A stretch of DNA of 64,000 nt from Marinobacter caseinilyticus (GTDB lineage: Bacteria > Pseudomonadota > Gammaproteobacteria > Pseudomonadales > Oleiphilaceae). The notes under the pieces are model-generated. The model made no database searches, was not told the origin of the DNA, and saw nothing but the letters and a program-made list of their open reading frames with translations. The DNA is taken from NCBI RefSeq assembly GCF_011074955.1, contig NZ_WUQJ01000004.1:62001-126000 (forward strand), in the 5' to 3' direction. How positions within the stretch are numbered: the stretch's first letter is position 1; each line of letters starts with the position of its first letter. Positions 1 to 64,000 of the stretch are shown piece after piece. The position numbers and the translations under genes were made by a program.

Positions 1-1123
1 TGGTGCGACGGATATAATCCAGCAGAGATGTCTTACCATGGTCAACGTGGCCCATCACACTGACCACCGGCGCACGCTTGACCTTGTCACCTTCAAACGA
101 TATTTCGCTTAACACAGACTCTTCAAACGCATCATCACTGACCGGTTTGGGTGTGTGGCCCAACTCTTCCGTAACCAGTATGGCGCTTTCCTGATCCAAA
201 GGCTGGTTGATGGTGGCCATGACGCCCATACCCATCAAAGTTTTGATCACGTCGGCGGATTTGACCGCCATGCGCTGCGCCAAATCACCCACTGTGATGA
301 TTTCAGGAATTTCTACTTCTCTTACCATCGGCTTGGTCGGCCTCTCGAAGCCATGTCGCTTCTCTTTGGGTTTCTTTTTCGCGCGCAGCGGCTTGCGAAG
401 CGTCGTGTCTTCTTCGTCCTCAGAAAGCACTACTTTCGGCTCTTCGGCCGGCCGGTTTCTGGGGCCACGATGACCCGCCGACTTCTTCTTCGGCTTACCA
501 TCGTCTGTTTCGTCCACAGTGCGCTCGCGAGCCTTCTCTTTCTTCTTCTTCGGCTTGCGGTCTTTATCCTTCGCATTTTCAGGATCGGGCGGCGGGATAG
601 GCATATCCGGATCGATCAAGGCTTCCGGCTTTTCTGCAACCGGTGCAGATTCCGCAGCTTTGGGCTCAGCCGAAACGGGCGCTTCCGCCACTGCCTCATC
701 GACCGCTGGCACTTCACTCGGCGCCTCCGCTTGCGCAGTGACCGACTGTTCTGGAACGTCGGTTGCTTTCACGGCCACCGCTTCCTGATCCGCCACTTCC
801 GACTCGCCATCCTGCTGAGCTTCCGCCCGCTTGATGTACGTCCGTTTTTTACGGACTTCTACATTGACTGTTTTTGCTCGACCGGCACCACTACCCGCCT
901 TAAGGGTTGTGGTGGTTTTACGCTTCAGCGTAATCTTCCGCGGCTCCGAGTCAGATTCACCATGATTCTTTCGCAAAAATGCCAGCAGCTGCTGCTTCTC
1001 ATCGCTGGACACAGAATCATTTTCAGAGCGGGCTTTCAGGCCAGCCTCTACAATCTGACGCAGCAAACGATCCACGGGAGCGCCTACATCATCGGCCAGT
1101 TGTTTTACCGTTACTTCAGCCAT
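1..1123 (-). CDS. infB: translation initiation factor IF-2, N-terminal part (cut by window edge)
   Basis: Reading leftward from the ATG at 1123 gives 374 codons with no stop before the window edge, so only the N-terminal part is present. It begins with the IF2 N-terminal helical domain (MAEVTVKQLADDVG), continues through a long charged linker rich in K, E, A and P, then a second IF2_N-like domain (ITVGDLAQRMAVKSADVIKTL), and reaches the G1 motif GHVDHGKTS of the GTPase domain near residue 365. IF-2 places fMet-tRNA on the 30S subunit and promotes 50S joining. It lies 17 bp downstream of nusA, and rimP–nusA–infB is the usual operon. A clear ribosome site (GGAGGA) precedes the ATG. Confidence 0.97.
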   Translation of the reverse strand, partial: MAEVTVKQLADDVGAPVDRLLRQIVEAGLKARSENDSVSSDEKQQLLAFLRKNHGESDSEPRKITLKRKTTTTLKAGSGAGRAKTVNVEVRKKRTYIKRAEAQQDGESEVADQEAVAVKATDVPEQSVTAQAEAPSEVPAVDEAVAEAPVSAEPKAAESAPVAEKPEALIDPDMPIPPPDPENAKDKDRKPKKKKEKARERTVDETDDGKPKKKSAGHRGPRNRPAEEPKVVLSEDEEDTTLRKPLRAKKKPKEKRHGFERPTKPMVREVEIPEIITVGDLAQRMAVKSADVIKTLMGMGVMATINQPLDQESAILVTEELGHTPKPVSDDAFEESVLSEISFEGDKVKRAPVVSVMGHVDHGKTSLLDYIRRT

Positions 1124-1140
1124 ACTGGTCCTCCTCCCGA

Positions 1141-2634
1141 TTAAGCCTGGTCCAAAAACCAGGGTGCACGTGCAGTCATAATAAGTTGACCAGCACGCTC
1201 TTCATCCATTCCATCAATTTCGAGCAGGTCATCTACAGACTGCTCAGCAAGGTCTTCCATGGTACGGACGCCCATGCCTGCCAGCTTAAACGCCAGCGAC
1301 CGGTCCATTCCGTCCATTGTCAGCAGGTCTTCGGCCGGCTCTTTGCCCTCAAGGGCCTCTTCGCTGGCCAATGCCTGATTCAACAATACGTCTTTTGCCC
1401 GGCGACGAAGCTCTGTAACAGTGTCTTCGTCAAAGCCGTCGATGGCCAACATCTCTTCCATCGGCACGTACGCGACTTCTTCTATCGAGGTGAAACCCTC
1501 TTCAATCAGCACGCTGGCAAAGCCTTCATCAACATCGAGGTTGCTGGTGAAATGCTCAAGCAGACGATTGAGTTCCTGCTCCTGACGCGCTCCCGCCTCT
1601 TCTTCGGTCATGACGTTGAGCGTCCACTCGGTCAGCTCACTGGCCAACCGAACGTTTTGGCCATTGCGCCCAATCGCCTGCGCCAGATTGTCCTCAGCGA
1701 CAGCGACTTCCATGGTGTGTCCGTCTTCATCCATCACGATGGAGGCCACTTCGGCTGGCGCCATGGCATTGATCACCAACTGTGCGGGGTTATCATCCCA
1801 CAGTACGATGTCGACTCGTTCACCGCCGAGTTCGTTCGAAACAGCCTGCACTCGCGAGCCGCGCATACCTACGCAGGCACCCACGGGATCGATACGACGA
1901 TCGTTGGTTTTCACTGCGATTTTGGCCCTTGAACCGGGATCGCGGGCGGCGCCCCGAATTTCAATTAACTCTTCCGCAATTTCAGGCACTTCAATCCGGA
2001 ACAGTTCAATCAGCATCGCAGGGCTGGTCCGGCTAAGAATCAACTGAGGACCGCGGTGATCCGTACGAATTTCCAGCAGCAGTGACCGGACCCGGTCGCC
2101 CATGCGGAACGTCTCACGCGGGATCAGCTGATCCCGCGGCAACAACGCCTCGGCATTGGCGCCCAGATCAACAATAACATTGTCTCGGGTTACCTTCTTT
2201 ACCGTGCCGGACACCAATTCGCCCACCCGGTCCCGATAACTGTCCACAATTTTGGCCCGTTCAGCCTCACGCACTTTCTGAAAAATAATCTGCTTCGCAG
2301 CCTGCGCACCAATACGGCCAAAGGCAACCGACTCGACTTTTTCTTCGTGGGTGTCGCCTGGCTGAAGCGCAGTGTCAATTTCTTCCGCTTCTTGCAATGT
2401 CAGTTCACTGCCTAGCGCAGGCACGGCCTCGTTATCAACAACCAGCCAGCGACGGAACGTTTCATATTCTCCTGTACGACGGTCAATGGAGACACGGATA
2501 TCGGCGTCCTCATCGTCGTAGCGCTTTTTGGCGGCAGTGGCCAACGCCAACTCTATGGCCTCAAAAATCACGTCTTTGTCAACGCCCTTCTCATTCGAGA
2601 CGGCCTCAACCACCAGCAATATCTCTTTACTCAT
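1141..2634 (-). CDS. nusA: transcription termination/antitermination factor NusA
   Basis: The 497-aa protein matches the gammaproteobacterial NusA layout: an N-terminal RNA polymerase-binding domain (about 1–130), an S1 domain (about 135–200, [11 protein letters not shown]), two KH domains ([12 protein letters not shown] and [12 protein letters not shown]), and two C-terminal acidic helix-hairpin repeats (about 365–490). NusA binds RNA polymerase and nascent RNA, stimulates pausing and intrinsic termination, and takes part in antitermination complexes. It sits between rimP and infB on the same strand with gaps of 43 and 17 bp. It is probably transcribed from the promoter at 3409–3437, through the hairpins upstream of rimP. 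Confidence 0.98.
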
Positions 2635-2677
2635 TAGATTGCCCTGCCTTTAACAATTAGACTCGCAGTCAAACGAT

Positions 2678-3139
2678 TTACTCGAAAACCGGAATGATGT
2701 TTGCCCGCTCAATACTGTCGAACGGAAGCAGGTACTCATGGTCATCCACAACGACCACAACATCCTGTTCCTCAACCCCTTTGAGCAGTCCTAGAAATTT
2801 TCGGCGTCCTTCAAACGCCATGCGGAGGCGGATCTGGACTTTGTGACCGACAAACGCCTCGAATTGCTCAAGGCGAAATAGTGGCCGATCCATACCAGGT
2901 GACGACACCTCAAGGGTGTACTCCGACTGAATGGGGTCTTCGACGTCCATCACGCTGCTGACCTGGCGACTGACTTTTTCGCAGTCCTCCACGCCAATGC
3001 CGTCGTTGGCATCGTCGATAAAAATACGCAGCAGTGACTGATAGCCCTGCGAGCGAAATTCAAGACCCCAGAATTCGTATCCCAAGCCTTCGACCACTGG
3101 TCTCAGAAGGGTTTCAAGTTGCTGTAACTTAGCTGACAA
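2678..3139 (-). CDS. rimP: ribosome maturation factor RimP
   Basis: The 153-aa protein contains the RimP hallmarks [13 protein letters not shown] and [12 protein letters not shown] and acts in late 30S subunit assembly. The reading frame stays open to an ATG at 3313, but that extension crosses hairpin structures and has no family resemblance. I chose the TTG at 3139 because the product then starts [15 protein letters not shown], the usual family start and length, and a GGAG lies 11 bases upstream. It is the first protein gene of the rimP–nusA–infB operon. Confidence 0.95.
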
Positions 3140-3182
3140 GTGACTTTTGTCTCCATAACTGGTTTTGGTGCCCCAAAAACAA

Positions 3183-3209
3183 AAAAAGGGCTGTGTATCA
3201 GCCCTTTTT
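3183..3209 (-). terminator. intrinsic terminator or attenuator just upstream of rimP
   Basis: GGGCTG/CAGCCC with a 5-base loop is extended by A/T pairs and followed on the minus strand by a run of seven T residues. It ends about 45 bases before the rimP TTG start and lies downstream of the promoter at 3409–3437. Transcripts must therefore pass it to reach rimP–nusA–infB, which makes an attenuator role plausible. Confidence 0.75.
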
Positions 3210-3244
3210 ATGCACCAGGGCCTGCTGCGCCAGGCCCCGTAATC

Positions 3245-3306
3245 AAAAAGCCCCTGAAACTCAGACGTGTCGAGCATGCTCAACACGGCCTGCACTGGGG
3301 CCTTTT
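3245..3306 (-). other. large structured element in the rimP leader
   Basis: In the minus-strand RNA the arm AAAAGGCCCC (3306–3297) can pair with GGGGCUUUUU (3254–3245), with one G:U pair. The intervening segment contains its own near-perfect stem around the palindrome GAGCATGCTC. The right arm ends in U residues, so the fold looks terminator-like. It lies between the promoter at 3409–3437 and the second hairpin at 3183–3209. No tRNA or known riboswitch consensus was recognised here. Confidence 0.5.
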
Positions 3307-3408
3307 GCAGCAAGAACTAACAGGGACCCGTATGCCGCCCCTGCCGACAGACACCTGGCCTGCCTAGCGAGCGCCCAAACTCCGGAAACCCGCTATATCA
3401 ATCGCCGG

Positions 3409-3437
3409 AGTATAAGGATGCCGGCCATACTGGTCAA
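3409..3437 (-). promoter_or_regulatory. sigma-70 promoter for rimP–nusA–infB
   Basis: On the minus strand TTGACC (3437–3432) is separated by 17 bases from TATACT (3414–3409), close to the sigma-70 consensus. It lies just after the terminator that ends the tRNA-Leu transcript and gives a leader of about 260 nt before rimP. Confidence 0.75.
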
Positions 3438-3446
3438 GGACTGACC

Positions 3447-3477
3447 AAAAAAAACGGCTTGGGACTGCCAAGCCGTT
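3447..3477 (-). terminator. terminator after tRNA-Leu
   Basis: The minus strand shows CGGCTTGG, a 5-base loop and CCAAGCCG followed by eight T residues. It lies 10 bases after the 3' CCA of the tRNA and separates the secG–tRNA transcript from the rimP promoter. Confidence 0.85.
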
Positions 3478-3486
3478 CTTCATCAA

Positions 3487-3571
3487 TGGTGCCGATGGCC
3501 GGACTCGAACCGGCACGGCTTTCGCCACTACCCCCTCAAGATAGCGTGTCTACCAGTTCCACCACATCGGC
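3487..3571 (-). tRNA. tRNA-Leu (anticodon GAG)
   Basis: The minus strand folds as a class II tRNA of 85 nt with encoded CCA. The acceptor arm GCCGATG pairs with CATCGGC, the anticodon arm is CTATC–TTGAGGG–GGTAG, a long variable arm is present, and the T arm carries GGTTCGAGTCC. The anticodon GAG reads leucine codons CUC/CUU. Its place between secG and rimP matches leuU in Escherichia coli. No initiator tRNA (metY in E. coli) is seen between it and rimP. Confidence 0.96.
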
Positions 3572-3579
3572 AATCAACT

Positions 3580-3957
3580 TCATTCGAGCTCAGGAATAGC
3601 TGGGCCATCCCCACTCTCGTCTTCACTGGTCATCGCGTCACTAGCCACAGGCGCTTGCTCGGGTGTTGCAGGCGATTCCTGAACACTCGGAATGCCGGTT
3701 TGGCCGGCCACTTCAGCACGATGCTTGGCGAAGACTGCCAGCGAAAAACTGGTCACAAAGAACACAATCGCCAGAAGTGTTGTAGTGCGGGTGAGAAAAC
3801 TGCCGCTACCCTGACTTCCGAAAACCGTTTGTGATGCTCCGCCGCCAAACGCTGCGCCCGCATCAGCCCCTTTGCCTTGCTGGATCAGGACAAGACCCAC
3901 CAGCGCCACCGCAATCACGACGTGCACAACGACTACCAGTGTTTCCATCCAATCCAT
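3580..3957 (-). CDS. secG: protein translocase subunit SecG
   Basis: The 125-aa membrane protein has two hydrophobic segments (about 5–22 and 53–72) flanking the SecG signature LIQQGKGADAGAAFGGGASQ. It ends in an acidic, low-complexity tail rich in E, P and S. SecG is the accessory subunit of the SecYEG channel in the inner membrane and assists SecA-driven export. It follows tpiA by 31 bp and lies 8 bp before tRNA-Leu, a common gammaproteobacterial order. An alternative start four codons in (MET) cannot be excluded. Confidence 0.96.
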   Translation of the reverse strand: MDWMETLVVVVHVVIAVALVGLVLIQQGKGADAGAAFGGGASQTVFGSQGSGSFLTRTTTLLAIVFFVTSFSLAVFAKHRAEVAGQTGIPSVQESPATPEQAPVASDAMTSEDESGDGPAIPELE

Positions 3958-3988
3958 AACTATTCTCTCGCAACTCAGTGCATGTGTT

Positions 3989-4738
3989 TCAAAGCGACTT
4001 GCAAATACTTATGAAGTCGTCTGAATTCAGCGATGCGCCACCAATCAGGCCACCGTCAATGTCAGGCTCGGCAAATAATTCGGCCGCATTATCCGGCTTT
4101 ACGCTGCCCCCGTAAAGGAGGGTTATATCTTCAGCCGGCGCGCCTAATTCCGCCAGGAGCTGCCGCATGTGCTTATGCATCGCCTGGGCGTCTTTGGCTG
4201 TCGCCGTCTTGCCAGTCCCTATTGCCCAAACCGGCTCATAGGCGACCACTATGTTCTTCCACTGCGCTCCGTCAACGCCTTGCAAGCACCCCTGCAACTG
4301 CTGCGCAACAACAGCGTTGGCACTGCCCGAATTGCGCTCTTCCAGAGTCTCACCGACACAAACAATGGCGACCAGGCCGTGACACATTGCCTGACGCACT
4401 TTGTCGGCGACCGCTTCATCGGTCTCGCCAAACAACTGCCTGCGCTCCGAGTGTCCTACCAATGCAAAGCCGCAACCGGAATCTGCTGCCATTGCCGATG
4501 AAATCTCACCGGTATAGGCGCCTTGTTCCCAGCGCGCAATGTTTTGGACACCAAACCCACACTGGGTTTCGGCAAGCTCACGCTGAACGTCGGCGATATA
4601 CAGTGCGGGAGGAATGATAGCAATGTTGACGTCATTTTCAAGTGACGGCAAACCTGCCTTCAAACCTTCAGCTAACGATTGGACCAGGGCTTTTGACCCG
4701 TTCATTTTCCAATTCGCTGCGACCAATTTTTTGCGCAT
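3989..4738 (-). CDS. tpiA: triosephosphate isomerase
   Basis: The 249-aa protein starts MRKKLVAANWKMNG. The upstream ATG at 4756 would add six residues that the family lacks. It has the phosphate-binding AANWKMNGS, the catalytic histidine in ALVGHSERR, the catalytic glutamate in VAYEPVWAIGTGK and the C-terminal phosphate loops YGGSVK and GLIGGASL. TpiA interconverts dihydroxyacetone phosphate and glyceraldehyde 3-phosphate in the cytoplasm. It lies 63 bp downstream of glmM and 31 bp before secG, so cotranscription is likely. Confidence 0.97.
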   Translation of the reverse strand: MRKKLVAANWKMNGSKALVQSLAEGLKAGLPSLENDVNIAIIPPALYIADVQRELAETQCGFGVQNIARWEQGAYTGEISSAMAADSGCGFALVGHSERRQLFGETDEAVADKVRQAMCHGLVAIVCVGETLEERNSGSANAVVAQQLQGCLQGVDGAQWKNIVVAYEPVWAIGTGKTATAKDAQAMHKHMRQLLAELGAPAEDITLLYGGSVKPDNAAELFAEPDIDGGLIGGASLNSDDFISICKSL

Positions 4739-4801
4739 GACAACCCCATAAATCAAGGGAGGCGGAACTATACAGCAGTCAAATCAAACAGACAACCGGA
4801 T

Positions 4802-6145
4802 TCACGCCTTCGAATTAGAGACAACATCGGCCAAAGTCTGCGCGACCTGGTCGATCACAGCCTTGTCCTGGCCCTCCGCCATAACGCGAATCAAAGGCTC
4901 TGTGCCGGAAGCTCGCAACAACACACGGCCACTGCCTCCCAAGCTCGCCTCCGCCGCACTCACGGCCTCGGCAATATCCTGCCGGGAGAATGGATCAAAG
5001 CGCTTGGATACCCGGACATTGATCATGGTCTGAGGCAGCTTGGCCATCCCCTGTCGCAGCTCACCCAGGGATTTTCCCGAACGCCATACCGCCAGCAAGA
5101 CCTGCAGCGCAGAGACAATGCCATCCCCGGTGGACGTGCAATCACGAAGCACCAGATGACCCGAACCTTCGCCGCCGAGCACCCAACCTCTCTTCACAAG
5201 GCATTCCATCACGTAGCGGTCACCCACATTGGCGCGCTCGAAGTCAATCCCCTGCTCCTGCAGGGCAAGCTCAACACCCAAATTGGTCATGAGTGTACCC
5301 ACCACGCCCCCCTTCAGGGTTCCAGAAGCCTGGCGTTGCGCCGCAATGATGAACAGCAATTCGTCACCATCCACCTCCGAACCGTCCCGGTCAATCATCA
5401 AGACGCGGTCACCATCGCCATCAAATGCGATGCCCAGGTCAGCGCCGCTATCCAGCACCGCCCGACGCAGCCCATCCATATGGGTTGAACCCACATTGAG
5501 GTTGATGTTCAGGCCATTCGGCTCAACACCGATAACGGAAATACTTGCCCCCAGCTCCTTAAACACCTTGGGCGCAACGTGATAGGTGGCACCGTGCGCA
5601 CAGTCCAACACTATGCTAAGCCCGTCCAGGGTAAACTCGTTCGGAACCGTACTCTTACAAAACTCGACGTATCGGCCAGGCGCATCGTCAACCCGGGAGG
5701 CCTTGCCCAGATCATCCGACTCACAGACCTGAATGGGCTGGTCCAGCCAGTACTCTATTTCTTCCTCAAGCCTGTCATCCAGCTTGGTCCCGGCCGCGGA
5801 GAAGAACTTGATGCCATTGTCGTGATGGGGATTGTGGGAGGCACTGATGACAATGCCCGCTGAGGCTCGAAACGTGCGGGTCAAATAGGCGATAGCCGGC
5901 GTTGGCATCGGGCCCAGCAGTTTTACGTCCACGCCCGCCGCCGAGAGCCCGGCCTCCAGCGCACTTTCAAACATGTAACCGGACAACCGTGTGTCCTTGC
6001 CGATCAAGACGCTGTTGCGCTGACCACTCCGTTTGAAGGCCTGCCCCGCCGCCCAGCCAAGCTTGAGCATAAACTCCGGCGTGATCGGTGACTCACCGAC
6101 TCGCCCACGGATGCCGTCGGTCCCAAAATATTTACGTCCTGCCAT
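4802..6145 (-). CDS. glmM: phosphoglucosamine mutase
   Basis: The 447-aa alpha-D-phosphohexomutase converts glucosamine 6-phosphate to glucosamine 1-phosphate, feeding UDP-N-acetylglucosamine for peptidoglycan and lipopolysaccharide. The start [12 protein letters not shown], the phosphoserine loop SASHNP (serine near 103), the metal-binding FDGDGDR and the sugar-binding GEGSGH are all visible. The C-terminal phosphate-binding loop is [12 protein letters not shown]. Its start overlaps the folP stop by 14 bases, so the two are translationally coupled, the standard ftsH–folP–glmM arrangement. Confidence 0.97.
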
Positions 6146-6974
6146 TGAAACACCCCTCCATAGCCGCGACGACCTTCAAGGCGTCGACGGTCTCCCTGAC
6201 ATCATGAACGCGCACAATCGATGCGCCTTTAATGGCTGCTATTGTCGCGGCTGCAAGGCTGGCGGGCAACCTTTCCGAAACATCCCGACCCGTAATATGG
6301 CCAAGCATACTTTTACGCGACATCCCGACCAGCAAGGGATATCCCAGCACTCTCATCTGATCAAGACCCCGCAATAACTCCAGATTATGATCGACACTTT
6401 TGCCAAACCCGAAGCCCGGGTCCAACAGGATGCTCTCCGCGGCAAAACCGGCTTCTTCCAGCACCCGAACCCGCGCCATCAAGAACTGAGTCACGTCGGT
6501 CATGACGCTCTGGTATTCCGGGCTCGACTGCATGCTTTCCGGGCACCCCTGCATGTGCATCAAGCATACCGGCACACCGGCCGCCACTGCCGTGGCAAGA
6601 GCATCTTCACGTTGCAGCGCCCTCACATCGTTGATCAACCCGGCCCCCAGACGAACCACCTCGCGCATGACTTCGGGCGTACTGGTATCAACTGAAACCA
6701 CTGTATCCAGTTCGGCGGCAATCGCCTCAACGGCCGGGCACACTCGATCCAACTCTTCCTGAACCGATACCGGAGCCGCACCCGGGCGGGTTGACTCGCC
6801 GCCTACATCAACAAAAGATGCACCCTCCAACACCATGCGCCTCGCATGCACCAGAGCGGCGTCCCGCTGATTAAAACAGCCACCGTCTGAAAACGAATCC
6901 GGAGTGACGTTCAACACTCCCATTACATGGCAGTGGGCCATATCCAGGCGGCGCCCGGCAAAGTTCATCATCAT
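6132..6974 (-). CDS. folP: dihydropteroate synthase
   Basis: The 280-aa TIM-barrel enzyme condenses p-aminobenzoate with the dihydropterin pyrophosphate in folate synthesis. The family signatures [14 protein letters not shown] near the N-terminus, [15 protein letters not shown] and DPGFGFGKS are present, as is the C-terminal RVHDVRET. Three ATG codons sit in a row, at 6974, 6971 and 6968. I chose the first because GGGG lies 8 bases upstream. It is the target family of sulfonamides. It lies downstream of ftsH, but a strong terminator intervenes, so read-through or a local promoter is needed. Confidence 0.95.
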
Positions 6975-6998
6975 GTCCAAGACCCCGGAGCATCCCTC

Positions 6999-7026
6999 AA
7001 AAAAAAACCGCCCATAACCAGGGCGG
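6999..7026 (-). terminator. intrinsic terminator between ftsH and folP
   Basis: The minus strand shows CCGCCC, a 7-base loop, GGGCGG and nine T residues. It begins about 60 bases after the ftsH stop and ends about 25 bases before the folP start. It should reduce transcription from ftsH into folP–glmM. Confidence 0.85.
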
Positions 7027-7088
7027 CGTAGATTTCATACTATTTGATCAACACTGACGAGTGGCACCTCTGCCGCGGCAGGGGCTGC

Positions 7089-9035
7089 TCAGTGCTCGCC
7101 GGCGGGGCGACCAACATTGCCACCGGTAGCCCGATCATCATCGGATGCATCGGCGCTGCTGCCGTCGGAATCGTCCACCGGAACACCGCCGCTTGGGCCT
7201 CGATCGTCCCAGCCTTTCGGTGGGCGCGGCGTCTTGCCCTCCATGATGTCGTCGATCTGGTGACGGTCGATGGTCTCATAACGCATAAGCGCATCGGCCA
7301 TGCTGTCCAACTTGTCGCGATTATCGGTCAACAGCTGACGGGCCTTCTCATAGCACTCATCGATGATAGTACGAATCTCTTCATCGATCCGCTGCGCCGT
7401 CTCCGGCGAATAAACCGTCTGCGCCTGGCCGGCAGACCGACCCAGGAATGGCTCTTCCGTGTCGGTGTCATACTGCAGCGGCCCCAACTTTTCAGAGAGC
7501 CCCCAGCGGGTGACCATATTGCGGGCCAGCTTGGTGGCACGCTCAATATCGTTCGATGCGCCAGTTGTGACACCGTCAAAGCCCAGGGTTAACTCTTCCG
7601 CCAAACGGCCGCCAAACAGGCTGCAAATCTGACCGATTAGGTAACGCTTGCTGTGGCTGTATTTGTCCTCTTCCGGCAAGAACATAGTGACACCCAGCGC
7701 CCGGCCGCGCGGAATGATGCTCACCTTATAAACCGGGTCGTGCTCAGGCATCAAACGACCGATGATGGCATGACCCGACTCATGGTAAGCAGTATTCAGC
7801 TTTTCTTTCTCGTTCATCACCATGGACTTGCGTTCAGCGCCCATCATGATTTTGTCTTTCGCCAGTTCGAGTTCTTCCATTGACACCAGACGCTGATTCC
7901 GACGCGCCGCAAACAACGCCGCCTCGTTAATCAGATTCGCCAGATCGGCACCGGAAAAACCCGGTGTGCCGCGAGCAATCAGCGACGGCTCAACGCCATC
8001 CGCCAGCGGCACTTTCTTCATGTGCACTTTCAGGATTTGTTCGCGACCAATGATGTCTGGCAACCCAACCACTACCTGGCGGTCAAACCGGCCAGGTCGA
8101 AGCAAGGCCGGGTCCAGAACATCCGGACGGTTAGTGGCAGCGATAACGATAACGCCTTCGTTACCCTCAAAACCGTCCATTTCGACCAGTAACTGGTTCA
8201 GTGTCTGTTCGCGCTCGTCGTGACCACCGCCCATGCCAGCGCCGCGATGGCGGCCCACAGCGTCGATTTCATCGATAAAGATGATGCAAGGGCTCTGCTT
8301 CTTGGCCTGCTCGAACATGTCCCGTACCCGGGAGGCACCAACACCCACAAACATTTCCACAAAGTCGGAGCCGGAGATGGAAAAGAACGGAACTTTCGCC
8401 TCTCCCGCAATCGCCTTTGCAAGCAATGTCTTACCGGTACCTGGTGAGCCGACCATCAACACGCCTTTGGGAATACGGCCACCCAGACGCTGAAACTTGC
8501 TGGGGTCGCGCAGGAAGTCGACGATTTCTTTCACGTCTTCCTTGGCCTCATCCACACCCGCGACGTCTGCGAAGGTGGTCTTGATCTGATCTTCACTCAT
8601 CAGGCGGGCTTTGCTTTTGCCAAAGGACATAGGCCCTTTGCCACCGCCGCCACCTTGCATCTGCCGCATAAAGAACACGAACAGCGCAATGATGATGAGA
8701 ATCGGGAATGCGGCAACCAGCAATTGAGTCCAAATGCTTTGGCGCTCAGGCTCCTTACCGATTATCTCCACATCGTTCGCCAACAAGTCATCCATCAACT
8801 TGTTGTCTGGTACCTGTGGGCGAATTGTCTCAAATTTGGAGTTGTCGCCGAGCGTACCCTGAATTTCGAGTCCGTCGATTGTAACCTGACGCACCTGCCC
8901 CTGTTGCACCATCTGCACAAACTGGGAGTAATTAACTTGCTGCCCGCTGGTTGTCGGTGTGAAATTCTGAAACACCATCAGCAGTACGGCGGCTATGATT
9001 AGCCATAAAACCAGATTTTTTGCCATATCGTTCAA
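7089..9035 (-). CDS. ftsH: ATP-dependent zinc metalloprotease FtsH
   Basis: The 648-aa inner-membrane AAA+ protease degrades misfolded membrane proteins and regulators such as LpxC and sigma-32. It has an N-terminal transmembrane helix (about 6–24), a periplasmic domain, a second helix (about 105–122), a Gly-rich linker, Walker A (GSPGTGKT), Walker B (IIFIDEID), the second region of homology ending [10 protein letters not shown], and the zinc site H418-E-S-G-H422. The C-terminal tail is Gly/Ser/Asp-rich and disordered-looking. It lies downstream of rlmE on the same strand, the usual rlmE–ftsH pair. Confidence 0.98.
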
Positions 9036-9152
9036 GGATCGTCACCTGTGAATTGAAAGGCCGCTTGTCAGACAGACCTCTTTCGACACCTTACACCAAT
9101 TGTACGCCTGTCCACCAGAAACAGCCCATCCGTATCGACCTCAAGGTGCACA

Positions 9153-9773
9153 TCACCCCTTGAAACCTTTACAGACCTGATACACCTCCCTGGACCGTGC
9201 CCGGGAGGAGTCGGGCTTTCGGCTCACCACGCTGCTGAAAGATTGACGCATATCCGCCAGCAACGTATCGAACCCTTCTCCCTGAAAGACCTTGGCAACA
9301 AATACCCCACCGGGGTTCAGAACTTGCTTGGCCATATCCAGAGCCAATTCAATCAAACCCATGGCGTTTGGTATATCCACCGCAGCCATACCACTCATAT
9401 TGGGTGCCATATCTGAAATTACAATGTCCGCCCGGCGATCACCCAGTAAATGCAACAATTCGTCCAGCACGGATTGCTCGGTGAAGTCGCCCTGCACGAA
9501 GTCCACCCCTGCTATCGGATTCATCGGGAGGATATCGCTGGCGATCACCACACCGTTGCCACCCACGCGCTCAACCGCTACCTGGGACCACCCCCCGGGG
9601 GCCGCGCCGAGATCCACTACCGTCTGACCGGGGCGAAACAGGCGGTCCTTCTGATCCAGCTCAATCAGCTTGTAGCTGGCCCTGGACCGATAGCCATCGG
9701 CTTGGGAGCGTTTGACCCAGGCGTCGTCGAAATGTTCCTTTAGCCAGCGGTCACTGGACTTTGAACGGGCCAA
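9153..9773 (-). CDS. rlmE: 23S rRNA (uridine-2'-O-)-methyltransferase RlmE
   Basis: The 206-aa Rossmann-fold enzyme methylates the 2'-O of U2552 in the 23S A-loop using S-adenosylmethionine. The SAM motif [13 protein letters not shown] and the K-D-K-E catalytic residues are visible: K35 in SYKL, D in [11 protein letters not shown] in VAKVFQG and E in [10 protein letters not shown]. The length matches the family. It lies upstream of ftsH and is divergent from yhbY, with which it shares a region of about 157 bp that must hold both promoters. Confidence 0.97.
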
Positions 9774-9930
9774 ACCGCACCTCCTGACGTTTTTGCAAAC
9801 GATGAGCGACCATAAGTGGTATCGACAATTTAACCGTCGGTCTTATCTGATACAATCGCGCTATTATACGGCTTCGGCAGCCTTCGCGCCGTCGACGTTT
9901 TGTTAATACACCCCATTAAGAGACTGCATT

Positions 9931-10239
9931 ATGAGCCTGTCGCCTGAACAGCGTCGCGAGTACCGGACCATCGCCCACAACCTGAAACCGGTGGTTATCA
10001 TTGGCGACAAGGGCCTGACAGAGGGACTGCAGCAGGAGCTCGACCGGGCACTGAACGATCACGAACTGATCAAGGTCAAAATTGCGAACCCAGACCGCGA
10101 ACAACGCCAAGAGGCCATCCAGGCACTTTGCAAAACCTCGGGTGCGCAATTGGTGCAGACCATCGGCAAAATTGCCGTCATCATGCGTCGTGCTGCCAAG
10201 CCCAACCCCAAGCTGTCCAACTTACAACGCAATAAATAA
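9931..10239 (+). CDS. yhbY: ribosome assembly RNA-binding protein YhbY (CRM domain)
   Basis: The 102-aa single-domain CRM protein starts MSLSPEQRREYRTIAHNLKPVV and contains the family GxxG-type loop IGDKGLTEGL and the C-terminal AQLVQTIGKIAVIMR. YhbY binds pre-50S particles and assists large-subunit assembly. It is transcribed divergently from rlmE, as in many gammaproteobacteria, and is followed by a very strong hairpin terminator shared with greA. Confidence 0.95.
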   Translation: MSLSPEQRREYRTIAHNLKPVVIIGDKGLTEGLQQELDRALNDHELIKVKIANPDREQRQEAIQALCKTSGAQLVQTIGKIAVIMRRAAKPNPKLSNLQRNK

Positions 10240-10260
10240 ATCCGTTGCTGACCTGTCGCG

Positions 10261-10296
10261 AAAAAGCCGGCTCAGGGTTGCCTGAGCCGGCTTTTT
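10261..10296. terminator. bidirectional terminator between yhbY and greA
   Basis: A perfect 16-bp stem, AAAAAGCCGGCTCAGG and its complement, closes a GTTG loop. Because the stem begins with A and ends with T residues it works on both strands and ends the convergent yhbY and greA transcripts. Confidence 0.92.
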
Positions 10297-10320
10297 ACTG
10301 ACCAAAGTGCGGCCAGTGGT

Positions 10321-10800
10321 TTAGACGTGCTGGACCTCTTCAACTTCATACTCAACGGTACCGGAAGGAACCCGGATGGCCACCACATCGCCGGTGCTTT
10401 TGCCAATCAGGGCACGGGCGATCGGTGATGACACGGAAATTCGGCCTGCCTTAATATCCGCTTCATCTTCGCCGCATATCTGATAGCTAACCTGCTCTTC
10501 GGTATCGATGTTCAGCAAATAAACCGTGACACCGAAGATCACCTTGCCGGTATTCTCAAGGGCGGTGACATCGATAATCTGGGCGGCCGACAGTTTGGCC
10601 TCTATTTCCTGAATCCGCCCCTCAATGAAGCTCTGCTGGTCACGTGCAGCATGATACTCGGCGTTTTCCTTCAAATCGCCATGCTCACGCGCTTCCGCAA
10701 TGGAGGCAATAACCCGTGGGCGCTCAACCGATTTCAATTGCTTAAGCTCATCCCGCAGGTTGGCCTCGCCATTCACAGTCATGGGTACTCGGGTTGTCAT
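10321..10800 (-). CDS. greA: transcription elongation factor GreA
   Basis: The 159-aa protein has the GreA coiled coil ([16 protein letters not shown]… [17 protein letters not shown], with the acidic tip D/E residues) and the C-terminal FKBP-like domain ending [18 protein letters not shown]. GreA enters the RNA polymerase secondary channel and triggers transcript cleavage in backtracked complexes. I chose the ATG at 10800, with AGGAAAG 8 bases upstream. A GTG at 10809 overlaps the carB stop and would add three residues. carB–greA is thus a tightly packed pair. Confidence 0.96.
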
Positions 10801-10805
10801 AACGT

Positions 10806-13800
10806 TCACTTTCCTGCGTGCAATTCCTGAAGGCGGCGCACTGTCCGCTCAGGACCAAATTTAATCGCCCGACAGAAGGCTTCACCGCCTGCCAGAGTCG
10901 TCGTATAGGCTACTTTGTGCTGCAAGGCAGATTGGCGAATTTGCGCCGAATCAGAAATAGCCTTGCGACCCTCGGTGGTGTTGATAATCAACTGAACCAG
11001 GCCATTCTTGATGGCATCCACAATGTGGGGCCGTCCTTCACGCACCTTGTTCACGCGCTCCACCTCAATGCCGGCCGCCCGAAGCGACTTGGCGGTGCCG
11101 GTGGTTGCGAGCAGCTTGAAGCCAGCCTCAACCAGGTCTCCGGCCACTTTTATGGCGCCAGCCTTATCCACATCCCGGACCGAGATGAACGCGGTACCCT
11201 GAACGGGCAAACACTCTCCCGCGGCCAGGGCTGCCTTGGCGAATGCTTCGTCAAAGCTGTCGCCCAACCCCATCACCTCGCCAGTGGACTTCATTTCAGG
11301 GCCCAGAATTGGGTCCACCGCCGGGAACTTGCTGAACGGGAACACCGATTCCTTAACCGCATAATAAGACGGAATGACCTCTTTGGTGAATGCCTGCTCC
11401 ACCAACGAGGTACCCGCCATGCAACGTGCCGCCACCTTGGCCAGGGATACCCCGATGGCCTTGGAGACAAAGGGCACGGTTCGGGAAGCCCTGGGGTTAA
11501 CCTCAATGACGTAGACCTTGCCATCCTGCCAGGCCAACTGCACATTCATCAGGCCAACCACATCCAGTTCGAGCGCCATCTTGCGTACGGTTTCCCGCAT
11601 CTCGTCCTGAACCTTGGCTGACAAGGTGTAAGGTGGCAATGAGCACGCCGAATCACCGGAGTGCACCCCGGCCTGCTCGATGTGCTGCATAATGCCGCCA
11701 ATGACCACATCCTTTCCGTCACAAATGGCGTCAATATCGACTTCAATCGCGGCATTCAGGAAGTGGTCCAGCAATACCGGGCTGTCGTTGGACACCAGCA
11801 CGGCGTTGCGCATGTAACGCACCAACTCCACCTCGTCATACACGATTTCCATGGCCCGGCCACCCAGCACATAGGATGGGCGTACAACCAGCGGATAGCC
11901 GATGTCACGGGCCGCCACAATGCCTTCCTCGTGGCTGCGAACCGTTGCGTTTTCAGGCTGCAACAGGTTGAGCCGGGTAATCATCTGCTGGAAACGCTCG
12001 CGGTCTTCGGCGCGATCAATAGCGTCCGGGCTGGTGCCAATGATGGGCACTCCGGCCGCTTCAAGCCCTCTCGCCAGCTTCAGCGGGGTTTGGCCACCGT
12101 ACTGGACAATCACGCCCTTGGGTTGCTCGATATTGATAATCTCGAGCACATCCTCCAGCGTCACCGGCTCAAAATAGAGTCGATCAGACGTATCATAATC
12201 GGTCGATACGGTTTCCGGGTTGCAATTGATCATGATGGTTTCGTAACCATCTTCCCGCATGGCCAGAGCCGCATGCACGCAGCAATAATCGAACTCAATA
12301 CCCTGGCCAATCCGGTTCGGGCCACCGCCGATAACGACGATTTTTTCCCGGTCCGAAGGCAGCGCTTCGCACTCTTCCTCATAGGTCGAGTACATGTAAG
12401 CCGTCGAAGACGCGAACTCGGCCGCACACGTGTCGACGCGCTTATACACCGGGCGAATATCAAAATCGTGTCGAAGCTTGCGCAGGCTGGCTTCGGAGAT
12501 GCTCAGCAGTTTGGCCAGCCTCGCGTCGGAGAAGCCCTTACGTTTGAGGCGCAGCAAGGTGGCTTTATCAACGTCTGATTTACCCGCTGTTTTCAGTTCG
12601 GCTTCTTCCCGAATCAGATCCTGAATCTGCGCCAGGTACCAGGGATCAACCTTGGTGTGCTGGAAAACGTCGTCAATACTCATACCTTTACGGAAGGCAT
12701 CCCCGATGTACCAGATCCGCTCCGCACCCGGCACATTGAGCTCACGGGTCAGGGTTTCACAACCATCGACCGTGTCGAGATCGACCATTTCCTCAAACCC
12801 GTCCGAACCCACTTCCAGGCCACGCAGGGCCTTCTGGACCGACTCCTGGAAGGTCCGGCCAATGGCCATCACCTCGCCGACAGACTTCATCTGTGTGGTC
12901 AGGCGGGCATCAGCCTGAGGAAATTTTTCGAACGTAAAGCGCGGTATCTTGGTGACAACATAGTCGATGCTGGGCTCAAACGACGCCGGCGTGACACCCC
13001 CGGTAATTTCGTTCTGAAGCTCGTCCAGGGTGTACCCGATGGCCAGCTTAGCCGCCACCTTTGCAATCGGAAAACCGGTCGCCTTTGAAGCCAGTGCCGA
13101 GGAGCGCGACACCCGTGGGTTCATCTCGATCACTACCATGCGACCGTTTTCGGGATTGATGCCGAACTGAACGTTGGAGCCACCGGTCTCGACACCGATC
13201 TCACGCAGAACCGCCAGCGAGGCGTTCCGCATGATCTGGTATTCCTTATCGGTCAGTGTCTGGGCTGGCGCGACCGTAATGGAATCCCCTGTGTGCACCC
13301 CCATGGCATCAAAGTTTTCGATGGTACAGATAATGATGCAGTTGTCGTTACGATCCCGCACCACCTCCATCTCATACTCTTTCCAACCGATCAGCGACTC
13401 GTCAATCAGCAGCTCATTAGTAGGCGACAGGTCCAGGCCGCGGGTACAGATCTCTTCGAACTCGTCGCGGTTGTATGCGATACCGCCCCCCGAGCCGCCC
13501 ATGGTAAAGGACGGCCGGATAATGCAGGGAAACCCGATGTCTTCCAAAACCCGGAACGCCTCTGCCATGGAGTGGGCAATGGACGCTCTAGGGGTATCCA
13601 GGTTGATGGCCTTCATGGCCTTGTCGAAACGGTCGCGGTCTTCGGCCTTATCAATGGTATCGGCATTGGCACCGATCATTTCAACGCCGTGTTCCTGCAG
13701 CACGCCGTGCTTCTCAAGATCCAGTGCGCAGTTCAGTGCGGTCTGCCCGCCCATGGTTGGTAGCAATGCGTCTGGCTTTTCGCGCTCAATGATCTTGGCT

Positions 13801-14021
13801 ACAGTTTTCCAGGTGATCGGCTCGATGTAAGTCGCGTCCGCCATTGCCGGGTCGGTCATGATGGTTGCGGGATTGGAGTTCACCAGAATGACCCGATAAC
13901 CTTCTTCGCGCAGGGCTTTGCATGCTTGGGCACCGGAGTAATCAAACTCACAGGCCTGCCCGATGACGATGGGGCCGGCACCCAGGATAAGAACACTTTT
14001 GATGTCGGTACGCTTTGGCAT
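10806..14021 (-). CDS. carB: carbamoyl-phosphate synthase large subunit
   Basis: The 1071-aa protein consists of two tandem ATP-grasp halves, each starting with a GAGPIVIGQ- or [10 protein letters not shown]-type loop, an oligomerisation segment between them, and a C-terminal MGS-like allosteric domain (about 935–1071). With CarA it makes carbamoyl phosphate from bicarbonate, ammonia and two ATP for arginine and pyrimidine synthesis. It follows carA by 76 bp and is followed at once by greA. Length and motifs are complete. Confidence 0.98.
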
Positions 14022-14097
14022 TTCTTTGTAAACCTGTCAGCAACTTAAAAGTTCGTCCAGTGCAAACCGCGGCTCTGGGACGGTGGCGGGCTCGAAT

Positions 14098-15228
14098 TCA
14101 GGCCGCCCGCTCTTCCATCAATCGAATGAATTCATCAAACAGCGGCGCCACATCATGCGGTCCCGGGCTGGCTTCCGGATGCCCCTGGAAGCTGAACGCC
14201 GGCTTGTCTTTGCGGCGAATACCCTGGAGCGTGCCATCAAACAGTGATTTGTGGGTGGCCTCCAGCGTGTCCGGCAAGCTGGTTTCATCAACCGCAAAAC
14301 CGTGGTTTTGGCTGGTGATCATCACCGAGCCGTCGGCCAGGTTCTGTACCGGGTGGTTGGCACCGTGATGGCCATGACCCATCTTCAGGGTCTTGGCACC
14401 GCTGGCCAGAGCCAGCAACTGGTGCCCCAGGCAAATACCGAATACGGGCACCTCGGTTTCCAGAATTTCCCTGATCGCCGCAATGGCGTAATCGCAAGGC
14501 TCCGGATCACCCGGGCCATTGGAGAGGAAGATACCGTCCGGCGCCATTGCCAAAACGTCAGCCGCGGGCGTGGTCGCGGGCACCACTGTCACGTCGCAAC
14601 CGCGCGAGGCCAGCATACGTAAGATATTGAACTTGATGCCGTAGTCGTAGGCCACTACCTTGAACCGTGGCTCGACCAGCGTGCCGTAACCGGAGTCCAG
14701 GCTCCACTCGGTCTGGCTCCAGCGACGGATCGAGGGGGAACTGACCTCCTTCGCCAGGTCCATGCCCTTCAAGCCCGGGAAAGCGCTCGCCAGCTCCAGC
14801 GCGCGTTCTGCGGTCACGCCGGCGCCAGCAACAATGGCACCACCCTGGGAGCCTTTCTCCCGCAGGATACGGGTCAGGCGCCGGGTATCGATGTCGGCAA
14901 TGCCCACCACATGGCTGTCGCGCAGGTAGTCATCCAGAGACTGCGTGGAGCGCCAGTTGCTGGCCATCAACGGCAAGTCACGAATGACCAGACCAGCGGC
15001 CTGAATGCGGTCGGACTCGACATCTTCCTCGTTAACCCCGGTATTTCCAATGTGTGGATAGGTCAGGGTGACGATTTGGCGGGAATAAGACGGATCGGTC
15101 AGGATTTCCTGATAGCCGGTCATTGCCGTGTTGAAGACAACCTCGCCGCTGGTTTCACCGTCTGCGCCAATGGCGATTCCGTAAAACAGGCTTCCGTCTG
15201 CGAGTGCAAGGATTGCTGGTGTACTCAA
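14098..15228 (-). CDS. carA: carbamoyl-phosphate synthase small subunit (glutaminase)
   Basis: The 376-aa protein has the N-terminal CarA domain and a class I glutamine amidotransferase domain with nucleophile C266 in GICLGHQ and the H350/E352 pair in GHPEASPGP. It releases ammonia from glutamine and channels it to CarB. I chose the TTG at 15228 ([12 protein letters not shown]) because AGGA lies 9 bases upstream and the family begins there. An in-frame ATG at 15243 lacks a ribosome site. The dapB terminator separates carA from dapB, so carA needs its own promoter. Confidence 0.96.
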
Positions 15229-15334
15229 GGCTTGTATCCTCATCGAGTGTCGTATCGTCAGTTCCGAATTGAGCCCTGCCAGTCTGGCGGCCTCTAACGT
15301 CACGAACAGGAACGCAAGCGCAAATTCAGGTCGC

Positions 15335-15373
15335 AAAAAAGCGAGAGGGGTACTGAAACCTCTCTCGCTTTTT
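15335..15373. terminator. terminator between dapB and carA
   Basis: AAAAAGCGAGAG and a complementary CTCTCGCTTTTT form a long stem with T runs on both strands. It lies downstream of dapB and upstream of carA on the minus strand. Confidence 0.88.
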
Positions 15374-15463
15374 GGTTGCTAGCATGTTGGGCTACGCTTG
15401 GTGCAGTTAAACCGCCTTATTGTAAGAAAATGGGCGGCTGGTGTCCATGGCTAAAGACAATAC

Positions 15464-17409
<1,946 letters not shown>

Positions 17410-17551
17410 GCTGTAAACCTTGTTTTTAGCCCCCTCATTAGTCGGGAGCCGGTGACATCTCAATACTGATCAAATCCCGGCAAAGTAACGCCTGCTTGCT
17501 GCCGATTACCTGCCGCTCCGGGGCTCAAATGTTCGCCCTTTTATAACGCGG

Positions 17552-17577
17552 AAAAACGCGGAGAGATTCTCTCCGCG
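17552..17577 (-). terminator. terminator after dnaK
   Basis: The minus strand carries CGCGGAGA, a short loop and TCTCCGCG followed by TTTTT, about 30 bases after the dnaK stop. Confidence 0.8.
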
Positions 17578-17604
17578 CTTTCCGGTGACACTCAAACGCC
17601 CATG

Positions 17605-19530
17605 TTAACGCTTGTCGTCTTCTTTCACTTCCTCGAACTCGGCATCCACGGCGTCATCACCGGTGCCGGCCTTACCCGCTTCCTGGCTCTCGCCGCCTTG
17701 TGCCTGCTCGGCCTGATCGGCGTACATCTTCTGCGCCATCTCAGACGACGCTTCAGTCAACTTCTGAGTCTTGGCTTCGATGTCGTCCTTATCAGATCCG
17801 GTCAACGCTTCCTCAAGGTCTTTGATGGCCGCTTCGATGGTCTCTTTTTCGCTGTCGCTCACCTTGTCGCCAGCTTCCGTGAGCGTCTTGCGCACACCGT
17901 GCACCATGGCATCGCCCTGGTTGCGTGCGGTGACCAGCTCTTCGAACTTACGATCTTCGTCCGCATTGGCTTCCGCGTCACGCACCATCTTTTCAATTTC
18001 GTCTTCGTTCAGGCCTGAAGACGCCTTGATAACGATGGACTGCTCTTTACCGGTGGCCTTGTCCTTCGCCGACACGTTCAGAATACCGTTGGCATCGATA
18101 TCGAAAGTCACTTCGATCTGCGGTACACCGCGAGCGGCCGGTGGGATGTCCGCCAGATCAAAACGGCCCAGCGACTTGTTCTGGGTCGCTTGCTTCCGCT
18201 CACCCTGAACGACGTGAATGGTCACGGCAGTCTGGTTGTCGTCTGCGGTCGAGAAAGTCTGCGATTTCTTGGTCGGAATCGTCGTGTTCTTCTCGATCAG
18301 CGGCGTTGCGACACCACCCATGGTTTCAATGCCCAGGGTCAACGGTGTTACGTCGAGCAACAACACGTCTTTAACATCCCCTGACAGAACGGCGGCCTGG
18401 ATAGCAGCGCCAACGGCCACGGCCTCGTCCGGGTTAACGTCTTTGCGGGCTTCTTTACCGAAGAACGCTTTTACTTTTTCCTGAACCAGCGGCATGCGAG
18501 TCTGGCCACCCACCAGGATGACTTCCTCAATTTCGCTGGTCTTCAAACCAGAATCTTCCAACGCGATCTTACACGGCGCAAGACTGCGCTCAACCAACTC
18601 TTCCACCAGCGATTCCAGCTTGGCGCGGGTCAGCTTGACGTTCATGTGCTTGGGACCACTGGCATCCGCAGTCACGTAGGGCAGATTGACGTCAGTCTGC
18701 TGACTGCTGGACAACTCAATTTTGGCTTTTTCCGCGGCTTCTTTCAGACGCTGCATCGCCAGCGAGTCGCCACGCAGGTCGATGCCGCTGTCTTTTTTGA
18801 ATTGGTCGGCAAGGTATTCGATGACTTTCATATCGAAGTCTTCGCCACCCAGGAAGGTGTCACCGTTGGTCGCCAGAACTTCGAACTGGTGTTCACCGTC
18901 CACATCGGCAATTTCGATAATGGAAATATCAAAAGTACCACCACCCAGGTCATAAACAGCTACGGTGCGGTCACCGCTCTTCTTATCCATGCCGTAGGCC
19001 AGTGCGGCTGCCGTTGGCTCGTTGATGATACGCTTAACATCCAGACCCGCGATTTTACCGGCGTCCTTGGTGGCCTGACGCTGGCTATCGTTAAAGTAAG
19101 CCGGCACGGTAATAACCGCTTCGGTGACCTTTTCGCCCAGATAGTCTTCAGCCGTCTTCTTCATCTTCTTCAGGATTTCGGCAGCCACCTGTGGCGGGGC
19201 CATTTTCTCACCTTTCACTTCAACCCAGGCGTCACCGTTGTCCGCCTTGGCAATCTTGTAAGGCACCATCTTGATGTCTTTCTGTACGACGCTGTCTTCA
19301 AACCGGCGACCGATCAGGCGCTTGATAGCATACAGAGTGTTGCTGGGGTTGGTGACGGCCTGACGCTTGGCGGACTGACCCACCAGCGTTTCACCATCAT
19401 CGGTATAGGCAATGATGGACGGCGTGGTGCGATCACCTTCTGCGTTTTCAATAACTTTAACCTTGTCACCATCCATGATAGCTACACAGGAGTTAGTCGT
19501 TCCCAGGTCAATACCGATAATCTTACTCAT
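17605..19530 (-). CDS. dnaK: chaperone DnaK (Hsp70)
   Basis: The 641-aa protein begins [21 protein letters not shown] and carries the Hsp70 signatures [13 protein letters not shown] and [13 protein letters not shown]-terminal lid ends in an acidic tail (EEVKEDDKR). DnaK binds exposed hydrophobic segments in an ATP-driven cycle with DnaJ and GrpE. grpE lies 115 bp upstream, and a second sigma-32-type promoter lies in that gap, so dnaK can be transcribed alone or with grpE. Confidence 0.98.
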
Positions 19531-19622
19531 GAATTTGCTCCAATTCGTTGTTCAATCTGATTCGGGCTGATCTAAATTTTGCGCCGGACCAAATCTGCCG
19601 ACGATGTTTCTATTTACTGCCT

Positions 19623-19650
19623 ATATTGGCGCCAGCTTTAACTTTTCAAG
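19623..19650 (-). promoter_or_regulatory. probable sigma-32 promoter of dnaK
   Basis: On the minus strand CTTGAAA (19650–19644) and GCCAATAT (19630–19623) are separated by 13 bases. This fits the heat-shock consensus CTTGAAA–CCCCATnT with two -10 mismatches. The -35 element overlaps the grpE stop codon. Confidence 0.6.
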
Positions 19651-20242
19651 CCTGCTCATCAATTTTTGGCGCGTCTTCTGCCTTCGCCACCACCACCATC
19701 GCAGGACGAACCAAACGATCGTTCAACGTGTAGCCTTTCTGGACAACGGCCACCACACTATTGGGCTCCGCATCCGGTGACGGCACCATCGACATGGCCT
19801 CGTGCAACTGTGGATCAAAGGGCTCGCCCAAGGGGTTCAGCTGCTCCACATTGAATTTTTTGAGGCTGTTCATAAACAGGTTCAGCGTCATCTCTGCACC
19901 TTCGCGAATGGTCGCGACCAAATCACTGCCGGCGTCTTTGCCTTCCGTGTTCTCGACGGCCTTTTCCAGGCTGTCGGCCACTGGAAGCAGTTCTTTTACA
20001 AACTTTTCAAGCGCGAATTTATGGGCTTTCTGAACATCGATCTCGGCGCGGCGGCGGACATTCTGCATTTCTGCCTGTGACCGCAGCATTTGCTCCTGAA
20101 ACCCCTGCGCTTGTTCACGCAGCGCGTCCAGTTCGCCACCCTGATCTTCCGCAGCTTCCTCAGGCGCTTCCGAGGGTGTTTCCGTGCCTGCCTCGTTCAA
20201 TTCGCCCTCTACGTGTTCGTTGCGGTTTTCATCAGCGCTCAT
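19646..20242 (-). CDS. grpE: nucleotide exchange factor GrpE
   Basis: The 198-aa protein has an acidic, Glu-rich N-terminus (about 1–45), a long coiled-coil helix (about 45–105) and the C-terminal beta domain ending in the family motif [17 protein letters not shown]. GrpE releases ADP from DnaK and acts as a thermosensor. It heads the grpE–dnaK transcription unit, preceded by a strong sigma-32 promoter, and is divergent from recN. Confidence 0.97.
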
Positions 20243-20309
20243 GGGTTACTCCTGCTCAATCATGGTCGACCCGGTTGATCGCGGGGCCGTGTTAACAACT
20301 TGGTGACCG

Positions 20310-20337
20310 ATATGGGGCCGGTTCGCGATGTTTCAAC
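20310..20337 (-). promoter_or_regulatory. sigma-32 heat-shock promoter of grpE–dnaK
   Basis: On the minus strand GTTGAAA (20337–20331) and CCCCATAT (20317–20310) are 13 bases apart. This is a near-perfect heat-shock promoter, about 70 bases upstream of the grpE start. Confidence 0.85.
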
Positions 20338-20378
20338 CTTACCAATGCCAAAAATTGATCATTTGCAAACCGTAAAAA

Positions 20379-20417
20379 CACTGTATATATTCACATGTAC
20401 TGTATGTAAGAACAGTT
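20379..20417 (+). promoter_or_regulatory. two adjacent LexA (SOS) boxes upstream of recN
   Basis: CTGT-N8-ACAG is perfect at 20400–20415. A second copy, CTGT-N8-ACAT with one mismatch, lies immediately upstream at 20381–20396. Both match the gammaproteobacterial LexA consensus, and recN is a classic SOS gene. The boxes are about 60–100 bases before the recN ATG. Confidence 0.85.
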
Positions 20418-20477
20418 ATTATCGAGAACGACCTCGGCATTGCCCGGGTTTATAGTTGCCAGTCGAAGGGGACCTGC

Positions 20478-22157
20478 ATGCTCACACAACTGACCGTATC
20501 CAACTACGCCATCGCCGAGCGAGTCGAATTACAGTTCGACCGCGGTATGACCGCACTGACGGGCGAAACCGGCGCCGGTAAATCCATTGTTCTGGATGCA
20601 CTTGGGTTGGCGATGGGCGGCAGAGCGGACGCCGGTGCCGTCCGGCATGGCGCCAAACGCGCCGACATCACCGCCACCTTCGATGTCAGCCGGATACCGG
20701 ACGCAAAGACCTGGCTCGAGCGGCACGACCTGGACGACGAAACCCACTGCATACTGCGCCGCGTGATCAGCAAAGACGGACGCAGCCGCGCCTACATCAA
20801 TGGCCAGCCCTGCCCATTGGGTCATTTGCGGGACCTGGGCAGTGAGCTGATGGACATTCACAGCCAGCACCAACACCAGTCGTTGCTCTCCAAAGACACC
20901 CATCGCAAATTACTGGATGAGTTTGCCGGTGTCGAAGCCCTCGGCGATCAGACCCGAGCCGCCTGGAAAGACTGGCACAAAACCAAAAGCCGGCTGAGTG
21001 AACGGCAGCAGAACGCCGAGGAGTCCGAGGCACGGCTTCAACTCTTGCGCTATCAGGTAGAAGAACTGGACCGGCTGGCGCTTGAGCCGGAAGAACAATC
21101 CCGACTGGAACACGAGCAGGCTCAGCTGAGCCATGCCGATGACGTGCTGCAGCGTAGCCAGCAAGCGGCGCTGCTTTGCACTGAAGATGACAGTAGCGCC
21201 GCCGATATGGTGCGCCAGGCGCTAAACCATCTGGAGCAATTGCCGGTTGAGGTGCCTGCCCTGAAGGAAACCCTGCAGATGCTGAATGAGGCCCACATTC
21301 AGTTGACGGAAGCCGGCGACAACCTGAGACACTTTGTCGAAGATTACGACGCCGATCCGCAGCGCTTGACCGAAGTGGAAGCGCGTCTCAGTGCAATGTA
21401 TCAAATGGCCAGAAAACACCGCATTCAGCCGGAAGAATTGACCGAATTTCACCAGCGGCTTGCCGATGAGCTGGCGTCACTCGACCAGGGCGAAGGCAGC
21501 ATTGAACAACTGGAAGCGGACCTGGACGGTCAGTTGGGCGTTTACAATCAGCTTGCCGGGCAACTGTCCGAACAGCGCCAGCAGGCAGCGGCCGAACTTG
21601 ACCAGAAAATAGCCCTGGAGCTGAGCGAGCTGAGCATGCCCTCGGTCCAGTTCATAACACACCTGAACACCCAGCCTGACGCCGAACCGTCTGCCCACGG
21701 TCACGAAGACATTGAGTTTCTGGTCAGCGCCAACCCCGGACAACCGGCTCGCCCGCTGGCGAAAGTAGCGTCTGGCGGTGAGTTGTCCCGCATCAGTCTC
21801 GCTATTCAGGTGGTGGTTGCGCAAACCTCGACCACACCCACGCTGGTGTTTGACGAAGTGGATGTTGGCATTGGGGGCGGCACCGCAGAAGTTGTCGGGC
21901 GCTTGCTAAGAACGCTGGGCTCAGACGGCCAGGTATTGTGCGTCACTCACCTGCCGCAGGTAGCCGCCCAGTGCCACCAGCATCTGTTCGTGAGCAAATT
22001 TACCCAGCACGACGCGACCTATTCCAAGATTGAGATTCTTGATGACAGCGGACGGGTCAGTGAAGTGGCGAGAATGTTAGGCGGCGTGGACATGACAGAC
22101 CAGACCATTGCTCACGCTCGGGAAATGTTCAGCAAAGGCCAGGCGACCCATCACTGA
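20478..22157 (+). CDS. recN: DNA repair protein RecN
   Basis: The 559-aa SMC-like ATPase acts in double-strand break repair and in keeping broken ends together. It has the Walker A motif GETGAGKS near residue 30, central coiled coils, the ABC signature region (VASGGELSRISLAI), Walker B (LVFDEVDVGIGGG) and a final ATPase lobe (THLPQVAAQCHQH). The start MLTQLTVSNYAIAE follows a GGGGACC ribosome site. Expression should be damage-induced through the two LexA boxes. A hairpin terminator follows. Confidence 0.97.
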   Translation: MLTQLTVSNYAIAERVELQFDRGMTALTGETGAGKSIVLDALGLAMGGRADAGAVRHGAKRADITATFDVSRIPDAKTWLERHDLDDETHCILRRVISKDGRSRAYINGQPCPLGHLRDLGSELMDIHSQHQHQSLLSKDTHRKLLDEFAGVEALGDQTRAAWKDWHKTKSRLSERQQNAEESEARLQLLRYQVEELDRLALEPEEQSRLEHEQAQLSHADDVLQRSQQAALLCTEDDSSAADMVRQALNHLEQLPVEVPALKETLQMLNEAHIQLTEAGDNLRHFVEDYDADPQRLTEVEARLSAMYQMARKHRIQPEELTEFHQRLADELASLDQGEGSIEQLEADLDGQLGVYNQLAGQLSEQRQQAAAELDQKIALELSELSMPSVQFITHLNTQPDAEPSAHGHEDIEFLVSANPGQPARPLAKVASGGELSRISLAIQVVVAQTSTTPTLVFDEVDVGIGGGTAEVVGRLLRTLGSDGQVLCVTHLPQVAAQCHQHLFVSKFTQHDATYSKIEILDDSGRVSEVARMLGGVDMTDQTIAHAREMFSKGQATHH

Positions 22158-22199
22158 CGAATAACGACCCTATTCCCCTCTCGACCCTGAGAGCTTTAC

Positions 22200-22227
22200 A
22201 GGCAGACCCATGGTCTGCCTTTTTTTA
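22200..22227 (+). terminator. terminator of recN
   Basis: AGGCAGACC, a CAT loop and GGTCTGCCT are followed by seven T residues. It lies 43 bases after the recN stop, between convergent recN and fur. Confidence 0.9.
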
Positions 22228-22259
22228 TTCAGTATGAAGCGGCCAGCGGTTGGTGCGGA

Positions 22260-22670
22260 TCAGGCTTTTCGCGGTTTCACATACAGGATCAAGCTATGGT
22301 CCATGATTTCGAAGCCATGCTCTTCGGCGATCTTCTTTTGGCGCTCTTCAATGATGGGGTCGCAAAACTCAATCACCTGGCCGGTCTGAGTACAGACCAT
22401 GTGGTCGTGGTGATCATCACCCGCCATTTCGAAAACAGCGTGACCGCCCTCAAAATTATGGCGCAGCACCAGGCCTGCGGCTTCAAATTGCGTGAGTACT
22501 CGATACACCGTCGCCAAACCTACGTCGTCACCGTGTTCGAGCAATTTTTTGTAGACATCCTCCGCGCTCAGGTGGTGTTCCTCAGCGTTCTCGAGAATGT
22601 TAAAAATCTTGACTCGCGGCAGCGTAACCTTGAGACCGACTTTGCGTAATTCGGCATTTTCAGATGACAT
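22260..22670 (-). CDS. fur: ferric uptake regulator Fur
   Basis: The 136-aa Fe(II)-dependent repressor has an N-terminal winged helix (LRKVGLKVTLPRVKIFNIL … LATVYRVLTQFEAAGLV) and a C-terminal metal-binding dimerisation domain with HHDHMVC and a later H/E-rich stretch. Only one cysteine of the E. coli CxxC pair is kept (CTQT), so a structural Zn site would need other ligands. I chose the ATG at 22670. A GTG four codons upstream is possible. It is divergent from bamE, a conserved gammaproteobacterial pair. Confidence 0.96.
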   Translation of the reverse strand: MSSENAELRKVGLKVTLPRVKIFNILENAEEHHLSAEDVYKKLLEHGDDVGLATVYRVLTQFEAAGLVLRHNFEGGHAVFEMAGDDHHDHMVCTQTGQVIEFCDPIIEERQKKIAEEHGFEIMDHSLILYVKPRKA

Positions 22671-22791
22671 GTTGCTATTCACTCTTTGGTGTACCCTTGG
22701 CTTCCGGTATCATGCAGTTGTCCAATAACGGTTAGCCCGTGTCACACCTGCTCCTGGCAGGCGATTCAAAGATAGAGGATTTCCCCGACCG

Positions 22792-23121
22792 ATGCAAAAG
22801 CTTGCAGCACTTCTGCTCACGACTCTGATGATGGCTGGCTGTGCGTTCCCCGGCGTGTACAAGATCAATGTACAGCAGGGCAACATCCTGTCAGAGGAGG
22901 AGCTGACCCAGCTTGAGAAAGGCATGTCCCGACAGCAAGTCCAGTCTGTCCTTGGCTCCCCGATCATGCTGAACCCGGTAGACCCGACCCGAGAGTATTA
23001 TGTTTACACCTTTCAGCGCGGTGGCGGAGACATCAAGGAACAGCGGGTCATTGTTTACTATGAAAACGAACGCTTCTCCCATTACGAAGCCAACTTGCTG
23101 GAAGAAACCCCCGCGTATTGA
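22792..23121 (+). CDS. bamE: outer membrane protein assembly factor BamE (lipoprotein)
   Basis: The 109-aa lipoprotein has a signal peptide and the lipobox LMMAGC (cysteine at residue 17), followed by the SmpA/OmlA domain with LTQLEKGMSRQQVQSVLGSP and YYVYTF. BamE is an accessory subunit of the BAM complex, which inserts beta-barrel proteins into the outer membrane. It is divergent from fur and convergent with rnfH. Confidence 0.95.
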   Translation: MQKLAALLLTTLMMAGCAFPGVYKINVQQGNILSEEELTQLEKGMSRQQVQSVLGSPIMLNPVDPTREYYVYTFQRGGGDIKEQRVIVYYENERFSHYEANLLEETPAY

Positions 23122-23146
23122 TTCGCACTGGACCGCACTCGAAAAA

Positions 23147-23428
23147 TCAGGCCGGTTTCTTTTTGGCACGATTCAGCCGTGCCTGCTTGGGGTCAATCTT
23201 GAGCGGGCGGTACAGCTCTATCCGGTCACCGTCTCTTAACTCGTGACTTTTCGGCAATTTGACTACCTTGCCGAAAATACCCATGTCGATGGCGTCCGGA
23301 TCAATCTCCGGAAACACGTCCACAATCCGCGATTGCACGACCGCATCGAAAACCGAGGTGCCTGCCGCCACCTCAACCGAGACGATTTCTTGCTTGTCCG
23401 GCGTTGCATACGCAACTTCAATGTCCAT
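23147..23428 (-). CDS. rnfH: RnfH family ubiquitin-like protein
   Basis: The 93-aa protein matches the RnfH/RatB family: MDIEVAYATPDKQ, VAAGTSVFDAVVQS, MGIFGKVVKL and the C-terminal DGDRIELYRPLKIDPKQAR. The fold is beta-grasp. Its role is uncertain: it is named from an rnf neighbour in other species, and is also paired with ratA in E. coli. The frame is open for 34 codons upstream into ratA, but the conserved N-terminus sets the ATG at 23428. It lies downstream of ratA with a 25-bp gap. Confidence 0.93.
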   Translation of the reverse strand: MDIEVAYATPDKQEIVSVEVAAGTSVFDAVVQSRIVDVFPEIDPDAIDMGIFGKVVKLPKSHELRDGDRIELYRPLKIDPKQARLNRAKKKPA

Positions 23429-23453
23429 GGTTCCTCCAGACCGGCTCATAGCG

Positions 23454-23888
23454 CTATTTGTACAACTCATCCGCGCGGCGACAAAAGGCATCCACCATCG
23501 TGCTCGCCGCCTGATTAAACACCGGGCCAAACGTCATTTTGGACAGCGAACCCGAGAACTCGAACTCCAGCCTCAACATCACTTTGCAGGCGCCTTCCGC
23601 CAGCGATTGAAAATGCCAGCTTCCACTCAAATTCTGGAAGGGCCCCTCCACAAGGGTCATGTTGATGGTTTGGTCGGACACCAAATGGTTGCACGTCGTC
23701 AAGCGCTGGCGGATGCCACCCTTGGCCACTTCAAGCGAGGCCGTAATTTCACTCTCGTCCTGTTGATGAACCTGGGCATCGGCACACCATGGGAGAAATT
23801 CTGGATAACGCGTTATGTCGTTAACCAGCGCGTACATGCGCTCGGCTGAGTGCATGACCAACGCACTTTTATCAATCTGGTGGGGCAT
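23454..23888 (-). CDS. ratA: RatA/COQ10 family protein (START-like)
   Basis: The 144-aa protein has the polyketide cyclase/START fold of the RatA/Coq10 family, with SAERMYALVNDITRYPEFLPWC and a C-terminal amphipathic helix. Coq10 homologues bind ubiquinone. E. coli RatA was also reported to bind 50S subunits and block their association, and which role applies here is unknown. It is followed by rnfH and sits near smpB–ssrA, the usual ratA–rnfH/smpB neighbourhood. Confidence 0.92.
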   Translation of the reverse strand: MPHQIDKSALVMHSAERMYALVNDITRYPEFLPWCADAQVHQQDESEITASLEVAKGGIRQRLTTCNHLVSDQTINMTLVEGPFQNLSGSWHFQSLAEGACKVMLRLEFEFSGSLSKMTFGPVFNQAASTMVDAFCRRADELYK

Positions 23889-23929
23889 GGAGCCTATGTA
23901 TCCTGATCAGAGCTTACAGGGCGTCATTA

Positions 23930-25561
23930 TCACACGCTTTGATAACGCAATTCACCCCTGTGGTAGACGTCGTCCACCCGGCGACCTTCCTCCTCTGTTG
24001 GCGGCATGAATTTATTCAACTCCAGCAGCGGATGAATCAGCGGTTCCGGCAACGGTTCATCAGGGCCGGGCGGGCGCAGTAAAATCGGCGCAGGATCAAG
24101 GGCCTCGCCCGGCGCCGGTAGCGCTGGTTCGACGCCCGTTGCTGGCCGACACCAGGGCGCCACCTGGCCGGCTTCACACAACGAGCCCAGTGATGTGATC
24201 GCGTAGCTGCCACCGATGTAAAGAATGACCAACGGTAACACCAGCCTCAACACCCAAAACCAGACCTGCGCAATCAGCCTGTGCGCCTGACCGATCAACA
24301 CAAACGCCCGTCGCCGCCCAAGATACCACCCCACGAACAGCGCCAGTGCCACGCTGACGAGCGGTATTAGCAAACCGCTGGCAATCAGTTCGACCCAGCG
24401 AAACGGCGTCCCTCCCGCCAGGGTCGCGTCCGCCCAGATGTTAAAGGAGTACAGACTGCCAAGTCCGGCCACCCAGGTTGCCACGCCCATCAAAACGGCC
24501 GACCACCCCCTGGGCGCCCCAAACCACTCCTGAAACCAGCCAATCACCGGTTCCAGCAGTGCCAGCGAAGACGTCCACGCAACCAGAAGAATCAATACGA
24601 AAATGGCGGTGGCAACAAATTGTCCTGCCGGGGCATCCGCCAGCGCCGAAGGCAATGCCAGAAACACCAGGGCGAACCCCTGACCGGCTCCGTCACCCCC
24701 GTCCCGGAAGACCAGTGCGTAAATCATCAGTCCGGCCATCATGGCCACCCAGGTATCCATCAGCGCGACGGCGAAAACAGACCGCTTCAGTGGCGCGATG
24801 GAGGGCATGTACGAGCCAAACACAACCCAGACGCCCATACCCAGCCCCAGGGTGTAAAAGGCATGGGTTAACGCGAGCTGAAGACTTTGCCAGGTAAGTT
24901 GCTGCGGCCGGAGGCCCAATATAAGGTCTGTTGCACCGTTCAGATCCCCATACACGGCGCTATAGCCCAGCAACCCCACCAACAGCATTAAAAAGGCCGG
25001 CACCACTACGCGGAACGCGCGCTCGAGTCCGCCCATCACACCTTGGATGGCAACAGTCACCACCAGTCCCAGGAAAATGGCGTGCCACGCCATAAAGTTC
25101 CGGTAGCCGGCGGGATGCTCAACCAGCCCGGATAATGTGCCGGCAATGTCTTGTGCGGAGGCACCCACAAAGAAACCCAGCGCACCGTAAAAGACATAAG
25201 CCAGGCAAATGGCACCAATCACTGCGGTAAACGACAACACCAGAAAGCCCGCCAGGATGCTGAGCCGGCCAGCCCAGACCCAGTGACGCGACCCCGACGC
25301 CGACCGGATCAAGCCATCCAGCGCCAACACCATGCCATGACGGGTGCTTCGCCCGATGGAGGTCTCTGTCAACATCAGCGGCAATGTGACCAGCAACAAG
25401 CAGGCGAGGTACATCAGCACGAACAAGCCGCCGCCGTTTTGGCTGGCCAGATAAGGAAATTTCCACAGATTGCTCAGGCCAACCGTTGCGCCGGTTGCGG
25501 CCCAGAAAAAGGTAGAACGCTTGGTCCAGGAGCCAATGGCCGTTTCGTAGGGTGAAAGCAT
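23930..25561 (-). CDS. sodium-dependent transporter, NSS/SNF family
   Basis: The 543-aa polytopic inner-membrane protein carries the NSS helix-1 motif (GATVGLSNLWKFPYLASQNGG), where Na+ and substrate bind, and about 12 hydrophobic segments. These bacterial LeuT-fold symporters import amino acids or related solutes with Na+. The substrate cannot be told from sequence. A soluble Pro-rich C-terminal tail (about 485–543) is unusual. The frame is open to 25693, but the protein most likely starts at the ATG at 25561 (MLSPYETAIGSW), because the extension overlaps the divergent smpB promoter region. Confidence 0.9.
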   Translation of the reverse strand: MLSPYETAIGSWTKRSTFFWAATGATVGLSNLWKFPYLASQNGGGLFVLMYLACLLLVTLPLMLTETSIGRSTRHGMVLALDGLIRSASGSRHWVWAGRLSILAGFLVLSFTAVIGAICLAYVFYGALGFFVGASAQDIAGTLSGLVEHPAGYRNFMAWHAIFLGLVVTVAIQGVMGGLERAFRVVVPAFLMLLVGLLGYSAVYGDLNGATDLILGLRPQQLTWQSLQLALTHAFYTLGLGMGVWVVFGSYMPSIAPLKRSVFAVALMDTWVAMMAGLMIYALVFRDGGDGAGQGFALVFLALPSALADAPAGQFVATAIFVLILLVAWTSSLALLEPVIGWFQEWFGAPRGWSAVLMGVATWVAGLGSLYSFNIWADATLAGGTPFRWVELIASGLLIPLVSVALALFVGWYLGRRRAFVLIGQAHRLIAQVWFWVLRLVLPLVILYIGGSYAITSLGSLCEAGQVAPWCRPATGVEPALPAPGEALDPAPILLRPPGPDEPLPEPLIHPLLELNKFMPPTEEEGRRVDDVYHRGELRYQSV

Positions 25562-25733
25562 CCAACATCCCGAGTCGTAAACAGCTAACAGTGTAGCCGA
25601 AAGCAAGGTGCCCGTTAATTGGCGATCAACGTCGATTTCGTGACCAGCCCTGTAGGACTGCGCTACAATGCGCGTTTTTACAGCGGAATTCACGAATCCC
25701 GCGCCTTATTCCGCAACCCCAGATCAGGCATCC

Positions 25734-26216
25734 ATGAGCAAGCAGAAATCAGGTAACTCGGGCGGCACCATTGCCCTCAATAAAAAAGCCAAGCACGAAT
25801 ACCACATTGAGGAACGCTTTGAGGCGGGCATGGTCCTGCTTGGCTGGGAAGTGAAATCCCTTCGTGCCGGCAAGGGCCAACTGACTGACGCCTATGTGTT
25901 GCTCAAAGATGGTGAAGCGTTTCTGCTGGGCTCTCATTTTATGCCGCTGACCACCGCATCCACCCACGTGATCGCGGACCCGACCCGCACGCGCAAATTG
26001 CTGCTGCACGCCAAAGAACTGAGCAAACTGATCGCGCTGGTCAACCAAACTGGTCACACTTGTGTGCCGCTCGCGTTATACTGGAAAAAGAACAAGGTAA
26101 AGTGCGAGATCGCACTGGTAAAAGGTAAAAAACAATTCGACAAACGCGCTACTGAAAAGGAACGCGACTGGAACCGCCAGAAGCAACGCATCCTCCGTGA
26201 CACCAACGCGTCCTAA
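25734..26216 (+). CDS. smpB: SsrA-binding protein SmpB
   Basis: The 160-aa protein binds tmRNA and is required for trans-translation of stalled ribosomes. It contains [29 protein letters not shown], quoted here only as its start [12 protein letters not shown] and end [12 protein letters not shown], and has the basic C-terminal tail ([18 protein letters not shown]) that enters the A site. The frame is open upstream, but [11 protein letters not shown] at 25734 is the family start. Its RNA partner ssrA lies 1.7 kb downstream on the same strand. Confidence 0.97.
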
Positions 26217-26398
26217 TGTCTCGACTGTTTGGCGCATTACCCTGACGAGACACTACGTGTAGCCGATGTCCCCTCTTTGCGAGCATCCATGACAGGACTA
26301 TACTTTTTCGTCTCGGGTGGGGGCGCGTTTTCCTGCCGTATCTGATGTATCAAAACGCCTGACTCACTCTCTCACTCATGGATTGAAGAGAGGGATAC

Positions 26399-27868
26399 AT
26401 GAACTCTTTAGGTACCGCACACTTAAGTATAGACACGTCTCAGTACACCAGAATGGCCGCAGTCGACCGATCGTGGCTCAGGATGGAGTGCGTCGAAAAT
26501 CCCATGATGATCTCCGCCGTGCTCATCTTTGAGCAGCCGATTAAAATTGCTCGCCTCAAGCAGGTGTTGCACGATCGTTTTCTCAGTTTTCGCCGGTTTC
26601 GACAACGCATTGTCGACCGGGGTAGCCGGGTTGAGTGGCACGACGACCCGCTGTTTGACCTGGACAACCACCTCCACGTGGTTGCCCTCGCGGGCAAGGG
26701 CGACCAAAAAAGCCTGCAACGACTGACCAGCGACCTCAACAGCACGCCCCTGGACTTCAACCATCCGCTGTGGCAAATCCACTATATCGACAATTACGAT
26801 GGTGGCTGCGCCCTGCTGATCCGCATTCACCATTGCATTGCCGATGGCATTTCGCTGGTTCGGGTACTGCTGTCTCTGACCGACCCAACGGCAGAACCGG
26901 GCGACGCGCGAATCTACCAACTGGTTCCGATCAAACCACCGCGTGCACCGGTCAGATATACATTGAAAGACCTGGCCGCCCGTGTAACCGGCTTGGGCCG
27001 CACCGCCGTGCATCAGGTCAAACGATTGAGCAGCGCAATCCCTCAGGACGTCCGCTCGCCGCTCAAGCTGGCCGACACCGCCGGCAAAGTAGCTTTCGAC
27101 TGCCTGAAGCTCGCCCTGCTGCCAGCCGAGCCTGAGACTGCACTGACAACCGAACTGTGCGGCCGCAAGCGCGTGGCCTGGGCCGACCCGCTGGAGCTCG
27201 CTGACGTGAAGGCCTGTGCCCGGGCACTGGGCGGCACCGTCAACGACATCCTGATGGCAACCGCCGCGGGCGCCTTGCACCGGCACTTCAAAGCGGCCGG
27301 TGAACCCATTCCGGACTGCGGCATTCGGGTAGCGGTGCCATTCAACCTGCGCCCCCCGAGAGAACCGCTGGAGACCCTAGGCAACCGGTTCGGCCTGGTA
27401 CTCGTCACACTGCCAGTCGAGGTGGACTGCCCCCTCATGCGCTTTCGCCAGGTTCAGGAAAACATGAACCGCCTCAAACGCTCCTACCAGGCCCAAGTGA
27501 CCTACAGCCTGCTGGAACTGTTCGGTCGCGGCCCTGACTCGCTCGAGCGCCGCGCCCTCAAGTTACTGAGCCAAAAGGCCTCGGCGGTACTGACCAACGT
27601 ACCCGGGCCGAAGAATCCGGTTTACCTGGCCGGGGTCAAACTCAAGCAGCCCATGTTCTGGGTCCCCCAGACCGGAGGCATCGGCATTGGCATGAGCATC
27701 TTCAGTTACGCCGGCACCGTGCAATTCGGCATGAGCGTGGATAAGAGCATCCGGGCCAACCCCGTCGAGATCATGGGGCACTTCCGGGACAGTTTCCAGC
27801 GGTTGCGGGAGCACGCGCTTACACTGCAGGATGCCGAGGGCAACTTCCGGCGGCGACACGCCGGTTAA
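26399..27868 (+). CDS. wax ester synthase/acyl-CoA:diacylglycerol acyltransferase (WS/DGAT)
   Basis: The 489-aa enzyme esterifies acyl-CoA to long-chain alcohols or diacylglycerol, making wax esters or triacylglycerol as storage lipid. The catalytic HHxxxDG is visible as H144-H145-C-I-A-D149-G150, and the C-terminal domain carries NVPGPKNPVYLAG and the late FGMSVD region. The family is frequent in Marinobacter, Alcanivorax and Acinetobacter. A good ribosome site (AGAGGGAT) precedes the ATG. It lies between smpB and ssrA, apparently as a single gene. No terminator is obvious in the 94 bases before ssrA. Confidence 0.92.
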   Translation: MNSLGTAHLSIDTSQYTRMAAVDRSWLRMECVENPMMISAVLIFEQPIKIARLKQVLHDRFLSFRRFRQRIVDRGSRVEWHDDPLFDLDNHLHVVALAGKGDQKSLQRLTSDLNSTPLDFNHPLWQIHYIDNYDGGCALLIRIHHCIADGISLVRVLLSLTDPTAEPGDARIYQLVPIKPPRAPVRYTLKDLAARVTGLGRTAVHQVKRLSSAIPQDVRSPLKLADTAGKVAFDCLKLALLPAEPETALTTELCGRKRVAWADPLELADVKACARALGGTVNDILMATAAGALHRHFKAAGEPIPDCGIRVAVPFNLRPPREPLETLGNRFGLVLVTLPVEVDCPLMRFRQVQENMNRLKRSYQAQVTYSLLELFGRGPDSLERRALKLLSQKASAVLTNVPGPKNPVYLAGVKLKQPMFWVPQTGGIGIGMSIFSYAGTVQFGMSVDKSIRANPVEIMGHFRDSFQRLREHALTLQDAEGNFRRRHAG

Positions 27869-27924
27869 TCCGGGAAAATAGGTGTAATCCGCAACCGTCT
27901 ACGCGAAACGCTGCGGGTTATACC

Positions 27925-27954
27925 TTGAAGTTGCCCCAGCCGCCCGCATATACT
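27925..27954 (+). promoter_or_regulatory. sigma-70 promoter of ssrA
   Basis: TTGAAG (27925–27930) and TATACT (27949–27954) are separated by 18 bases. The mature tmRNA 5' end lies 8 bases after the -10 element. Confidence 0.75.
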
Positions 27955-27962
27955 GTCGGTGA

Positions 27963-28327
27963 GGGGACGACATGGCTTCGACGCTGGTTGCGAACCCTAG
28001 GGTGCATGTCGAGATGGCAGCCAATCTCGTTAATCCAAAGCTGCAATTTAATAGTCGCAAACGACGAAAACTACTCACTAGCAGCGTAAGCTGCTAGTCG
28101 TCCTGACTGGGGCACCTGTAACCCAGAAGCTACATCTCAGGACGTCATCGCTTACAGGTTGCTTCGTTATCCAGAGTTCACTGGCTAACGACTAAGATTT
28201 AAAGAACTCGTCTCTTACACCCTGACCTTCGGGTCGTTTGAGATTAAATCAATAGAAGGAAGCTAAGCATGTAGATCTCGAGGCAGAGTACTGGCGGACG
28301 CGGGTTCAATTCCCGCCGTCTCCACCA
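27963..28327 (+). ncRNA. ssrA: transfer-messenger RNA (tmRNA)
   Basis: The 365-nt RNA has a tRNA-Ala-like acceptor formed by 5' GGGGAC and 3' GTCTCC followed by CCA, a T arm (GGGTTCAATTCCC) and an internal tag reading frame at 28057–28089 that encodes ANDENYSLAA and a stop. Segments of four pseudoknots flank the tag. It rescues stalled ribosomes with SmpB and marks products for proteolysis. Its 3' end is the attachment site of the island, which restores the gene sequence. Confidence 0.97.
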
Positions 28328-28328
28328 A
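28314..28328. other. attL, island attachment site in ssrA
   Basis: CGCCGTCTCCACCAA overlaps the T-arm, acceptor and CCA end of ssrA. An identical copy is present at 45709–45723. Confidence 0.88.
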
Positions 28329-28343
28329 ACATAGATACAAATC

Positions 28344-28366
28344 AAGCACCTAAGGGTGCTTTTTTT
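28344..28366 (+). terminator. terminator after ssrA, supplied by the island
   Basis: AAGCACC, a 4-base loop and GGTGCTT lead into a T run. It lies inside the island boundary, so the island has brought a new terminator for ssrA. Confidence 0.85.
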
Positions 28367-28370
28367 GTTT

Positions 28371-28394
28371 TACCATCCAAAATACCATCCAAAA
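28371..28394. repeat. left pair of 12-bp tandem repeats (probable integrase arm sites)
   Basis: TACCATCCAAAA occurs twice in perfect tandem, 43 bases inside attL. A matching degenerate pair lies inside the right end at 45569–45592. Confidence 0.7.
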
Positions 28395-28763
28395 TAAAAT
28401 GGCAGTTTCTAGTCCTCAAAGATGCCAAAAAGGTCCTAAACGGACGAACTCAATCCCCTAAGCCCTCAATCCTTCTGGGTCGCGCATATACTTGTCTCAA
28501 AATCATCACTTTATTTCCCGTGGCGCTCATTTTCGTGCCGCTGATCGCCAGCAAAATTCCGCTCTAATTGCGACTCTAGGTGAACTACATGAGATACTCG
28601 AGATCGCTTCAGTTCCTATTTAGCCTCTGTCACATAAGCGGCCAGCCAGCCCGTTACCCTATTCCCAACCACCCATTCGAGAAATAATCATCCTTTCTGC
28701 TTTTAAAGATAGGCCGACACCCGCAAGATTTTGCCATCACTTGCCCACGCAAAAACAGCAACC
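28395..28763. other. non-coding left end of the island
   Basis: About 370 bases between the arm repeats and the palindromic operator. I see no gene, RNA or repeat here. The stretch is more AT-rich than the flanking core genes. Confidence 0.5.
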
Positions 28764-28781
28764 TACACTGCATGCAGTGTA
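28764..28781. promoter_or_regulatory. 18-bp perfect palindrome, probable operator
   Basis: TACACTGCATGCAGTGTA is a perfect 18-bp palindrome ending 19 bases before the start codon of the ribbon-helix-helix gene. Antitoxins of this class usually bind such sites to regulate themselves. Confidence 0.65.
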
Positions 28782-28800
28782 TGCATAGGAGGCCAATGCG

Positions 28801-28983
28801 ATGGCGATGCTGACTGTTCGCAATCTACCCGAAGAAGTCCATAAGGCTCTACGTGTGAAAGCAGCCATCAACGGCCGCAGCATGGAAGCAGAAGCCCGAG
28901 CGATTCTGAAGAATGCTGTGCTGGCCGGTGACCCGAACCAACCCGAGAAGGCGGTCACCAGTGAAATGGTCAAAGCTCAGTAG
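28801..28983 (+). CDS. FitA-like ribbon-helix-helix antitoxin, no toxin partner
   Basis: The 60-aa protein starts MAMLTVRNLPEEVHKALRVK, with the strand–helix–helix pattern and the GRSMEAEARAIL helix of FitA/VapB-type ribbon-helix-helix proteins that bind DNA as dimers. An AGGAGG ribosome site sits 8 bases upstream of the ATG and an 18-bp palindrome just before that. Normally a PIN-domain toxin gene follows directly. Here only 84 bases separate it from the helicase gene and they encode no toxin. It may be an orphan antitoxin or a regulator of the downstream locus. Confidence 0.8.
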   Translation: MAMLTVRNLPEEVHKALRVKAAINGRSMEAEARAILKNAVLAGDPNQPEKAVTSEMVKAQ

Positions 28984-29067
28984 CATTGTCCTTGGCGGTC
29001 CAAAGAGACGGGTCACCTAAATAGAAAAACAGTAAATCGAGCCGGCATGCCCATAGGAGGGCAGATT

Positions 29068-32000
29068 TTGAAGATGATCGACAACATCAACCGTCTGCTG
29101 GGTGATGATTTAAAAGAAACCATCACACCGGGTGCCCGCCTGAAAATCGCGGCTTCTTGCTTCTCTATATACGCATTCGAGGCACTCAAGGCCGAGCTGG
29201 CTGATGTGGAAAGCCTGCAGTTCGTATTCACCGCGCCCACGTTTGTACCCACCGAGGTGACCGACCGCCTTAAAAAAGAGCGCCGGGAGTTCTTTATCCC
29301 CAAATCCCAGCGTGAGAGCGGACTTTACGGCACCGAGTTTGAAATCCAGCTGCGTAACAAGCTCACCCAGCGGGCGGTGGCTCGGGAATGCGCTCAATGG
29401 ATACGCGAAAAAGCGAGGTTTCGCTCCAATAAAACGAAGGCCCCCATGCAGTCCTTTGTCCACGTGACCGGGGGCGATAGCCGTGTTGCTTACATGCCGG
29501 TCAACGGCTTTACCGCCGTGGATCTGGGATATCAGCAGGGCAACGCTGTATCCAACTTCGTTACCCGCATGGACGAGCCGGCCCACGCGCAAATGTACCT
29601 GCAACTGTTCGACCAAATCTGGAGCGACCCCGATAAGGTTGAAGACGTTACTAATGCGATTTGCGACCACATCGAGTCCGTCTACCAGGAGAACGGTCCC
29701 GAGCGCATCTACTTCATCATGCTCTACAATATCTTCCACGACTTCCTGGAAGATGTAGATGAAGACGTATTGCCCAACGACCTCACGGGATACCGTGAAA
29801 GTCTTGTCTGGAACAAACTGTTCAACTACCAGAAAGATGCCGCAACCGGGATTATCAACAAGCTGGAAACTTATAGCGGTTGTATCCTGGCGGACAGCGT
29901 CGGCTTGGGTAAGACGTTTACTGCCCTGGCGGTAGTCAAATACTACGAGCTCCGCAACAAGTCGGTATTGGTACTGTGCCCGAAGAAGCTCGCGGACAAT
30001 TGGCGGAATTTCAACAGCAATCTCACAACGAACATCTTCGCCAAAGACCGCTTCAACTACGATGTGCTTTGCCACACCGACCTTTCACGCACTGGCGGGG
30101 AATCCTTTGGCATTCCCCTGAACCGAGTCAACTGGGGCAACTACGACCTGGTCGTCATCGACGAGTCCCACAACTTCCGCAATAACGACGTTTATAAAGA
30201 CCGGGAAACGCGATACCAGAAGCTGATGAACAAAGTCATCCGCGCCGGTGTAAAAACCAAAGTGCTGATGCTGTCAGCCACCCCGGTCAACAATCGCTTC
30301 AACGATCTGCGTAACCAACTGGCTTTGGCATACGAGGGACAATCGGAAACACTTGGCAAACACCTAAAAACTGAAACCAGCGTCGAAGAGATCTTCCGTC
30401 GGGCTCAAAAGGCATTTAACGAGTGGTCCGCACTGCCACCGGAAGAGCGCACGGCAGCCACCATCCTGCGGGCTCTGGATTTCGACTTTTTCGAGCTCCT
30501 GGACAGCGTAACCATTGCCCGGTCACGGAAGCACATCCAGACCTTCTACGACACCACGGATATCGGGCCATTTCCAGAACGGCGCAAGCCATTATCGTTC
30601 CATTGTCCGATTACTGAGCGCACGGATGTCGCCGACCTCAACCATATTTTCACCGAGCTATCCCTGCTCAAACTGGCCGTGTATGCGCCCATTAGCTACA
30701 TCCTGCCAAGCCGCATCCGCAAATACGAAGAACTGTATGACACCCATGTCGAGGGTGGTAAAGGCAAGCTGCGCCAGGCTGATCGCGAACACAGCCTGCA
30801 GGCATTGATGACAACCAACCTGCTCAAGCGGTTGGAAAGCTCTGTCGCAGCCTTTCGATTAACGCTGGCATCCCTCAGAGCCAATATCACCCGCACCCTG
30901 GATGCTATAGAGGGGTTTGAGTCCAGTGGCCAGGCGATTCAAATTGGTGACTACCTGGATAACCCGGGCGGCTTTGATAGTGATGACGAAGATCTGAGCG
31001 GGCTGGACGAATTCACTGTCGGCAAAAAAGTACAGATCAGCCTCGCCGACATGGATCTGCCCTCATGGCGTCATGACCTGGATGCCGATCTGCTCCTGAT
31101 CGACGGGCTGCTGGAAGCCATGCGCAAAGTGACGCCGGCCGATGATGCCAAGCTCCAACACCTGCTAAAACTGATCAATGATAAGCTCGAAAATCCACTC
31201 AACCCCGGCAACCGCAAAGTTCTGATCTTCACCGCCTTTGCCGATACCGCCGACTACCTCTATGACAACCTGGCCCCCATGGCGCGGAAATTGGGGCTTC
31301 ACGTCGGTAAAGTGACCGGATCGGCCGCGCCCAAGTCAACGCTGCACAAGGCTTACGATTTCCAGAGCCTGCTCACCCTGTTCTCGCCCCGCTCCAAGGA
31401 GAAGGCCATCGCACTCCCGAACGAGCCGGCTGAACTGGATATTCTGATTGGTACTGATTGCATTTCCGAGGGTCAAAACCTTCAGGACTGCGATTACCTG
31501 ATCAACTACGACATTCACTGGAACCCCGTGCGCATTATCCAGCGCTTCGGCCGGATCGACCGTATCGGCTCGCCCAACCAACAGATACAGCTGGTCAATT
31601 ATTGGCCGGACATCAGCCTGGACGAGTACATCAACCTGAAGGAGCGGGTGGAAAACCGCATGGTGATTGCGGATGTAACCGCCACCGGTGACGACAACGT
31701 GCTTACGGCCAAGTCCAGTGAAATTGCTTACCGGAAAGAGCAGCTCAAACGCATGCAGGAGGAAGTGATTGAACTGGAAGACGTCAAAGCCGGTGTGTCG
31801 ATTACCGACCTGGGCCTCAATGACTTCCGCATGGACCTACTCAACTACGTTAAAGAGCACGGCGAGCTGGAAAACGTGCCCTACGGTATGCACGCTCTCG
31901 TGCCAGCCCAACCGCAACTTGGCATAGAGCCCGGCGTCATCTTCGCCCTGAAAAACATCCACGACAGTGTCAACGTCAACCAGCAGAATCGCTTGCACCC

Positions 32001-32340
32001 CTATTACCTGGTGTATATTGGCGACGACGGTGACGTGGTCGCAGACCACACCGAAGTCAAGCGCTTGCTCGACCTGGTCCGTAGCAGCTGCAAAGGCAAA
32101 GTAGAACCGATTCCCGACCTGTGCCACAAGTTCAATGCACACACGGATGATGGGCGCAACATGAAGCGCTACTCAGATCTGCTCAGCCAGGCCATCCGCA
32201 GCATGATCGACGTTAAAGACGAAAAAGACATCGACAGCCTGTTCGGTGGTGGCCGCACCACTGCTTTGACCAATACCATCAAAGGGCTGGATGACTTCGA
32301 ACTCATTGCCTTCCTGGTCATCGAAAGGCAAGGTGCATGA
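29068..32340 (+). CDS. SNF2-type helicase with PLD-like N-terminal domain
   Basis: The protein (1090 aa from the TTG at 29068) has an N-terminal region resembling a phospholipase D-like domain (about 15–170), but a clear HxK catalytic motif is not seen. The helicase core has Walker A SVGLGKT near residue 280, DESH at about 365–368, motif III LSATPVNN and a C-terminal helicase domain with GTDCISEGQNLQ and QRFGRIDRIGS near 822. It should move on or remodel DNA using ATP. AGGAGG lies 7 bases before the TTG. In-frame ATG codons at 29047 and 29074 are alternatives. Its stop overlaps the start of the DUF4391 gene by four bases (ATGA). Confidence 0.85.
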   Translation: MKMIDNINRLLGDDLKETITPGARLKIAASCFSIYAFEALKAELADVESLQFVFTAPTFVPTEVTDRLKKERREFFIPKSQRESGLYGTEFEIQLRNKLTQRAVARECAQWIREKARFRSNKTKAPMQSFVHVTGGDSRVAYMPVNGFTAVDLGYQQGNAVSNFVTRMDEPAHAQMYLQLFDQIWSDPDKVEDVTNAICDHIESVYQENGPERIYFIMLYNIFHDFLEDVDEDVLPNDLTGYRESLVWNKLFNYQKDAATGIINKLETYSGCILADSVGLGKTFTALAVVKYYELRNKSVLVLCPKKLADNWRNFNSNLTTNIFAKDRFNYDVLCHTDLSRTGGESFGIPLNRVNWGNYDLVVIDESHNFRNNDVYKDRETRYQKLMNKVIRAGVKTKVLMLSATPVNNRFNDLRNQLALAYEGQSETLGKHLKTETSVEEIFRRAQKAFNEWSALPPEERTAATILRALDFDFFELLDSVTIARSRKHIQTFYDTTDIGPFPERRKPLSFHCPITERTDVADLNHIFTELSLLKLAVYAPISYILPSRIRKYEELYDTHVEGGKGKLRQADREHSLQALMTTNLLKRLESSVAAFRLTLASLRANITRTLDAIEGFESSGQAIQIGDYLDNPGGFDSDDEDLSGLDEFTVGKKVQISLADMDLPSWRHDLDADLLLIDGLLEAMRKVTPADDAKLQHLLKLINDKLENPLNPGNRKVLIFTAFADTADYLYDNLAPMARKLGLHVGKVTGSAAPKSTLHKAYDFQSLLTLFSPRSKEKAIALPNEPAELDILIGTDCISEGQNLQDCDYLINYDIHWNPVRIIQRFGRIDRIGSPNQQIQLVNYWPDISLDEYINLKERVENRMVIADVTATGDDNVLTAKSSEIAYRKEQLKRMQEEVIELEDVKAGVSITDLGLNDFRMDLLNYVKEHGELENVPYGMHALVPAQPQLGIEPGVIFALKNIHDSVNVNQQNRLHPYYLVYIGDDGDVVADHTEVKRLLDLVRSSCKGKVEPIPDLCHKFNAHTDDGRNMKRYSDLLSQAIRSMIDVKDEKDIDSLFGGGRTTALTNTIKGLDDFELIAFLVIERQGA

Positions 32341-33119
32341 CCCTGTTTGCCTGGCCAAAGAAAGCGGCCTTTGACCGTGTAGTGCCCAAGAGCAAGATAT
32401 ACGAGCGCGGACCCGTTGGGAGCGCCCTGAAAGAGCGGTTTGTACAGCAGGTGGAGCAGATTACCTGGGCCTATAAACTGGCCCCGGAGACGGTCAACCT
32501 GCCCGCCACTAAGACAGTCACTGAGATTCAGGTGTTTCGTGTCACGCTCAAGGGCGCCGAGCTGGATCGGGGTGTGCTCAAGGCCATTGACCGCGCAATC
32601 CCCTTCCCACTGATTTTCGAGTTGATACAAGGCACCCGTATTAAGGTCGCAGCAGCCTACAAGCAAAGCTCGCGTTCTCAGAAAAGCGAAGGCGATAGCA
32701 GCCGCTGGCGGATAGGCAACTATTTTGAAACCGACTGGCAGCCAGAACACACAACACGCCAACCCTTGCCAGTAGCATTGGATATGAGCAGCCTCTACGA
32801 GCAACTGCTGGGGCCGCTCGTGCAGGATGGGATTACACGCGTTAAAGAGCAGAGCTCAGTATCTGAAGCCAGAGAGCCACCGGCGGCTATTTATTCAGTG
32901 ACCGCGACAAGCGAACAAGCGGACAGAGTGACGCTGGAGCAGCGCATCGAACTGGCTGAAGCCATAGCCGCACAGCAGAAAGAGATTCAGCGGATCAATG
33001 CAAGGCTGAGTCGTGAGAAACAATTCAACAAGCGCGTGGCCATCAACGCCGAGCTGCGCGATGCCAAACAGAAACTGGAGCGGCTGACGCAACGGCAAGG
33101 CGCTTCCAAAAGTTATTGA
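32337..33119 (+). CDS. DUF4391 domain protein
   Basis: The 260-aa protein resembles the DUF4391 family (FAWPKKAAFDRVVPKSKIYE, ITWAYKLAPETVNLPA). The function is unknown. The C-terminal third (about 205–255) is a charged, probably coiled-coil helix. From recall, the family is commonly found between a helicase and a type III-like methyltransferase, as here. The start overlaps the helicase stop (ATGA), and the methyltransferase gene follows after 10 bases, so the three are very likely translated together and work in one system. Confidence 0.8.
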   Translation: MTLFAWPKKAAFDRVVPKSKIYERGPVGSALKERFVQQVEQITWAYKLAPETVNLPATKTVTEIQVFRVTLKGAELDRGVLKAIDRAIPFPLIFELIQGTRIKVAAAYKQSSRSQKSEGDSSRWRIGNYFETDWQPEHTTRQPLPVALDMSSLYEQLLGPLVQDGITRVKEQSSVSEAREPPAAIYSVTATSEQADRVTLEQRIELAEAIAAQQKEIQRINARLSREKQFNKRVAINAELRDAKQKLERLTQRQGASKSY

Positions 33120-33129
33120 GAGAGATGTA

Positions 33130-35232
33130 ATGGACAAATTGAAAATGCACAGCCCCGACCTGAGCCAGGAGAACATTGCAAAGATTCAGGAGCTGTTTCC
33201 CGGTTGTGTGACGGAAGTTCGTGATGAGGTAACGGGAAAGCCACGATTGGCTGTGGATTTTGATCAGCTACGGCAGGAGCTGAGTGATTCTGTTGTAGAA
33301 GGTCCGCAGGAACGGTATCGGTTGGACTGGCCGGGGAAGCGGGAGTCGTTGGTCACGGCAAATACTCCGATTGTAAGCACTCTCCGACCCTACATCGACG
33401 AAAGTGTCGACTTCGATGCCACGAAGAACCTGTTCATCGAAGGCGACAACTTGGAGGCCTTAAAACTTCTCCAGGAAACATATCTTGGAGAGGTGAAGCT
33501 CATATACATCGACCCACCTTACAACACTGGGAAAGACTTCATTTACAAAGACGATTTCTCAACGTCGGTGCGGGAGTTTGAAGAGCAGTCAGGCGCGAGG
33601 AGCGATAGCGGGGGACGCCTCGTCGCGAATTTTGAGAGCCGTGGCCGATATCATTCCGATTGGATGTCGATGATCTACCCACGACTGACAGTCGCGAAAC
33701 GACTGCTCAAGGATGACGGGATCATAATGGTCAGCATTGACGACTCTGAGCAGTCAGCACTGCGAAAGCTGATGGATCAGGTGTTCGGAGAAAAAAACTT
33801 CGTTGCACAGCTTGTTTGGGAGAAAGGCAGAAAGAACGACGCCAAATTCTTTTCCGTTGGGCACGAATACATCATCATTTATGCAAAGAACGTCGCACAC
33901 CTACGGGAGAAGAAAGAGGTTTGGAGAGAAGAAAAACCCGGTGCGAGGGAAATCTGGGAAGAGTTTCTGCGCCTTCGCGGTATCCACGGAGAGGACTACA
34001 AGGCCATAGAGGCGGACCTGTCACAGTGGTATTCTGACCTTCCCAAGTCTCATCCTGCTAAAAAGTGGGCGCGCTACAAGCGTGTTGACAAACATGGTCC
34101 ATGGCGAGACCGCGACATCTCTTGGCCAGGCGGAGACGGACCTCGTTACGATGTGATCCACCCTGATACCGGCCTTCCATGTGAAGTTCCAGAAGCAGGT
34201 TGGAGGTATTCATCGCCAGAGGAGATGCAACGGCAGATCAAGCTCGGTCTCGTCGAATTTCGCGAAGATCATACTCAGCCTCCATTTCGAAAAGCGCATA
34301 TCAGACCGATCCCAGAGGAAGCAGATGGTAGTCAAGCTGACTCGAATGACATTGACGATGAGGGCAACGACGAAACCGAGTTCGCAACGCAGGTACGCGG
34401 CTCGTACTTCTATAAGCAGTCTCAGGTATCGGTGAAATATCTCCGCAAACTGATGGGCGCAAAAGTCTTCACAAACCCAAAGGATCATGAGGAGCTGGCG
34501 AAGCTTATAGAGTATACAACGCCGAATGACCGCTCTGCCTTGATCTTGGATTTCTTTGCAGGTTCAGCCAGCACAGCCGAGGCAGTGTTCAAGGCCAATG
34601 CAACCTACGGAACAAATCATCGGTTCATCATGGTTCAGCTACCCGAGGATTTGAAGGAGGCAGAGGCCACGACGACCGGGACCGCCAAGAAAACAGTTCA
34701 GGCCGCGATGAAGCTAATGAAGAAGAACGAGCGACCATTAGTTCTTTCCGAAGTTTCAAAAGAACGGGTTAGAAAAGCCGGTAAAACCGCTGCTGCCGAC
34801 GTTTGTGATCCCGGCTGGCAAAAAGATATCGGCTTCCGCGTCCTTAAGGTCGACTCCTCCAATATGAAGGACATCTACTACCGCCCCGACGAACTCTCTC
34901 AGGGTGATCTGCTAGAAGCGGTGGACAACGTCAAACCCGACCGGACCCCAGAGGATCTACTGTTCCAGGTGCTCGTAGACTGGGGTGTAGATCTTACCCT
35001 GCCGATTCGTCGCGAAACCCTGCACGACAAGACCGTTTTTTTCGTCGATGACAATGCGCTGGTCGCTTGTTTCGACAGCGGCGTCACCGAGAATCTGGTT
35101 AAAGAGCTGGCCAAGCACGAGCCACTGCGAGTGGTATTTCGAGACAATGGCTTTGTCTCCGATGCGGTGAAAATCAACGTCGAGCAGATTTTCCGCCAGC
35201 TTTCGCCCAGCACCGAAGTCAGAAGCCTTTAA
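33130..35232 (+). CDS. type III-like DNA adenine methyltransferase (Mod)
   Basis: The 700-aa protein has the catalytic motif IV D128-P-P-Y131 (YIDPPYNTGKDF) before the SAM-binding motif I DFFAGSAST at about 474–482. This is the order of beta-class amino-methyltransferases such as type III Mod subunits. The intervening stretch of about 300 residues should hold the target recognition domain. The C-terminal part (about 560–700) resembles the Mod–Res interaction region. It would methylate N6-adenine on one strand of an asymmetric site and protect host DNA. The site cannot be predicted. Confidence 0.9.
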   Translation: MDKLKMHSPDLSQENIAKIQELFPGCVTEVRDEVTGKPRLAVDFDQLRQELSDSVVEGPQERYRLDWPGKRESLVTANTPIVSTLRPYIDESVDFDATKNLFIEGDNLEALKLLQETYLGEVKLIYIDPPYNTGKDFIYKDDFSTSVREFEEQSGARSDSGGRLVANFESRGRYHSDWMSMIYPRLTVAKRLLKDDGIIMVSIDDSEQSALRKLMDQVFGEKNFVAQLVWEKGRKNDAKFFSVGHEYIIIYAKNVAHLREKKEVWREEKPGAREIWEEFLRLRGIHGEDYKAIEADLSQWYSDLPKSHPAKKWARYKRVDKHGPWRDRDISWPGGDGPRYDVIHPDTGLPCEVPEAGWRYSSPEEMQRQIKLGLVEFREDHTQPPFRKAHIRPIPEEADGSQADSNDIDDEGNDETEFATQVRGSYFYKQSQVSVKYLRKLMGAKVFTNPKDHEELAKLIEYTTPNDRSALILDFFAGSASTAEAVFKANATYGTNHRFIMVQLPEDLKEAEATTTGTAKKTVQAAMKLMKKNERPLVLSEVSKERVRKAGKTAAADVCDPGWQKDIGFRVLKVDSSNMKDIYYRPDELSQGDLLEAVDNVKPDRTPEDLLFQVLVDWGVDLTLPIRRETLHDKTVFFVDDNALVACFDSGVTENLVKELAKHEPLRVVFRDNGFVSDAVKINVEQIFRQLSPSTEVRSL

Positions 35233-35243
35233 GGAATTACGGC

Positions 35244-36902
35244 ATGGACCAATCAGCCTTGAACACGCTGCTTGAAGGCTTGATCCGCACCTGGGAAAAC
35301 GAGGTGGCCGAGTTCAAGGAAGCGGGCAATGACTACGACACCAACAAGATTGGTGCGTATTTCTCTGCCCTCAGCAACGAAGCCAACCTGCGGGGGCTGG
35401 AACGTGCCTGGCTGGTGTTTGGCGTGAGCAACAAGACCCGGGAGGTGGTGGGAACAAACTACCGCAGCGAATCCGAGCGGCTGCATAGCCTGAAGTTGCA
35501 GGTGGCACAAAGTACCGAGCCCAGCATTACCTTTCGTGATATCCATGAACTACAACACGCAGATGGGCGGGTGTTGTTGTTTGAAATCCCCGCGGCGCCG
35601 AGGGGCATTCCAATCTCCTGGAAGGGTCACTACCACGCCCGGGCCGGGGAAAGTCTGGTCTCCCTCAGCCTGGACAAGCTGGACGAAATTCGTCAGCAAA
35701 CTCTCGCTCAGGACTGGAGCGCGCAATTGGTGCCGGCCGCCAGCCTGACCGATCTGGACGAGGCGGCTCTTGCAAGAGCACGGGAGGCGTTCGCAAAAAA
35801 GTATGCCAACCGCTTTAATGCCGAGGAAGTCATGGCCTGGCCGTTGCCAACCTTTCTTGATCGAGCACGGGTCACCCAAAACGGTCAGATCACCCGAACT
35901 GCACTCCTGTTGCTGGGCAAGCCCGAGGCAGCTTGGCACCTGTCGCCACACCCGGCGCAGATGACTTGGAAGCTGGAGGGCGCAGAGCGGGCCTATCAGC
36001 ACTTTGCTCCGCCCTTTCTGCTGACTACCACCCAGCTGTATCAATGCATCCGTAATATCCAGCTGCGCCTGCTACCAGAAGATGAATTGTTGCCGATTGA
36101 GGTGTCCAAATACGACCAGAAGATAGTGTTGGAAGCCTTGCATAACTGCATTGCTCATCAGGACTACACCCTCCATGGTCGGGTGGTGGTGATCGAACAG
36201 TCCGACAGGCTGATTTTTGAGAATGAAGGAAACTTCTACGAAGGCACGCCGGGTGATTACCTTGAGGGCAATCGCACACCCCACCGCTACCGCAATCCCT
36301 TTCTTGCCCAGGCCATGTCCGAGCTGAACATGATCGATACCATGGGCTACGGCATTCACGACATGTATGCCCGTCAGGCCCGGCGCTATTTCCCCATGCC
36401 AGACTACGACCTGGAGAAACCCAGTGCGGTCAGGCTAACGATCTATGGTGGTGTGGTTGACCCGGCCTATAGCCGCCTGTTGATCCAGAAAACCGACCTG
36501 CCGCTGGCGGATGTACTGGCGCTGGACCGGGTGCAGAAAAAGCTGCCGATACCGGACGAGGCGGTGACCCGCTTGAAGCGCGCCGGCCTGATTGAAGGTC
36601 GTAAGCCCCGTTTCCATGTATCGGCCAGTGTGGCCAAGGCGACTGGGAGCATGGCGGATTACATCCGTACTCGCGCTCAGGATGATGAGTTTTACGCCAA
36701 GCTGGTCACCGATTATCTCCAACAGTCCGGCCAGGCAAGCCGTGCAGATATCGATAAATTACTGGTCGACAAGCTCAGCGATGCGCTGACCCCGGAACAG
36801 AAGCAGCGCAAGATCGGCAACCTGCTGACGAAGTTGAGGCGATCTGGCCGGATTTACAACGAGGGATCCAAGAAGGTCCCAGTGTGGCGGTGTGCAGATT
36901 AA
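35244..36902 (+). CDS. AlbA_2/Schlafen-like protein with HATPase-like domain
   Basis: The 552-aa protein starts with an AlbA_2/SLFN-type DNA-binding or nuclease-like domain (ENEVAEFKEA at about 15–25; about 1–150). It continues with a RecG-like/HATPase_c_4 domain (about 250–400, with VLEALHNCIAHQDY and ENEGNFYEGTP, a GHKL-like pattern) and ends in winged-helix-like segments (about 430–550). Such proteins are annotated as ATP-binding regulators. The role is unknown. It sits between mod and res in the same direction, 11 bases after mod with an AGGA ribosome site, so it is integral to the locus. Confidence 0.8.
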   Translation: MDQSALNTLLEGLIRTWENEVAEFKEAGNDYDTNKIGAYFSALSNEANLRGLERAWLVFGVSNKTREVVGTNYRSESERLHSLKLQVAQSTEPSITFRDIHELQHADGRVLLFEIPAAPRGIPISWKGHYHARAGESLVSLSLDKLDEIRQQTLAQDWSAQLVPAASLTDLDEAALARAREAFAKKYANRFNAEEVMAWPLPTFLDRARVTQNGQITRTALLLLGKPEAAWHLSPHPAQMTWKLEGAERAYQHFAPPFLLTTTQLYQCIRNIQLRLLPEDELLPIEVSKYDQKIVLEALHNCIAHQDYTLHGRVVVIEQSDRLIFENEGNFYEGTPGDYLEGNRTPHRYRNPFLAQAMSELNMIDTMGYGIHDMYARQARRYFPMPDYDLEKPSAVRLTIYGGVVDPAYSRLLIQKTDLPLADVLALDRVQKKLPIPDEAVTRLKRAGLIEGRKPRFHVSASVAKATGSMADYIRTRAQDDEFYAKLVTDYLQQSGQASRADIDKLLVDKLSDALTPEQKQRKIGNLLTKLRRSGRIYNEGSKKVPVWRCAD

Positions 36903-37066
36903 ATGCAGAATAAAACGCCAGGGATTCATGCTCGCGATCAGAGTATTTGTATATTTTTCAAAGATCTGCGTTTTCTTTAGTCACGCGCATTGCAGAAAGA
37001 ATGCAGAATATTTATGAAGTGCCGTGAGTATTTCCGGCGGAACAAACTATCGGGAGCACTGAGCGA

Positions 37067-40000
37067 ATGAAGCTCAAATTCAAAACCCAGGCCTACCAAA
37101 CTAATGCCGTTGAATCCGTGGTGGACTGCTTTGCCGGTCAGCCTATGCGTGACGGCCTGGCCTACCGTATCGACCCCGGCCAACAGGCTCAGACTGGCGC
37201 CTTTGACGCGGAGGGCTTCAAGAATGCCGACCTGGCACTAAGTGAAACCCAAGTACTAGAGAACATTCAGGCCGTTCAGCGTCGGCAGAATCTCCCGACA
37301 TCATCGTCACTGACGGACTTCACCACCTACGACTCCAAGAACAACCGTGTACCGGCTAAGGCCGCCTACAAAAAAGATGCCCTGGCCGCCACACGCATCC
37401 ATCTGGACGTGGAGATGGAGACCGGCACCGGCAAGACCTACTGCTACATCAAGACCATCTTTGAGATGAATAAGCGCTATGGCTGGAGCAAGTTCATCAT
37501 CATGGTGCCCTCGATTGCTATCCGTGAGGGCGTGTATAAGTCGCTGCAGATCACCGCTGAGCATTTCACCGAGAGCTACGGTAAAAAGGCACGGTTCTTT
37601 ATCTACAACTCCAAGCGGCTGCATGAGCTGGAGAGCTTCTCTTCCGACGCCGGCATCAATGTGATGATTATGAACATCCAGGCCTTCAACGCCCGAGGAG
37701 CCGATAACAGGCGTATCTATGACGAGCTCGATGACTTTCAGTCACGGAAACCCATCGATGTCATTGCCGCAAACCGGCCCATCCTGATTCTGGACGAGCC
37801 GCAGAAGATGGAAGGTAGAGCCACCATGGAGGCCCTACCCCAATTTAAGCCGCTAGCGATTCTCCGCTACTCGGCCACTCACCGTACCCAGCACAACCGC
37901 ATTCACCGCCTGGATGCCCTGGACGCCTACAACCAGAAACTGGTCAAAAAGATCGCTGTACGTGGCATCCAGACACGTGGCCTGGCCGGCACCAACGCCT
38001 ACCTCTATCTTGAAGGTATCGACATCTCCAAGGATGCACCGGTTGCGCGCATAGAGCTGGAAGTAAAACTCAAATCCGGTGAGATCAAGCGTCAGCTCAG
38101 GCGACTTCGGTTTAAAGATGATCTGTTTGCGGAATCGGGTGAACTGGATCAATACCGGGACGGCTTCACCATCAGCCAGATTGACGCTACCAACGACACC
38201 GTGGAGTTCACTAATGGGCTGGTGCTCACGGCTGGAGAGGCCAGTGGCGACGTTTCCGAAGGCGACATCCGTCGTATCCAGATCCGCGAGACCATCAAGG
38301 CGCATCTGGATCGGGAGAAACAGCTGTTCGGGCAGGGCATCAAGGTACTGTCATTGTTCTTTATCGACGAGGTGGCCAAGTATCGTGACTACGATCAGGA
38401 AGATGACAATGGCGAGTACGCCCGCATCTTTGAGGAAGAGTATCAGCTACTGAAGAATGAATACCTGTCTGAACTGGCCATAGACAATCAGGCCTACCGC
38501 CAGTACCTGGAGGGCATTGACCCAGCCAGCACTCACAATGGCTACTTCGCCATTGATAAGAAGACCAATCGTTTGAAGAATCCTGCTCTGGGAAAAAAGG
38601 CCGTCGACTCCGACGATGTGGACGCCTACGACTTGATCCTGAAAGACAAAGAGCGCCTGCTCTCCTTCCAGGAACCTACGAGGTTCATCTTCTCCCACTC
38701 GGCGTTGCGTGAAGGCTGGGACAACCCCAACGTGTTTATTATGTGCATGCTTAAGCACAGCGACAACATGATATCCCGGCGCCAAGAGGTGGGGCGCGGC
38801 CTGCGATTGTCGGTCGACAGGCACGGCGACCGCATGGATAACCCTGCCGTCGTTCATGACATCAACGTACTGACGGTGATCGCCAGTGAGAGCTACAAGG
38901 ATTTCGTTACCGGGCTACAACAGGAAATCAGTGAAAATCTGAGTGCCCGGCCAAGACAGGCGACAGCTGCTTTCTTTACTGGCAAGGTGCTGAACACTGA
39001 GCAAGGTCAGGTAGAGGTTAGTGCAGATATGGGCGCAGGCATCGAGTTTTATCTGGTGCAAAACGGATATGTAGACCGCCAAAAAAATATTCTCGACAAG
39101 TACCATGAAGCTAAAGCGGCAGGGACAATAGCCGAGCTCCCAGAAGATCTGAAGCCCTATTCTGACCAGGTATTCGCTCTGATCGACACCGTGTTCAGTG
39201 AAGGCCAGCTACCCAAAATCGAGGATGGCCGCAAACCGAAGACCAACCCGCTCAATGCCAACTTCGACAGGAAGGAATTTCAGGCGCTTTGGCAGCGAAT
39301 CAACCGCAAGGCCGTGTATCGCGTCGACTTTGACTCCGTGGAACTGGTGCGCAAGTGTATTGCAACGCTGGACAAGGAGCTGCGCGTAACGCCCCTGCAG
39401 TACACCGTACAGAAGGGTATTCAGCAAGATGCGCTGACTGACGAGCAATTGCGCAAGGGCGATGGCTTCAAGGTCGAAGAAACGGCGACCGAGTACGGCG
39501 ACTCGATCCACTCAAGGGTCCGGTATGACCTGTTGGGTAAGGTGTCAGAAAATGCCCACCTGACCCGCGGGACCGCCGCCAGCATTCTGCAGGGCATTCA
39601 GGCCGCCGTGTTCAACCAGTTCCGCCAGAACCCGGAACACTTCATTGCCGAAGCCTCACGACTTATCACGGAACAAAAAGCGGCAATGGTGATTGAGCGC
39701 CTGGCCTACAATGAAGTTGATGAGCGCTACGATGTGGATATCTTCACCGCCAACCAGACCGGCCAGGATTTCTCCCGTGCCACGGAGAAGCTGAAGAACC
39801 ACGTATATGACTACGCGATTACGGATTCGGAGGTCGAGCGCCGTTTCGTTAATGAGCTGGATACGAGCAGTGAAGTGGTGGTTTACGCCAAGCTGCCGAG
39901 AGGCTTTCTGATTCCTACCCCCGTGGGCGATTACAATCCAGACTGGGCGATCTCCTTCCAGGCTGACAACATCAAGCACATCTACTTTGTCGCTGAGACC

Positions 40001-40180
40001 AAAGGCTCGATGTCGTCCATGAAACTGCGGGAAATCGAAAAGACCAAGATCGAATGTGCAAGAAAGTTTTTCGACGAGATCAATCTGAAGGTCGCTCAAG
40101 ACAAGGTGAAGTATGATGTCGTGACTGACTATGCGAAGCTTATGGACGTGGTGGGTGGGACTGGCCCTAGACAGTCGTAA
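37067..40180 (+). CDS. type III-like restriction endonuclease subunit (Res)
   Basis: The 1037-aa protein combines a superfamily 2 translocase and a C-terminal nuclease. Walker A is METGTGKTY (K123), motif II is D243-E-P-Q, and the later motifs EGWDNPNVF and [14 protein letters not shown] match type III Res subunits. The nuclease core P958-D959 … E977-T-K979 fits PD-(D/E)xK. With Mod it would cleave unmodified DNA after ATP-driven movement. A gap of 164 bases separates it from the AlbA gene, so it may have its own promoter. A hairpin terminator follows. Confidence 0.9.
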
Positions 40181-40353
40181 GCTGTGTTTACGGCCTAATC
40201 GCAAGCTGCGTGTTTTGCCTGACGGTCTCCGTGGCTGTCCTCCCGACGCCCAAGAAACTGCTCCACAGATGGTTATCAAGCAAGCCGAGTTAATGGCAGA
40301 AACCGTCATGGGTGAGATTTAGTGGGCTAGTTGATTCACTCTAGTTCAATGAG

Positions 40354-40380
40354 CCATGAGGCGTCTAACCTCATGGTTTT
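40354..40380 (+). terminator. terminator after res
   Basis: CCATGAGG, a 7-base loop and CCTCATGG are followed by TTTT. It lies between the convergent res gene and the small ribbon-helix-helix gene. Confidence 0.75.
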
Positions 40381-40424
40381 CAATGTCGCGCCCCTTTATC
40401 ACTATCGTTATTTACAGAAACTAT

Positions 40425-40604
40425 TTACTTACATCGCGCCAGCTCATTTTCGATAGCCCGACGAACAAACTCTGCTCGATTTCGATGCCCGTGAAAACGT
40501 CCGGAGTGCATTAGGGTATCTATCGCAGACACGGTCTCCTGTTCAACGCTGACTATCAACCTAACGATATTTGTTCCTTCAAATTTACGGGGATTCGTAC
40601 TCAT
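40425..40604 (-). CDS. small ribbon-helix-helix (CopG-like) protein
   Basis: The 59-aa product, MSTNPRKFEGTNIVRLIVSV at its start, has a beta strand (VRLIVSV) followed by two helices (QETVSAIDTLMHSG and RAEFVRRAIENELARC), the CopG/Arc ribbon-helix-helix pattern. A GAGG lies 8 bases upstream of the ATG. It is the last gene of the minus-strand island module, downstream of the DUF3987 gene and of a 17-bp inverted repeat that could be its operator. It probably regulates island genes or copy number, by inference only. Confidence 0.72.
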   Translation of the reverse strand: MSTNPRKFEGTNIVRLIVSVEQETVSAIDTLMHSGRFHGHRNRAEFVRRAIENELARCK

Positions 40605-40684
40605 AAAGTTTCCTCATGGGCGCTCAACTTAGTCCTTGCATGCATATCCGAATATGTATTTTCGTGAAATCCACCAAGGTGCTC

Positions 40685-40726
40685 ACTGACAAGACTGACA
40701 AGATTGGTTTTGTCAGTCTTGTCAGT
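40685..40726. repeat. 17-bp perfect inverted repeat built from tandem half-sites
   Basis: ACTGACAAGACTGACAA (40685–40701) and its exact complement (40710–40726) flank an 8-base centre. Each arm contains CTGACAA twice, so four copies of one half-site lie in an ordered array between the DUF3987 gene and the small ribbon-helix-helix gene. No T run follows on either strand, so it is not a standard terminator. Confidence 0.8.
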
Positions 40727-40766
40727 AGATAAACCAGTACGTTTGGCAGGTTTGCCCCAGCCAGAT

Positions 40767-42272
40767 TCATTCACGCGCTCCATTGCTCAGCAGCATTGGG
40801 TTCCAGTGGTACTCCTTTTTATGATGGCCTTGGGGGCCCATAAACTCCCGCTCATGAACGTATCGATGATCAAGTAATACCTCGAGACTCTCAAATACTG
40901 ACCTATTGTCACTCAATCCAGTCCATTGCTTTCGCTGAACGTCCCTTAGCGTGAACGGGTCAGGTAATTTGTCACGTCGACTATAAATGAGGTTAGCCCC
41001 TGCTATCCCTGCATCACTCACAACGCTGTAGAGTCTCTCAGCGTGGCTTCGCAAATAACTTGCCCAGGCCAGCGCCTTATCGGTCGAATCCTGGCCAACC
41101 TGATCGTGCTCGCCATCGATGAGGGCAAATAAGAGCGCCAAGCCGCAGATTGTTTTAGGCATTTTCAACAAGTGAGACGCAAGAATTGAGGGCAACTCTC
41201 CTTTAAGTACCTCAGTGTGGAGTTCTTCCATCCAATTAATAAATGTCAGCTGAGCTTCAGTTGTGAAGTGCAAACATATGGGCTCTCCAGTCGCATCATT
41301 AGATTCCAGCGCATGAAGGTATTTAAATATTTCGAGGTAACGCTCTTTTCGATATACATCTGCGGGACGATCGATCCAGTGCCAACCGTTTAACGAGTCA
41401 GGCCAAACGGCAAGTTGAAACCTCTGGATTAGACCGTCATCACCCACTCCATTTACTGCTCCTCTGACAATCGGCGCGATTTTAGACGGCTGAATACCAC
41501 CAACAATGGACAGATTGCAGTGCTGAATGTTTATCGTACCCCGACCAATTCGATCGTAGGTATAGCGACCATCTCCGTTGAAACACTCCAAATAGAAGGC
41601 TCGATCAGCGGCATATTCCTCGAAATTCATTTTCGCCAGCCAACCAGCCAGCTCATCGCGGATGAGGATCAAGCCATTGGGATTTTCATTCAGCCGTTCA
41701 CCCAGCGCTTCCACTGTTGCGTCGTTGATGACTAGCCGGCCCAATTTACCTGGACCTATTGCGCTCTTTACTTTCCGTAACTCCTGACGTGCCCCTTCTC
41801 TATCACCGTTTTCAGTCTTCTTTTTGGCACTTCTTTTAGCCGCGGCACGCTCCATCTCGATTATTTCTGAGTCGAACTCATGTTCTGCAACCGCGTTTTC
41901 ATATTTTTCCCTCAAGTCTGCTTCGATTATTTCCAAAGGAAACGTCATGGCTTTCAAAGCTGGCGATTTCATGGCTGAAGGTCCGCCAATTAATGCTCCC
42001 CACTGATTGGGTGTGACCACCCAATCTTTATCATTTTGTTTAGGGTGCAAGAGAGCCTTGCGACCTAAGACTCCCGAAAGCGCTACAATCGCAGCTACCG
42101 CACAATAGTCAGGAGGGCATTGCTGCCGAGTCGACACATCCATTACGTAACCGCGTATCGCGTCAGGCAGCATTTCTGGAAGCAGGGCATCAACAGGAGG
42201 GAGTCCTGCAGGCAGAGGCACTGGCTCTTCAGTTGCGCAATATGAACTAAGCTCCTTTAACAGAATGTTCAT
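40767..42272 (-). CDS. DUF3987 (YfjI-like) protein
   Basis: The 501-aa protein matches the DUF3987 family found on P4-like islands beside primases. A Walker A-like loop, GGPSAMKSP (K102), suggests a RecA/helicase-like ATPase, and a charged coiled coil (about 130–175) follows. It probably serves replication of the element with the upstream primase. I chose the ATG at 42272, which overlaps the primase stop (ATGA) and has GGGAG upstream. The frame is open eight codons further. Confidence 0.8.
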   Translation of the reverse strand: MNILLKELSSYCATEEPVPLPAGLPPVDALLPEMLPDAIRGYVMDVSTRQQCPPDYCAVAAIVALSGVLGRKALLHPKQNDKDWVVTPNQWGALIGGPSAMKSPALKAMTFPLEIIEADLREKYENAVAEHEFDSEIIEMERAAAKRSAKKKTENGDREGARQELRKVKSAIGPGKLGRLVINDATVEALGERLNENPNGLILIRDELAGWLAKMNFEEYAADRAFYLECFNGDGRYTYDRIGRGTINIQHCNLSIVGGIQPSKIAPIVRGAVNGVGDDGLIQRFQLAVWPDSLNGWHWIDRPADVYRKERYLEIFKYLHALESNDATGEPICLHFTTEAQLTFINWMEELHTEVLKGELPSILASHLLKMPKTICGLALLFALIDGEHDQVGQDSTDKALAWASYLRSHAERLYSVVSDAGIAGANLIYSRRDKLPDPFTLRDVQRKQWTGLSDNRSVFESLEVLLDHRYVHEREFMGPQGHHKKEYHWNPMLLSNGARE

Positions 42273-43351
42273 AGGACCGCTCCCACGCGTAGACATGCCG
42301 CCAGGTCATTAAAATCAGTGCAACGACAACCTTTGCAGGGGAACTCCGGCCAGACCAGACGGACGTCTAATGTTCGCGCAACCTCACACGCAGCGGTTAA
42401 GCCTGGGTTTTTAAGAGTGAACCGATCGTTATCAGCTGCAAGGACAACGCCCACATTCGGCGCAAGTCGACTGCGCAATACACGAGCAACGGGTAGCAAA
42501 TTGCCACAATTCATTGCGACGACAACGGGGTGGCCAGAGATCTCGTGAATCGTGGCTCCAGTGCTCCAACCCTCAACTAAGAAAACGTGCCCAGCCTCAT
42601 GGATCGCACCGATAGTTGCAAAGCTCCCTTTTACTGTCCCCCCAGCCAAAAAACGTTTAGTTCCATCCGGCCAAATCTTCTGCAGGTTAACGAGCGTTCC
42701 ATTTTTATACATAGGAACAACTAACACCTCGCCAATCTGACGGACGCCGTGTGGCTTTACATTCTTCGCCCTTAAATAGGCATGGTCAGCACTCGCGGTG
42801 ACGGTTTGACGCCAGCAAAAACGGGCCCTATGAGCTGCTTGATTACGAACTCGCCGTGCTTCAGCCTCGAGGTAACGCCTACGGCGAGCACCCTCGCATT
42901 TCAACTCCAATGCCCTTATTTCGGCTTTTGGCGCACACCAAGTCCGTGAATGACTGCCCCCCTGTAGACCGGGTATCCCAAGTCTATGAGCAATCATTTG
43001 AGCAGCGATTGATTGCTGGACGCCTTGAAGGTATGCCAGCAAACCGACGAGATCTCTCCCTCCATCTTGACTCGCGAAATCGCACCATTGGCCGGTTTCT
43101 GTGTTGATAGAAAACGACCCAGGCGTCCTATCACCTCGCGTAGGGTTAGTTGGCCAATATTCTCTGCCTTTTAGCCTGCCATCAGGCAACCACTCTTTGA
43201 GCAGCACTTCCGAAAATTGAAGAGCACAGGTGGCAATTCGTCTAATCTCCGAAACAATGTCCACTTGCGGCCTGGCGCCTTCAGTTTTCACTACCTGTGA
43301 ATCACATTGTTGACGGTCGTCGATTCTGGAATTTTGTATTGCCACCCTCAT
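42269..43351 (-). CDS. P4-type primase with Toprim domain
   Basis: The 360-aa protein has a zinc-ribbon/primase N-terminal region (EYWPTNPTRGDRTPGSFSI … WCDFASQDGGRDLVGLL) and a C-terminal Toprim domain with the glutamate in VFLVEGWSTGATI and the VVLAADND acidic motif. It would synthesise primers for replication of the excised island. The ATG at 43351 overlaps the alpA stop (ATGA), and its own stop overlaps the next gene the same way, so alpA, primase and DUF3987 are one translationally coupled operon. Confidence 0.82.
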   Translation of the reverse strand: MRVAIQNSRIDDRQQCDSQVVKTEGARPQVDIVSEIRRIATCALQFSEVLLKEWLPDGRLKGREYWPTNPTRGDRTPGSFSINTETGQWCDFASQDGGRDLVGLLAYLQGVQQSIAAQMIAHRLGIPGLQGGSHSRTWCAPKAEIRALELKCEGARRRRYLEAEARRVRNQAAHRARFCWRQTVTASADHAYLRAKNVKPHGVRQIGEVLVVPMYKNGTLVNLQKIWPDGTKRFLAGGTVKGSFATIGAIHEAGHVFLVEGWSTGATIHEISGHPVVVAMNCGNLLPVARVLRSRLAPNVGVVLAADNDRFTLKNPGLTAACEVARTLDVRLVWPEFPCKGCRCTDFNDLAACLRVGAVL

Positions 43352-43533
43352 GCCAAATCCCCCTTTTTCTTCTCCCAAGCTTCGATTTCAGAAAGTCGCC
43401 ATCGAGTCGAGGCAGGACCCAAGCGGAAAGGCGCTGGGAGTCGATTCTCACGACTCCAACGCCAAACAGTGGGTACGGAAATGGAATAACGGTCAGCTAT
43501 TTGTCTGACGGTTAGGAAAGTCTGCTCTTTCAT
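43348..43533 (-). CDS. AlpA-family excisionase/transcriptional regulator
   Basis: The 61-aa protein has a MerR-like winged helix (FLTVRQIADRYSISVPTVWRW) and the wing RLGPASTRWRLSEIEAWE, typical of phage AlpA. AlpA proteins activate integrase expression and excision of P4-like elements. GAGGTG lies 8 bases upstream of the ATG. It heads the primase operon and lies 92 bases after the unknown gene downstream of the integrase. Confidence 0.9.
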   Translation of the reverse strand: MKEQTFLTVRQIADRYSISVPTVWRWSRENRLPAPFRLGPASTRWRLSEIEAWEKKKGDLA

Positions 43534-43625
43534 TGATATGCACCTCGTATCACTGGGGATCACGAGAGCATGTTGGCGGGCGATGTTTCAGATTGGAGGG
43601 GAAGAAATTTCAGAAATATTTTCCC

Positions 43626-44273
43626 CTATCGCCTTTCTCCTTTTAAATCATCTTCGACTTCAGGTATCAATTCAGCGACCTGCAGCCACACTTCTTGTCC
43701 ACTTTTATGCGGACCGAGATTATCCCAAACGCTAAAAAACTGAGATTCTCTTCCTGTTTGACGAAATTGCTTGAGATACTCCTGCTGAAGACTGCTCGCT
43801 TTGTATGGTTTGAAATCCGAATAAAGCTCCCGGTATGCATTCGCAGCCAAGCGCGAAGACTGTTCTAGCGTCTTGCCCACGTAGATAAGACTTACCATCA
43901 ATCGCAACACACTCTCCTTCGCATGATCCTTGAGAATCTTAACCCGGCTGCCTAAAGCCTCCTCACCCCCATGACGACGCACGGCCTGGGTACAGGCTAA
44001 TCGCCATAACGTGTCGGTCGATGGCACTCCCCTTTGAAAGCAATATGTTAGTGCCCAATCCAAATAATGAGGATTCCGCTCTTTGAGCCACCTGCGGACG
44101 AGGGCGGCCACTGTCCGCCCAGCAACCGGCCCGGAGACATGCTCGACCTCCTTTCTCACAAGAGAATCTTCTTGGTCTCCAGGCAATGGATCTGCATAAA
44201 CCTCGAGGTCGTTTTCTAAGAGTCGCAGCTTCATCTCTGCTTTGAATGCGTCCCGCCCTGAATCAGGACCCAT
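43626..44273 (-). CDS. hypothetical island protein
   Basis: I do not recognise this 215-aa protein. It looks soluble and helical, is rich in Arg, Glu and Leu (VAALVRRWLKERNPHYLDWALTY, in part), and has no signal peptide or transmembrane segment. I chose the ATG at 44273 with AGGGA upstream. It overlaps the integrase stop by 11 bases, and a GTG ten codons earlier is possible. Its place between integrase and alpA suggests a role in the island life cycle. Confidence 0.65.
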   Translation of the reverse strand: MGPDSGRDAFKAEMKLRLLENDLEVYADPLPGDQEDSLVRKEVEHVSGPVAGRTVAALVRRWLKERNPHYLDWALTYCFQRGVPSTDTLWRLACTQAVRRHGGEEALGSRVKILKDHAKESVLRLMVSLIYVGKTLEQSSRLAANAYRELYSDFKPYKASSLQQEYLKQFRQTGRESQFFSVWDNLGPHKSGQEVWLQVAELIPEVEDDLKGERR

Positions 44274-45558
44274 TGTAAATATCCCTTCGAATTGGAATAA
44301 CACTGTTGTCGTTTTCTGCAGCAGAACAGTATGAAGCCCAATCTGCCATCAACTGGGCACGTTGCTCCAGTAACTCATCTCTCGCATAAGCCGCGCGTGT
44401 TGCATCACTGCTCACATGGGCTAAAGCCAGCTCACTCACCTCATCTGGAAAGTGAGTCATATTTCGACACCAATCTTTGAAACTGCTCCGGAACCCATGC
44501 GGAACAACCACTTTTTGATTCTTGGGGTCGGTATATCCAGACCCTCCGGCCTTCAAGCTTGCGAGATGCATACGCTTAACCGTAGCCAGAACCGTGACAT
44601 CGCTAATTCGCCCGCCCTGAGGAGCGGGGAATACCCACGGCTGACCAATCATGCGAGGAAGTTTTTTCAATAAGCCCAAGGCGTCATCAGAAAGCGGAAC
44701 ACGACGGGCTTTCTGATTTTTCATTCTGTCGGCGAGAAGCGTCCAAACACCAGCCTCCAAATCGATCTCATCCCAGCGAGCTTCTCGCACCTCTTTCGAT
44801 CGTGCAGCGGTCAAGATCGCGAACTCCAGAGCTTTTGCTCCCATCCCTTCCTTTGTTCGGAGATCCGCCATAAATTCTGGAATTCGTTGCCAAGGCAATG
44901 CAGGAAAATGCTGAGTCTTTCTAACTTTTGAGGGCTTAGCCAAGACAGCGTCGAGATTACCCTTCCAACGAGCTGGGTTTTCACCTTGCCGATGTCCCGA
45001 CACCGTCGCCCACGCTAATACGCTCTCTAGACGCTGACGAACTCTAGTCGCGGTTTCTGTGCGTGTTTTCCATATCGGTTCTAGCACTTTCAGCACATGG
45101 ACTAGCTCCACGTCAGAAATGGCTATCTTTCCAATATGAGGGAAAGCATAGCGAATCATTGATGACATCCAATCGTTGCGATGTTTAACGCTCCGGAATT
45201 CGGATTCCTTAGCCTCAAAACATTTGAGCGTCGCATCTTCAAAAGATAAGTTCTTTGCCTGTGCGGCTAGCTGGGCAGATCTTATTGCTTCTCGCTCAAC
45301 GATTGGATCTATGCCTTCATCCAGTTTGGACCGTAAAGCGCGAGCTTTATCACGAGCTTCAGCCAAACCAACAGTGGGGAATCCTCCTAAACCAAAATCC
45401 CGACGACGCTCACCAACTCTCACCCGTAATATCCAAGAACGACCTTTATTCTTGCTTACGACCATCATGAGGCCGGCACACCCTCCTACAGCGTGTGCAC
45501 CAGGTTTTTCGAGTCGCCGGACTTCTGCAGCACTGAGCTCTTTTGCAACTTTTGGCAT
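44263..45558 (-). CDS. P4-type tyrosine integrase
   Basis: The 431-aa protein has the N-terminal DUF4102 arm-binding domain (GLMMVVSKNKGRSWILRVRV, with LGGFPTVGLAEAR), a SAM-like core-binding domain and a catalytic domain with the R in TAARSKEVREARW, H-x-x-R in PHGFRSSFKDW, H in LALAHVSS and the nucleophile Y in RAAYAR. It recombines the 15-bp att sites in ssrA. It starts 11 bases from the right arm repeats and 150 bases from attR, the usual place for such enzymes. The start MPKVAKELSA is chosen; an ATG two codons earlier exists. Confidence 0.95.
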   Translation of the reverse strand: MPKVAKELSAAEVRRLEKPGAHAVGGCAGLMMVVSKNKGRSWILRVRVGERRRDFGLGGFPTVGLAEARDKARALRSKLDEGIDPIVEREAIRSAQLAAQAKNLSFEDATLKCFEAKESEFRSVKHRNDWMSSMIRYAFPHIGKIAISDVELVHVLKVLEPIWKTRTETATRVRQRLESVLAWATVSGHRQGENPARWKGNLDAVLAKPSKVRKTQHFPALPWQRIPEFMADLRTKEGMGAKALEFAILTAARSKEVREARWDEIDLEAGVWTLLADRMKNQKARRVPLSDDALGLLKKLPRMIGQPWVFPAPQGGRISDVTVLATVKRMHLASLKAGGSGYTDPKNQKVVVPHGFRSSFKDWCRNMTHFPDEVSELALAHVSSDATRAAYARDELLEQRAQLMADWASYCSAAENDNSVIPIRRDIYNGS

Positions 45559-45568
45559 CACCAAGCCT

Positions 45569-45592
45569 TACCATCCAATATCCCATCCAAAA
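45569..45592. repeat. right pair of 12-bp tandem repeats (probable integrase arm sites)
   Basis: TACCATCCAATA and TCCCATCCAAAA lie in tandem with the same 12-bp period and orientation as the left pair at 28371–28394. They sit just upstream of the integrase start, so integrase binding here could also repress its own gene. Confidence 0.7.
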
Positions 45593-45708
45593 ATATAACA
45601 TCAGATGATACTGCCTGATACTATATGAGACACAAATATTTTATAGACAGTTGTTTTTACTGTTAAAAAAATACGGAGTGATATGAAATGATATGCGGAC
45701 ATGGTGGA

Positions 45709-45723
45709 CGCCGTCTCCACCAA
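45709..45723. other. attR, right attachment site
   Basis: CGCCGTCTCCACCAA repeats the ssrA 3' end found at 28314–28328. Confidence 0.88.
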
Positions 45724-45730
45724 CCACCAC

Positions 45731-45762
45731 CAACAAAGCCGCTGAAACCAGCGGCTTTGTTG
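45731..45762 (+). terminator. displaced terminator, probably the original ssrA one
   Basis: A perfect 14-bp stem CAACAAAGCCGCTG with an AAAC loop starts 8 bases beyond attR. On the plus strand it ends in CTTTGTTGT. Before insertion it would have followed ssrA directly. Confidence 0.8.
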
Positions 45763-45835
45763 TATCTGACCATTTGCTATTTCGCTGTAGTCAGGCCATC
45801 CACAACACACCCCTGACCCACTGACCGATCTCCCA

Positions 45836-46600
45836 CTAAAACCCCAGATACCGAAACCCAAGTTCGTGCTGATACGGGCTGATGTATTTTTCATTGATGT
45901 CGCCGATGATGCCCTGTTTATAGGCTTCGTCGAAGCATCCATCGAAGGCTTTGGCCAAGAGCGGATCGCGAAAGACCATTTTGAAGGGCGAGGGGGTGAA
46001 GATGGGGGCAAATCGGAGTTGGGATTCGTCCAGAAAAAGCCGGCTGTTGCCCTCCTGTTCCCTTATGCCCTGATTCACTTTGGCGACAATCAGCCCGTCT
46101 GCGAGTATCGAGTCCACCCGGCGTAGCATCAGCAGCCGGGAGTGCACTCGCTGGTCAGAGATTTCCAGCAGGTCGCCCAGGCGTGACTCGATGTCGCTGA
46201 TATCGAGCAGTTCGACACCGTCTTTGAAGGTCACGACTTTCAGCCCGTAAAGGTCCTCAACGCTGGCAATGTGTGGGGTGATGGCGGAGTCGTAGATTGC
46301 GCCGTTCTGGTACCAAATATAGGCGGCGGTGGAGGCTCCTTCAAGCTGCCGGGGCAATGGTACCGTCATGACGGCGGCCGCCACAGCCGATTTGGTGTAG
46401 GTGAGAATGTGCCGGCCGAAGGGTTGCAGAATAAAAGTCGTTTCGTACCCGCAAAGCTGGAGCACTCGCTTCACGGTTTCCGCATCCCGGCCGACACCAC
46501 CGGCCTCCGAGGTCCCTGGCAGATCCGGCGCCAGCACAGTGAGTGTTTCCCCGTGGCTCTCGCCGGACACAGCCAATATCCAGAGTAACCAGGCGCCCAT
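45836..46600 (-). CDS. periplasmic solute-binding-like protein (SBP family 3 fold)
   Basis: The 254-aa protein has a signal peptide (about 1–18, MGAWLLWILAVSGESHG) and the layout of family 3 extracellular solute-binding proteins: lobe 1 with GVGRDAETVKRVLQLCGY, hinge VEDLYGLKVVTFKDG and C-terminal FRDPLLAKAFDGCFDEAY. No permease or ATPase gene lies nearby, so it may feed a distant transporter or act as a sensor. It is the first gene right of the island. The ATG at 46600 is chosen over one five codons upstream. Confidence 0.7.
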   Translation of the reverse strand: MGAWLLWILAVSGESHGETLTVLAPDLPGTSEAGGVGRDAETVKRVLQLCGYETTFILQPFGRHILTYTKSAVAAAVMTVPLPRQLEGASTAAYIWYQNGAIYDSAITPHIASVEDLYGLKVVTFKDGVELLDISDIESRLGDLLEISDQRVHSRLLMLRRVDSILADGLIVAKVNQGIREQEGNSRLFLDESQLRFAPIFTPSPFKMVFRDPLLAKAFDGCFDEAYKQGIIGDINEKYISPYQHELGFRYLGF

Positions 46601-47248
46601 TGAGACACCTTGCAACCCGGGGGTTAATGTCTTAATAACCCGGAAGAAGGAAGGGATAACCTGACTCCAGTGACAGCACTGCGCGTTGTTTCTGTGACGT
46701 TGGCATTATCATAATCAATCCCAGCAGGATTGGAATAGAAATAGTGACAGGGAACATCGCTGGGCATGGCTTCGCTATGTTGTCGCTGACTGTGGGCTGC
46801 AGGCCAGTGTGAGACCTGGTATTCTTTGCGAACGGTGACCAACCGGGTCAACAACAACGCCCAATGTTCCCACATGTTCTTGCGCTTGAAAGGTAAGATG
46901 TTCAGCAAGTCGGGGCATTACCCAAGGCCACCTTATCCCGGGGCGCGATTAGGTCGGAAATGATGCCCAGATGACCCGAAATCAGGGTCACACTGGTTGC
47001 ATGCTTCACATCTTCAATGCCCCGTTGTGCTAATGTCACCCAACCAGCAATGAGTGGTCAGTCTGGCTTCATAACACAGGACAACCGTTAGAAGGGTGGA
47101 CAGGGTAACGGCAGCCCACCCCTTGCATGGTATCGAAGTGAGGCACCTATGCCTCGGAGGTTATGAGTCACTCAATGTCCTGGATTGCCATTGCACTCCG
47201 GCGTGTTTTGGCCCCCTCTTCCCGCCTTACTGAACCTGAAGCCTTCTG
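46601..47248. other. non-coding interval
   Basis: About 650 bases without a convincing gene. A 94-codon open frame on the minus strand (46624–46908) has no family resemblance or good ribosome site. A short hairpin (GAGGCA … TGCCTC near 47140) is present. No riboswitch or RNA consensus was recognised. Confidence 0.5.
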
Positions 47249-47923
47249 TTACTGGGGCTGAAGAGGTACATAGTCATAACTCGTTTGAGCAACGTAATCC
47301 GGGTTCGGAACCGAGTCTTGAACCACCTTCCAGAAGGTGCCTGAGGTATTCTTGGCCTTTGCTTCAAAGAAAACGTAGTTGCCGGTGCCGTTATAGGTAT
47401 CGAGAACCTTGTCTCGCCCCTGGTAAGCATTGGATATCCGAACCCAGCCATTGCGGGCATCTTCCAGAGCCCAGAACTGGCCGCTGTAGTTGCCGCTTTT
47501 GGCCATGTGGGGTTTGGTCGTGTCGCTGTCGACACGGAGCACTTCCCCCAGCGCCTGGTTCCAGAGATGAATGTAACCGTTGTTTCCTTCGACAACATGC
47601 CATTGCTGGCGCGGATTCATTTTATCCTTTGTTGCCATCATGAGGCGGTTGCTGGAATCCAAGGTCAACACCTTGTTGTCACCCAGGAAGCTGTTTGATA
47701 TGAATTTAACCAAGAGGTACGAAGGGACCGAGGGGCCGTCAGAGGTTACATCAGCACTAGTAAGGGCGCTCGTCAAAGCTGTTGAGTCGCCGGATGTTAT
47801 TCGCGTCGCTGCTTCAGCAGAACTGACCTCCGCGAGTTGATTTACGCCAGCCTGGCCAAAAGCCTGGCCAATGAGCAGTGTCATCGTTACTGCCACAGCG
47901 GTAAATGATTTATTAATATTCAT
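47249..47923 (-). CDS. secreted ricin-B-lectin-like (QxW) protein
   Basis: The 224-aa protein has a clear signal peptide (MNINKSFTAVAVTMTLLIG, cleaved near QAFGQ-A), a Ser/Thr/Ala-rich linker (about 25–65) and one domain with three QxW-like repeats (RQQWHVV, GQFWALE, GTFWKVV) spaced about 45–50 residues. This is the pattern of a ricin-type beta-trefoil carbohydrate-binding fold. It could bind surface or extracellular glycans. No catalytic domain is attached and no partner gene is evident. The frame is open 13 codons upstream of the chosen ATG. Confidence 0.65.
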   Translation of the reverse strand: MNINKSFTAVAVTMTLLIGQAFGQAGVNQLAEVSSAEAATRITSGDSTALTSALTSADVTSDGPSVPSYLLVKFISNSFLGDNKVLTLDSSNRLMMATKDKMNPRQQWHVVEGNNGYIHLWNQALGEVLRVDSDTTKPHMAKSGNYSGQFWALEDARNGWVRISNAYQGRDKVLDTYNGTGNYVFFEAKAKNTSGTFWKVVQDSVPNPDYVAQTSYDYVPLQPQ

Positions 47924-48369
47924 GGTCATTTCCCTCGTTGAAATTTTAAGCATTTTGATCATTGCTTTGAACGCGGGCTTACCGGGCTACTATTCGCGCC
48001 AACGGCTCATGAGCTTGCGCATGGACATTGAGTATTGGCTAATTCTTATCATTCGGACACTAACCAAAAGAGCTATTTTCACCTCTCCCCGAGTGTTTTC
48101 TAAGCCGCTTTAAATCCCTCAATGTCGCCATTCGGGCTAGGGCTCAGAAGGCCGTATTTTTTTGAGGCGGGACCGCTATATCGGTGCCCCAACACATAAA
48201 AAGCAAGCAGAACACGCGAACACCTGCCTATCCGCACAACCGATACGCTCTGGCGCTTAAGTTTGGGCGGTCAGAGCCATTAACAGATCCAAAATGGCTT
48301 CTGTTACGAACCTATCTGGACTTGTTCAATCATGTTTTTCCACTTCAAGAAGCAAATGGAGCAAACTCT
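47924..48369. other. divergent intergenic region
   Basis: About 450 bases between the divergent lectin-like and hydrolase genes, presumably holding both promoters. No convincing gene is seen. The hydrolase frame is open here, but its extension lacks family features and precedes the signal peptide. Confidence 0.45.
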
Positions 48370-49323
48370 ATGCCCACATCGATTAAATGGTTTCTGCCTC
48401 TGCTCACGGCGATGCTCGTGACCAATGTCGCCCACAGCGCTGTGCCCATGGCCGGAGAACAGGCCCCGGGTTACTATCGCACCATGGTCGGCTCGTTTGA
48501 GGTGACGGCACTGTCCGATGGCACAGTGAAACTGCCGGTCGATAAGTTGCTTCTCAACACCACTGAAGAGCACGTCCACGAGACCCTGGCGGCGAATTTT
48601 CAGTCCGCGCCCCTGACCACCTCGGTGAACGGTTATCTGATTAATACTGGAAAGAAGCTGGTGCTGGTTGATACCGGCGCGGGCAGCCTGTTCGGGCCAA
48701 CTTTGGGTAACCTGGCCAACAATATGGCGGCTTCAGGCTACAAAGCTGGCGACGTGGATGAGGTTTACATCACTCATATGCACCCGGATCACGTCGGCGG
48801 CTTGGTATCCGAGGGCGAGAGGGTGTTTCCCAATGCCGTTGTCCGCGCCAACCAGCAGGATGCGGATTTCTGGCTGAGTGATAAGAATCTGAGCGAGGCC
48901 GATGAAGGCTCCAAGGGCTTCTTCCAGGGCGCGATGGCATCGTTGAACCCCTATGTCGAGTCCGGCCAGTTCAAGCCGTTCGCATCGGATCAGGAACTGG
49001 TGACAGGCGTGTCCGTCATCGCGGCAAAAGGTCACACGCCGGGGCACAGTGTTTACAAAGTCGAGAGCGAGGGCGATACCCTGATGCTTTGGGGTGACCT
49101 GATTCACGTCGCCGCGGTGCAGTTTCCAGAACCGGGCATTGCCATCCAGTTTGACACCGACAGCGAAAAGGCGGTGATGACCCGTGCGGACGCGTTTGCT
49201 GACGCAGCAGCGAATGGTTATCTGGTCGGGGCCGCCCATCTGGCGTTCCCCGGTCTGGGCCACCTGCGTGACGCCCAGACGGGTTACGACTTCATCCCTG
49301 CCAATTATGAGGGGGGTCAGTAA
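48370..49323 (+). CDS. exported metallo-beta-lactamase-fold hydrolase
   Basis: The 317-aa protein starts with a signal peptide (MPTSIKWFLPLLTAMLVTNV, cut near AHSA) and has the metal-binding H136-M-H138-P-D140-H141 motif (ITHMHPDHVGG), the later histidine in KGHTPGHS, the aspartate in LMLWGDLIH and a final histidine in AHLAFPGLGH. The substrate is unknown. Quorum-quenching lactonases, other hydrolases and phosphodiesterases share this fold. GGAG lies 8 bases before the ATG. The gene is monocistronic, between divergent and convergent neighbours. Confidence 0.85.
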   Translation: MPTSIKWFLPLLTAMLVTNVAHSAVPMAGEQAPGYYRTMVGSFEVTALSDGTVKLPVDKLLLNTTEEHVHETLAANFQSAPLTTSVNGYLINTGKKLVLVDTGAGSLFGPTLGNLANNMAASGYKAGDVDEVYITHMHPDHVGGLVSEGERVFPNAVVRANQQDADFWLSDKNLSEADEGSKGFFQGAMASLNPYVESGQFKPFASDQELVTGVSVIAAKGHTPGHSVYKVESEGDTLMLWGDLIHVAAVQFPEPGIAIQFDTDSEKAVMTRADAFADAAANGYLVGAAHLAFPGLGHLRDAQTGYDFIPANYEGGQ

Positions 49324-49333
49324 GATCGATAAC

Positions 49334-49357
49334 ACCGGGCGGCCTCAGTCGCCCGGT
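49334..49357. terminator. hairpin after the hydrolase gene, possible terminator
   Basis: ACCGGGCG and CGCCCGGT form an 8-bp stem with an 8-base loop 10 bases after the stop. No T run follows, so termination is uncertain. Confidence 0.4.
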
Positions 49358-49427
49358 TGCCCTGCCTTCCGGCTCACCTTGGCCGGCTACGGCCTCGGTT
49401 CAGCAAGTCATCAGTACCCTGCATTGA

Positions 49428-50105
49428 TCAGAGCGCAAACCAGTTCCGTTTAATGGCTTCGTACTGCTCCTTGGTAATTACCCCCTCGGCAGACAAGCGG
49501 CGCATCTCCGAGACCGCCCGTGGAATCCTGCCCTTGCCCTCCGGCAACTGGCGCTGCCCCAAGACAATGCTTGCGCACATGGCCTCGATGAAAGCATTCC
49601 TCTTGATGTCGTCCGACGGCCACGCGTCGATCGTGAACAGAACGACGTCGCTGTTCAGTGCCAGAAACTCAAAACAGTGCCGGTGCCGGCGCAGTGCCAC
49701 TGCAACGAGCACCAGAGCCGCACCGACCGGTGCAATCAGCCACCACCATGAAAGCGGCACAAGGGCAAAGATTGCGGCAGGCAAGATGAGCAGACAGGCC
49801 GCAGCGAACCAGAGTTTGTAGTGGTAGTCCTTGATTTCTCTCGGCTGCGGTTCCACAAACGTCAAATCGATGACCTTTTCTGGCAATTCCTTTTTACGCC
49901 GATGCATCCGGACCGACAGATAATGCCGGTTGAACCGACTGAACAGGGTACTGGTTTTCGCCCGGACACTGGTTTGCCGAAAACGGCTCTCGATTTGCCA
50001 GTTTTCCCGGGCTGGAACGTCCCAACCCGGGCGCTGGAGATCAAGATCGGGGATACCCCAGTTCTCCAGGTCAATGATGTCCGATTGGCCTAATGCAACT
50101 GTCAC
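49428..50105 (-). CDS. hypothetical membrane protein with SHOCT-like C-terminus
   Basis: The 225-aa protein is not recognised. It has a soluble N-terminal half, two adjacent hydrophobic segments (about 100–140, LWFAAACLLILPAAIFALV and the Trp/Ala/Val-rich stretch after it), a basic spacer and a short C-terminal helical pair (MRRLSAEGVITKEQYEAIKR) resembling a SHOCT motif. I chose the GTG at 50105 with GAGAGGAA upstream. A TTG at 50138 would overlap the upstream lipoprotein gene. It lies downstream of that gene on the same strand, so it may be the last gene of the envelope operon. Confidence 0.6.
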   Translation of the reverse strand: MTVALGQSDIIDLENWGIPDLDLQRPGWDVPARENWQIESRFRQTSVRAKTSTLFSRFNRHYLSVRMHRRKKELPEKVIDLTFVEPQPREIKDYHYKLWFAAACLLILPAAIFALVPLSWWWLIAPVGAALVLVAVALRRHRHCFEFLALNSDVVLFTIDAWPSDDIKRNAFIEAMCASIVLGQRQLPEGKGRIPRAVSEMRRLSAEGVITKEQYEAIKRNWFAL

Positions 50106-50118
50106 GGTGTTATTCCTC

Positions 50119-53028
50119 TCAAGGTGCTGGGAGTTCAAATTTGTCCGGGTCGTTGAACAGGTGGGCCCCGCTGTCGAGCCACTCGGCGATCAGGCGCAAT
50201 TCGGCGTCACTGAGCATACCCATGTGATTACGACGGATCTCGGCCGTCGCCGCAGTCTCCACCTGGTATTCATCGTCATCCGGATCGTTATCAAACAGGC
50301 TGAAGAAGCGGGCGCTCGGAATGGCACCGCGTGCGCTCATTAACCGGCGCGCAAAGCAGACACCCGGGTCTGGCAGCACGGTCAGGTCACCCTGAACGCC
50401 TTCCGGACAGGCCCCGTCGACGGTCGGGTCCACTTCTATCCACTCGCCGTTCTCTTGCTTCAGGTAATAGTCGGGATTAAACAGCTGCACATAGGATTCC
50501 AACTGACGTGCGTCCCAGGAGGCATTGCTACTGCCCAGCAACAGCCCCGTGCTGGCACCACCGCCACCGGTGCCGTCCGGGCAGGATTTGCTCTCCGCGG
50601 CACGGTGGCAATTCTGGCAGGACGTCACCACATTCTGGTTCGGATCTATGCGGCAACTGCTCCAGATCGGCTGAATGTGCTCCTGGTAATTGATGGTCGC
50701 CTTGCACTCGCTGGTCCAGTTGGTCAGGCAGGTCGCATCGGTCACCGGCATCGGCGTAGTCAGGCCGGCGTAGGGAACCTCGAACGCCAGGGTCTCATCC
50801 GGGGGGTTGCCCCAGTAATCCTCGTATCGAACCGTATCCGCCCAGGTCGCAGTCAACTGCGCCAGGGAATTCACCAGGGTTTCGGCCATGGTGTCTTTCC
50901 CGTACTGCGCAATGATCGCCGGATTGGCGTTGGGGAACGGCAGGCCCGCGCCGGGCGCACCGGGGTTCGCGGACGCCAGTTCCACATCGGTGCGGGCGTG
51001 CGGGATGTCGACGTCAGGATCATGACAGCCGTAACACTTGAGCACTTCGCCGTCTTCCAGCCGCAGCGAGCGCGGATGCTGGGTCAGGTAGTTGTAGTTG
51101 AAATCCGGTGTCGCAATCAGCTCCACACGCTTGCCGCGCTTGTTGACAACCTCAAAGGTGAAGTTGGTATCGGCCGGCACTTTCACGAGGGCCGAGCCAT
51201 CCGGTTCCACCATCGCGTAGGACAGCACGTCGTAAAGCGCACGGTTGCCTGAGCCAACGAGCGGCGTCAGTCCCAGGGGTGGCTGGGAGCCGTCAGTCGG
51301 GTTCAAAATCTCGTTGGTCAGGATCGCCTGCTCCAGTTCCGGCGGAATACTGCGCTTGCCCAACACCCGGACAAACCGCTCGGAACGGTCGTCCGGAGAG
51401 GTCAGGGAGGGGTCCCGCCGGTTTTCGATACCGCCGTCGTAGAGTTCCGCCATATCTGCGCCGTCCAGGTCGTAAACGCTGCGGATATGGAACAATGCGG
51501 TGTTTTCCTCAAGATTCAGCCTGGGTCGCTCGCCGCTATAGGGCTGCGCCAGTTCGTTATAATCCGCAATCACGATGTCGGTATACAGGGCTCTCTCGAA
51601 GCCTTGAACCACCGGTAAGCGGGTATTTTCATTAGGGTCTACCATCCAGATGCCGTACTGCGGCTCACTGAGGTTATCCACCGTGGACGAGCCTTCGCAG
51701 GCCGCCGTGATAGCAGCGTCAGACGTCAGACACTGGGCCCAACTGCCCAACAATCGGCCCGAGCCATCATTGTAAGGCGCAACGGCGCTGTACCAGCCCG
51801 CCGGAGAGACCTGATTGGGGTAGAAGTTAACCAGTCCCGGCGTCATGGATTCTTCGGCTTCACCGATGACACTCTCATCCACGGGCTTGCCCACGGCAAA
51901 GAAGTTCTGGCTATTGATTTTCACCAGATCGCCACCGTAGATGGGGCTGTAGATGTGGCGCATGACCGTCAGCAGGTTGCCGTCGTCCAGGGGGATCGGA
52001 TCCATGTAGTGGATGAACGAGGCATCAGAAAACGCTTCGCTCAGGCTGCCGAAATACCGGTGCACGTTGCCGCCGTTGGGGGTGATCCGATACATGCTGA
52101 GCACGTCCTCGACGAAAATTCGCTCACCGTCAACCGCGCTCGCCAGCGACGCGCCGCACTTGTCTTCGACAGTCCATTCCTTGGGCTGTTCCAGCCCCGA
52201 CGGGAACTTGCCGCCGTTGCCCTGACCGAAACCGCCACCGTGGGGCTGCTGGTTAAAATTGGGGTCATCGATGTTGTCCAGGGTGCAATCCTGGAGCGTC
52301 TCATAGATGCGGCCGAAACGAATGAAGACGACGTGCCCGTCGTTCATGGTGCTGGGCTCAATATCGTGGAACTGGCCAAAGGTGATCTGGGTCAGCTCGG
52401 TGCCGTCCATATTCATGGAGTGCAGCAGGGATGCCGGTTCATTGAAGTCTTCCAGGTATTCCCGAAGATCAAGGATCCGCCAATCACCCCGCGAGTACTG
52501 CCGGGATGACGAGAAGATGATTTTCCCTTCATTGGTGTACGTGGGATTGGTATCCTCCCCGGCATTGGCCAGATCATCCGCCGCCAGAACCCGGCGTACC
52601 CGCCCGGTGACAAACGAATACTCGTAGATGTTCCAGGTACTGTGCGCATCACTGCCGGCCGGACCGTGGGCCGCAAAGACCATTCGCTCTCCGTCGGGAG
52701 ACACATCCAGGTCCTTCACATCGTAGGCACCGCCAAAATAGCCACCCAGGACATTGCGCTCACTGGAGCTCAGGGCGATGCGGTCACGCACCAACAGTTG
52801 AGCACCCGGATTGAACGCGTAAGGTGCGCGCGGGTCCAGAGGCGGCCGGATATTCAGGGACGATGTGTCGCCCATGTCCGGATAGTCCCTGACCACGTAG
52901 GCAAAAGGCTGATCAGAGAGCATGTTCTGCTCGTTATCGCTGAGCTCGCCCTCAATGCAGCCGCTCAACCCTGTTATGACCATGCCGGCCAGAATCAGGC
53001 CGCCCACCTTGCCGCGTAATTTATTCAT
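50119..53028 (-). CDS. HzsA-like lipoprotein with beta-propeller and two heme c motifs
   Basis: The 969-aa protein has a lipoprotein signal with lipobox GLSGC (C24). PD40/TolB-like propeller repeats follow (VSPDGERMVFAA, TYTNEGKIIFSS, MNDGHVVFIR). The region after about residue 640 resembles the hydrazine synthase alpha-subunit middle domain family and carries two CxxCH heme c sites, C665–H669 (CYGCH) and C804–H808 (CQNCH). It should be a periplasmic or surface-exposed, lipid-anchored cytochrome-like protein. Hydrazine synthesis is not implied. It lies 70 bp downstream of the AgmX-like gene on the same strand. Confidence 0.8.
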   Translation of the reverse strand: MNKLRGKVGGLILAGMVITGLSGCIEGELSDNEQNMLSDQPFAYVVRDYPDMGDTSSLNIRPPLDPRAPYAFNPGAQLLVRDRIALSSSERNVLGGYFGGAYDVKDLDVSPDGERMVFAAHGPAGSDAHSTWNIYEYSFVTGRVRRVLAADDLANAGEDTNPTYTNEGKIIFSSSRQYSRGDWRILDLREYLEDFNEPASLLHSMNMDGTELTQITFGQFHDIEPSTMNDGHVVFIRFGRIYETLQDCTLDNIDDPNFNQQPHGGGFGQGNGGKFPSGLEQPKEWTVEDKCGASLASAVDGERIFVEDVLSMYRITPNGGNVHRYFGSLSEAFSDASFIHYMDPIPLDDGNLLTVMRHIYSPIYGGDLVKINSQNFFAVGKPVDESVIGEAEESMTPGLVNFYPNQVSPAGWYSAVAPYNDGSGRLLGSWAQCLTSDAAITAACEGSSTVDNLSEPQYGIWMVDPNENTRLPVVQGFERALYTDIVIADYNELAQPYSGERPRLNLEENTALFHIRSVYDLDGADMAELYDGGIENRRDPSLTSPDDRSERFVRVLGKRSIPPELEQAILTNEILNPTDGSQPPLGLTPLVGSGNRALYDVLSYAMVEPDGSALVKVPADTNFTFEVVNKRGKRVELIATPDFNYNYLTQHPRSLRLEDGEVLKCYGCHDPDVDIPHARTDVELASANPGAPGAGLPFPNANPAIIAQYGKDTMAETLVNSLAQLTATWADTVRYEDYWGNPPDETLAFEVPYAGLTTPMPVTDATCLTNWTSECKATINYQEHIQPIWSSCRIDPNQNVVTSCQNCHRAAESKSCPDGTGGGGASTGLLLGSSNASWDARQLESYVQLFNPDYYLKQENGEWIEVDPTVDGACPEGVQGDLTVLPDPGVCFARRLMSARGAIPSARFFSLFDNDPDDDEYQVETAATAEIRRNHMGMLSDAELRLIAEWLDSGAHLFNDPDKFELPAP

Positions 53029-53098
53029 GATCTTTCTCCCAACCTGCACTGCAGCAGGCAATCGGTCGCGGCCAGTAACAGCCGCAACCGGTTGTCCA

Positions 53099-54046
53099 TC
53101 AACCAGGCATGAAATCGAACTTGTAGTTAACCGGTGTTGCCTGAACGTCCTCCGGACCGAAGGAAATCATCTGGATCCGGGCGAGCAGTTTCAGCGCCAG
53201 CTTCTTGTCTTCCAGTTGGCTATCCACCAGTTTGATGCTGGAGATGCTGCCATCCGGCTCAATCACTATGTGGAAAACAAACTTACCCTGAAGCCCCGGA
53301 TCACTGCGCAACGCGCGGTTGTACAGGGCATAGATTGCGCCTTTGTGCTGTTCGAACACCCTCCGGATGGACTCCATGTCACGGCCGCCATCAACGCTTG
53401 AACGATGGGAGCCACCGCCGCTGCTGCTGCCGCCACCGCCACCTGTTCCACTGCCGATCGGGCTTTCAACCGCGGTAGAGGAATGGGCTGCGAGTTGCGT
53501 GCCGCTGCCAGAGTCGTTCATTACCGAGCTGTTCACACCGCCGCTGGTCTTGGTCGCCGAAGTGGCACCGAGTACCGAGCGCGCGGCCTTGGCCGCCGCA
53601 CCGGTGGTCACATTGGTGTTACGAGCCTGTAGCTTGGCCACATTCAGAGAACTGCGCAGGGATGACAGTTCCTTGGAGAAGGCTGCCACGCCCATTTTGG
53701 ACACCTTTTCGCGGGCCTTTTTAACTTCCTTGGCGGGCGCGGGTTTCGGTGCGGCCTTCTTTTCGGTCGGTTCCGGTTCTGCTTTTTCCTCCTGCCTCAC
53801 CGGTTCCGGTGGCGGCGGCGGTGGCACGACCTTACGTTGCTCAATGAGGACTTTGGCGAGGCTCGGTGGCAAACGCTCTTTTTCCTCACGTTCAATTTCC
53901 GGTAAAGGTAGCCACGGAAAAATGACCGCCAGCAACAGAAGCAGCAGCAACAGGCGTTTGAGTATCCGCTTGAAGCGACTGTCCTCTTCGTCACTGGCTT
54001 CCCAGGGCAAAGCGAACTCGTAGTGTGTGATTGTCAAAGCTGTCAT
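53099..54046 (-). CDS. AgmX/PglI C-terminal domain, TonB-like energy transducer
   Basis: The 315-aa protein has a short cytoplasmic N-terminus, one transmembrane helix (about 30–46, LLLLLLLLAVIFPWLPL), a Pro/Glu/Lys-rich periplasmic linker with PPPPPPEPVR, a Gly/Ser-rich stretch (about 200–225) and a C-terminal AgmX/PglI domain (about 225–315: IRRVFEQHKGAIYALYNRAL, GKFVFHIVIEPDGSIS). This resembles the Myxococcus AgmX/GltJ C-terminus and TonB. It probably transmits motion from the ExbB/ExbD-like channel to outer-membrane partners. It follows the second exbD-like gene by 12 bases. Confidence 0.82.
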   Translation of the reverse strand: MTALTITHYEFALPWEASDEEDSRFKRILKRLLLLLLLLAVIFPWLPLPEIEREEKERLPPSLAKVLIEQRKVVPPPPPPEPVRQEEKAEPEPTEKKAAPKPAPAKEVKKAREKVSKMGVAAFSKELSSLRSSLNVAKLQARNTNVTTGAAAKAARSVLGATSATKTSGGVNSSVMNDSGSGTQLAAHSSTAVESPIGSGTGGGGGSSSGGGSHRSSVDGGRDMESIRRVFEQHKGAIYALYNRALRSDPGLQGKFVFHIVIEPDGSISSIKLVDSQLEDKKLALKLLARIQMISFGPEDVQATPVNYKFDFMPG

Positions 54047-54058
54047 CGATCCCCTCCG

Positions 54059-54562
54059 TCAGGCGCCGCTGTTGCCGGAAACGCGTGAAACGGCCATGGA
54101 AAGGTCCCGATAATCCGCCTTTGCACAGGTCAGCATCACCCGCTTCAGGAGTTCGTAGGGAATTTCCTGGTCACCCAGAATAGTTACCGCCCGGCCCAGG
54201 GTTTTCTCACGCTCGGTCAGTTCGGAGCGCTTGCTGGCCTGGAAACGGAGTTCCTCCATCAGGCCATCAATCAGGCCATTGGACACGATCACCTCGTTGA
54301 TGGACGCCACCGGCCGACCATCCACCAGGATGTCATCCTCGGTGATCATCACCACGGTGGTCTCTTTCGGACGCTCTTCCGCTGTGGAATCGGGCAGGAC
54401 CACGTCGTTGACCTTGAGGATTTCATTGCTGCCGGAGTTGAGCAGCAAAAAGAACACCAAAATGGTAAAGATGTCCATCAGCGACACCAGGTTCAGCTTC
54501 GCCGGTTTCATGAATGTTTTCTGGCTGCCCTTGAGGCCGAATGAAGTCAGTTTGTCGTTCAT
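54059..54562 (-). CDS. ExbD/TolR-like protein (second copy)
   Basis: The 167-aa protein has one N-terminal transmembrane helix with the conserved aspartate (LVSLMDIFTILVFFLLL, D near 30) and a periplasmic ExbD/TolR domain. Such proteins form the rotor or plug of proton-driven 5:2 channels with ExbB/TolQ/MotA. It starts inside the stop of the first exbD-like gene (ATGA, four bases), so the two are translationally coupled. Two different ExbD-like proteins with one ExbB mirrors AglR–AglQ–AglS in Myxococcus. Confidence 0.88.
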   Translation of the reverse strand: MNDKLTSFGLKGSQKTFMKPAKLNLVSLMDIFTILVFFLLLNSGSNEILKVNDVVLPDSTAEERPKETTVVMITEDDILVDGRPVASINEVIVSNGLIDGLMEELRFQASKRSELTEREKTLGRAVTILGDQEIPYELLKRVMLTCAKADYRDLSMAVSRVSGNSGA

Positions 54563-55089
54563 GACTTCCCTCCTTTCTTCGGCGCATCCCCGAGGGAGAT
54601 TTCCGGAAACAGTTCCACGTCCACCGCTTCGGCAACGACAACCGTCTTGGCGGAACGTAAGGTATCCATGGTGGACACCAGGGACTGATAGGTAACCCCC
54701 GGTTCAGACAGCAACAGGACGTCTTTCTTGTCGATGCTCTTGGCGGCCAGTCGGCGCTTGATCTCCATCAGGGCATTGGATAAGGCCCGGAAATCATGGC
54801 GCGCCGCCTTGCCATCGTCCGTGGCTTCAACCTTGTCGATGGTTTTCACCAGGTTGCCACTGGGGTAATACACCTCGATGACGGCTTCCCGCACAACCAC
54901 CTCCAACTGCCGGTTGTCCTCAGCACTGGCGGTCTGGGCGCCGGTCAGGTCCGGCAGGTTGAGCTCGAGAATCGAGATGTGGTTGAACACCATGCTCATC
55001 AGCAGCACCGGCACCAGGACGATCATGAGGTTCATGAACGCGGTGATATCAATGTCCGGCTCTTCCAGTTCTCTGCGTTTTGTAAACAT
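54559..55089 (-). CDS. ExbD/TolR-like protein (first copy)
   Basis: The 176-aa protein has one N-terminal transmembrane helix with an aspartate (DIDITAFMNLMIVLVPVLL) and a periplasmic domain containing ELNLPDL. The C-terminal part reads DVLLLSEPGVTYQSLVSTMD, an ExbD-type pattern. It lies 19 bp downstream of the ExbB-like gene and overlaps the second copy. It differs clearly from that copy, so the two may occupy distinct positions in a heterodimer. Confidence 0.88.
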   Translation of the reverse strand: MFTKRRELEEPDIDITAFMNLMIVLVPVLLMSMVFNHISILELNLPDLTGAQTASAEDNRQLEVVVREAVIEVYYPSGNLVKTIDKVEATDDGKAARHDFRALSNALMEIKRRLAAKSIDKKDVLLLSEPGVTYQSLVSTMDTLRSAKTVVVAEAVDVELFPEISLGDAPKKGGKS

Positions 55090-55108
55090 AACAAATTACC
55101 CGCTTGGA

Positions 55109-55774
55109 TCAGGCGTCGGATTCACGCGTGTTAACAGAACGACGGTTGCTGCGAACGATGGTGTTCATGGCTTTCACTCCCGCCATCTCAATGCTCTCAA
55201 CAATTTCCAGCGTCTTGTTCTGCAACAGTGAGTGGATCAGCAGCAGCGGAATGGCGGCGATCAGACCAAACGCCGTCGTGTTCATGGCGACTGATATCGA
55301 CTGCGACAGCAGGGTGGCCTTGTCAGCCGGATCCGCGTTGGCAACCGCGGTAAACGCAGCAATCAGACCGATGATGGTGCCGAGCAGACCCAGCAGCGTC
55401 GACACGTTGGCGAGGATGGCCAGATAGTTGGTGCGTTTGGAAAGGCGCGGAATACTTTCCATCACGCCTTCCTGCATCGCGGCATGAATGTCATCCCGAC
55501 GAGGAGACGAGCGCATAGTGTCCAGTGCCACCGCAATGAGGCGGCCAATAGCGGAACCGTTGTCCTGTGCCACTTGCTCGGCCTCGTCGAACTTCTTCTC
55601 GTTCATCAGCGGCAACAGTTGGGTGTAGGCTTTTTTGTTGGAATGATAGGCCCGCTTGAGGAAAATCCACCGTTCCGCCGAAATGGCAAGACCCACCATC
55701 AGAACTAGTGCAATTGGGAACATGAAGGCTCCGCCTTCCTGGAAGAATGAAACTATGCTTGAGTAAAAATTCAT
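55109..55774 (-). CDS. MotA/TolQ/ExbB-like proton channel
   Basis: The 221-aa inner-membrane protein has three transmembrane helices (about 16–34, 118–141 and 165–187), with the conserved LLGLLGTIIGLIAAF of helix 2 and SVAMNTTAFGLIAAIP before helix 3. It should form a pentameric proton channel that powers work across the envelope with the two ExbD-like partners encoded next. The start MNFYSSIVSFFQEGG matches the family's N-terminal periplasmic helix. Confidence 0.92.
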   Translation of the reverse strand: MNFYSSIVSFFQEGGAFMFPIALVLMVGLAISAERWIFLKRAYHSNKKAYTQLLPLMNEKKFDEAEQVAQDNGSAIGRLIAVALDTMRSSPRRDDIHAAMQEGVMESIPRLSKRTNYLAILANVSTLLGLLGTIIGLIAAFTAVANADPADKATLLSQSISVAMNTTAFGLIAAIPLLLIHSLLQNKTLEIVESIEMAGVKAMNTIVRSNRRSVNTRESDA

Positions 55775-55825
55775 GTCAGGTACTCCACACGTCGCTGTTT
55801 GATTAATTCGTTTTTGGTGTTTGCT

Positions 55826-56125
55826 TTACTCGGCCGGGCCTGCGGGCACTTCCAGAGAAAGTTCGTCGTAGAACCTCATGGTTCTTGCGTGAACATCCCG
55901 GTCCACCACTTCAAACACCCTGCCGGACACAGAGGTGATTGAACGGTAGAGCCGTTCCGGCCCTTCCGGCGGTTTCCACGGGATGAAATAACTGACTGAA
56001 GGTTGCTCCTTGTCACCGACAAAGGTGCTCTCCAGGTCAATGTCCTCCTGTCCCAGGGCGGTCTGCGCCAGGGCCAGGGACACAAAGGCGGTGATAACGG
56101 CAAGCCGTGATCTGAATATTGTCAT
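55826..56125 (-). CDS. small exported protein
   Basis: The 99-aa protein has a signal peptide (MTIFRSRLAVITAFVSLALA, cleaved near QTALG-Q), leaving a soluble periplasmic domain of about 75 residues. No family is recognised. It sits 51 bases before the ExbB-like gene and 9 bases after the TPR lipoprotein gene in the same operon, so it is probably a periplasmic accessory of the machine. Confidence 0.65.
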   Translation of the reverse strand: MTIFRSRLAVITAFVSLALAQTALGQEDIDLESTFVGDKEQPSVSYFIPWKPPEGPERLYRSITSVSGRVFEVVDRDVHARTMRFYDELSLEVPAGPAE

Positions 56126-56134
56126 GACACTCTC

Positions 56135-56995
56135 CTAGCCGTTCTCTTCGGTTTGTTCTGCGGCCGGACTTTTGTCCGCCGCCATCGGCTCGGAAGCCGC
56201 CGCTTCACCGGTGGTTTCTGGTGGCGGCGGCGGAATGTCGATGAAGCTGGTTTCAATGCCGGTCCGGCGCCGGACCTCAATCAACCAGTCAGCCACTCGC
56301 GGATCTTCATCGCCGACCAGGAATTGGTAAGCCTCGTAATGGGGCTGCGCCTTCTTCGGCTGGTTCAGGTAGAGGTCATACAGAATGGCCAGGTTCAGGT
56401 GGGCACCGGGAAAGTCACTCCAGAGCTGGAGGGCCGACAGATAGGTTGCCCGGGCACCGTCAAAGTCACCCGTCCGGCGCTGGAACAGCGCCAGGGACAG
56501 GTAGGCATTTACGTTGTCTGGATTGACCTCGAGCGCCTTGCGGTATGACTTCTCGGCCCGCTCCATCCGCTCTCCGATTTCCGCCAGCTCACCCAGCTTG
56601 ACCCAGGGCCCGGACAAGTCCGGATAATCACGGGTGATGGCCTCAAAGGCCTTGCGGGCATCCCGATGCTGCTCTTCCACCATTAGTTCGTTGGCACGCT
56701 GGAACCGGGCGATCACTTCGGATGGCACAGCAACGGGCGCGGTGGTGTAGGGATTGGGTGCTGGAACATAGGTCACTTTTTCTCCTTGGGCATCGTAGGC
56801 CTGGCGTGGGAGATACCGATGCTCCGATCCCGGAGCAGACTCAACTTGAGTGACCGCAGCGGCCACAACGTCCACTTCCGGTTTTTCCGGAGCGGAGACG
56901 GGGTCGTTCATTGAACCCAGCCCGGCACAGCCAGAAAGCAGGATTGTCGTGATCAGTGCGCCTCTGCGCGCGGGATTAACGAATACCATCGCCAT
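56135..56995 (-). CDS. TPR lipoprotein
   Basis: The 286-aa lipoprotein has a signal peptide ending in lipobox LLSGC (C23), a Pro/Val-rich linker and at least three TPR units (about 100–230: ARKAFEAITRDYPD, AEKSYRKALEVNPDNVNAY, ARATYLSALQLW). A disordered Pro/Ala/Glu tail follows. TPR arrays serve as scaffolds. Its start overlaps the stop of the upstream TPR gene by 20 bases. An alternative ATG two codons downstream exists. It is part of the ExbB/AgmX operon. Confidence 0.82.
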   Translation of the reverse strand: MAMVFVNPARRGALITTILLSGCAGLGSMNDPVSAPEKPEVDVVAAAVTQVESAPGSEHRYLPRQAYDAQGEKVTYVPAPNPYTTAPVAVPSEVIARFQRANELMVEEQHRDARKAFEAITRDYPDLSGPWVKLGELAEIGERMERAEKSYRKALEVNPDNVNAYLSLALFQRRTGDFDGARATYLSALQLWSDFPGAHLNLAILYDLYLNQPKKAQPHYEAYQFLVGDEDPRVADWLIEVRRRTGIETSFIDIPPPPPETTGEAAASEPMAADKSPAAEQTEENG

Positions 56996-59804
56996 ACGCC
57001 ACCTGTACTTCCTGTTTGTCGAATCGTGCCGGGTTCAGCTTCGCCATAGCGCCAAAGCTTCGTTCAATCCAGGGGTTGAACATGCCCCCCCAGGAACGGT
57101 CGATGTTGGCCTGATGCACTTCAATCGCGAGATCTTCAAAGGGAATGGCCTGTTCTTCGAGCACCAGCTCGTATTGCATGACTTCCAGTTCGCTCAGGCC
57201 CTTGGGTCTGGGTGCGTCCATGAGTTCCCTGGCAAACTGCCCGTACAAGTCGGCAATGTTGAAAGTGGCCCGAGTGGTCTGATCCAGCACACTGTATTCG
57301 ACCGCCTGCTGGTAACGATCAAGCGCGTTCTTCATCTTTTCATTCTTGCGGGGAATGCTCTTGTTCAAAGGATGACGGAGCCGGACCCGATCGAACTCGG
57401 TACGCCAGTAATCGCCGTATTCGTTGTTTGCCCAGGCTGCCAGCCAGGACGAGCGATCGCTCTGCCAGTTGGATGGCGCCTTGTCGTGGCCATCGATCAC
57501 CCGGCGCAGCCAGTACAGATGACGGTTGAGATCATCCACGCGCTTGTAGAGGTAGGCCACGTGGTAACGGGCTTCCATCCGGGTATCAAACGGTTCTTCG
57601 TAATCAAACGCCCATTTCTTGAAGTAGGTGAGTGCCTGTTCATCATCGCCGGCCTTTTCATACAGCTCGGCGGACAGAAACAGTGCGTCCCGCCGGGTCG
57701 TCGCCTTGGCATCGCTCCGGTAGATGGCGTCATACTCACGTGCCGCCAGCAGCCACTGCTCGTCCTGCTCGTAGGCCCAGGCGATCTTCTGGGGCAGGTC
57801 TGCCGCCAGCTTGTGGTTCGGGAACAGGCGACGCAGTTCGTTCATCTCCGCCAGCGCAGGGTCCCAGTCTTCCAGGGTCAGCAGATGGGTAGCGGCATCA
57901 AATTGAGCAATCACGCGGACATCGGTATTGGGGGCCACGTTCTTGATACGCAGGAACTGTTCGACAGCACCGGCCAGATCTTTCGCCGCCAGGGCCTGTT
58001 CGCCCTGTTTGTAGATGGTGACCGCCATACGCTCGGTGACTCCGTCATACTCCTGGTCGGCGGTGTCGATGTAACGGAGTTGATTGCGATAGCCGGTTTC
58101 TGCGGCGGGAAAATCACCCAGTTCGTACTGACTGTGCGCGATGACACCCCAGGCCGTTCGATTGAGCTCGCGATCCACGTCGCCGTCGCGGCTGACGATG
58201 CCGGTGGCCACTTCAAGGGCTTTTTCATACCGCCCGAGCGCAAACAGTTCTTCAGAGGTTTTGGCCAGTACCGAACCGGAACGTTCGTCATCCCGGAACG
58301 CCTGCACAAAACGCAACTGACTGTCGACGCCTTTGCTGCGCCAGGCGCGCAGCTGTTCACTGCCCTCACCGGCCGTTGCCATCAGGCGCTCGGCCTCTTT
58401 CTGGTAGGCGATGATGGCCGCGTAGCCCGCATCGGCCCCGAAGCCGGAGGTCTTGAATTCGTAGGCGGTGCGTTCGTAGTGGGTGATGGAGGTCGGATAA
58501 TCGCCGCCATCGAAGGCCGCTTCCGCGCGCATGTACACCATTTCCGGCACTTTCGGGTCATCCGGAAAGGTCTGCTCAAATTCACCGTAGAATTCGGACG
58601 CTTTCAGGAAGCTGGCACGCTGCTCGGCAACACTGGCCACCGCGCCTTCAGCCAACTCACGCTTCAGGCGTTGTCCGGTGGCATGATAATGCCGGGCCAG
58701 TTCCTCAATGTAGGTCTTGATATTGGGTATGACTTTGGCACGGATATCTGCGGGCTTGGTCTTCCAGAACTCGGAGCGGATGCCATAGTTTTGGACGTAG
58801 GTTTCCTTCTCAGGCAGTACCTGCTGGGAAAACTCGCCATCCACGTAGGCGCGGATCATGTCCGCATGCATCTCCGGAGCCCGGTCAGAGTCCGGGTTCT
58901 GTACCACGAATGCCCGGAATGACGACGCCGAATCCTCGTACCGCTCCTTCTCGAGGTAGTGCTTGCCCAGACTCGAGTAAAGAATCCAGGTGTATTTCGC
59001 ACTCGCTGGACGCTGGGCAAACATGCTGTCGATCTTCGTCGCGCCACCGGCATAGGCCAGCCCCACACTCATGATTCTCAGCGTGTCGTCGACCAGCGAA
59101 CGGTTAACATTATCCAGCTTTTCGATCTTGCCATCTGCCGGCACCAGCCGGTCCAGCACCTGCGAAAATGCCATCAGGCTGTTGTCGTAATCCGACAGCT
59201 TGTACTGGGACCAGCCCAACAAGTAGTACGAATTGTTCAAAAACACCGAATCCTGGCCCAGGTTGATGACCGCCTGATAAGCCTGCTCCGCGTCCTCGTA
59301 CTCTTCGTGCCGGAAATGAATATCGCCCTTGCGGAAATAGACCTCGGCCAACCGCCCGGACTCTGAATGATCCTGGATGAATTGCTTGAGAACCGCCTTC
59401 GCGTCCTGGTCACGGCCGTCCAGGTCATAGGCCTTGGCCAACTGGTACATGGCCTCGGCATTGTCGCTGGAGTCCGGATATTTCTTCAGCAGCTCCTGGT
59501 AGGCAGTAATGGCATCCGGGAAATAGCCCTTATCTCCAGGCAACACGTCGATAAGCTGGTTGTAGTCACCTTCGAGCATGTAGACGCTGGCAATACGGCG
59601 CTCAATCTGCTCCTTGAGTTTCCGGTCCTCAATGGTTTTCAACAGCTCCCGATACTCACGGCGAACGTCCTCGTGCATCACACGGGGCAACGGTATGTCC
59701 GCCAAGGGCTGATGGCTATCCTGTATACGACCAATAGTCTTACCGTCGTCGAAGCCGGCGCAACCGCTGAGCAATAGCGCAAGCACTAGAATATTAGATC
59801 GCAT
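56976..59804 (-). CDS. large TPR outer-membrane lipoprotein
   Basis: The 942-aa lipoprotein has lipobox LLLSGC (C15) and many TPR-like repeats along most of its length (for example AITAYQELLKKYPDSSDNAEAM and AEQAYQAVINLGQDS). The frame runs 36 codons further upstream into the previous gene. I chose the ATG at 59804 because AGGGG precedes it by 6 bases and it opens a perfect lipoprotein signal. It is probably anchored in the outer membrane facing the periplasm as a scaffold. It overlaps the 583-aa TPR gene by 11 bases. Confidence 0.85.
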   Translation of the reverse strand: MRSNILVLALLLSGCAGFDDGKTIGRIQDSHQPLADIPLPRVMHEDVRREYRELLKTIEDRKLKEQIERRIASVYMLEGDYNQLIDVLPGDKGYFPDAITAYQELLKKYPDSSDNAEAMYQLAKAYDLDGRDQDAKAVLKQFIQDHSESGRLAEVYFRKGDIHFRHEEYEDAEQAYQAVINLGQDSVFLNNSYYLLGWSQYKLSDYDNSLMAFSQVLDRLVPADGKIEKLDNVNRSLVDDTLRIMSVGLAYAGGATKIDSMFAQRPASAKYTWILYSSLGKHYLEKERYEDSASSFRAFVVQNPDSDRAPEMHADMIRAYVDGEFSQQVLPEKETYVQNYGIRSEFWKTKPADIRAKVIPNIKTYIEELARHYHATGQRLKRELAEGAVASVAEQRASFLKASEFYGEFEQTFPDDPKVPEMVYMRAEAAFDGGDYPTSITHYERTAYEFKTSGFGADAGYAAIIAYQKEAERLMATAGEGSEQLRAWRSKGVDSQLRFVQAFRDDERSGSVLAKTSEELFALGRYEKALEVATGIVSRDGDVDRELNRTAWGVIAHSQYELGDFPAAETGYRNQLRYIDTADQEYDGVTERMAVTIYKQGEQALAAKDLAGAVEQFLRIKNVAPNTDVRVIAQFDAATHLLTLEDWDPALAEMNELRRLFPNHKLAADLPQKIAWAYEQDEQWLLAAREYDAIYRSDAKATTRRDALFLSAELYEKAGDDEQALTYFKKWAFDYEEPFDTRMEARYHVAYLYKRVDDLNRHLYWLRRVIDGHDKAPSNWQSDRSSWLAAWANNEYGDYWRTEFDRVRLRHPLNKSIPRKNEKMKNALDRYQQAVEYSVLDQTTRATFNIADLYGQFARELMDAPRPKGLSELEVMQYELVLEEQAIPFEDLAIEVHQANIDRSWGGMFNPWIERSFGAMAKLNPARFDKQEVQVAYGDGIR

Positions 59805-61545
59805 GATCATCCCCTTCTTCACCGGCAGAGGCTGCCTCTGCCTCCACTTCAGCCCCGTCCAGGGTCTGCAGGGATCGATCAAGAATCCGAACTTTGGCCA
59901 ACTGGGCTTCAACCTGATATTGCTTCAGCCGCTGCTCGTGGATATCCAGCTCGGTAGACACGAGCGTGCGCATGACGTCTTCAAGCCTGACGACCAGGCT
60001 TTCCGTATGCACCATCTCCGCGTCTACCTGAGCCATCATGCGAACCACGCCCTGCTCAAAATCAGCCCCGTCAGACAGCTCGCCGGCGCCATTCACCGCC
60101 TGCAACATCTGCTCGCCGCGGGTAATATCGAACGCCAGCTCGTCCAGCTGCCACTGAAGCTTTTCCCGATCTTCCGGTGCAAGCGCCAACATGCGCGTCG
60201 ACAACCTCTGTTTCTGTTCGCGGCTCTGTGACAACTGACGACCGAGCCCCGCCAGTGCCATACCGTGGCTTTCGCCGTCCAGGCTGCCGGCTCTTGCGGC
60301 CAGAATCACATCAAAGTCGTTCCGGCGGGCTTGCCAGCGCTCAAGGTTGTTGCGAATGGCGTAAAGGTCCCGCAGATCCTTGAGCAGGGATTGGAAACTG
60401 TGGTCCGACATCAACTCCACCAAAAATGGCGACAGGTGATTCACTGACACTGACGGTGCCTGACCGAACCAGTCGCTCTCGCCAAGGACCTCGTCAAGAT
60501 TTTGGACGAACAACTCCATGACATCGGCATGACCAAGGGACTGCCGGGCTTTGTCCAGCCAGTCCAGAGCATCACGAAATTTGCTGTCGGCCTCGATAAA
60601 CCCCTGCGCAGCACGGCCGTTTAACCCCAGTTGTTCGTATACATGGGGCTGCAAAAGAGTGGCTTCCTGAACTTCCGGCAACGCAATAGAACGTTTCGCC
60701 AGCTCATTCAACGGACCCAGGGCATCCCGGAACGCCCCGTCGTTAATCGCCATCCAGCTCGCACCGAGCAGGCCTCGGTTGGAATAGGCGCCGGTACTGC
60801 TGATACGGGACAACTGCAGGCCGGCGTTGACCTGGTCTTCCCGACGAGAGTAGAGGAAAGACAGCGCCATTCGCGCCCGGTCCGCCAGACGCCGGAGCTC
60901 CTCACTGCCATCATTGAGGGCAATGACTTTTTCCAGGGCAGCAATGGCGCGGTCTGATTCTTCCTGAGCACCAAAGGCAATGGCCAGGTTGAAATAAAAG
61001 TAAGGTGCGAACGGGCTGTCTATGTCGATGGTGTCGGCGACGGATTCACCCGCAGAAAAGTAGCCGAGCTTCACATTGACCAGCGCAGCGAGGTAACGGT
61101 ATTCGGCGTCAACCGCCTCTGGAAGGCCGCCCTGAACGTTCCCAAGGTTGGTGGCAGCGGCGTTGGTATCGCCCCGCAGGTATTGCATTTTCCCGAGGTA
61201 AAACCAGGCCCGGTTGCGAACCTCCTCCGTCAGGTTGCCACGGGCAACGCGGCTGAAGATTTCTTCAGCTTGCGTATCGAGACCATAGGACAGACTGACC
61301 CCCCCTTTGAGCAGCTCAGGATAAGTGCCGTGATTCTGGACACCGCCCTTTTCTTCCGCCCACGCATACTCGACCAACGCTTCGAAGTAGTGCTGTTGGT
61401 AGAACTCGAACAGAATGGCGCCGTACTTAAGGTCATGTACTTCCGTGACGGCCGATGCGGTGCCACTGTGGCTGGCCAGCACGCCAGTGGTCAGGCACAG
61501 GATGACTTGCCGGAACATCCGGCTGGCGGAGTGACGACGCGACAT
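59794..61545 (-). CDS. exported TPR protein
   Basis: The 583-aa protein has a signal peptide (about 1–32, FRQVILCLTTGVLASHSGTA), TPR-like repeats (about 40–330) and a long C-terminal coiled coil (about 400–565). The last residues are acidic (AEAASAGEEGDDHAI). The family is not recognised beyond its repeats. It is the second gene of the minus-strand operon, 3 bases after the coiled-coil protein gene and overlapping the next gene, so its product probably assembles with the other TPR proteins. Confidence 0.8.
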   Translation of the reverse strand: MSRRHSASRMFRQVILCLTTGVLASHSGTASAVTEVHDLKYGAILFEFYQQHYFEALVEYAWAEEKGGVQNHGTYPELLKGGVSLSYGLDTQAEEIFSRVARGNLTEEVRNRAWFYLGKMQYLRGDTNAAATNLGNVQGGLPEAVDAEYRYLAALVNVKLGYFSAGESVADTIDIDSPFAPYFYFNLAIAFGAQEESDRAIAALEKVIALNDGSEELRRLADRARMALSFLYSRREDQVNAGLQLSRISSTGAYSNRGLLGASWMAINDGAFRDALGPLNELAKRSIALPEVQEATLLQPHVYEQLGLNGRAAQGFIEADSKFRDALDWLDKARQSLGHADVMELFVQNLDEVLGESDWFGQAPSVSVNHLSPFLVELMSDHSFQSLLKDLRDLYAIRNNLERWQARRNDFDVILAARAGSLDGESHGMALAGLGRQLSQSREQKQRLSTRMLALAPEDREKLQWQLDELAFDITRGEQMLQAVNGAGELSDGADFEQGVVRMMAQVDAEMVHTESLVVRLEDVMRTLVSTELDIHEQRLKQYQVEAQLAKVRILDRSLQTLDGAEVEAEAASAGEEGDDHAI

Positions 61546-61548
61546 GGC

Positions 61549-62232
61549 TTACCACTCCCGAACGGAGAATTCCGCCTGCTGCCGTGCTTCGGAATCGGCA
61601 ATACTCAGCTCGACATACTTCGGACCTTGCCCTTTGGTGAAACGGAGACTGCTGCCCTGCTTATATTCACGGCCGTTGGGCCCCTGTCCGATAAAGAACG
61701 CGGACAACGTGTGCTCGCCGGCACTGACGTTGCCCATGTGCAGGCGATGCATACCGCCTTTAGCCAGGGCCTGGCGCTCGTCTTCGCTGTACAGATACGA
61801 GGTGACGGTTTCATTGTCCAGCCGCAGCTCAACGCCTTCCAGGCGGAAAAACTCACCGACGTTCAGGGACAGGAACACGTGAAACCGGGTATTCGCCGGA
61901 AACAGCAGGTCTTCTTCCAGAACCCTCAGATTCTTATTAAGCACCACGACGGACTGCTTCAGGCCTTGAATATCCCGGGACAGTTCGTTCACGGCACGCT
62001 GAGCCCGTTCCCGGCTCTTGCGAACCGACAATGGCGTTTCGATGATCTGGTCGAGCGCTGCCGCAGGGGCACCTGCCGCTGCCCTGTCGCGGTTTTCGGC
62101 CGTGTCTTCGCTGGCCACTGCGTGGCTGCCACAGACCGCCCATAGAACCACGGCCAGAAAAACGGACAGCGTTCTGCGCGATTGGATGTTTGCTGACCTG
62201 CGACCAGATCCCTGCTTTTGAAAAGTCACCAT
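61549..62232 (-). CDS. exported protein with coiled coil and beta-rich domain
   Basis: The 227-aa protein has an N-terminal hydrophobic segment (about 22–40, LSVFLAVVLWAVCGSHAVA) as signal or anchor, a coiled coil (about 70–105, RERAQRAVNELSRDIQGLK) and a beta-rich C-terminal domain (about 115–225). No family is recognised. GGAGC lies 4 bases before the ATG at 62232. The frame is open 13 codons upstream. It is the first gene of the long minus-strand envelope operon, divergent from the outer-membrane barrel genes. Confidence 0.72.
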   Translation of the reverse strand: MVTFQKQGSGRRSANIQSRRTLSVFLAVVLWAVCGSHAVASEDTAENRDRAAAGAPAAALDQIIETPLSVRKSRERAQRAVNELSRDIQGLKQSVVVLNKNLRVLEEDLLFPANTRFHVFLSLNVGEFFRLEGVELRLDNETVTSYLYSEDERQALAKGGMHRLHMGNVSAGEHTLSAFFIGQGPNGREYKQGSSLRFTKGQGPKYVELSIADSEARQQAEFSVREW

Positions 62233-62613
62233 CTTGCTCCTGGGCCAGGACGCCGGTGTGGCGCTGACCAATAACCGTGAACAATCAGGGGACGGACTTT
62301 TGAGTTGTCTGATTTTGTCCGGAGAGCTCTTTTGTTTGCGGCTCGGTTTTTAGCGGACGATCAGTTTTCTAGGGAATTGTTTCATTCGTTAAATACTGTC
62401 AAATAAGCTAGCACAAGAATTCATTAATGGAACGGCTAATTTTTTATTGAATTGGATTCTGTGATCCACTGCTCGAAATTGAATGCGGGCTATTGCCCAA
62501 TGGCAAAGCGGTCGTCAGAGTCGCTCTTGCGAACCCATTTTTTTTCAATAAAAACATATATTTACAATATTTTACACAATTTTACACAAGCAAAAAGCAT
62601 CGGTTCCATAGTT
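62233..62613. promoter_or_regulatory. AT-rich divergent control region of the envelope cluster
   Basis: About 380 bases with unusually high AT content separate the two divergent transcription units and must hold both promoters. Three direct repeats at 62561–62590 lie close to the plus-strand start. The plus frame is open through this region, but the signal peptide sets the start at 62614. Confidence 0.55.
62561..62590 (+). repeat. three 10-bp direct repeats upstream of the barrel gene
   Basis: TTTACAATAT, TTTACACAAT and TTTACACAAG follow one another with a period of exactly 10 bp, close to one helical turn, ending 24 bases before the start codon. They could be an activator or repressor array. 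Confidence 0.6.
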
Positions 62614-63417
62614 ATGACCGCGATCACAAATACGAACATCAGGGGTCCGTCCCTGTTTTCAGGAAGCCTCAGCCGGGACATCGTGTTCTCAATGGTATTG
62701 CTGACGCTTCCGCTGTCCCACGTCGGCGCTCAGACCGCCTTCGACGATGACAGTGCGGTACTTGAAGTAGTCGATCCGTTCATCGAGCTTCATACCGCGC
62801 CGGGCCGTGGTTATCCCGTGTTTCATGTCATCGAAAAGGGCGAACAGGTCGAACTCCTCAAACGCAAAACGAACTGGTACAAAGTGCGCTCCACAACGGG
62901 CGAGGAAGGCTGGACAAAAGCGGCCCAACTGGGCCACACGCTACAGCCCACCGGGCTGCCAGCGGATCTTCCGGAGGTCGGGCATGGGGAGTACCTGGCC
63001 TCAAACTGGCGGGTTGGCTTCACCACCGGTGTGTTTGAAAAATCCGCAAGCTTCAGTCTGACCCTTGGTTACCGCCCTCTCACCTGGATGGGCGCAGAGC
63101 TCGAAGCTGGCAAGATATACAACCAGTCCGTTACCAGTGACTACTACAGCGCCAACCTGATCTTCGAGCCGTTTCATCGCTGGAAGCTGACGCCTTACGC
63201 GCTGGTGGGGGTGTCACGATTTTCCTTCGACGCCCGTCAGAAAGTCTTGCTGGGCGATCTCGGCGACGCCGATGCCCTGGCCTTCGGCGGCGGCCTTAGT
63301 TACTACATCGGACGAAACTTCCTGGTTCGGGCCGAGTACCGGCTGTACTCGGTATCTTCCAATTCAGACAGCACAGGCTTAAGCGAATGGAAAATCGGAT
63401 TGAACACCTTCTTCTAA
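62614..63417 (+). CDS. SH3-domain outer-membrane beta-barrel protein
   Basis: The 267-aa protein has a signal peptide (about 1–40, ending LPLSHVGA-Q), a bacterial SH3 domain (about 45–105: VVDPFIELHTAPGRGYPVFHVI, with EQVELLKRK and WYKVRSTTGEEGW) and a C-terminal eight-stranded-type barrel of alternating aromatic strands ending in LNTFF, typical of outer-membrane proteins. The SH3 domain may bind peptidoglycan. Its stop overlaps the start of the next barrel gene (TAATG). The ribosome site is weak. Confidence 0.8.
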   Translation: MTAITNTNIRGPSLFSGSLSRDIVFSMVLLTLPLSHVGAQTAFDDDSAVLEVVDPFIELHTAPGRGYPVFHVIEKGEQVELLKRKTNWYKVRSTTGEEGWTKAAQLGHTLQPTGLPADLPEVGHGEYLASNWRVGFTTGVFEKSASFSLTLGYRPLTWMGAELEAGKIYNQSVTSDYYSANLIFEPFHRWKLTPYALVGVSRFSFDARQKVLLGDLGDADALAFGGGLSYYIGRNFLVRAEYRLYSVSSNSDSTGLSEWKIGLNTFF

Positions 63418-64000
63418 TGCCAGCACTGACTGGTATACGGTCTGGAAAAGCGCTGTTACTGGCGTGTTTGTTGATGCTGCCACAACTGTCGGCGGCCCAG
63501 GCATCCGGCGATACGACAAAACCGGCTCCGATTCAGGTTATTACGCCAGAAGTAGAGCCCCGCACTATCCGCGAAGCGGATATTGACGCGGAGTTCTTCG
63601 AAATCGGTGTTTTTGGTGGACTGATGAGCATTGACAACTTCAGCAGCGAGCCGTTGCTGGGTGTCAGTGCCGCGTTCCACGCCACCGAGGACTTTTTCCT
63701 GCAGTTCAACTATGGTTTCACCGAGGCTGGCCTGACCTCCTTCGAGGAACTCAGCGGCAGCAATGTACGCCTGCTAACGGACTCGGATCGAGAATACAGC
63801 TACTACGATTTCCTGGTGGGCTATAACATCTTTCCGGGCGAGATCTTCTTCAGCGACTCGCTGACGTTCAACTCGGCCTTTTATCTGGTCGGGGGTGTTG
63901 GAAACACCGAGTTCGGGGGAGAAAACAATTTCACCACCACCCTGGGCACAGGCTTCAGAATCGTGTTGCTGGACTGGCTGACCGTACACGTTGATTTTCG
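63417..64000 (+). CDS. outer-membrane beta-barrel protein, partial (OMP_myx_plus-like)
   Basis: The frame opens at the ATG at 63417 and runs off the right edge after 194 codons. A signal peptide (MPALTGIRSGKALLLACLLM, cut near LSAAQA) is followed by a linker and aromatic-rich amphipathic strands (FFEIGVFGGLMSIDNF, FFLQFNYGFTEAGL, YYDFLVGYNIFPGEIFF). This fits the outer-membrane barrel domain family found in Myxococcales and some other Proteobacteria. It overlaps the SH3-barrel gene by one base and belongs to the same transcript. Confidence 0.8.
   Translation, partial: MPALTGIRSGKALLLACLLMLPQLSAAQASGDTTKPAPIQVITPEVEPRTIREADIDAEFFEIGVFGGLMSIDNFSSEPLLGVSAAFHATEDFFLQFNYGFTEAGLTSFEELSGSNVRLLTDSDREYSYYDFLVGYNIFPGEIFFSDSLTFNSAFYLVGGVGNTEFGGENNFTTTLGTGFRIVLLDWLTVHVDF

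Follow-up and report, generated by a model that had tools for sequence, protein, structure and literature searches.

What does a machine related to the Myxococcus gliding engine do in bacteria that are not known to glide? The gene cluster studied here could address this question. It lies at one end of a 64,000-nucleotide stretch of Marinobacter caseinilyticus DNA, here called the window. We know of no gliding in Marinobacter. The genus can be handled in the laboratory and the cluster forms one compact locus, and the ancestral function is therefore open to deletion tests. A sequence-only reading had proposed a proton-driven, envelope-spanning machine akin to the Myxococcus Agl/Glt-Nfs core, possibly moving a surface polymer or adhesins, and each of the parts that it named was recovered in its place.

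A conserved nine-gene cluster

Nine tightly packed genes occupy positions 53099 to 62271 of the minus strand, and two genes for outer-membrane barrels diverge from them (Table 1). The nine encode a helix/beta-sandwich protein called Coil, a TPR protein, two TPR lipoproteins, a 99-residue protein, ExbB, two ExbDs and a TonB-like protein of the AgmX/PglI type. With the start of the GltD-like gene as re-read (its open reading frame opens at 59912, and the probable start is 59804 or 59810), neighbors among the nine overlap or are at most 51 bases apart, as the sequence-only reading had it. Its single ExbB/TolQ-like channel, two distinct ExbDs, AgmX/PglI domain (above cut-off), three TPR proteins, of which two carry an LSGC lipobox, and divergent barrels were likewise borne out. 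The predicted export of accessory proteins fared less well: the N-termini of the 99-residue and GltC-position proteins look signal-like by eye, but a simple hydropathy scan flagged neither. We fetched 78 related loci, and in every untruncated one (64/64) the order and strand of all nine genes are kept. This fixed arrangement is more than chance.

Table 1. Positions in the window of the nine cluster genes, the barrel genes and the adjoining genes.
Feature	Position	Strand	Evidence
236-aa protein, possible associate	49428..50138	-	gene overlaps end of PD40/HZS_alpha lipoprotein gene
PD40/HZS_alpha lipoprotein, probable associate	50119..53061	-	PF07676 4.6e-7, PF18582 8.8e-6
GltG-like force transducer (putative)	53099..54046	-	NF033768 3.3e-17, NF033760 1.9e-8
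ExbD-b, ExbD-like, membrane Asp present (Asp30)	54059..54562	-	PF02472 3.4e-13
ExbD-a, ExbD-like, Asn20 replacing membrane Asp	54559..55089	-	PF02472 2e-9
ExbB/TolQ/AglR-like channel	55109..55774	-	PF01618 (MotA_ExbB) 5.9e-27; tree
99-aa protein, directly upstream of exbB, conserved	55826..56125	-	aligned in 65 rows
GltE-position TPR lipoprotein, 286 aa	56135..56995	-	NF033758 (GltE) 4.3e-9; lipobox LSGC
GltD-position TPR lipoprotein	56976..59804	-	TPR_6 2.8e-22; lipobox LSGC
GltC-position TPR protein, 583 aa	59794..61545	-	weak TPR matches
Coil protein	61549..62271 (true start possibly closer to 62232)	-	in all 64 untruncated loci
OMP1, SH3 domain and 8-stranded OmpA/OprF-like barrel	62452..63417 (likely start 62614)	+	SH3_3 2.2e-9, OMP_b-brl 8.5e-7
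OMP2, OMP_myx_plus barrel	63387..64000, runs to 64088 past window end	+	TIGR04565 8.8e-48

Two of the nine products gave no match in family searches (NCBIfam for Coil, Pfam and NCBIfam for the 99-residue protein). Coil has a hydrophobic N-terminal segment, a 44-residue helix and then a beta sandwich; its AlphaFold2 model (mean pLDDT 84.8) weakly matches transthyretin-like folds. The 99-residue protein is a conserved member of the cluster, with G37, E40, P42, P49, W50, R76 and R81 among the columns conserved to at least 90% in 65 rows. The model of OMP1 (mean pLDDT 76.7) best matches the N-terminal barrel of OprF (E 6.3e-7), and OMP2 scores 162 bits on TIGR04565 against a cut-off of 60.

The gene set probably extends past 53099, because the gene of a PD40/HZS_alpha lipoprotein follows closely and its relatives adjoin the cluster in 26 of the 78 loci, some of which are ended by contig ends. 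This protein has a lipobox and two CxxCH (di-haem) motifs, at 676 and 815. In 15 Marinobacter/Hahella loci the lipoprotein gene is followed by a member of the same family as the 236-residue protein; a family search with that protein gave nothing above cut-off.

A probably asymmetric motor

The channel and the ExbDs belong to the same motor families as TolQR-TolA and ExbBD-TonB (PF01618 and PF02472). The cluster differs from those systems by its TPR set, by an extra ExbD without Asp and by its scores, which miss the equivalog cut-offs in the NCBIfam scan: 54.3 of 206.2 bits (exbB) and 57.3 of 221 (tolQ) for the channel, 21.1 of 123.45 for ExbD_2, 20.7 and 21.3 of 127.3 for the two ExbDs on tolR, and 13.5 of 27.1 for tonB_Cterm. 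In a tree of 39 cluster ExbBs and five other MotA_ExbB-family proteins of the window's genome, the former fell on one side of a branch, apart from their paralogues, but with low support for the split (36/69).

The two ExbDs differ from each other at the proton site, which is Asn in all 80 alignment rows of ExbD-a and Asp in all 79 of ExbD-b. Both of the alignable ExbD/TolR-like proteins found elsewhere in the window's genome have Asp. As ExbD-a always has Asn and ExbD-b always Asp, the motor looks asymmetric. The same Asn substitution disables AglQ in Myxococcus. A review, our one source for AglS, places a membrane Asp in both AglQ and AglS of M. xanthus (PMC9389320); in the part of PMC9120999 consulted, only the site of AglQ is reported as shown essential, and it is proposed that the pair of MotB-like subunits in the Agl motor may work as two coupled units. 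The invariant Asp/Asn pair bears on that proposal and offers a natural experiment for asking if a 5:2 motor requires more than one proton site. The portions of the literature consulted contained no description of this invariance or of the outer-module variation reported below.

Kinship with the Agl/Glt core

The GltG-like protein comprises a short N-terminus, one membrane helix, a Pro-rich linker and the C-terminal AgmX/PglI domain. The NCBIfam GltG model, NF033760, matches all 27 members scanned, the window's protein at 33.3 of 650 bits, far under the equivalog cut-off, and over residues 422-628 of 650 only, so that the N-terminal part of GltG has no counterpart here. Its match to the GltJ model is also partial (residues 413-671 of 671). 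The other assignments would rest mainly on gene position and TPR content, the sequence likeness to GltC and GltD being weak. The GltC model (NF033756) matches one of 25 GltC-position members (E 0.001), and no GltD model was among the matches; the GltD-position protein itself is present in 75/80 loci examined. For the GltE-position protein, whose Cys23 is invariant in its alignment (A5), NF033758 is below cut-off and not the best model; it matches 18/19 members and the PilW and PrsT models 19/19, a result that does not set GltE ahead of models for other TPR proteins. The TPR proteins are the weaker points of a kinship that is otherwise supported. The set does not group with ordinary TonB-ExbB-ExbD systems, given the GltG matches, the ExbBs set apart at low support and the missed equivalog cut-offs, and we regard its kinship with the Agl/Glt core as very probable.

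This kinship is not new, since engines of this kind are already known in related bacteria. In the part consulted, Luciano et al. (2011; PMC3169522) describe a “Group B core complex,” seven core genes clustered outside Myxococcales with a GltG homologue ending in an AgmX/PglI domain, in Gammaproteobacteria, including two named Marinobacter genomes, and in Geobacter and Fibrobacter; it has no assigned function in Gammaproteobacteria, and they propose it as the core from which gliding in Myxococcus developed. The Marinobacter nine-gene set is this complex: one channel, two ExbD-like proteins, clustered GltG-, GltE-, GltD- and GltC-position genes and at least one extra gene, all in fixed order, with the AgmX/PglI domain in place. 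It goes beyond the description in that text by the Coil and 99-residue genes, at least one of which may be Luciano's extra gene (Coil is a candidate), by the Asn of ExbD-a and by named outer modules.

Judged by NCBIfam models and publications, the set shares core parts and the AgmX/PglI domain with the AglRQS-GltA-K gliding machinery of M. xanthus. In contrast to that machinery, its GltG-like protein is shorter, without the N-terminal region of full-length GltG or GltJ, and ExbD-a has no membrane Asp. The adventurous-gliding models that hit window proteins at E ≤0.1 were those for GltG, GltE and, in part, GltJ, the last being one of the Group A proteins (GltA, B, F, H, I, J and K); no other model of that kind scored.

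Outer modules differ by lineage

The outer modules include DUF3570, DUF4266 and redoxin proteins in Alteromonadaceae, fibro-slime proteins in Thalassolituus/Oleispira-type loci and the di-haem-motif lipoprotein here. A fibro-slime-type protein adjoins OMP2 in six Thalassolituus/Oleispira-type loci (five matched by TIGR02148), its physical linkage to the cluster being confined to that one lineage. The domain is above cut-off in 10 of 50 hand-picked core-bearing genomes versus 2 of 398 sampled Pseudomonadota; in an evenly drawn sample the association is 1/15 versus 1/383 (p 0.07). DUF3570 occurs in 40 of 43 hand-picked core-bearing genomes (no more than 12 kb separates it from exbB in 15/43 genomes), and in the even sample in 11/15 genomes with AgmX/PglI above cut-off versus 17/383 others (p 3e-11, kinship ignored). 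One [S/T]GA[S/T] site is kept in 13/14 cluster-linked DUF3570-family proteins, and a small lipoprotein of the DUF4266 kind with a terminal CGC motif was present in 4/4 loci examined (one Pfam-confirmed). Beside the cluster, redoxin-family genes stand in 30 loci and ApbE-family genes in 13, as judged from a scan of a single member per family. Searches of the window's genome for fibro-slime and DUF3570 gave no match, which makes the adhesin clue one by analogy. These flavin-, thiol- and haem-type neighbors indicate redox work as much as adhesion.

A possible machine acting on surface proteins

We tentatively favor, at somewhat short of an even chance, a proton-driven, envelope-spanning Agl/Glt-type machine whose targets are outer-membrane or surface proteins. 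It would pull on these, put them in place or shift them so that the cell can attach to solid substrates or work on them, and would not serve to propel the cell. By homology, ExbB, ExbD-a and ExbD-b would form the inner-membrane motor, with a presumed stoichiometry, and protons would enter through ExbD-b because Asn replaces the proton-site Asp in ExbD-a. Work would pass to the GltG-like protein (for Myxococcus, the part of PMC3169522 consulted reports two-hybrid binding between AglR and GltG), whose linker and AgmX/PglI domain may cross the periplasm to the TPR proteins, the two lipoproteins among them presumably in the outer membrane. The TPR, Coil and 99-residue proteins may couple to an exchangeable outer module, which in this strain would comprise OMP1 and OMP2, probably joined by the di-haem-motif lipoprotein. 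In the parts of the literature consulted, we found no demonstrated function for any gammaproteobacterial copy. A clue comes from Fibrobacter succinogenes FSU_2396-2403, which gene order and Luciano's statement suggest to be the Fibrobacter core. In the portions consulted (PMC6851124, PMC4619616), ExbB, ExbD, ExbD and TonB (FSU_2400-2403) adjoin TPR/OmpA proteins, OmpA proteins being named where OMP1 and OMP2 stand here; both sets rise on cellulose, and FSU_2397 and FSU_2396 share a complex with a fibro-slime protein and with cellulases (Arntzen et al., as cited in PMC6851124). A wider reading appears doubtful as a whole: a family-wide, asymmetric, rotary motor that was ancestral and handled surface proteins. 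It would combine an ExbB pentamer, enclosing an obligate ExbD heterodimer with ExbD-b as the sole proton site and ExbD-a fixed as Asn, with interchangeable outer modules of fibro-slime, flavin or haem type, and gliding would have been derived from it later.

Among the alternatives, a motor that powers the assembly, loading or movement of outer-membrane electron-transfer proteins is rather unlikely. The DUF3570 barrel, DUF4266 and redoxin of Alteromonadaceae, the DUF3570 counts across core-bearing genomes, the [S/T]GA[S/T] sites and CGC lipoproteins, the adjoining redoxin and ApbE families and the two-haem-motif lipoprotein of Marinobacter/Hahella/Thalassolituus-type loci, with its CxxCH pair in the window, all speak for it. 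However, the linked DUF3570s are divergent and low-scoring, high-scoring copies lying elsewhere in the same genomes; redoxin and ApbE may serve neighboring systems; the window's genome has no DUF3570 match; and no redox neighbor was recognized by eye among the long open reading frames at its cluster II. Improbable, too, is an uptake role in which the motor and the TonB-like protein energize the entry of a large solute by way of the neighboring barrels. The authors of the Fibrobacter study, in the part consulted, read FSU_2400-2403 as TonB-dependent cellodextrin transport (PMC6851124), TIGR01352 matches 14/27 GltG-like members and there is a weak TonB_C match (19.6 of 24.6 bits, Pfam), but no cluster protein scanned matched a TonB-dependent receptor, the model of OMP1 is a small OmpA-like barrel of eight strands, and the missed cut-offs (ExbB, TolQ, TonB), the ExbBs set apart at low support, the three TPR proteins and the Asn-bearing second ExbD all fit poorly with uptake.

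We give a similarly small chance to a machine that winds or compacts exopolysaccharide, comparable to the Agl-Nfs machine of Myxococcus, which moves the glycan of the spore coat (PMC3858216, part consulted): a scan of ten flanking proteins (10 of 40 recurring families) turned up no match to a polysaccharide-synthesis family. Least likely of all is an engine for gliding proper, one that carries the cell across surfaces as in Myxococcus. It would account for the shared core genes, for GltG matches in all members scanned and for an OMP2 family that NCBI names OMP_myx_plus, but the GltG match is truncated, and the part of PMC3169522 consulted confines the Group A genes for gliding to Myxococcales and Bdellovibrionales and regards the core by itself as not enough.

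A distant relative, counted in favor of work on surface proteins, is carried on the Vibrio plasmid pMBL96. It has Ser at the ExbD-a position and lies near proteins annotated as Ig-like and as a LapG-like protease, the latter scoring below the LapG cut-off.

Layout and conservation of the locus

The core of the locus consists of nine genes, beside which lie genes for two divergent outer-membrane barrels, OMP1 and OMP2, and for a lipoprotein. A scan for promoters and terminators found fewer promoter-like (3) and terminator-like (12) sites than the means for shuffled sequence, and therefore says nothing about operon limits. At positions 48184-49323, the window also encodes a metallo-beta-lactamase-fold protein that scores closest to AidB-type quorum-quenching lactonases (196 of 360 bits).

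Features of the locus. Transcription order in the nine-gene cluster (minus strand): Coil, GltC-position TPR, GltD-position TPR lipoprotein, GltE-position TPR lipoprotein, 99-aa protein, ExbB, ExbD-a, ExbD-b, GltG-like TonB-type protein.
Feature	Position	Strand	Remarks
Nine-gene cluster	53099-62271	minus	adjacent genes overlap or are separated by no more than 51 bases
Coil (helix/beta-sandwich protein)	61549-62271	minus	first in transcription order
99-aa protein	between GltE-position and ExbB genes	minus	signal-like N-terminus
OMP1	divergent from cluster	plus	SH3 domain and 8-stranded OmpA/OprF-like barrel
OMP2	divergent from cluster	plus	TIGR04565, 162 bits (cut-off 60)
Lipoprotein	downstream of GltG-like gene		PD40 and HZS_alpha matches, two CxxCH motifs
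236-aa protein	after lipoprotein, downstream of GltG-like gene		family not clear

We scanned a genome collection with peptide patterns of the window's ExbB and used the best 80 of 81 matches, a procedure that favours close relatives. The window belongs to a Marinobacter genome, its ExbB being 94% identical to the counterpart in Marinobacter sp. F4218. Among the 78 loci thus fetched, 64 are untruncated, i.e., exbB begins at position 7000 or later and 2700 bases or more follow its start. All nine genes were found in identical order and on the same strand in 64 of these 64 loci, including L045 and L047, where GltE and GltD share one reading frame and were scored as in order. As the member profiles were built from hits of the same loci, weak members were found partly by construction; unlike their detection, gene order and strand are not fixed by the way the profiles were made. 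Taxa represented among the loci include Marinobacter, Hahella, Alteromonadaceae, Cellvibrio, Woeseiaceae, Oceanospirillaceae, Pleionea and Steroidobacteraceae. In 34 of the 80 loci examined, OMP1 and OMP2 each have a relative above 100 bits; the lipoprotein has relatives in 26 of the 78 fetched loci.

In a sample of 398 Pseudomonadota genomes, the AgmX/PglI domain exceeded its cut-off in 15, one of them the window's own, and the machine thus looks uncommon. At E 0.001 the domain was matched in 147 of the 398 genomes, mostly, we take it, by TonB.

Kinship with the Agl/Glt machinery

The sequence-only reading had likened the cluster to the Agl/Glt core of Myxococcus. The NCBIfam GltG model matched all of the 27 GltG-like proteins scanned, 14 of which also matched the TonB C-terminal model; in the window's protein the match covers only the end region of GltG (residues 422-628 of 650). 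We likewise scanned 25 GltC-position, 16 GltD-position and 19 GltE-position proteins, whose assignments derive chiefly from where the genes lie and from their TPR content. A tree was built from the ExbBs of 36 of the 78 loci, the three copies of the window's genome and five of its eight other PF01618 proteins. It placed the 39 cluster ExbBs on one side and the five others opposite, the dividing branch having low support (36/69) and the five outside proteins lying on very long branches. Luciano et al. (2011; PMC3169522) described in Gammaproteobacteria a clustered core of GltD, E, G, C, AglR, Q, S and one extra gene, listed two Marinobacter genomes that carry duplications, and gave the function of the core as unknown. 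The kinship proposed in the sequence-only reading is therefore very probably right and is already in print. The cluster is real, well conserved and correctly recognised, and is a member of a known, uncharacterised kind. For the additional conserved components, in the form given above, we found no earlier description in the open-licence literature.

ExbB retrieved only ExbB and TolQ chains from the PDB by sequence, the single GltG-like protein gave matches at chance level only, and a GltG-like profile gave two weak TonB chains. A Coil profile reached E 0.68 at best. With the Coil fold, Foldseek returned nothing at E 0.001 or better, and VIA-align gave Z values of 9.2 at best and mostly below 8, a range where a common arrangement alone may show.

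Copies in the genome and the genus

The window's genome carries a second full nine-gene cluster on another contig (C21; L119:8249-19493). It adjoins a MoxR-type ATPase gene, recognised by eye, and a gene whose relative in locus L068 matches VWA/CoxE; the VWA family adjoins seven further loci. A third locus (contig C5; L120:8488-10378) comprises exbB, exbD-a (with Asn) and exbD-b only, without TPR and GltG genes, and resembles the extra Agl set of Myxococcus, MXAN_3003-5. A further exbB-like gene with two tandem exbD-like matches (C25:215566-216811) exceeds the Pfam cut-offs and scores poorly with the cluster-family profiles.

Among 37 genomes of the genus, GltD-like proteins of the window's type (76-100% identity) occur in six, the window's own included, and a type of 32-36% identity in 14, never together with the former. 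A type of about 25-30% identity is present in 29, and seven of the 37 have no GltD-like match at E 1e-20. Two other genomes of Marinobacter (G438 and G440) have a DUF3570 gene at a distance of 7.3-7.5 kb from an exbB copy, which may be of the 32-36% type.

An asymmetric pair of ExbD subunits

The two ExbD proteins of the cluster differ at the proton site of their membrane helix. At the position of the proton-site Asp, ExbD-a carries Asn in all 80 rows and ExbD-b carries Asp in all 79, rows that are not independent because many loci are close relatives. The ExbD-a rows are those of the window, L004 and L005 of the same genome, and 77 of the 78 loci (L080 is cut off); the ExbD-b rows are without L080 and L065. 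In the 398-genome sample, 13 of 15 loci with the cluster have the ExbD-b Asp, and the remaining two end before the helix; these loci are too short for the ExbD-a membrane helix, so that the ExbD-a count is unchanged. Two other ExbD/TolR-like proteins of the window's genome carry Asp at the aligned site, and two more scored too low for alignment. In a distant relative of the cluster on the Vibrio alginolyticus plasmid pMBL96, ExbD-a has Ser and ExbD-b has Asp, as read from the sequences.

In Myxococcus, proton conduction, gliding and sporulation were reportedly lost with an Asp28Asn substitution in AglQ (PMC3858216, after Sun et al. 2011), and according to a review the Asp is present in both AglQ and AglS (PMC9389320). 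The simplest reading of the aligned residues would be a motor whose two ExbD subunits differ, one of them being proton-carrying. We found no earlier description of the invariant Asp/Asn pair in the open-licence literature.

Variable outer modules

The window's outer set consists of OMP1, OMP2 and the lipoprotein with its two CxxCH motifs. Alteromonadaceae loci have a same-strand set of genes ahead of Coil: OMP1 (outside the fetched stretch in some loci), OMP2, a redoxin, a lipoprotein of DUF4266 type and a DUF3570 protein. The redoxin, DUF4266 and DUF3570 genes form a flavin-type module between OMP2 and Coil (L028:1349-3250 and corresponding loci). One [S/T]GA[S/T] site is kept in 13 of 14 linked DUF3570-family proteins. 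Flavinylation of this motif in DUF3570 has been shown (PMC8238504); the flavin-module passages of that paper mention neither 'gliding' nor 'ExbB'. Among 43 core-bearing genomes (44 loci) hand-picked from the 78 loci, 40 have DUF3570 somewhere in the genome, 15 within 12 kb of exbB and four more at 18-20.4 kb. In the 398-genome sample, DUF3570 occurs in 11 of 15 AgmX/PglI-positive genomes versus 17 of 383 others (p 3e-11, kinship ignored and with physical linkage in part only).

A fibro-slime-type protein adjoins OMP2 in six Thalassolituus/Oleispira-type loci (one filed as Thalassobium, one unclassified), and TIGR02148 bears out five of the six. The domain exceeded its cut-off in 10 of 50 core-bearing genomes, hand-picked from the 78 loci with the window's own included, versus 2 of the 398 sampled genomes; every case of physical linkage comes from one lineage. 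The pMBL96 cluster (L131:1-20594) is accompanied by two Ig-like-annotated proteins, an OmpA-type protein and a LapG-like protease. A protein with a twin-arginine-like start, judged by eye, recurs upstream of the cluster (L051:863-2464, L057:194-1930, L067:3-1595), and the one member scanned had no NCBIfam match. No earlier list of these varying outer modules was found in the open-licence literature.

Possible function

In M. atlanticus, a rubredoxin mutant showed a lower level of a TonB-C gene that adjoins two exbD genes and one exbB and is not tied to a particular cluster (PMC8233155). Alkane proteomics of Thalassolituus detected a TonB receptor, with no tie to the nine-gene cluster in the proteomics passages of that paper (PMC6304351).

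In Fibrobacter succinogenes, FSU_2400-2403 (ExbB, ExbD, ExbD, TonB) and adjacent TPR and OmpA proteins are up on cellulose (PMC6851124, PMC4619616), and for FSU_2397 and FSU_2396, PMC6851124 cites Arntzen et al. as having found them together with cellulases and a fibro-slime protein in one complex. The authors read FSU_2400-2403 as TonB uptake (PMC6851124). Gene order, together with the mention of Fibrobacteres by Luciano et al., suggests that the FSU cluster may be the same core. If so, fibro-slime proteins go with the core in two phyla, which would favour work on surface proteins. The redox neighbours of the core in other lineages are consistent with a second reading, redox work. In Marinobacter the core may, by analogy, act on surface proteins or, less probably, do redox work.
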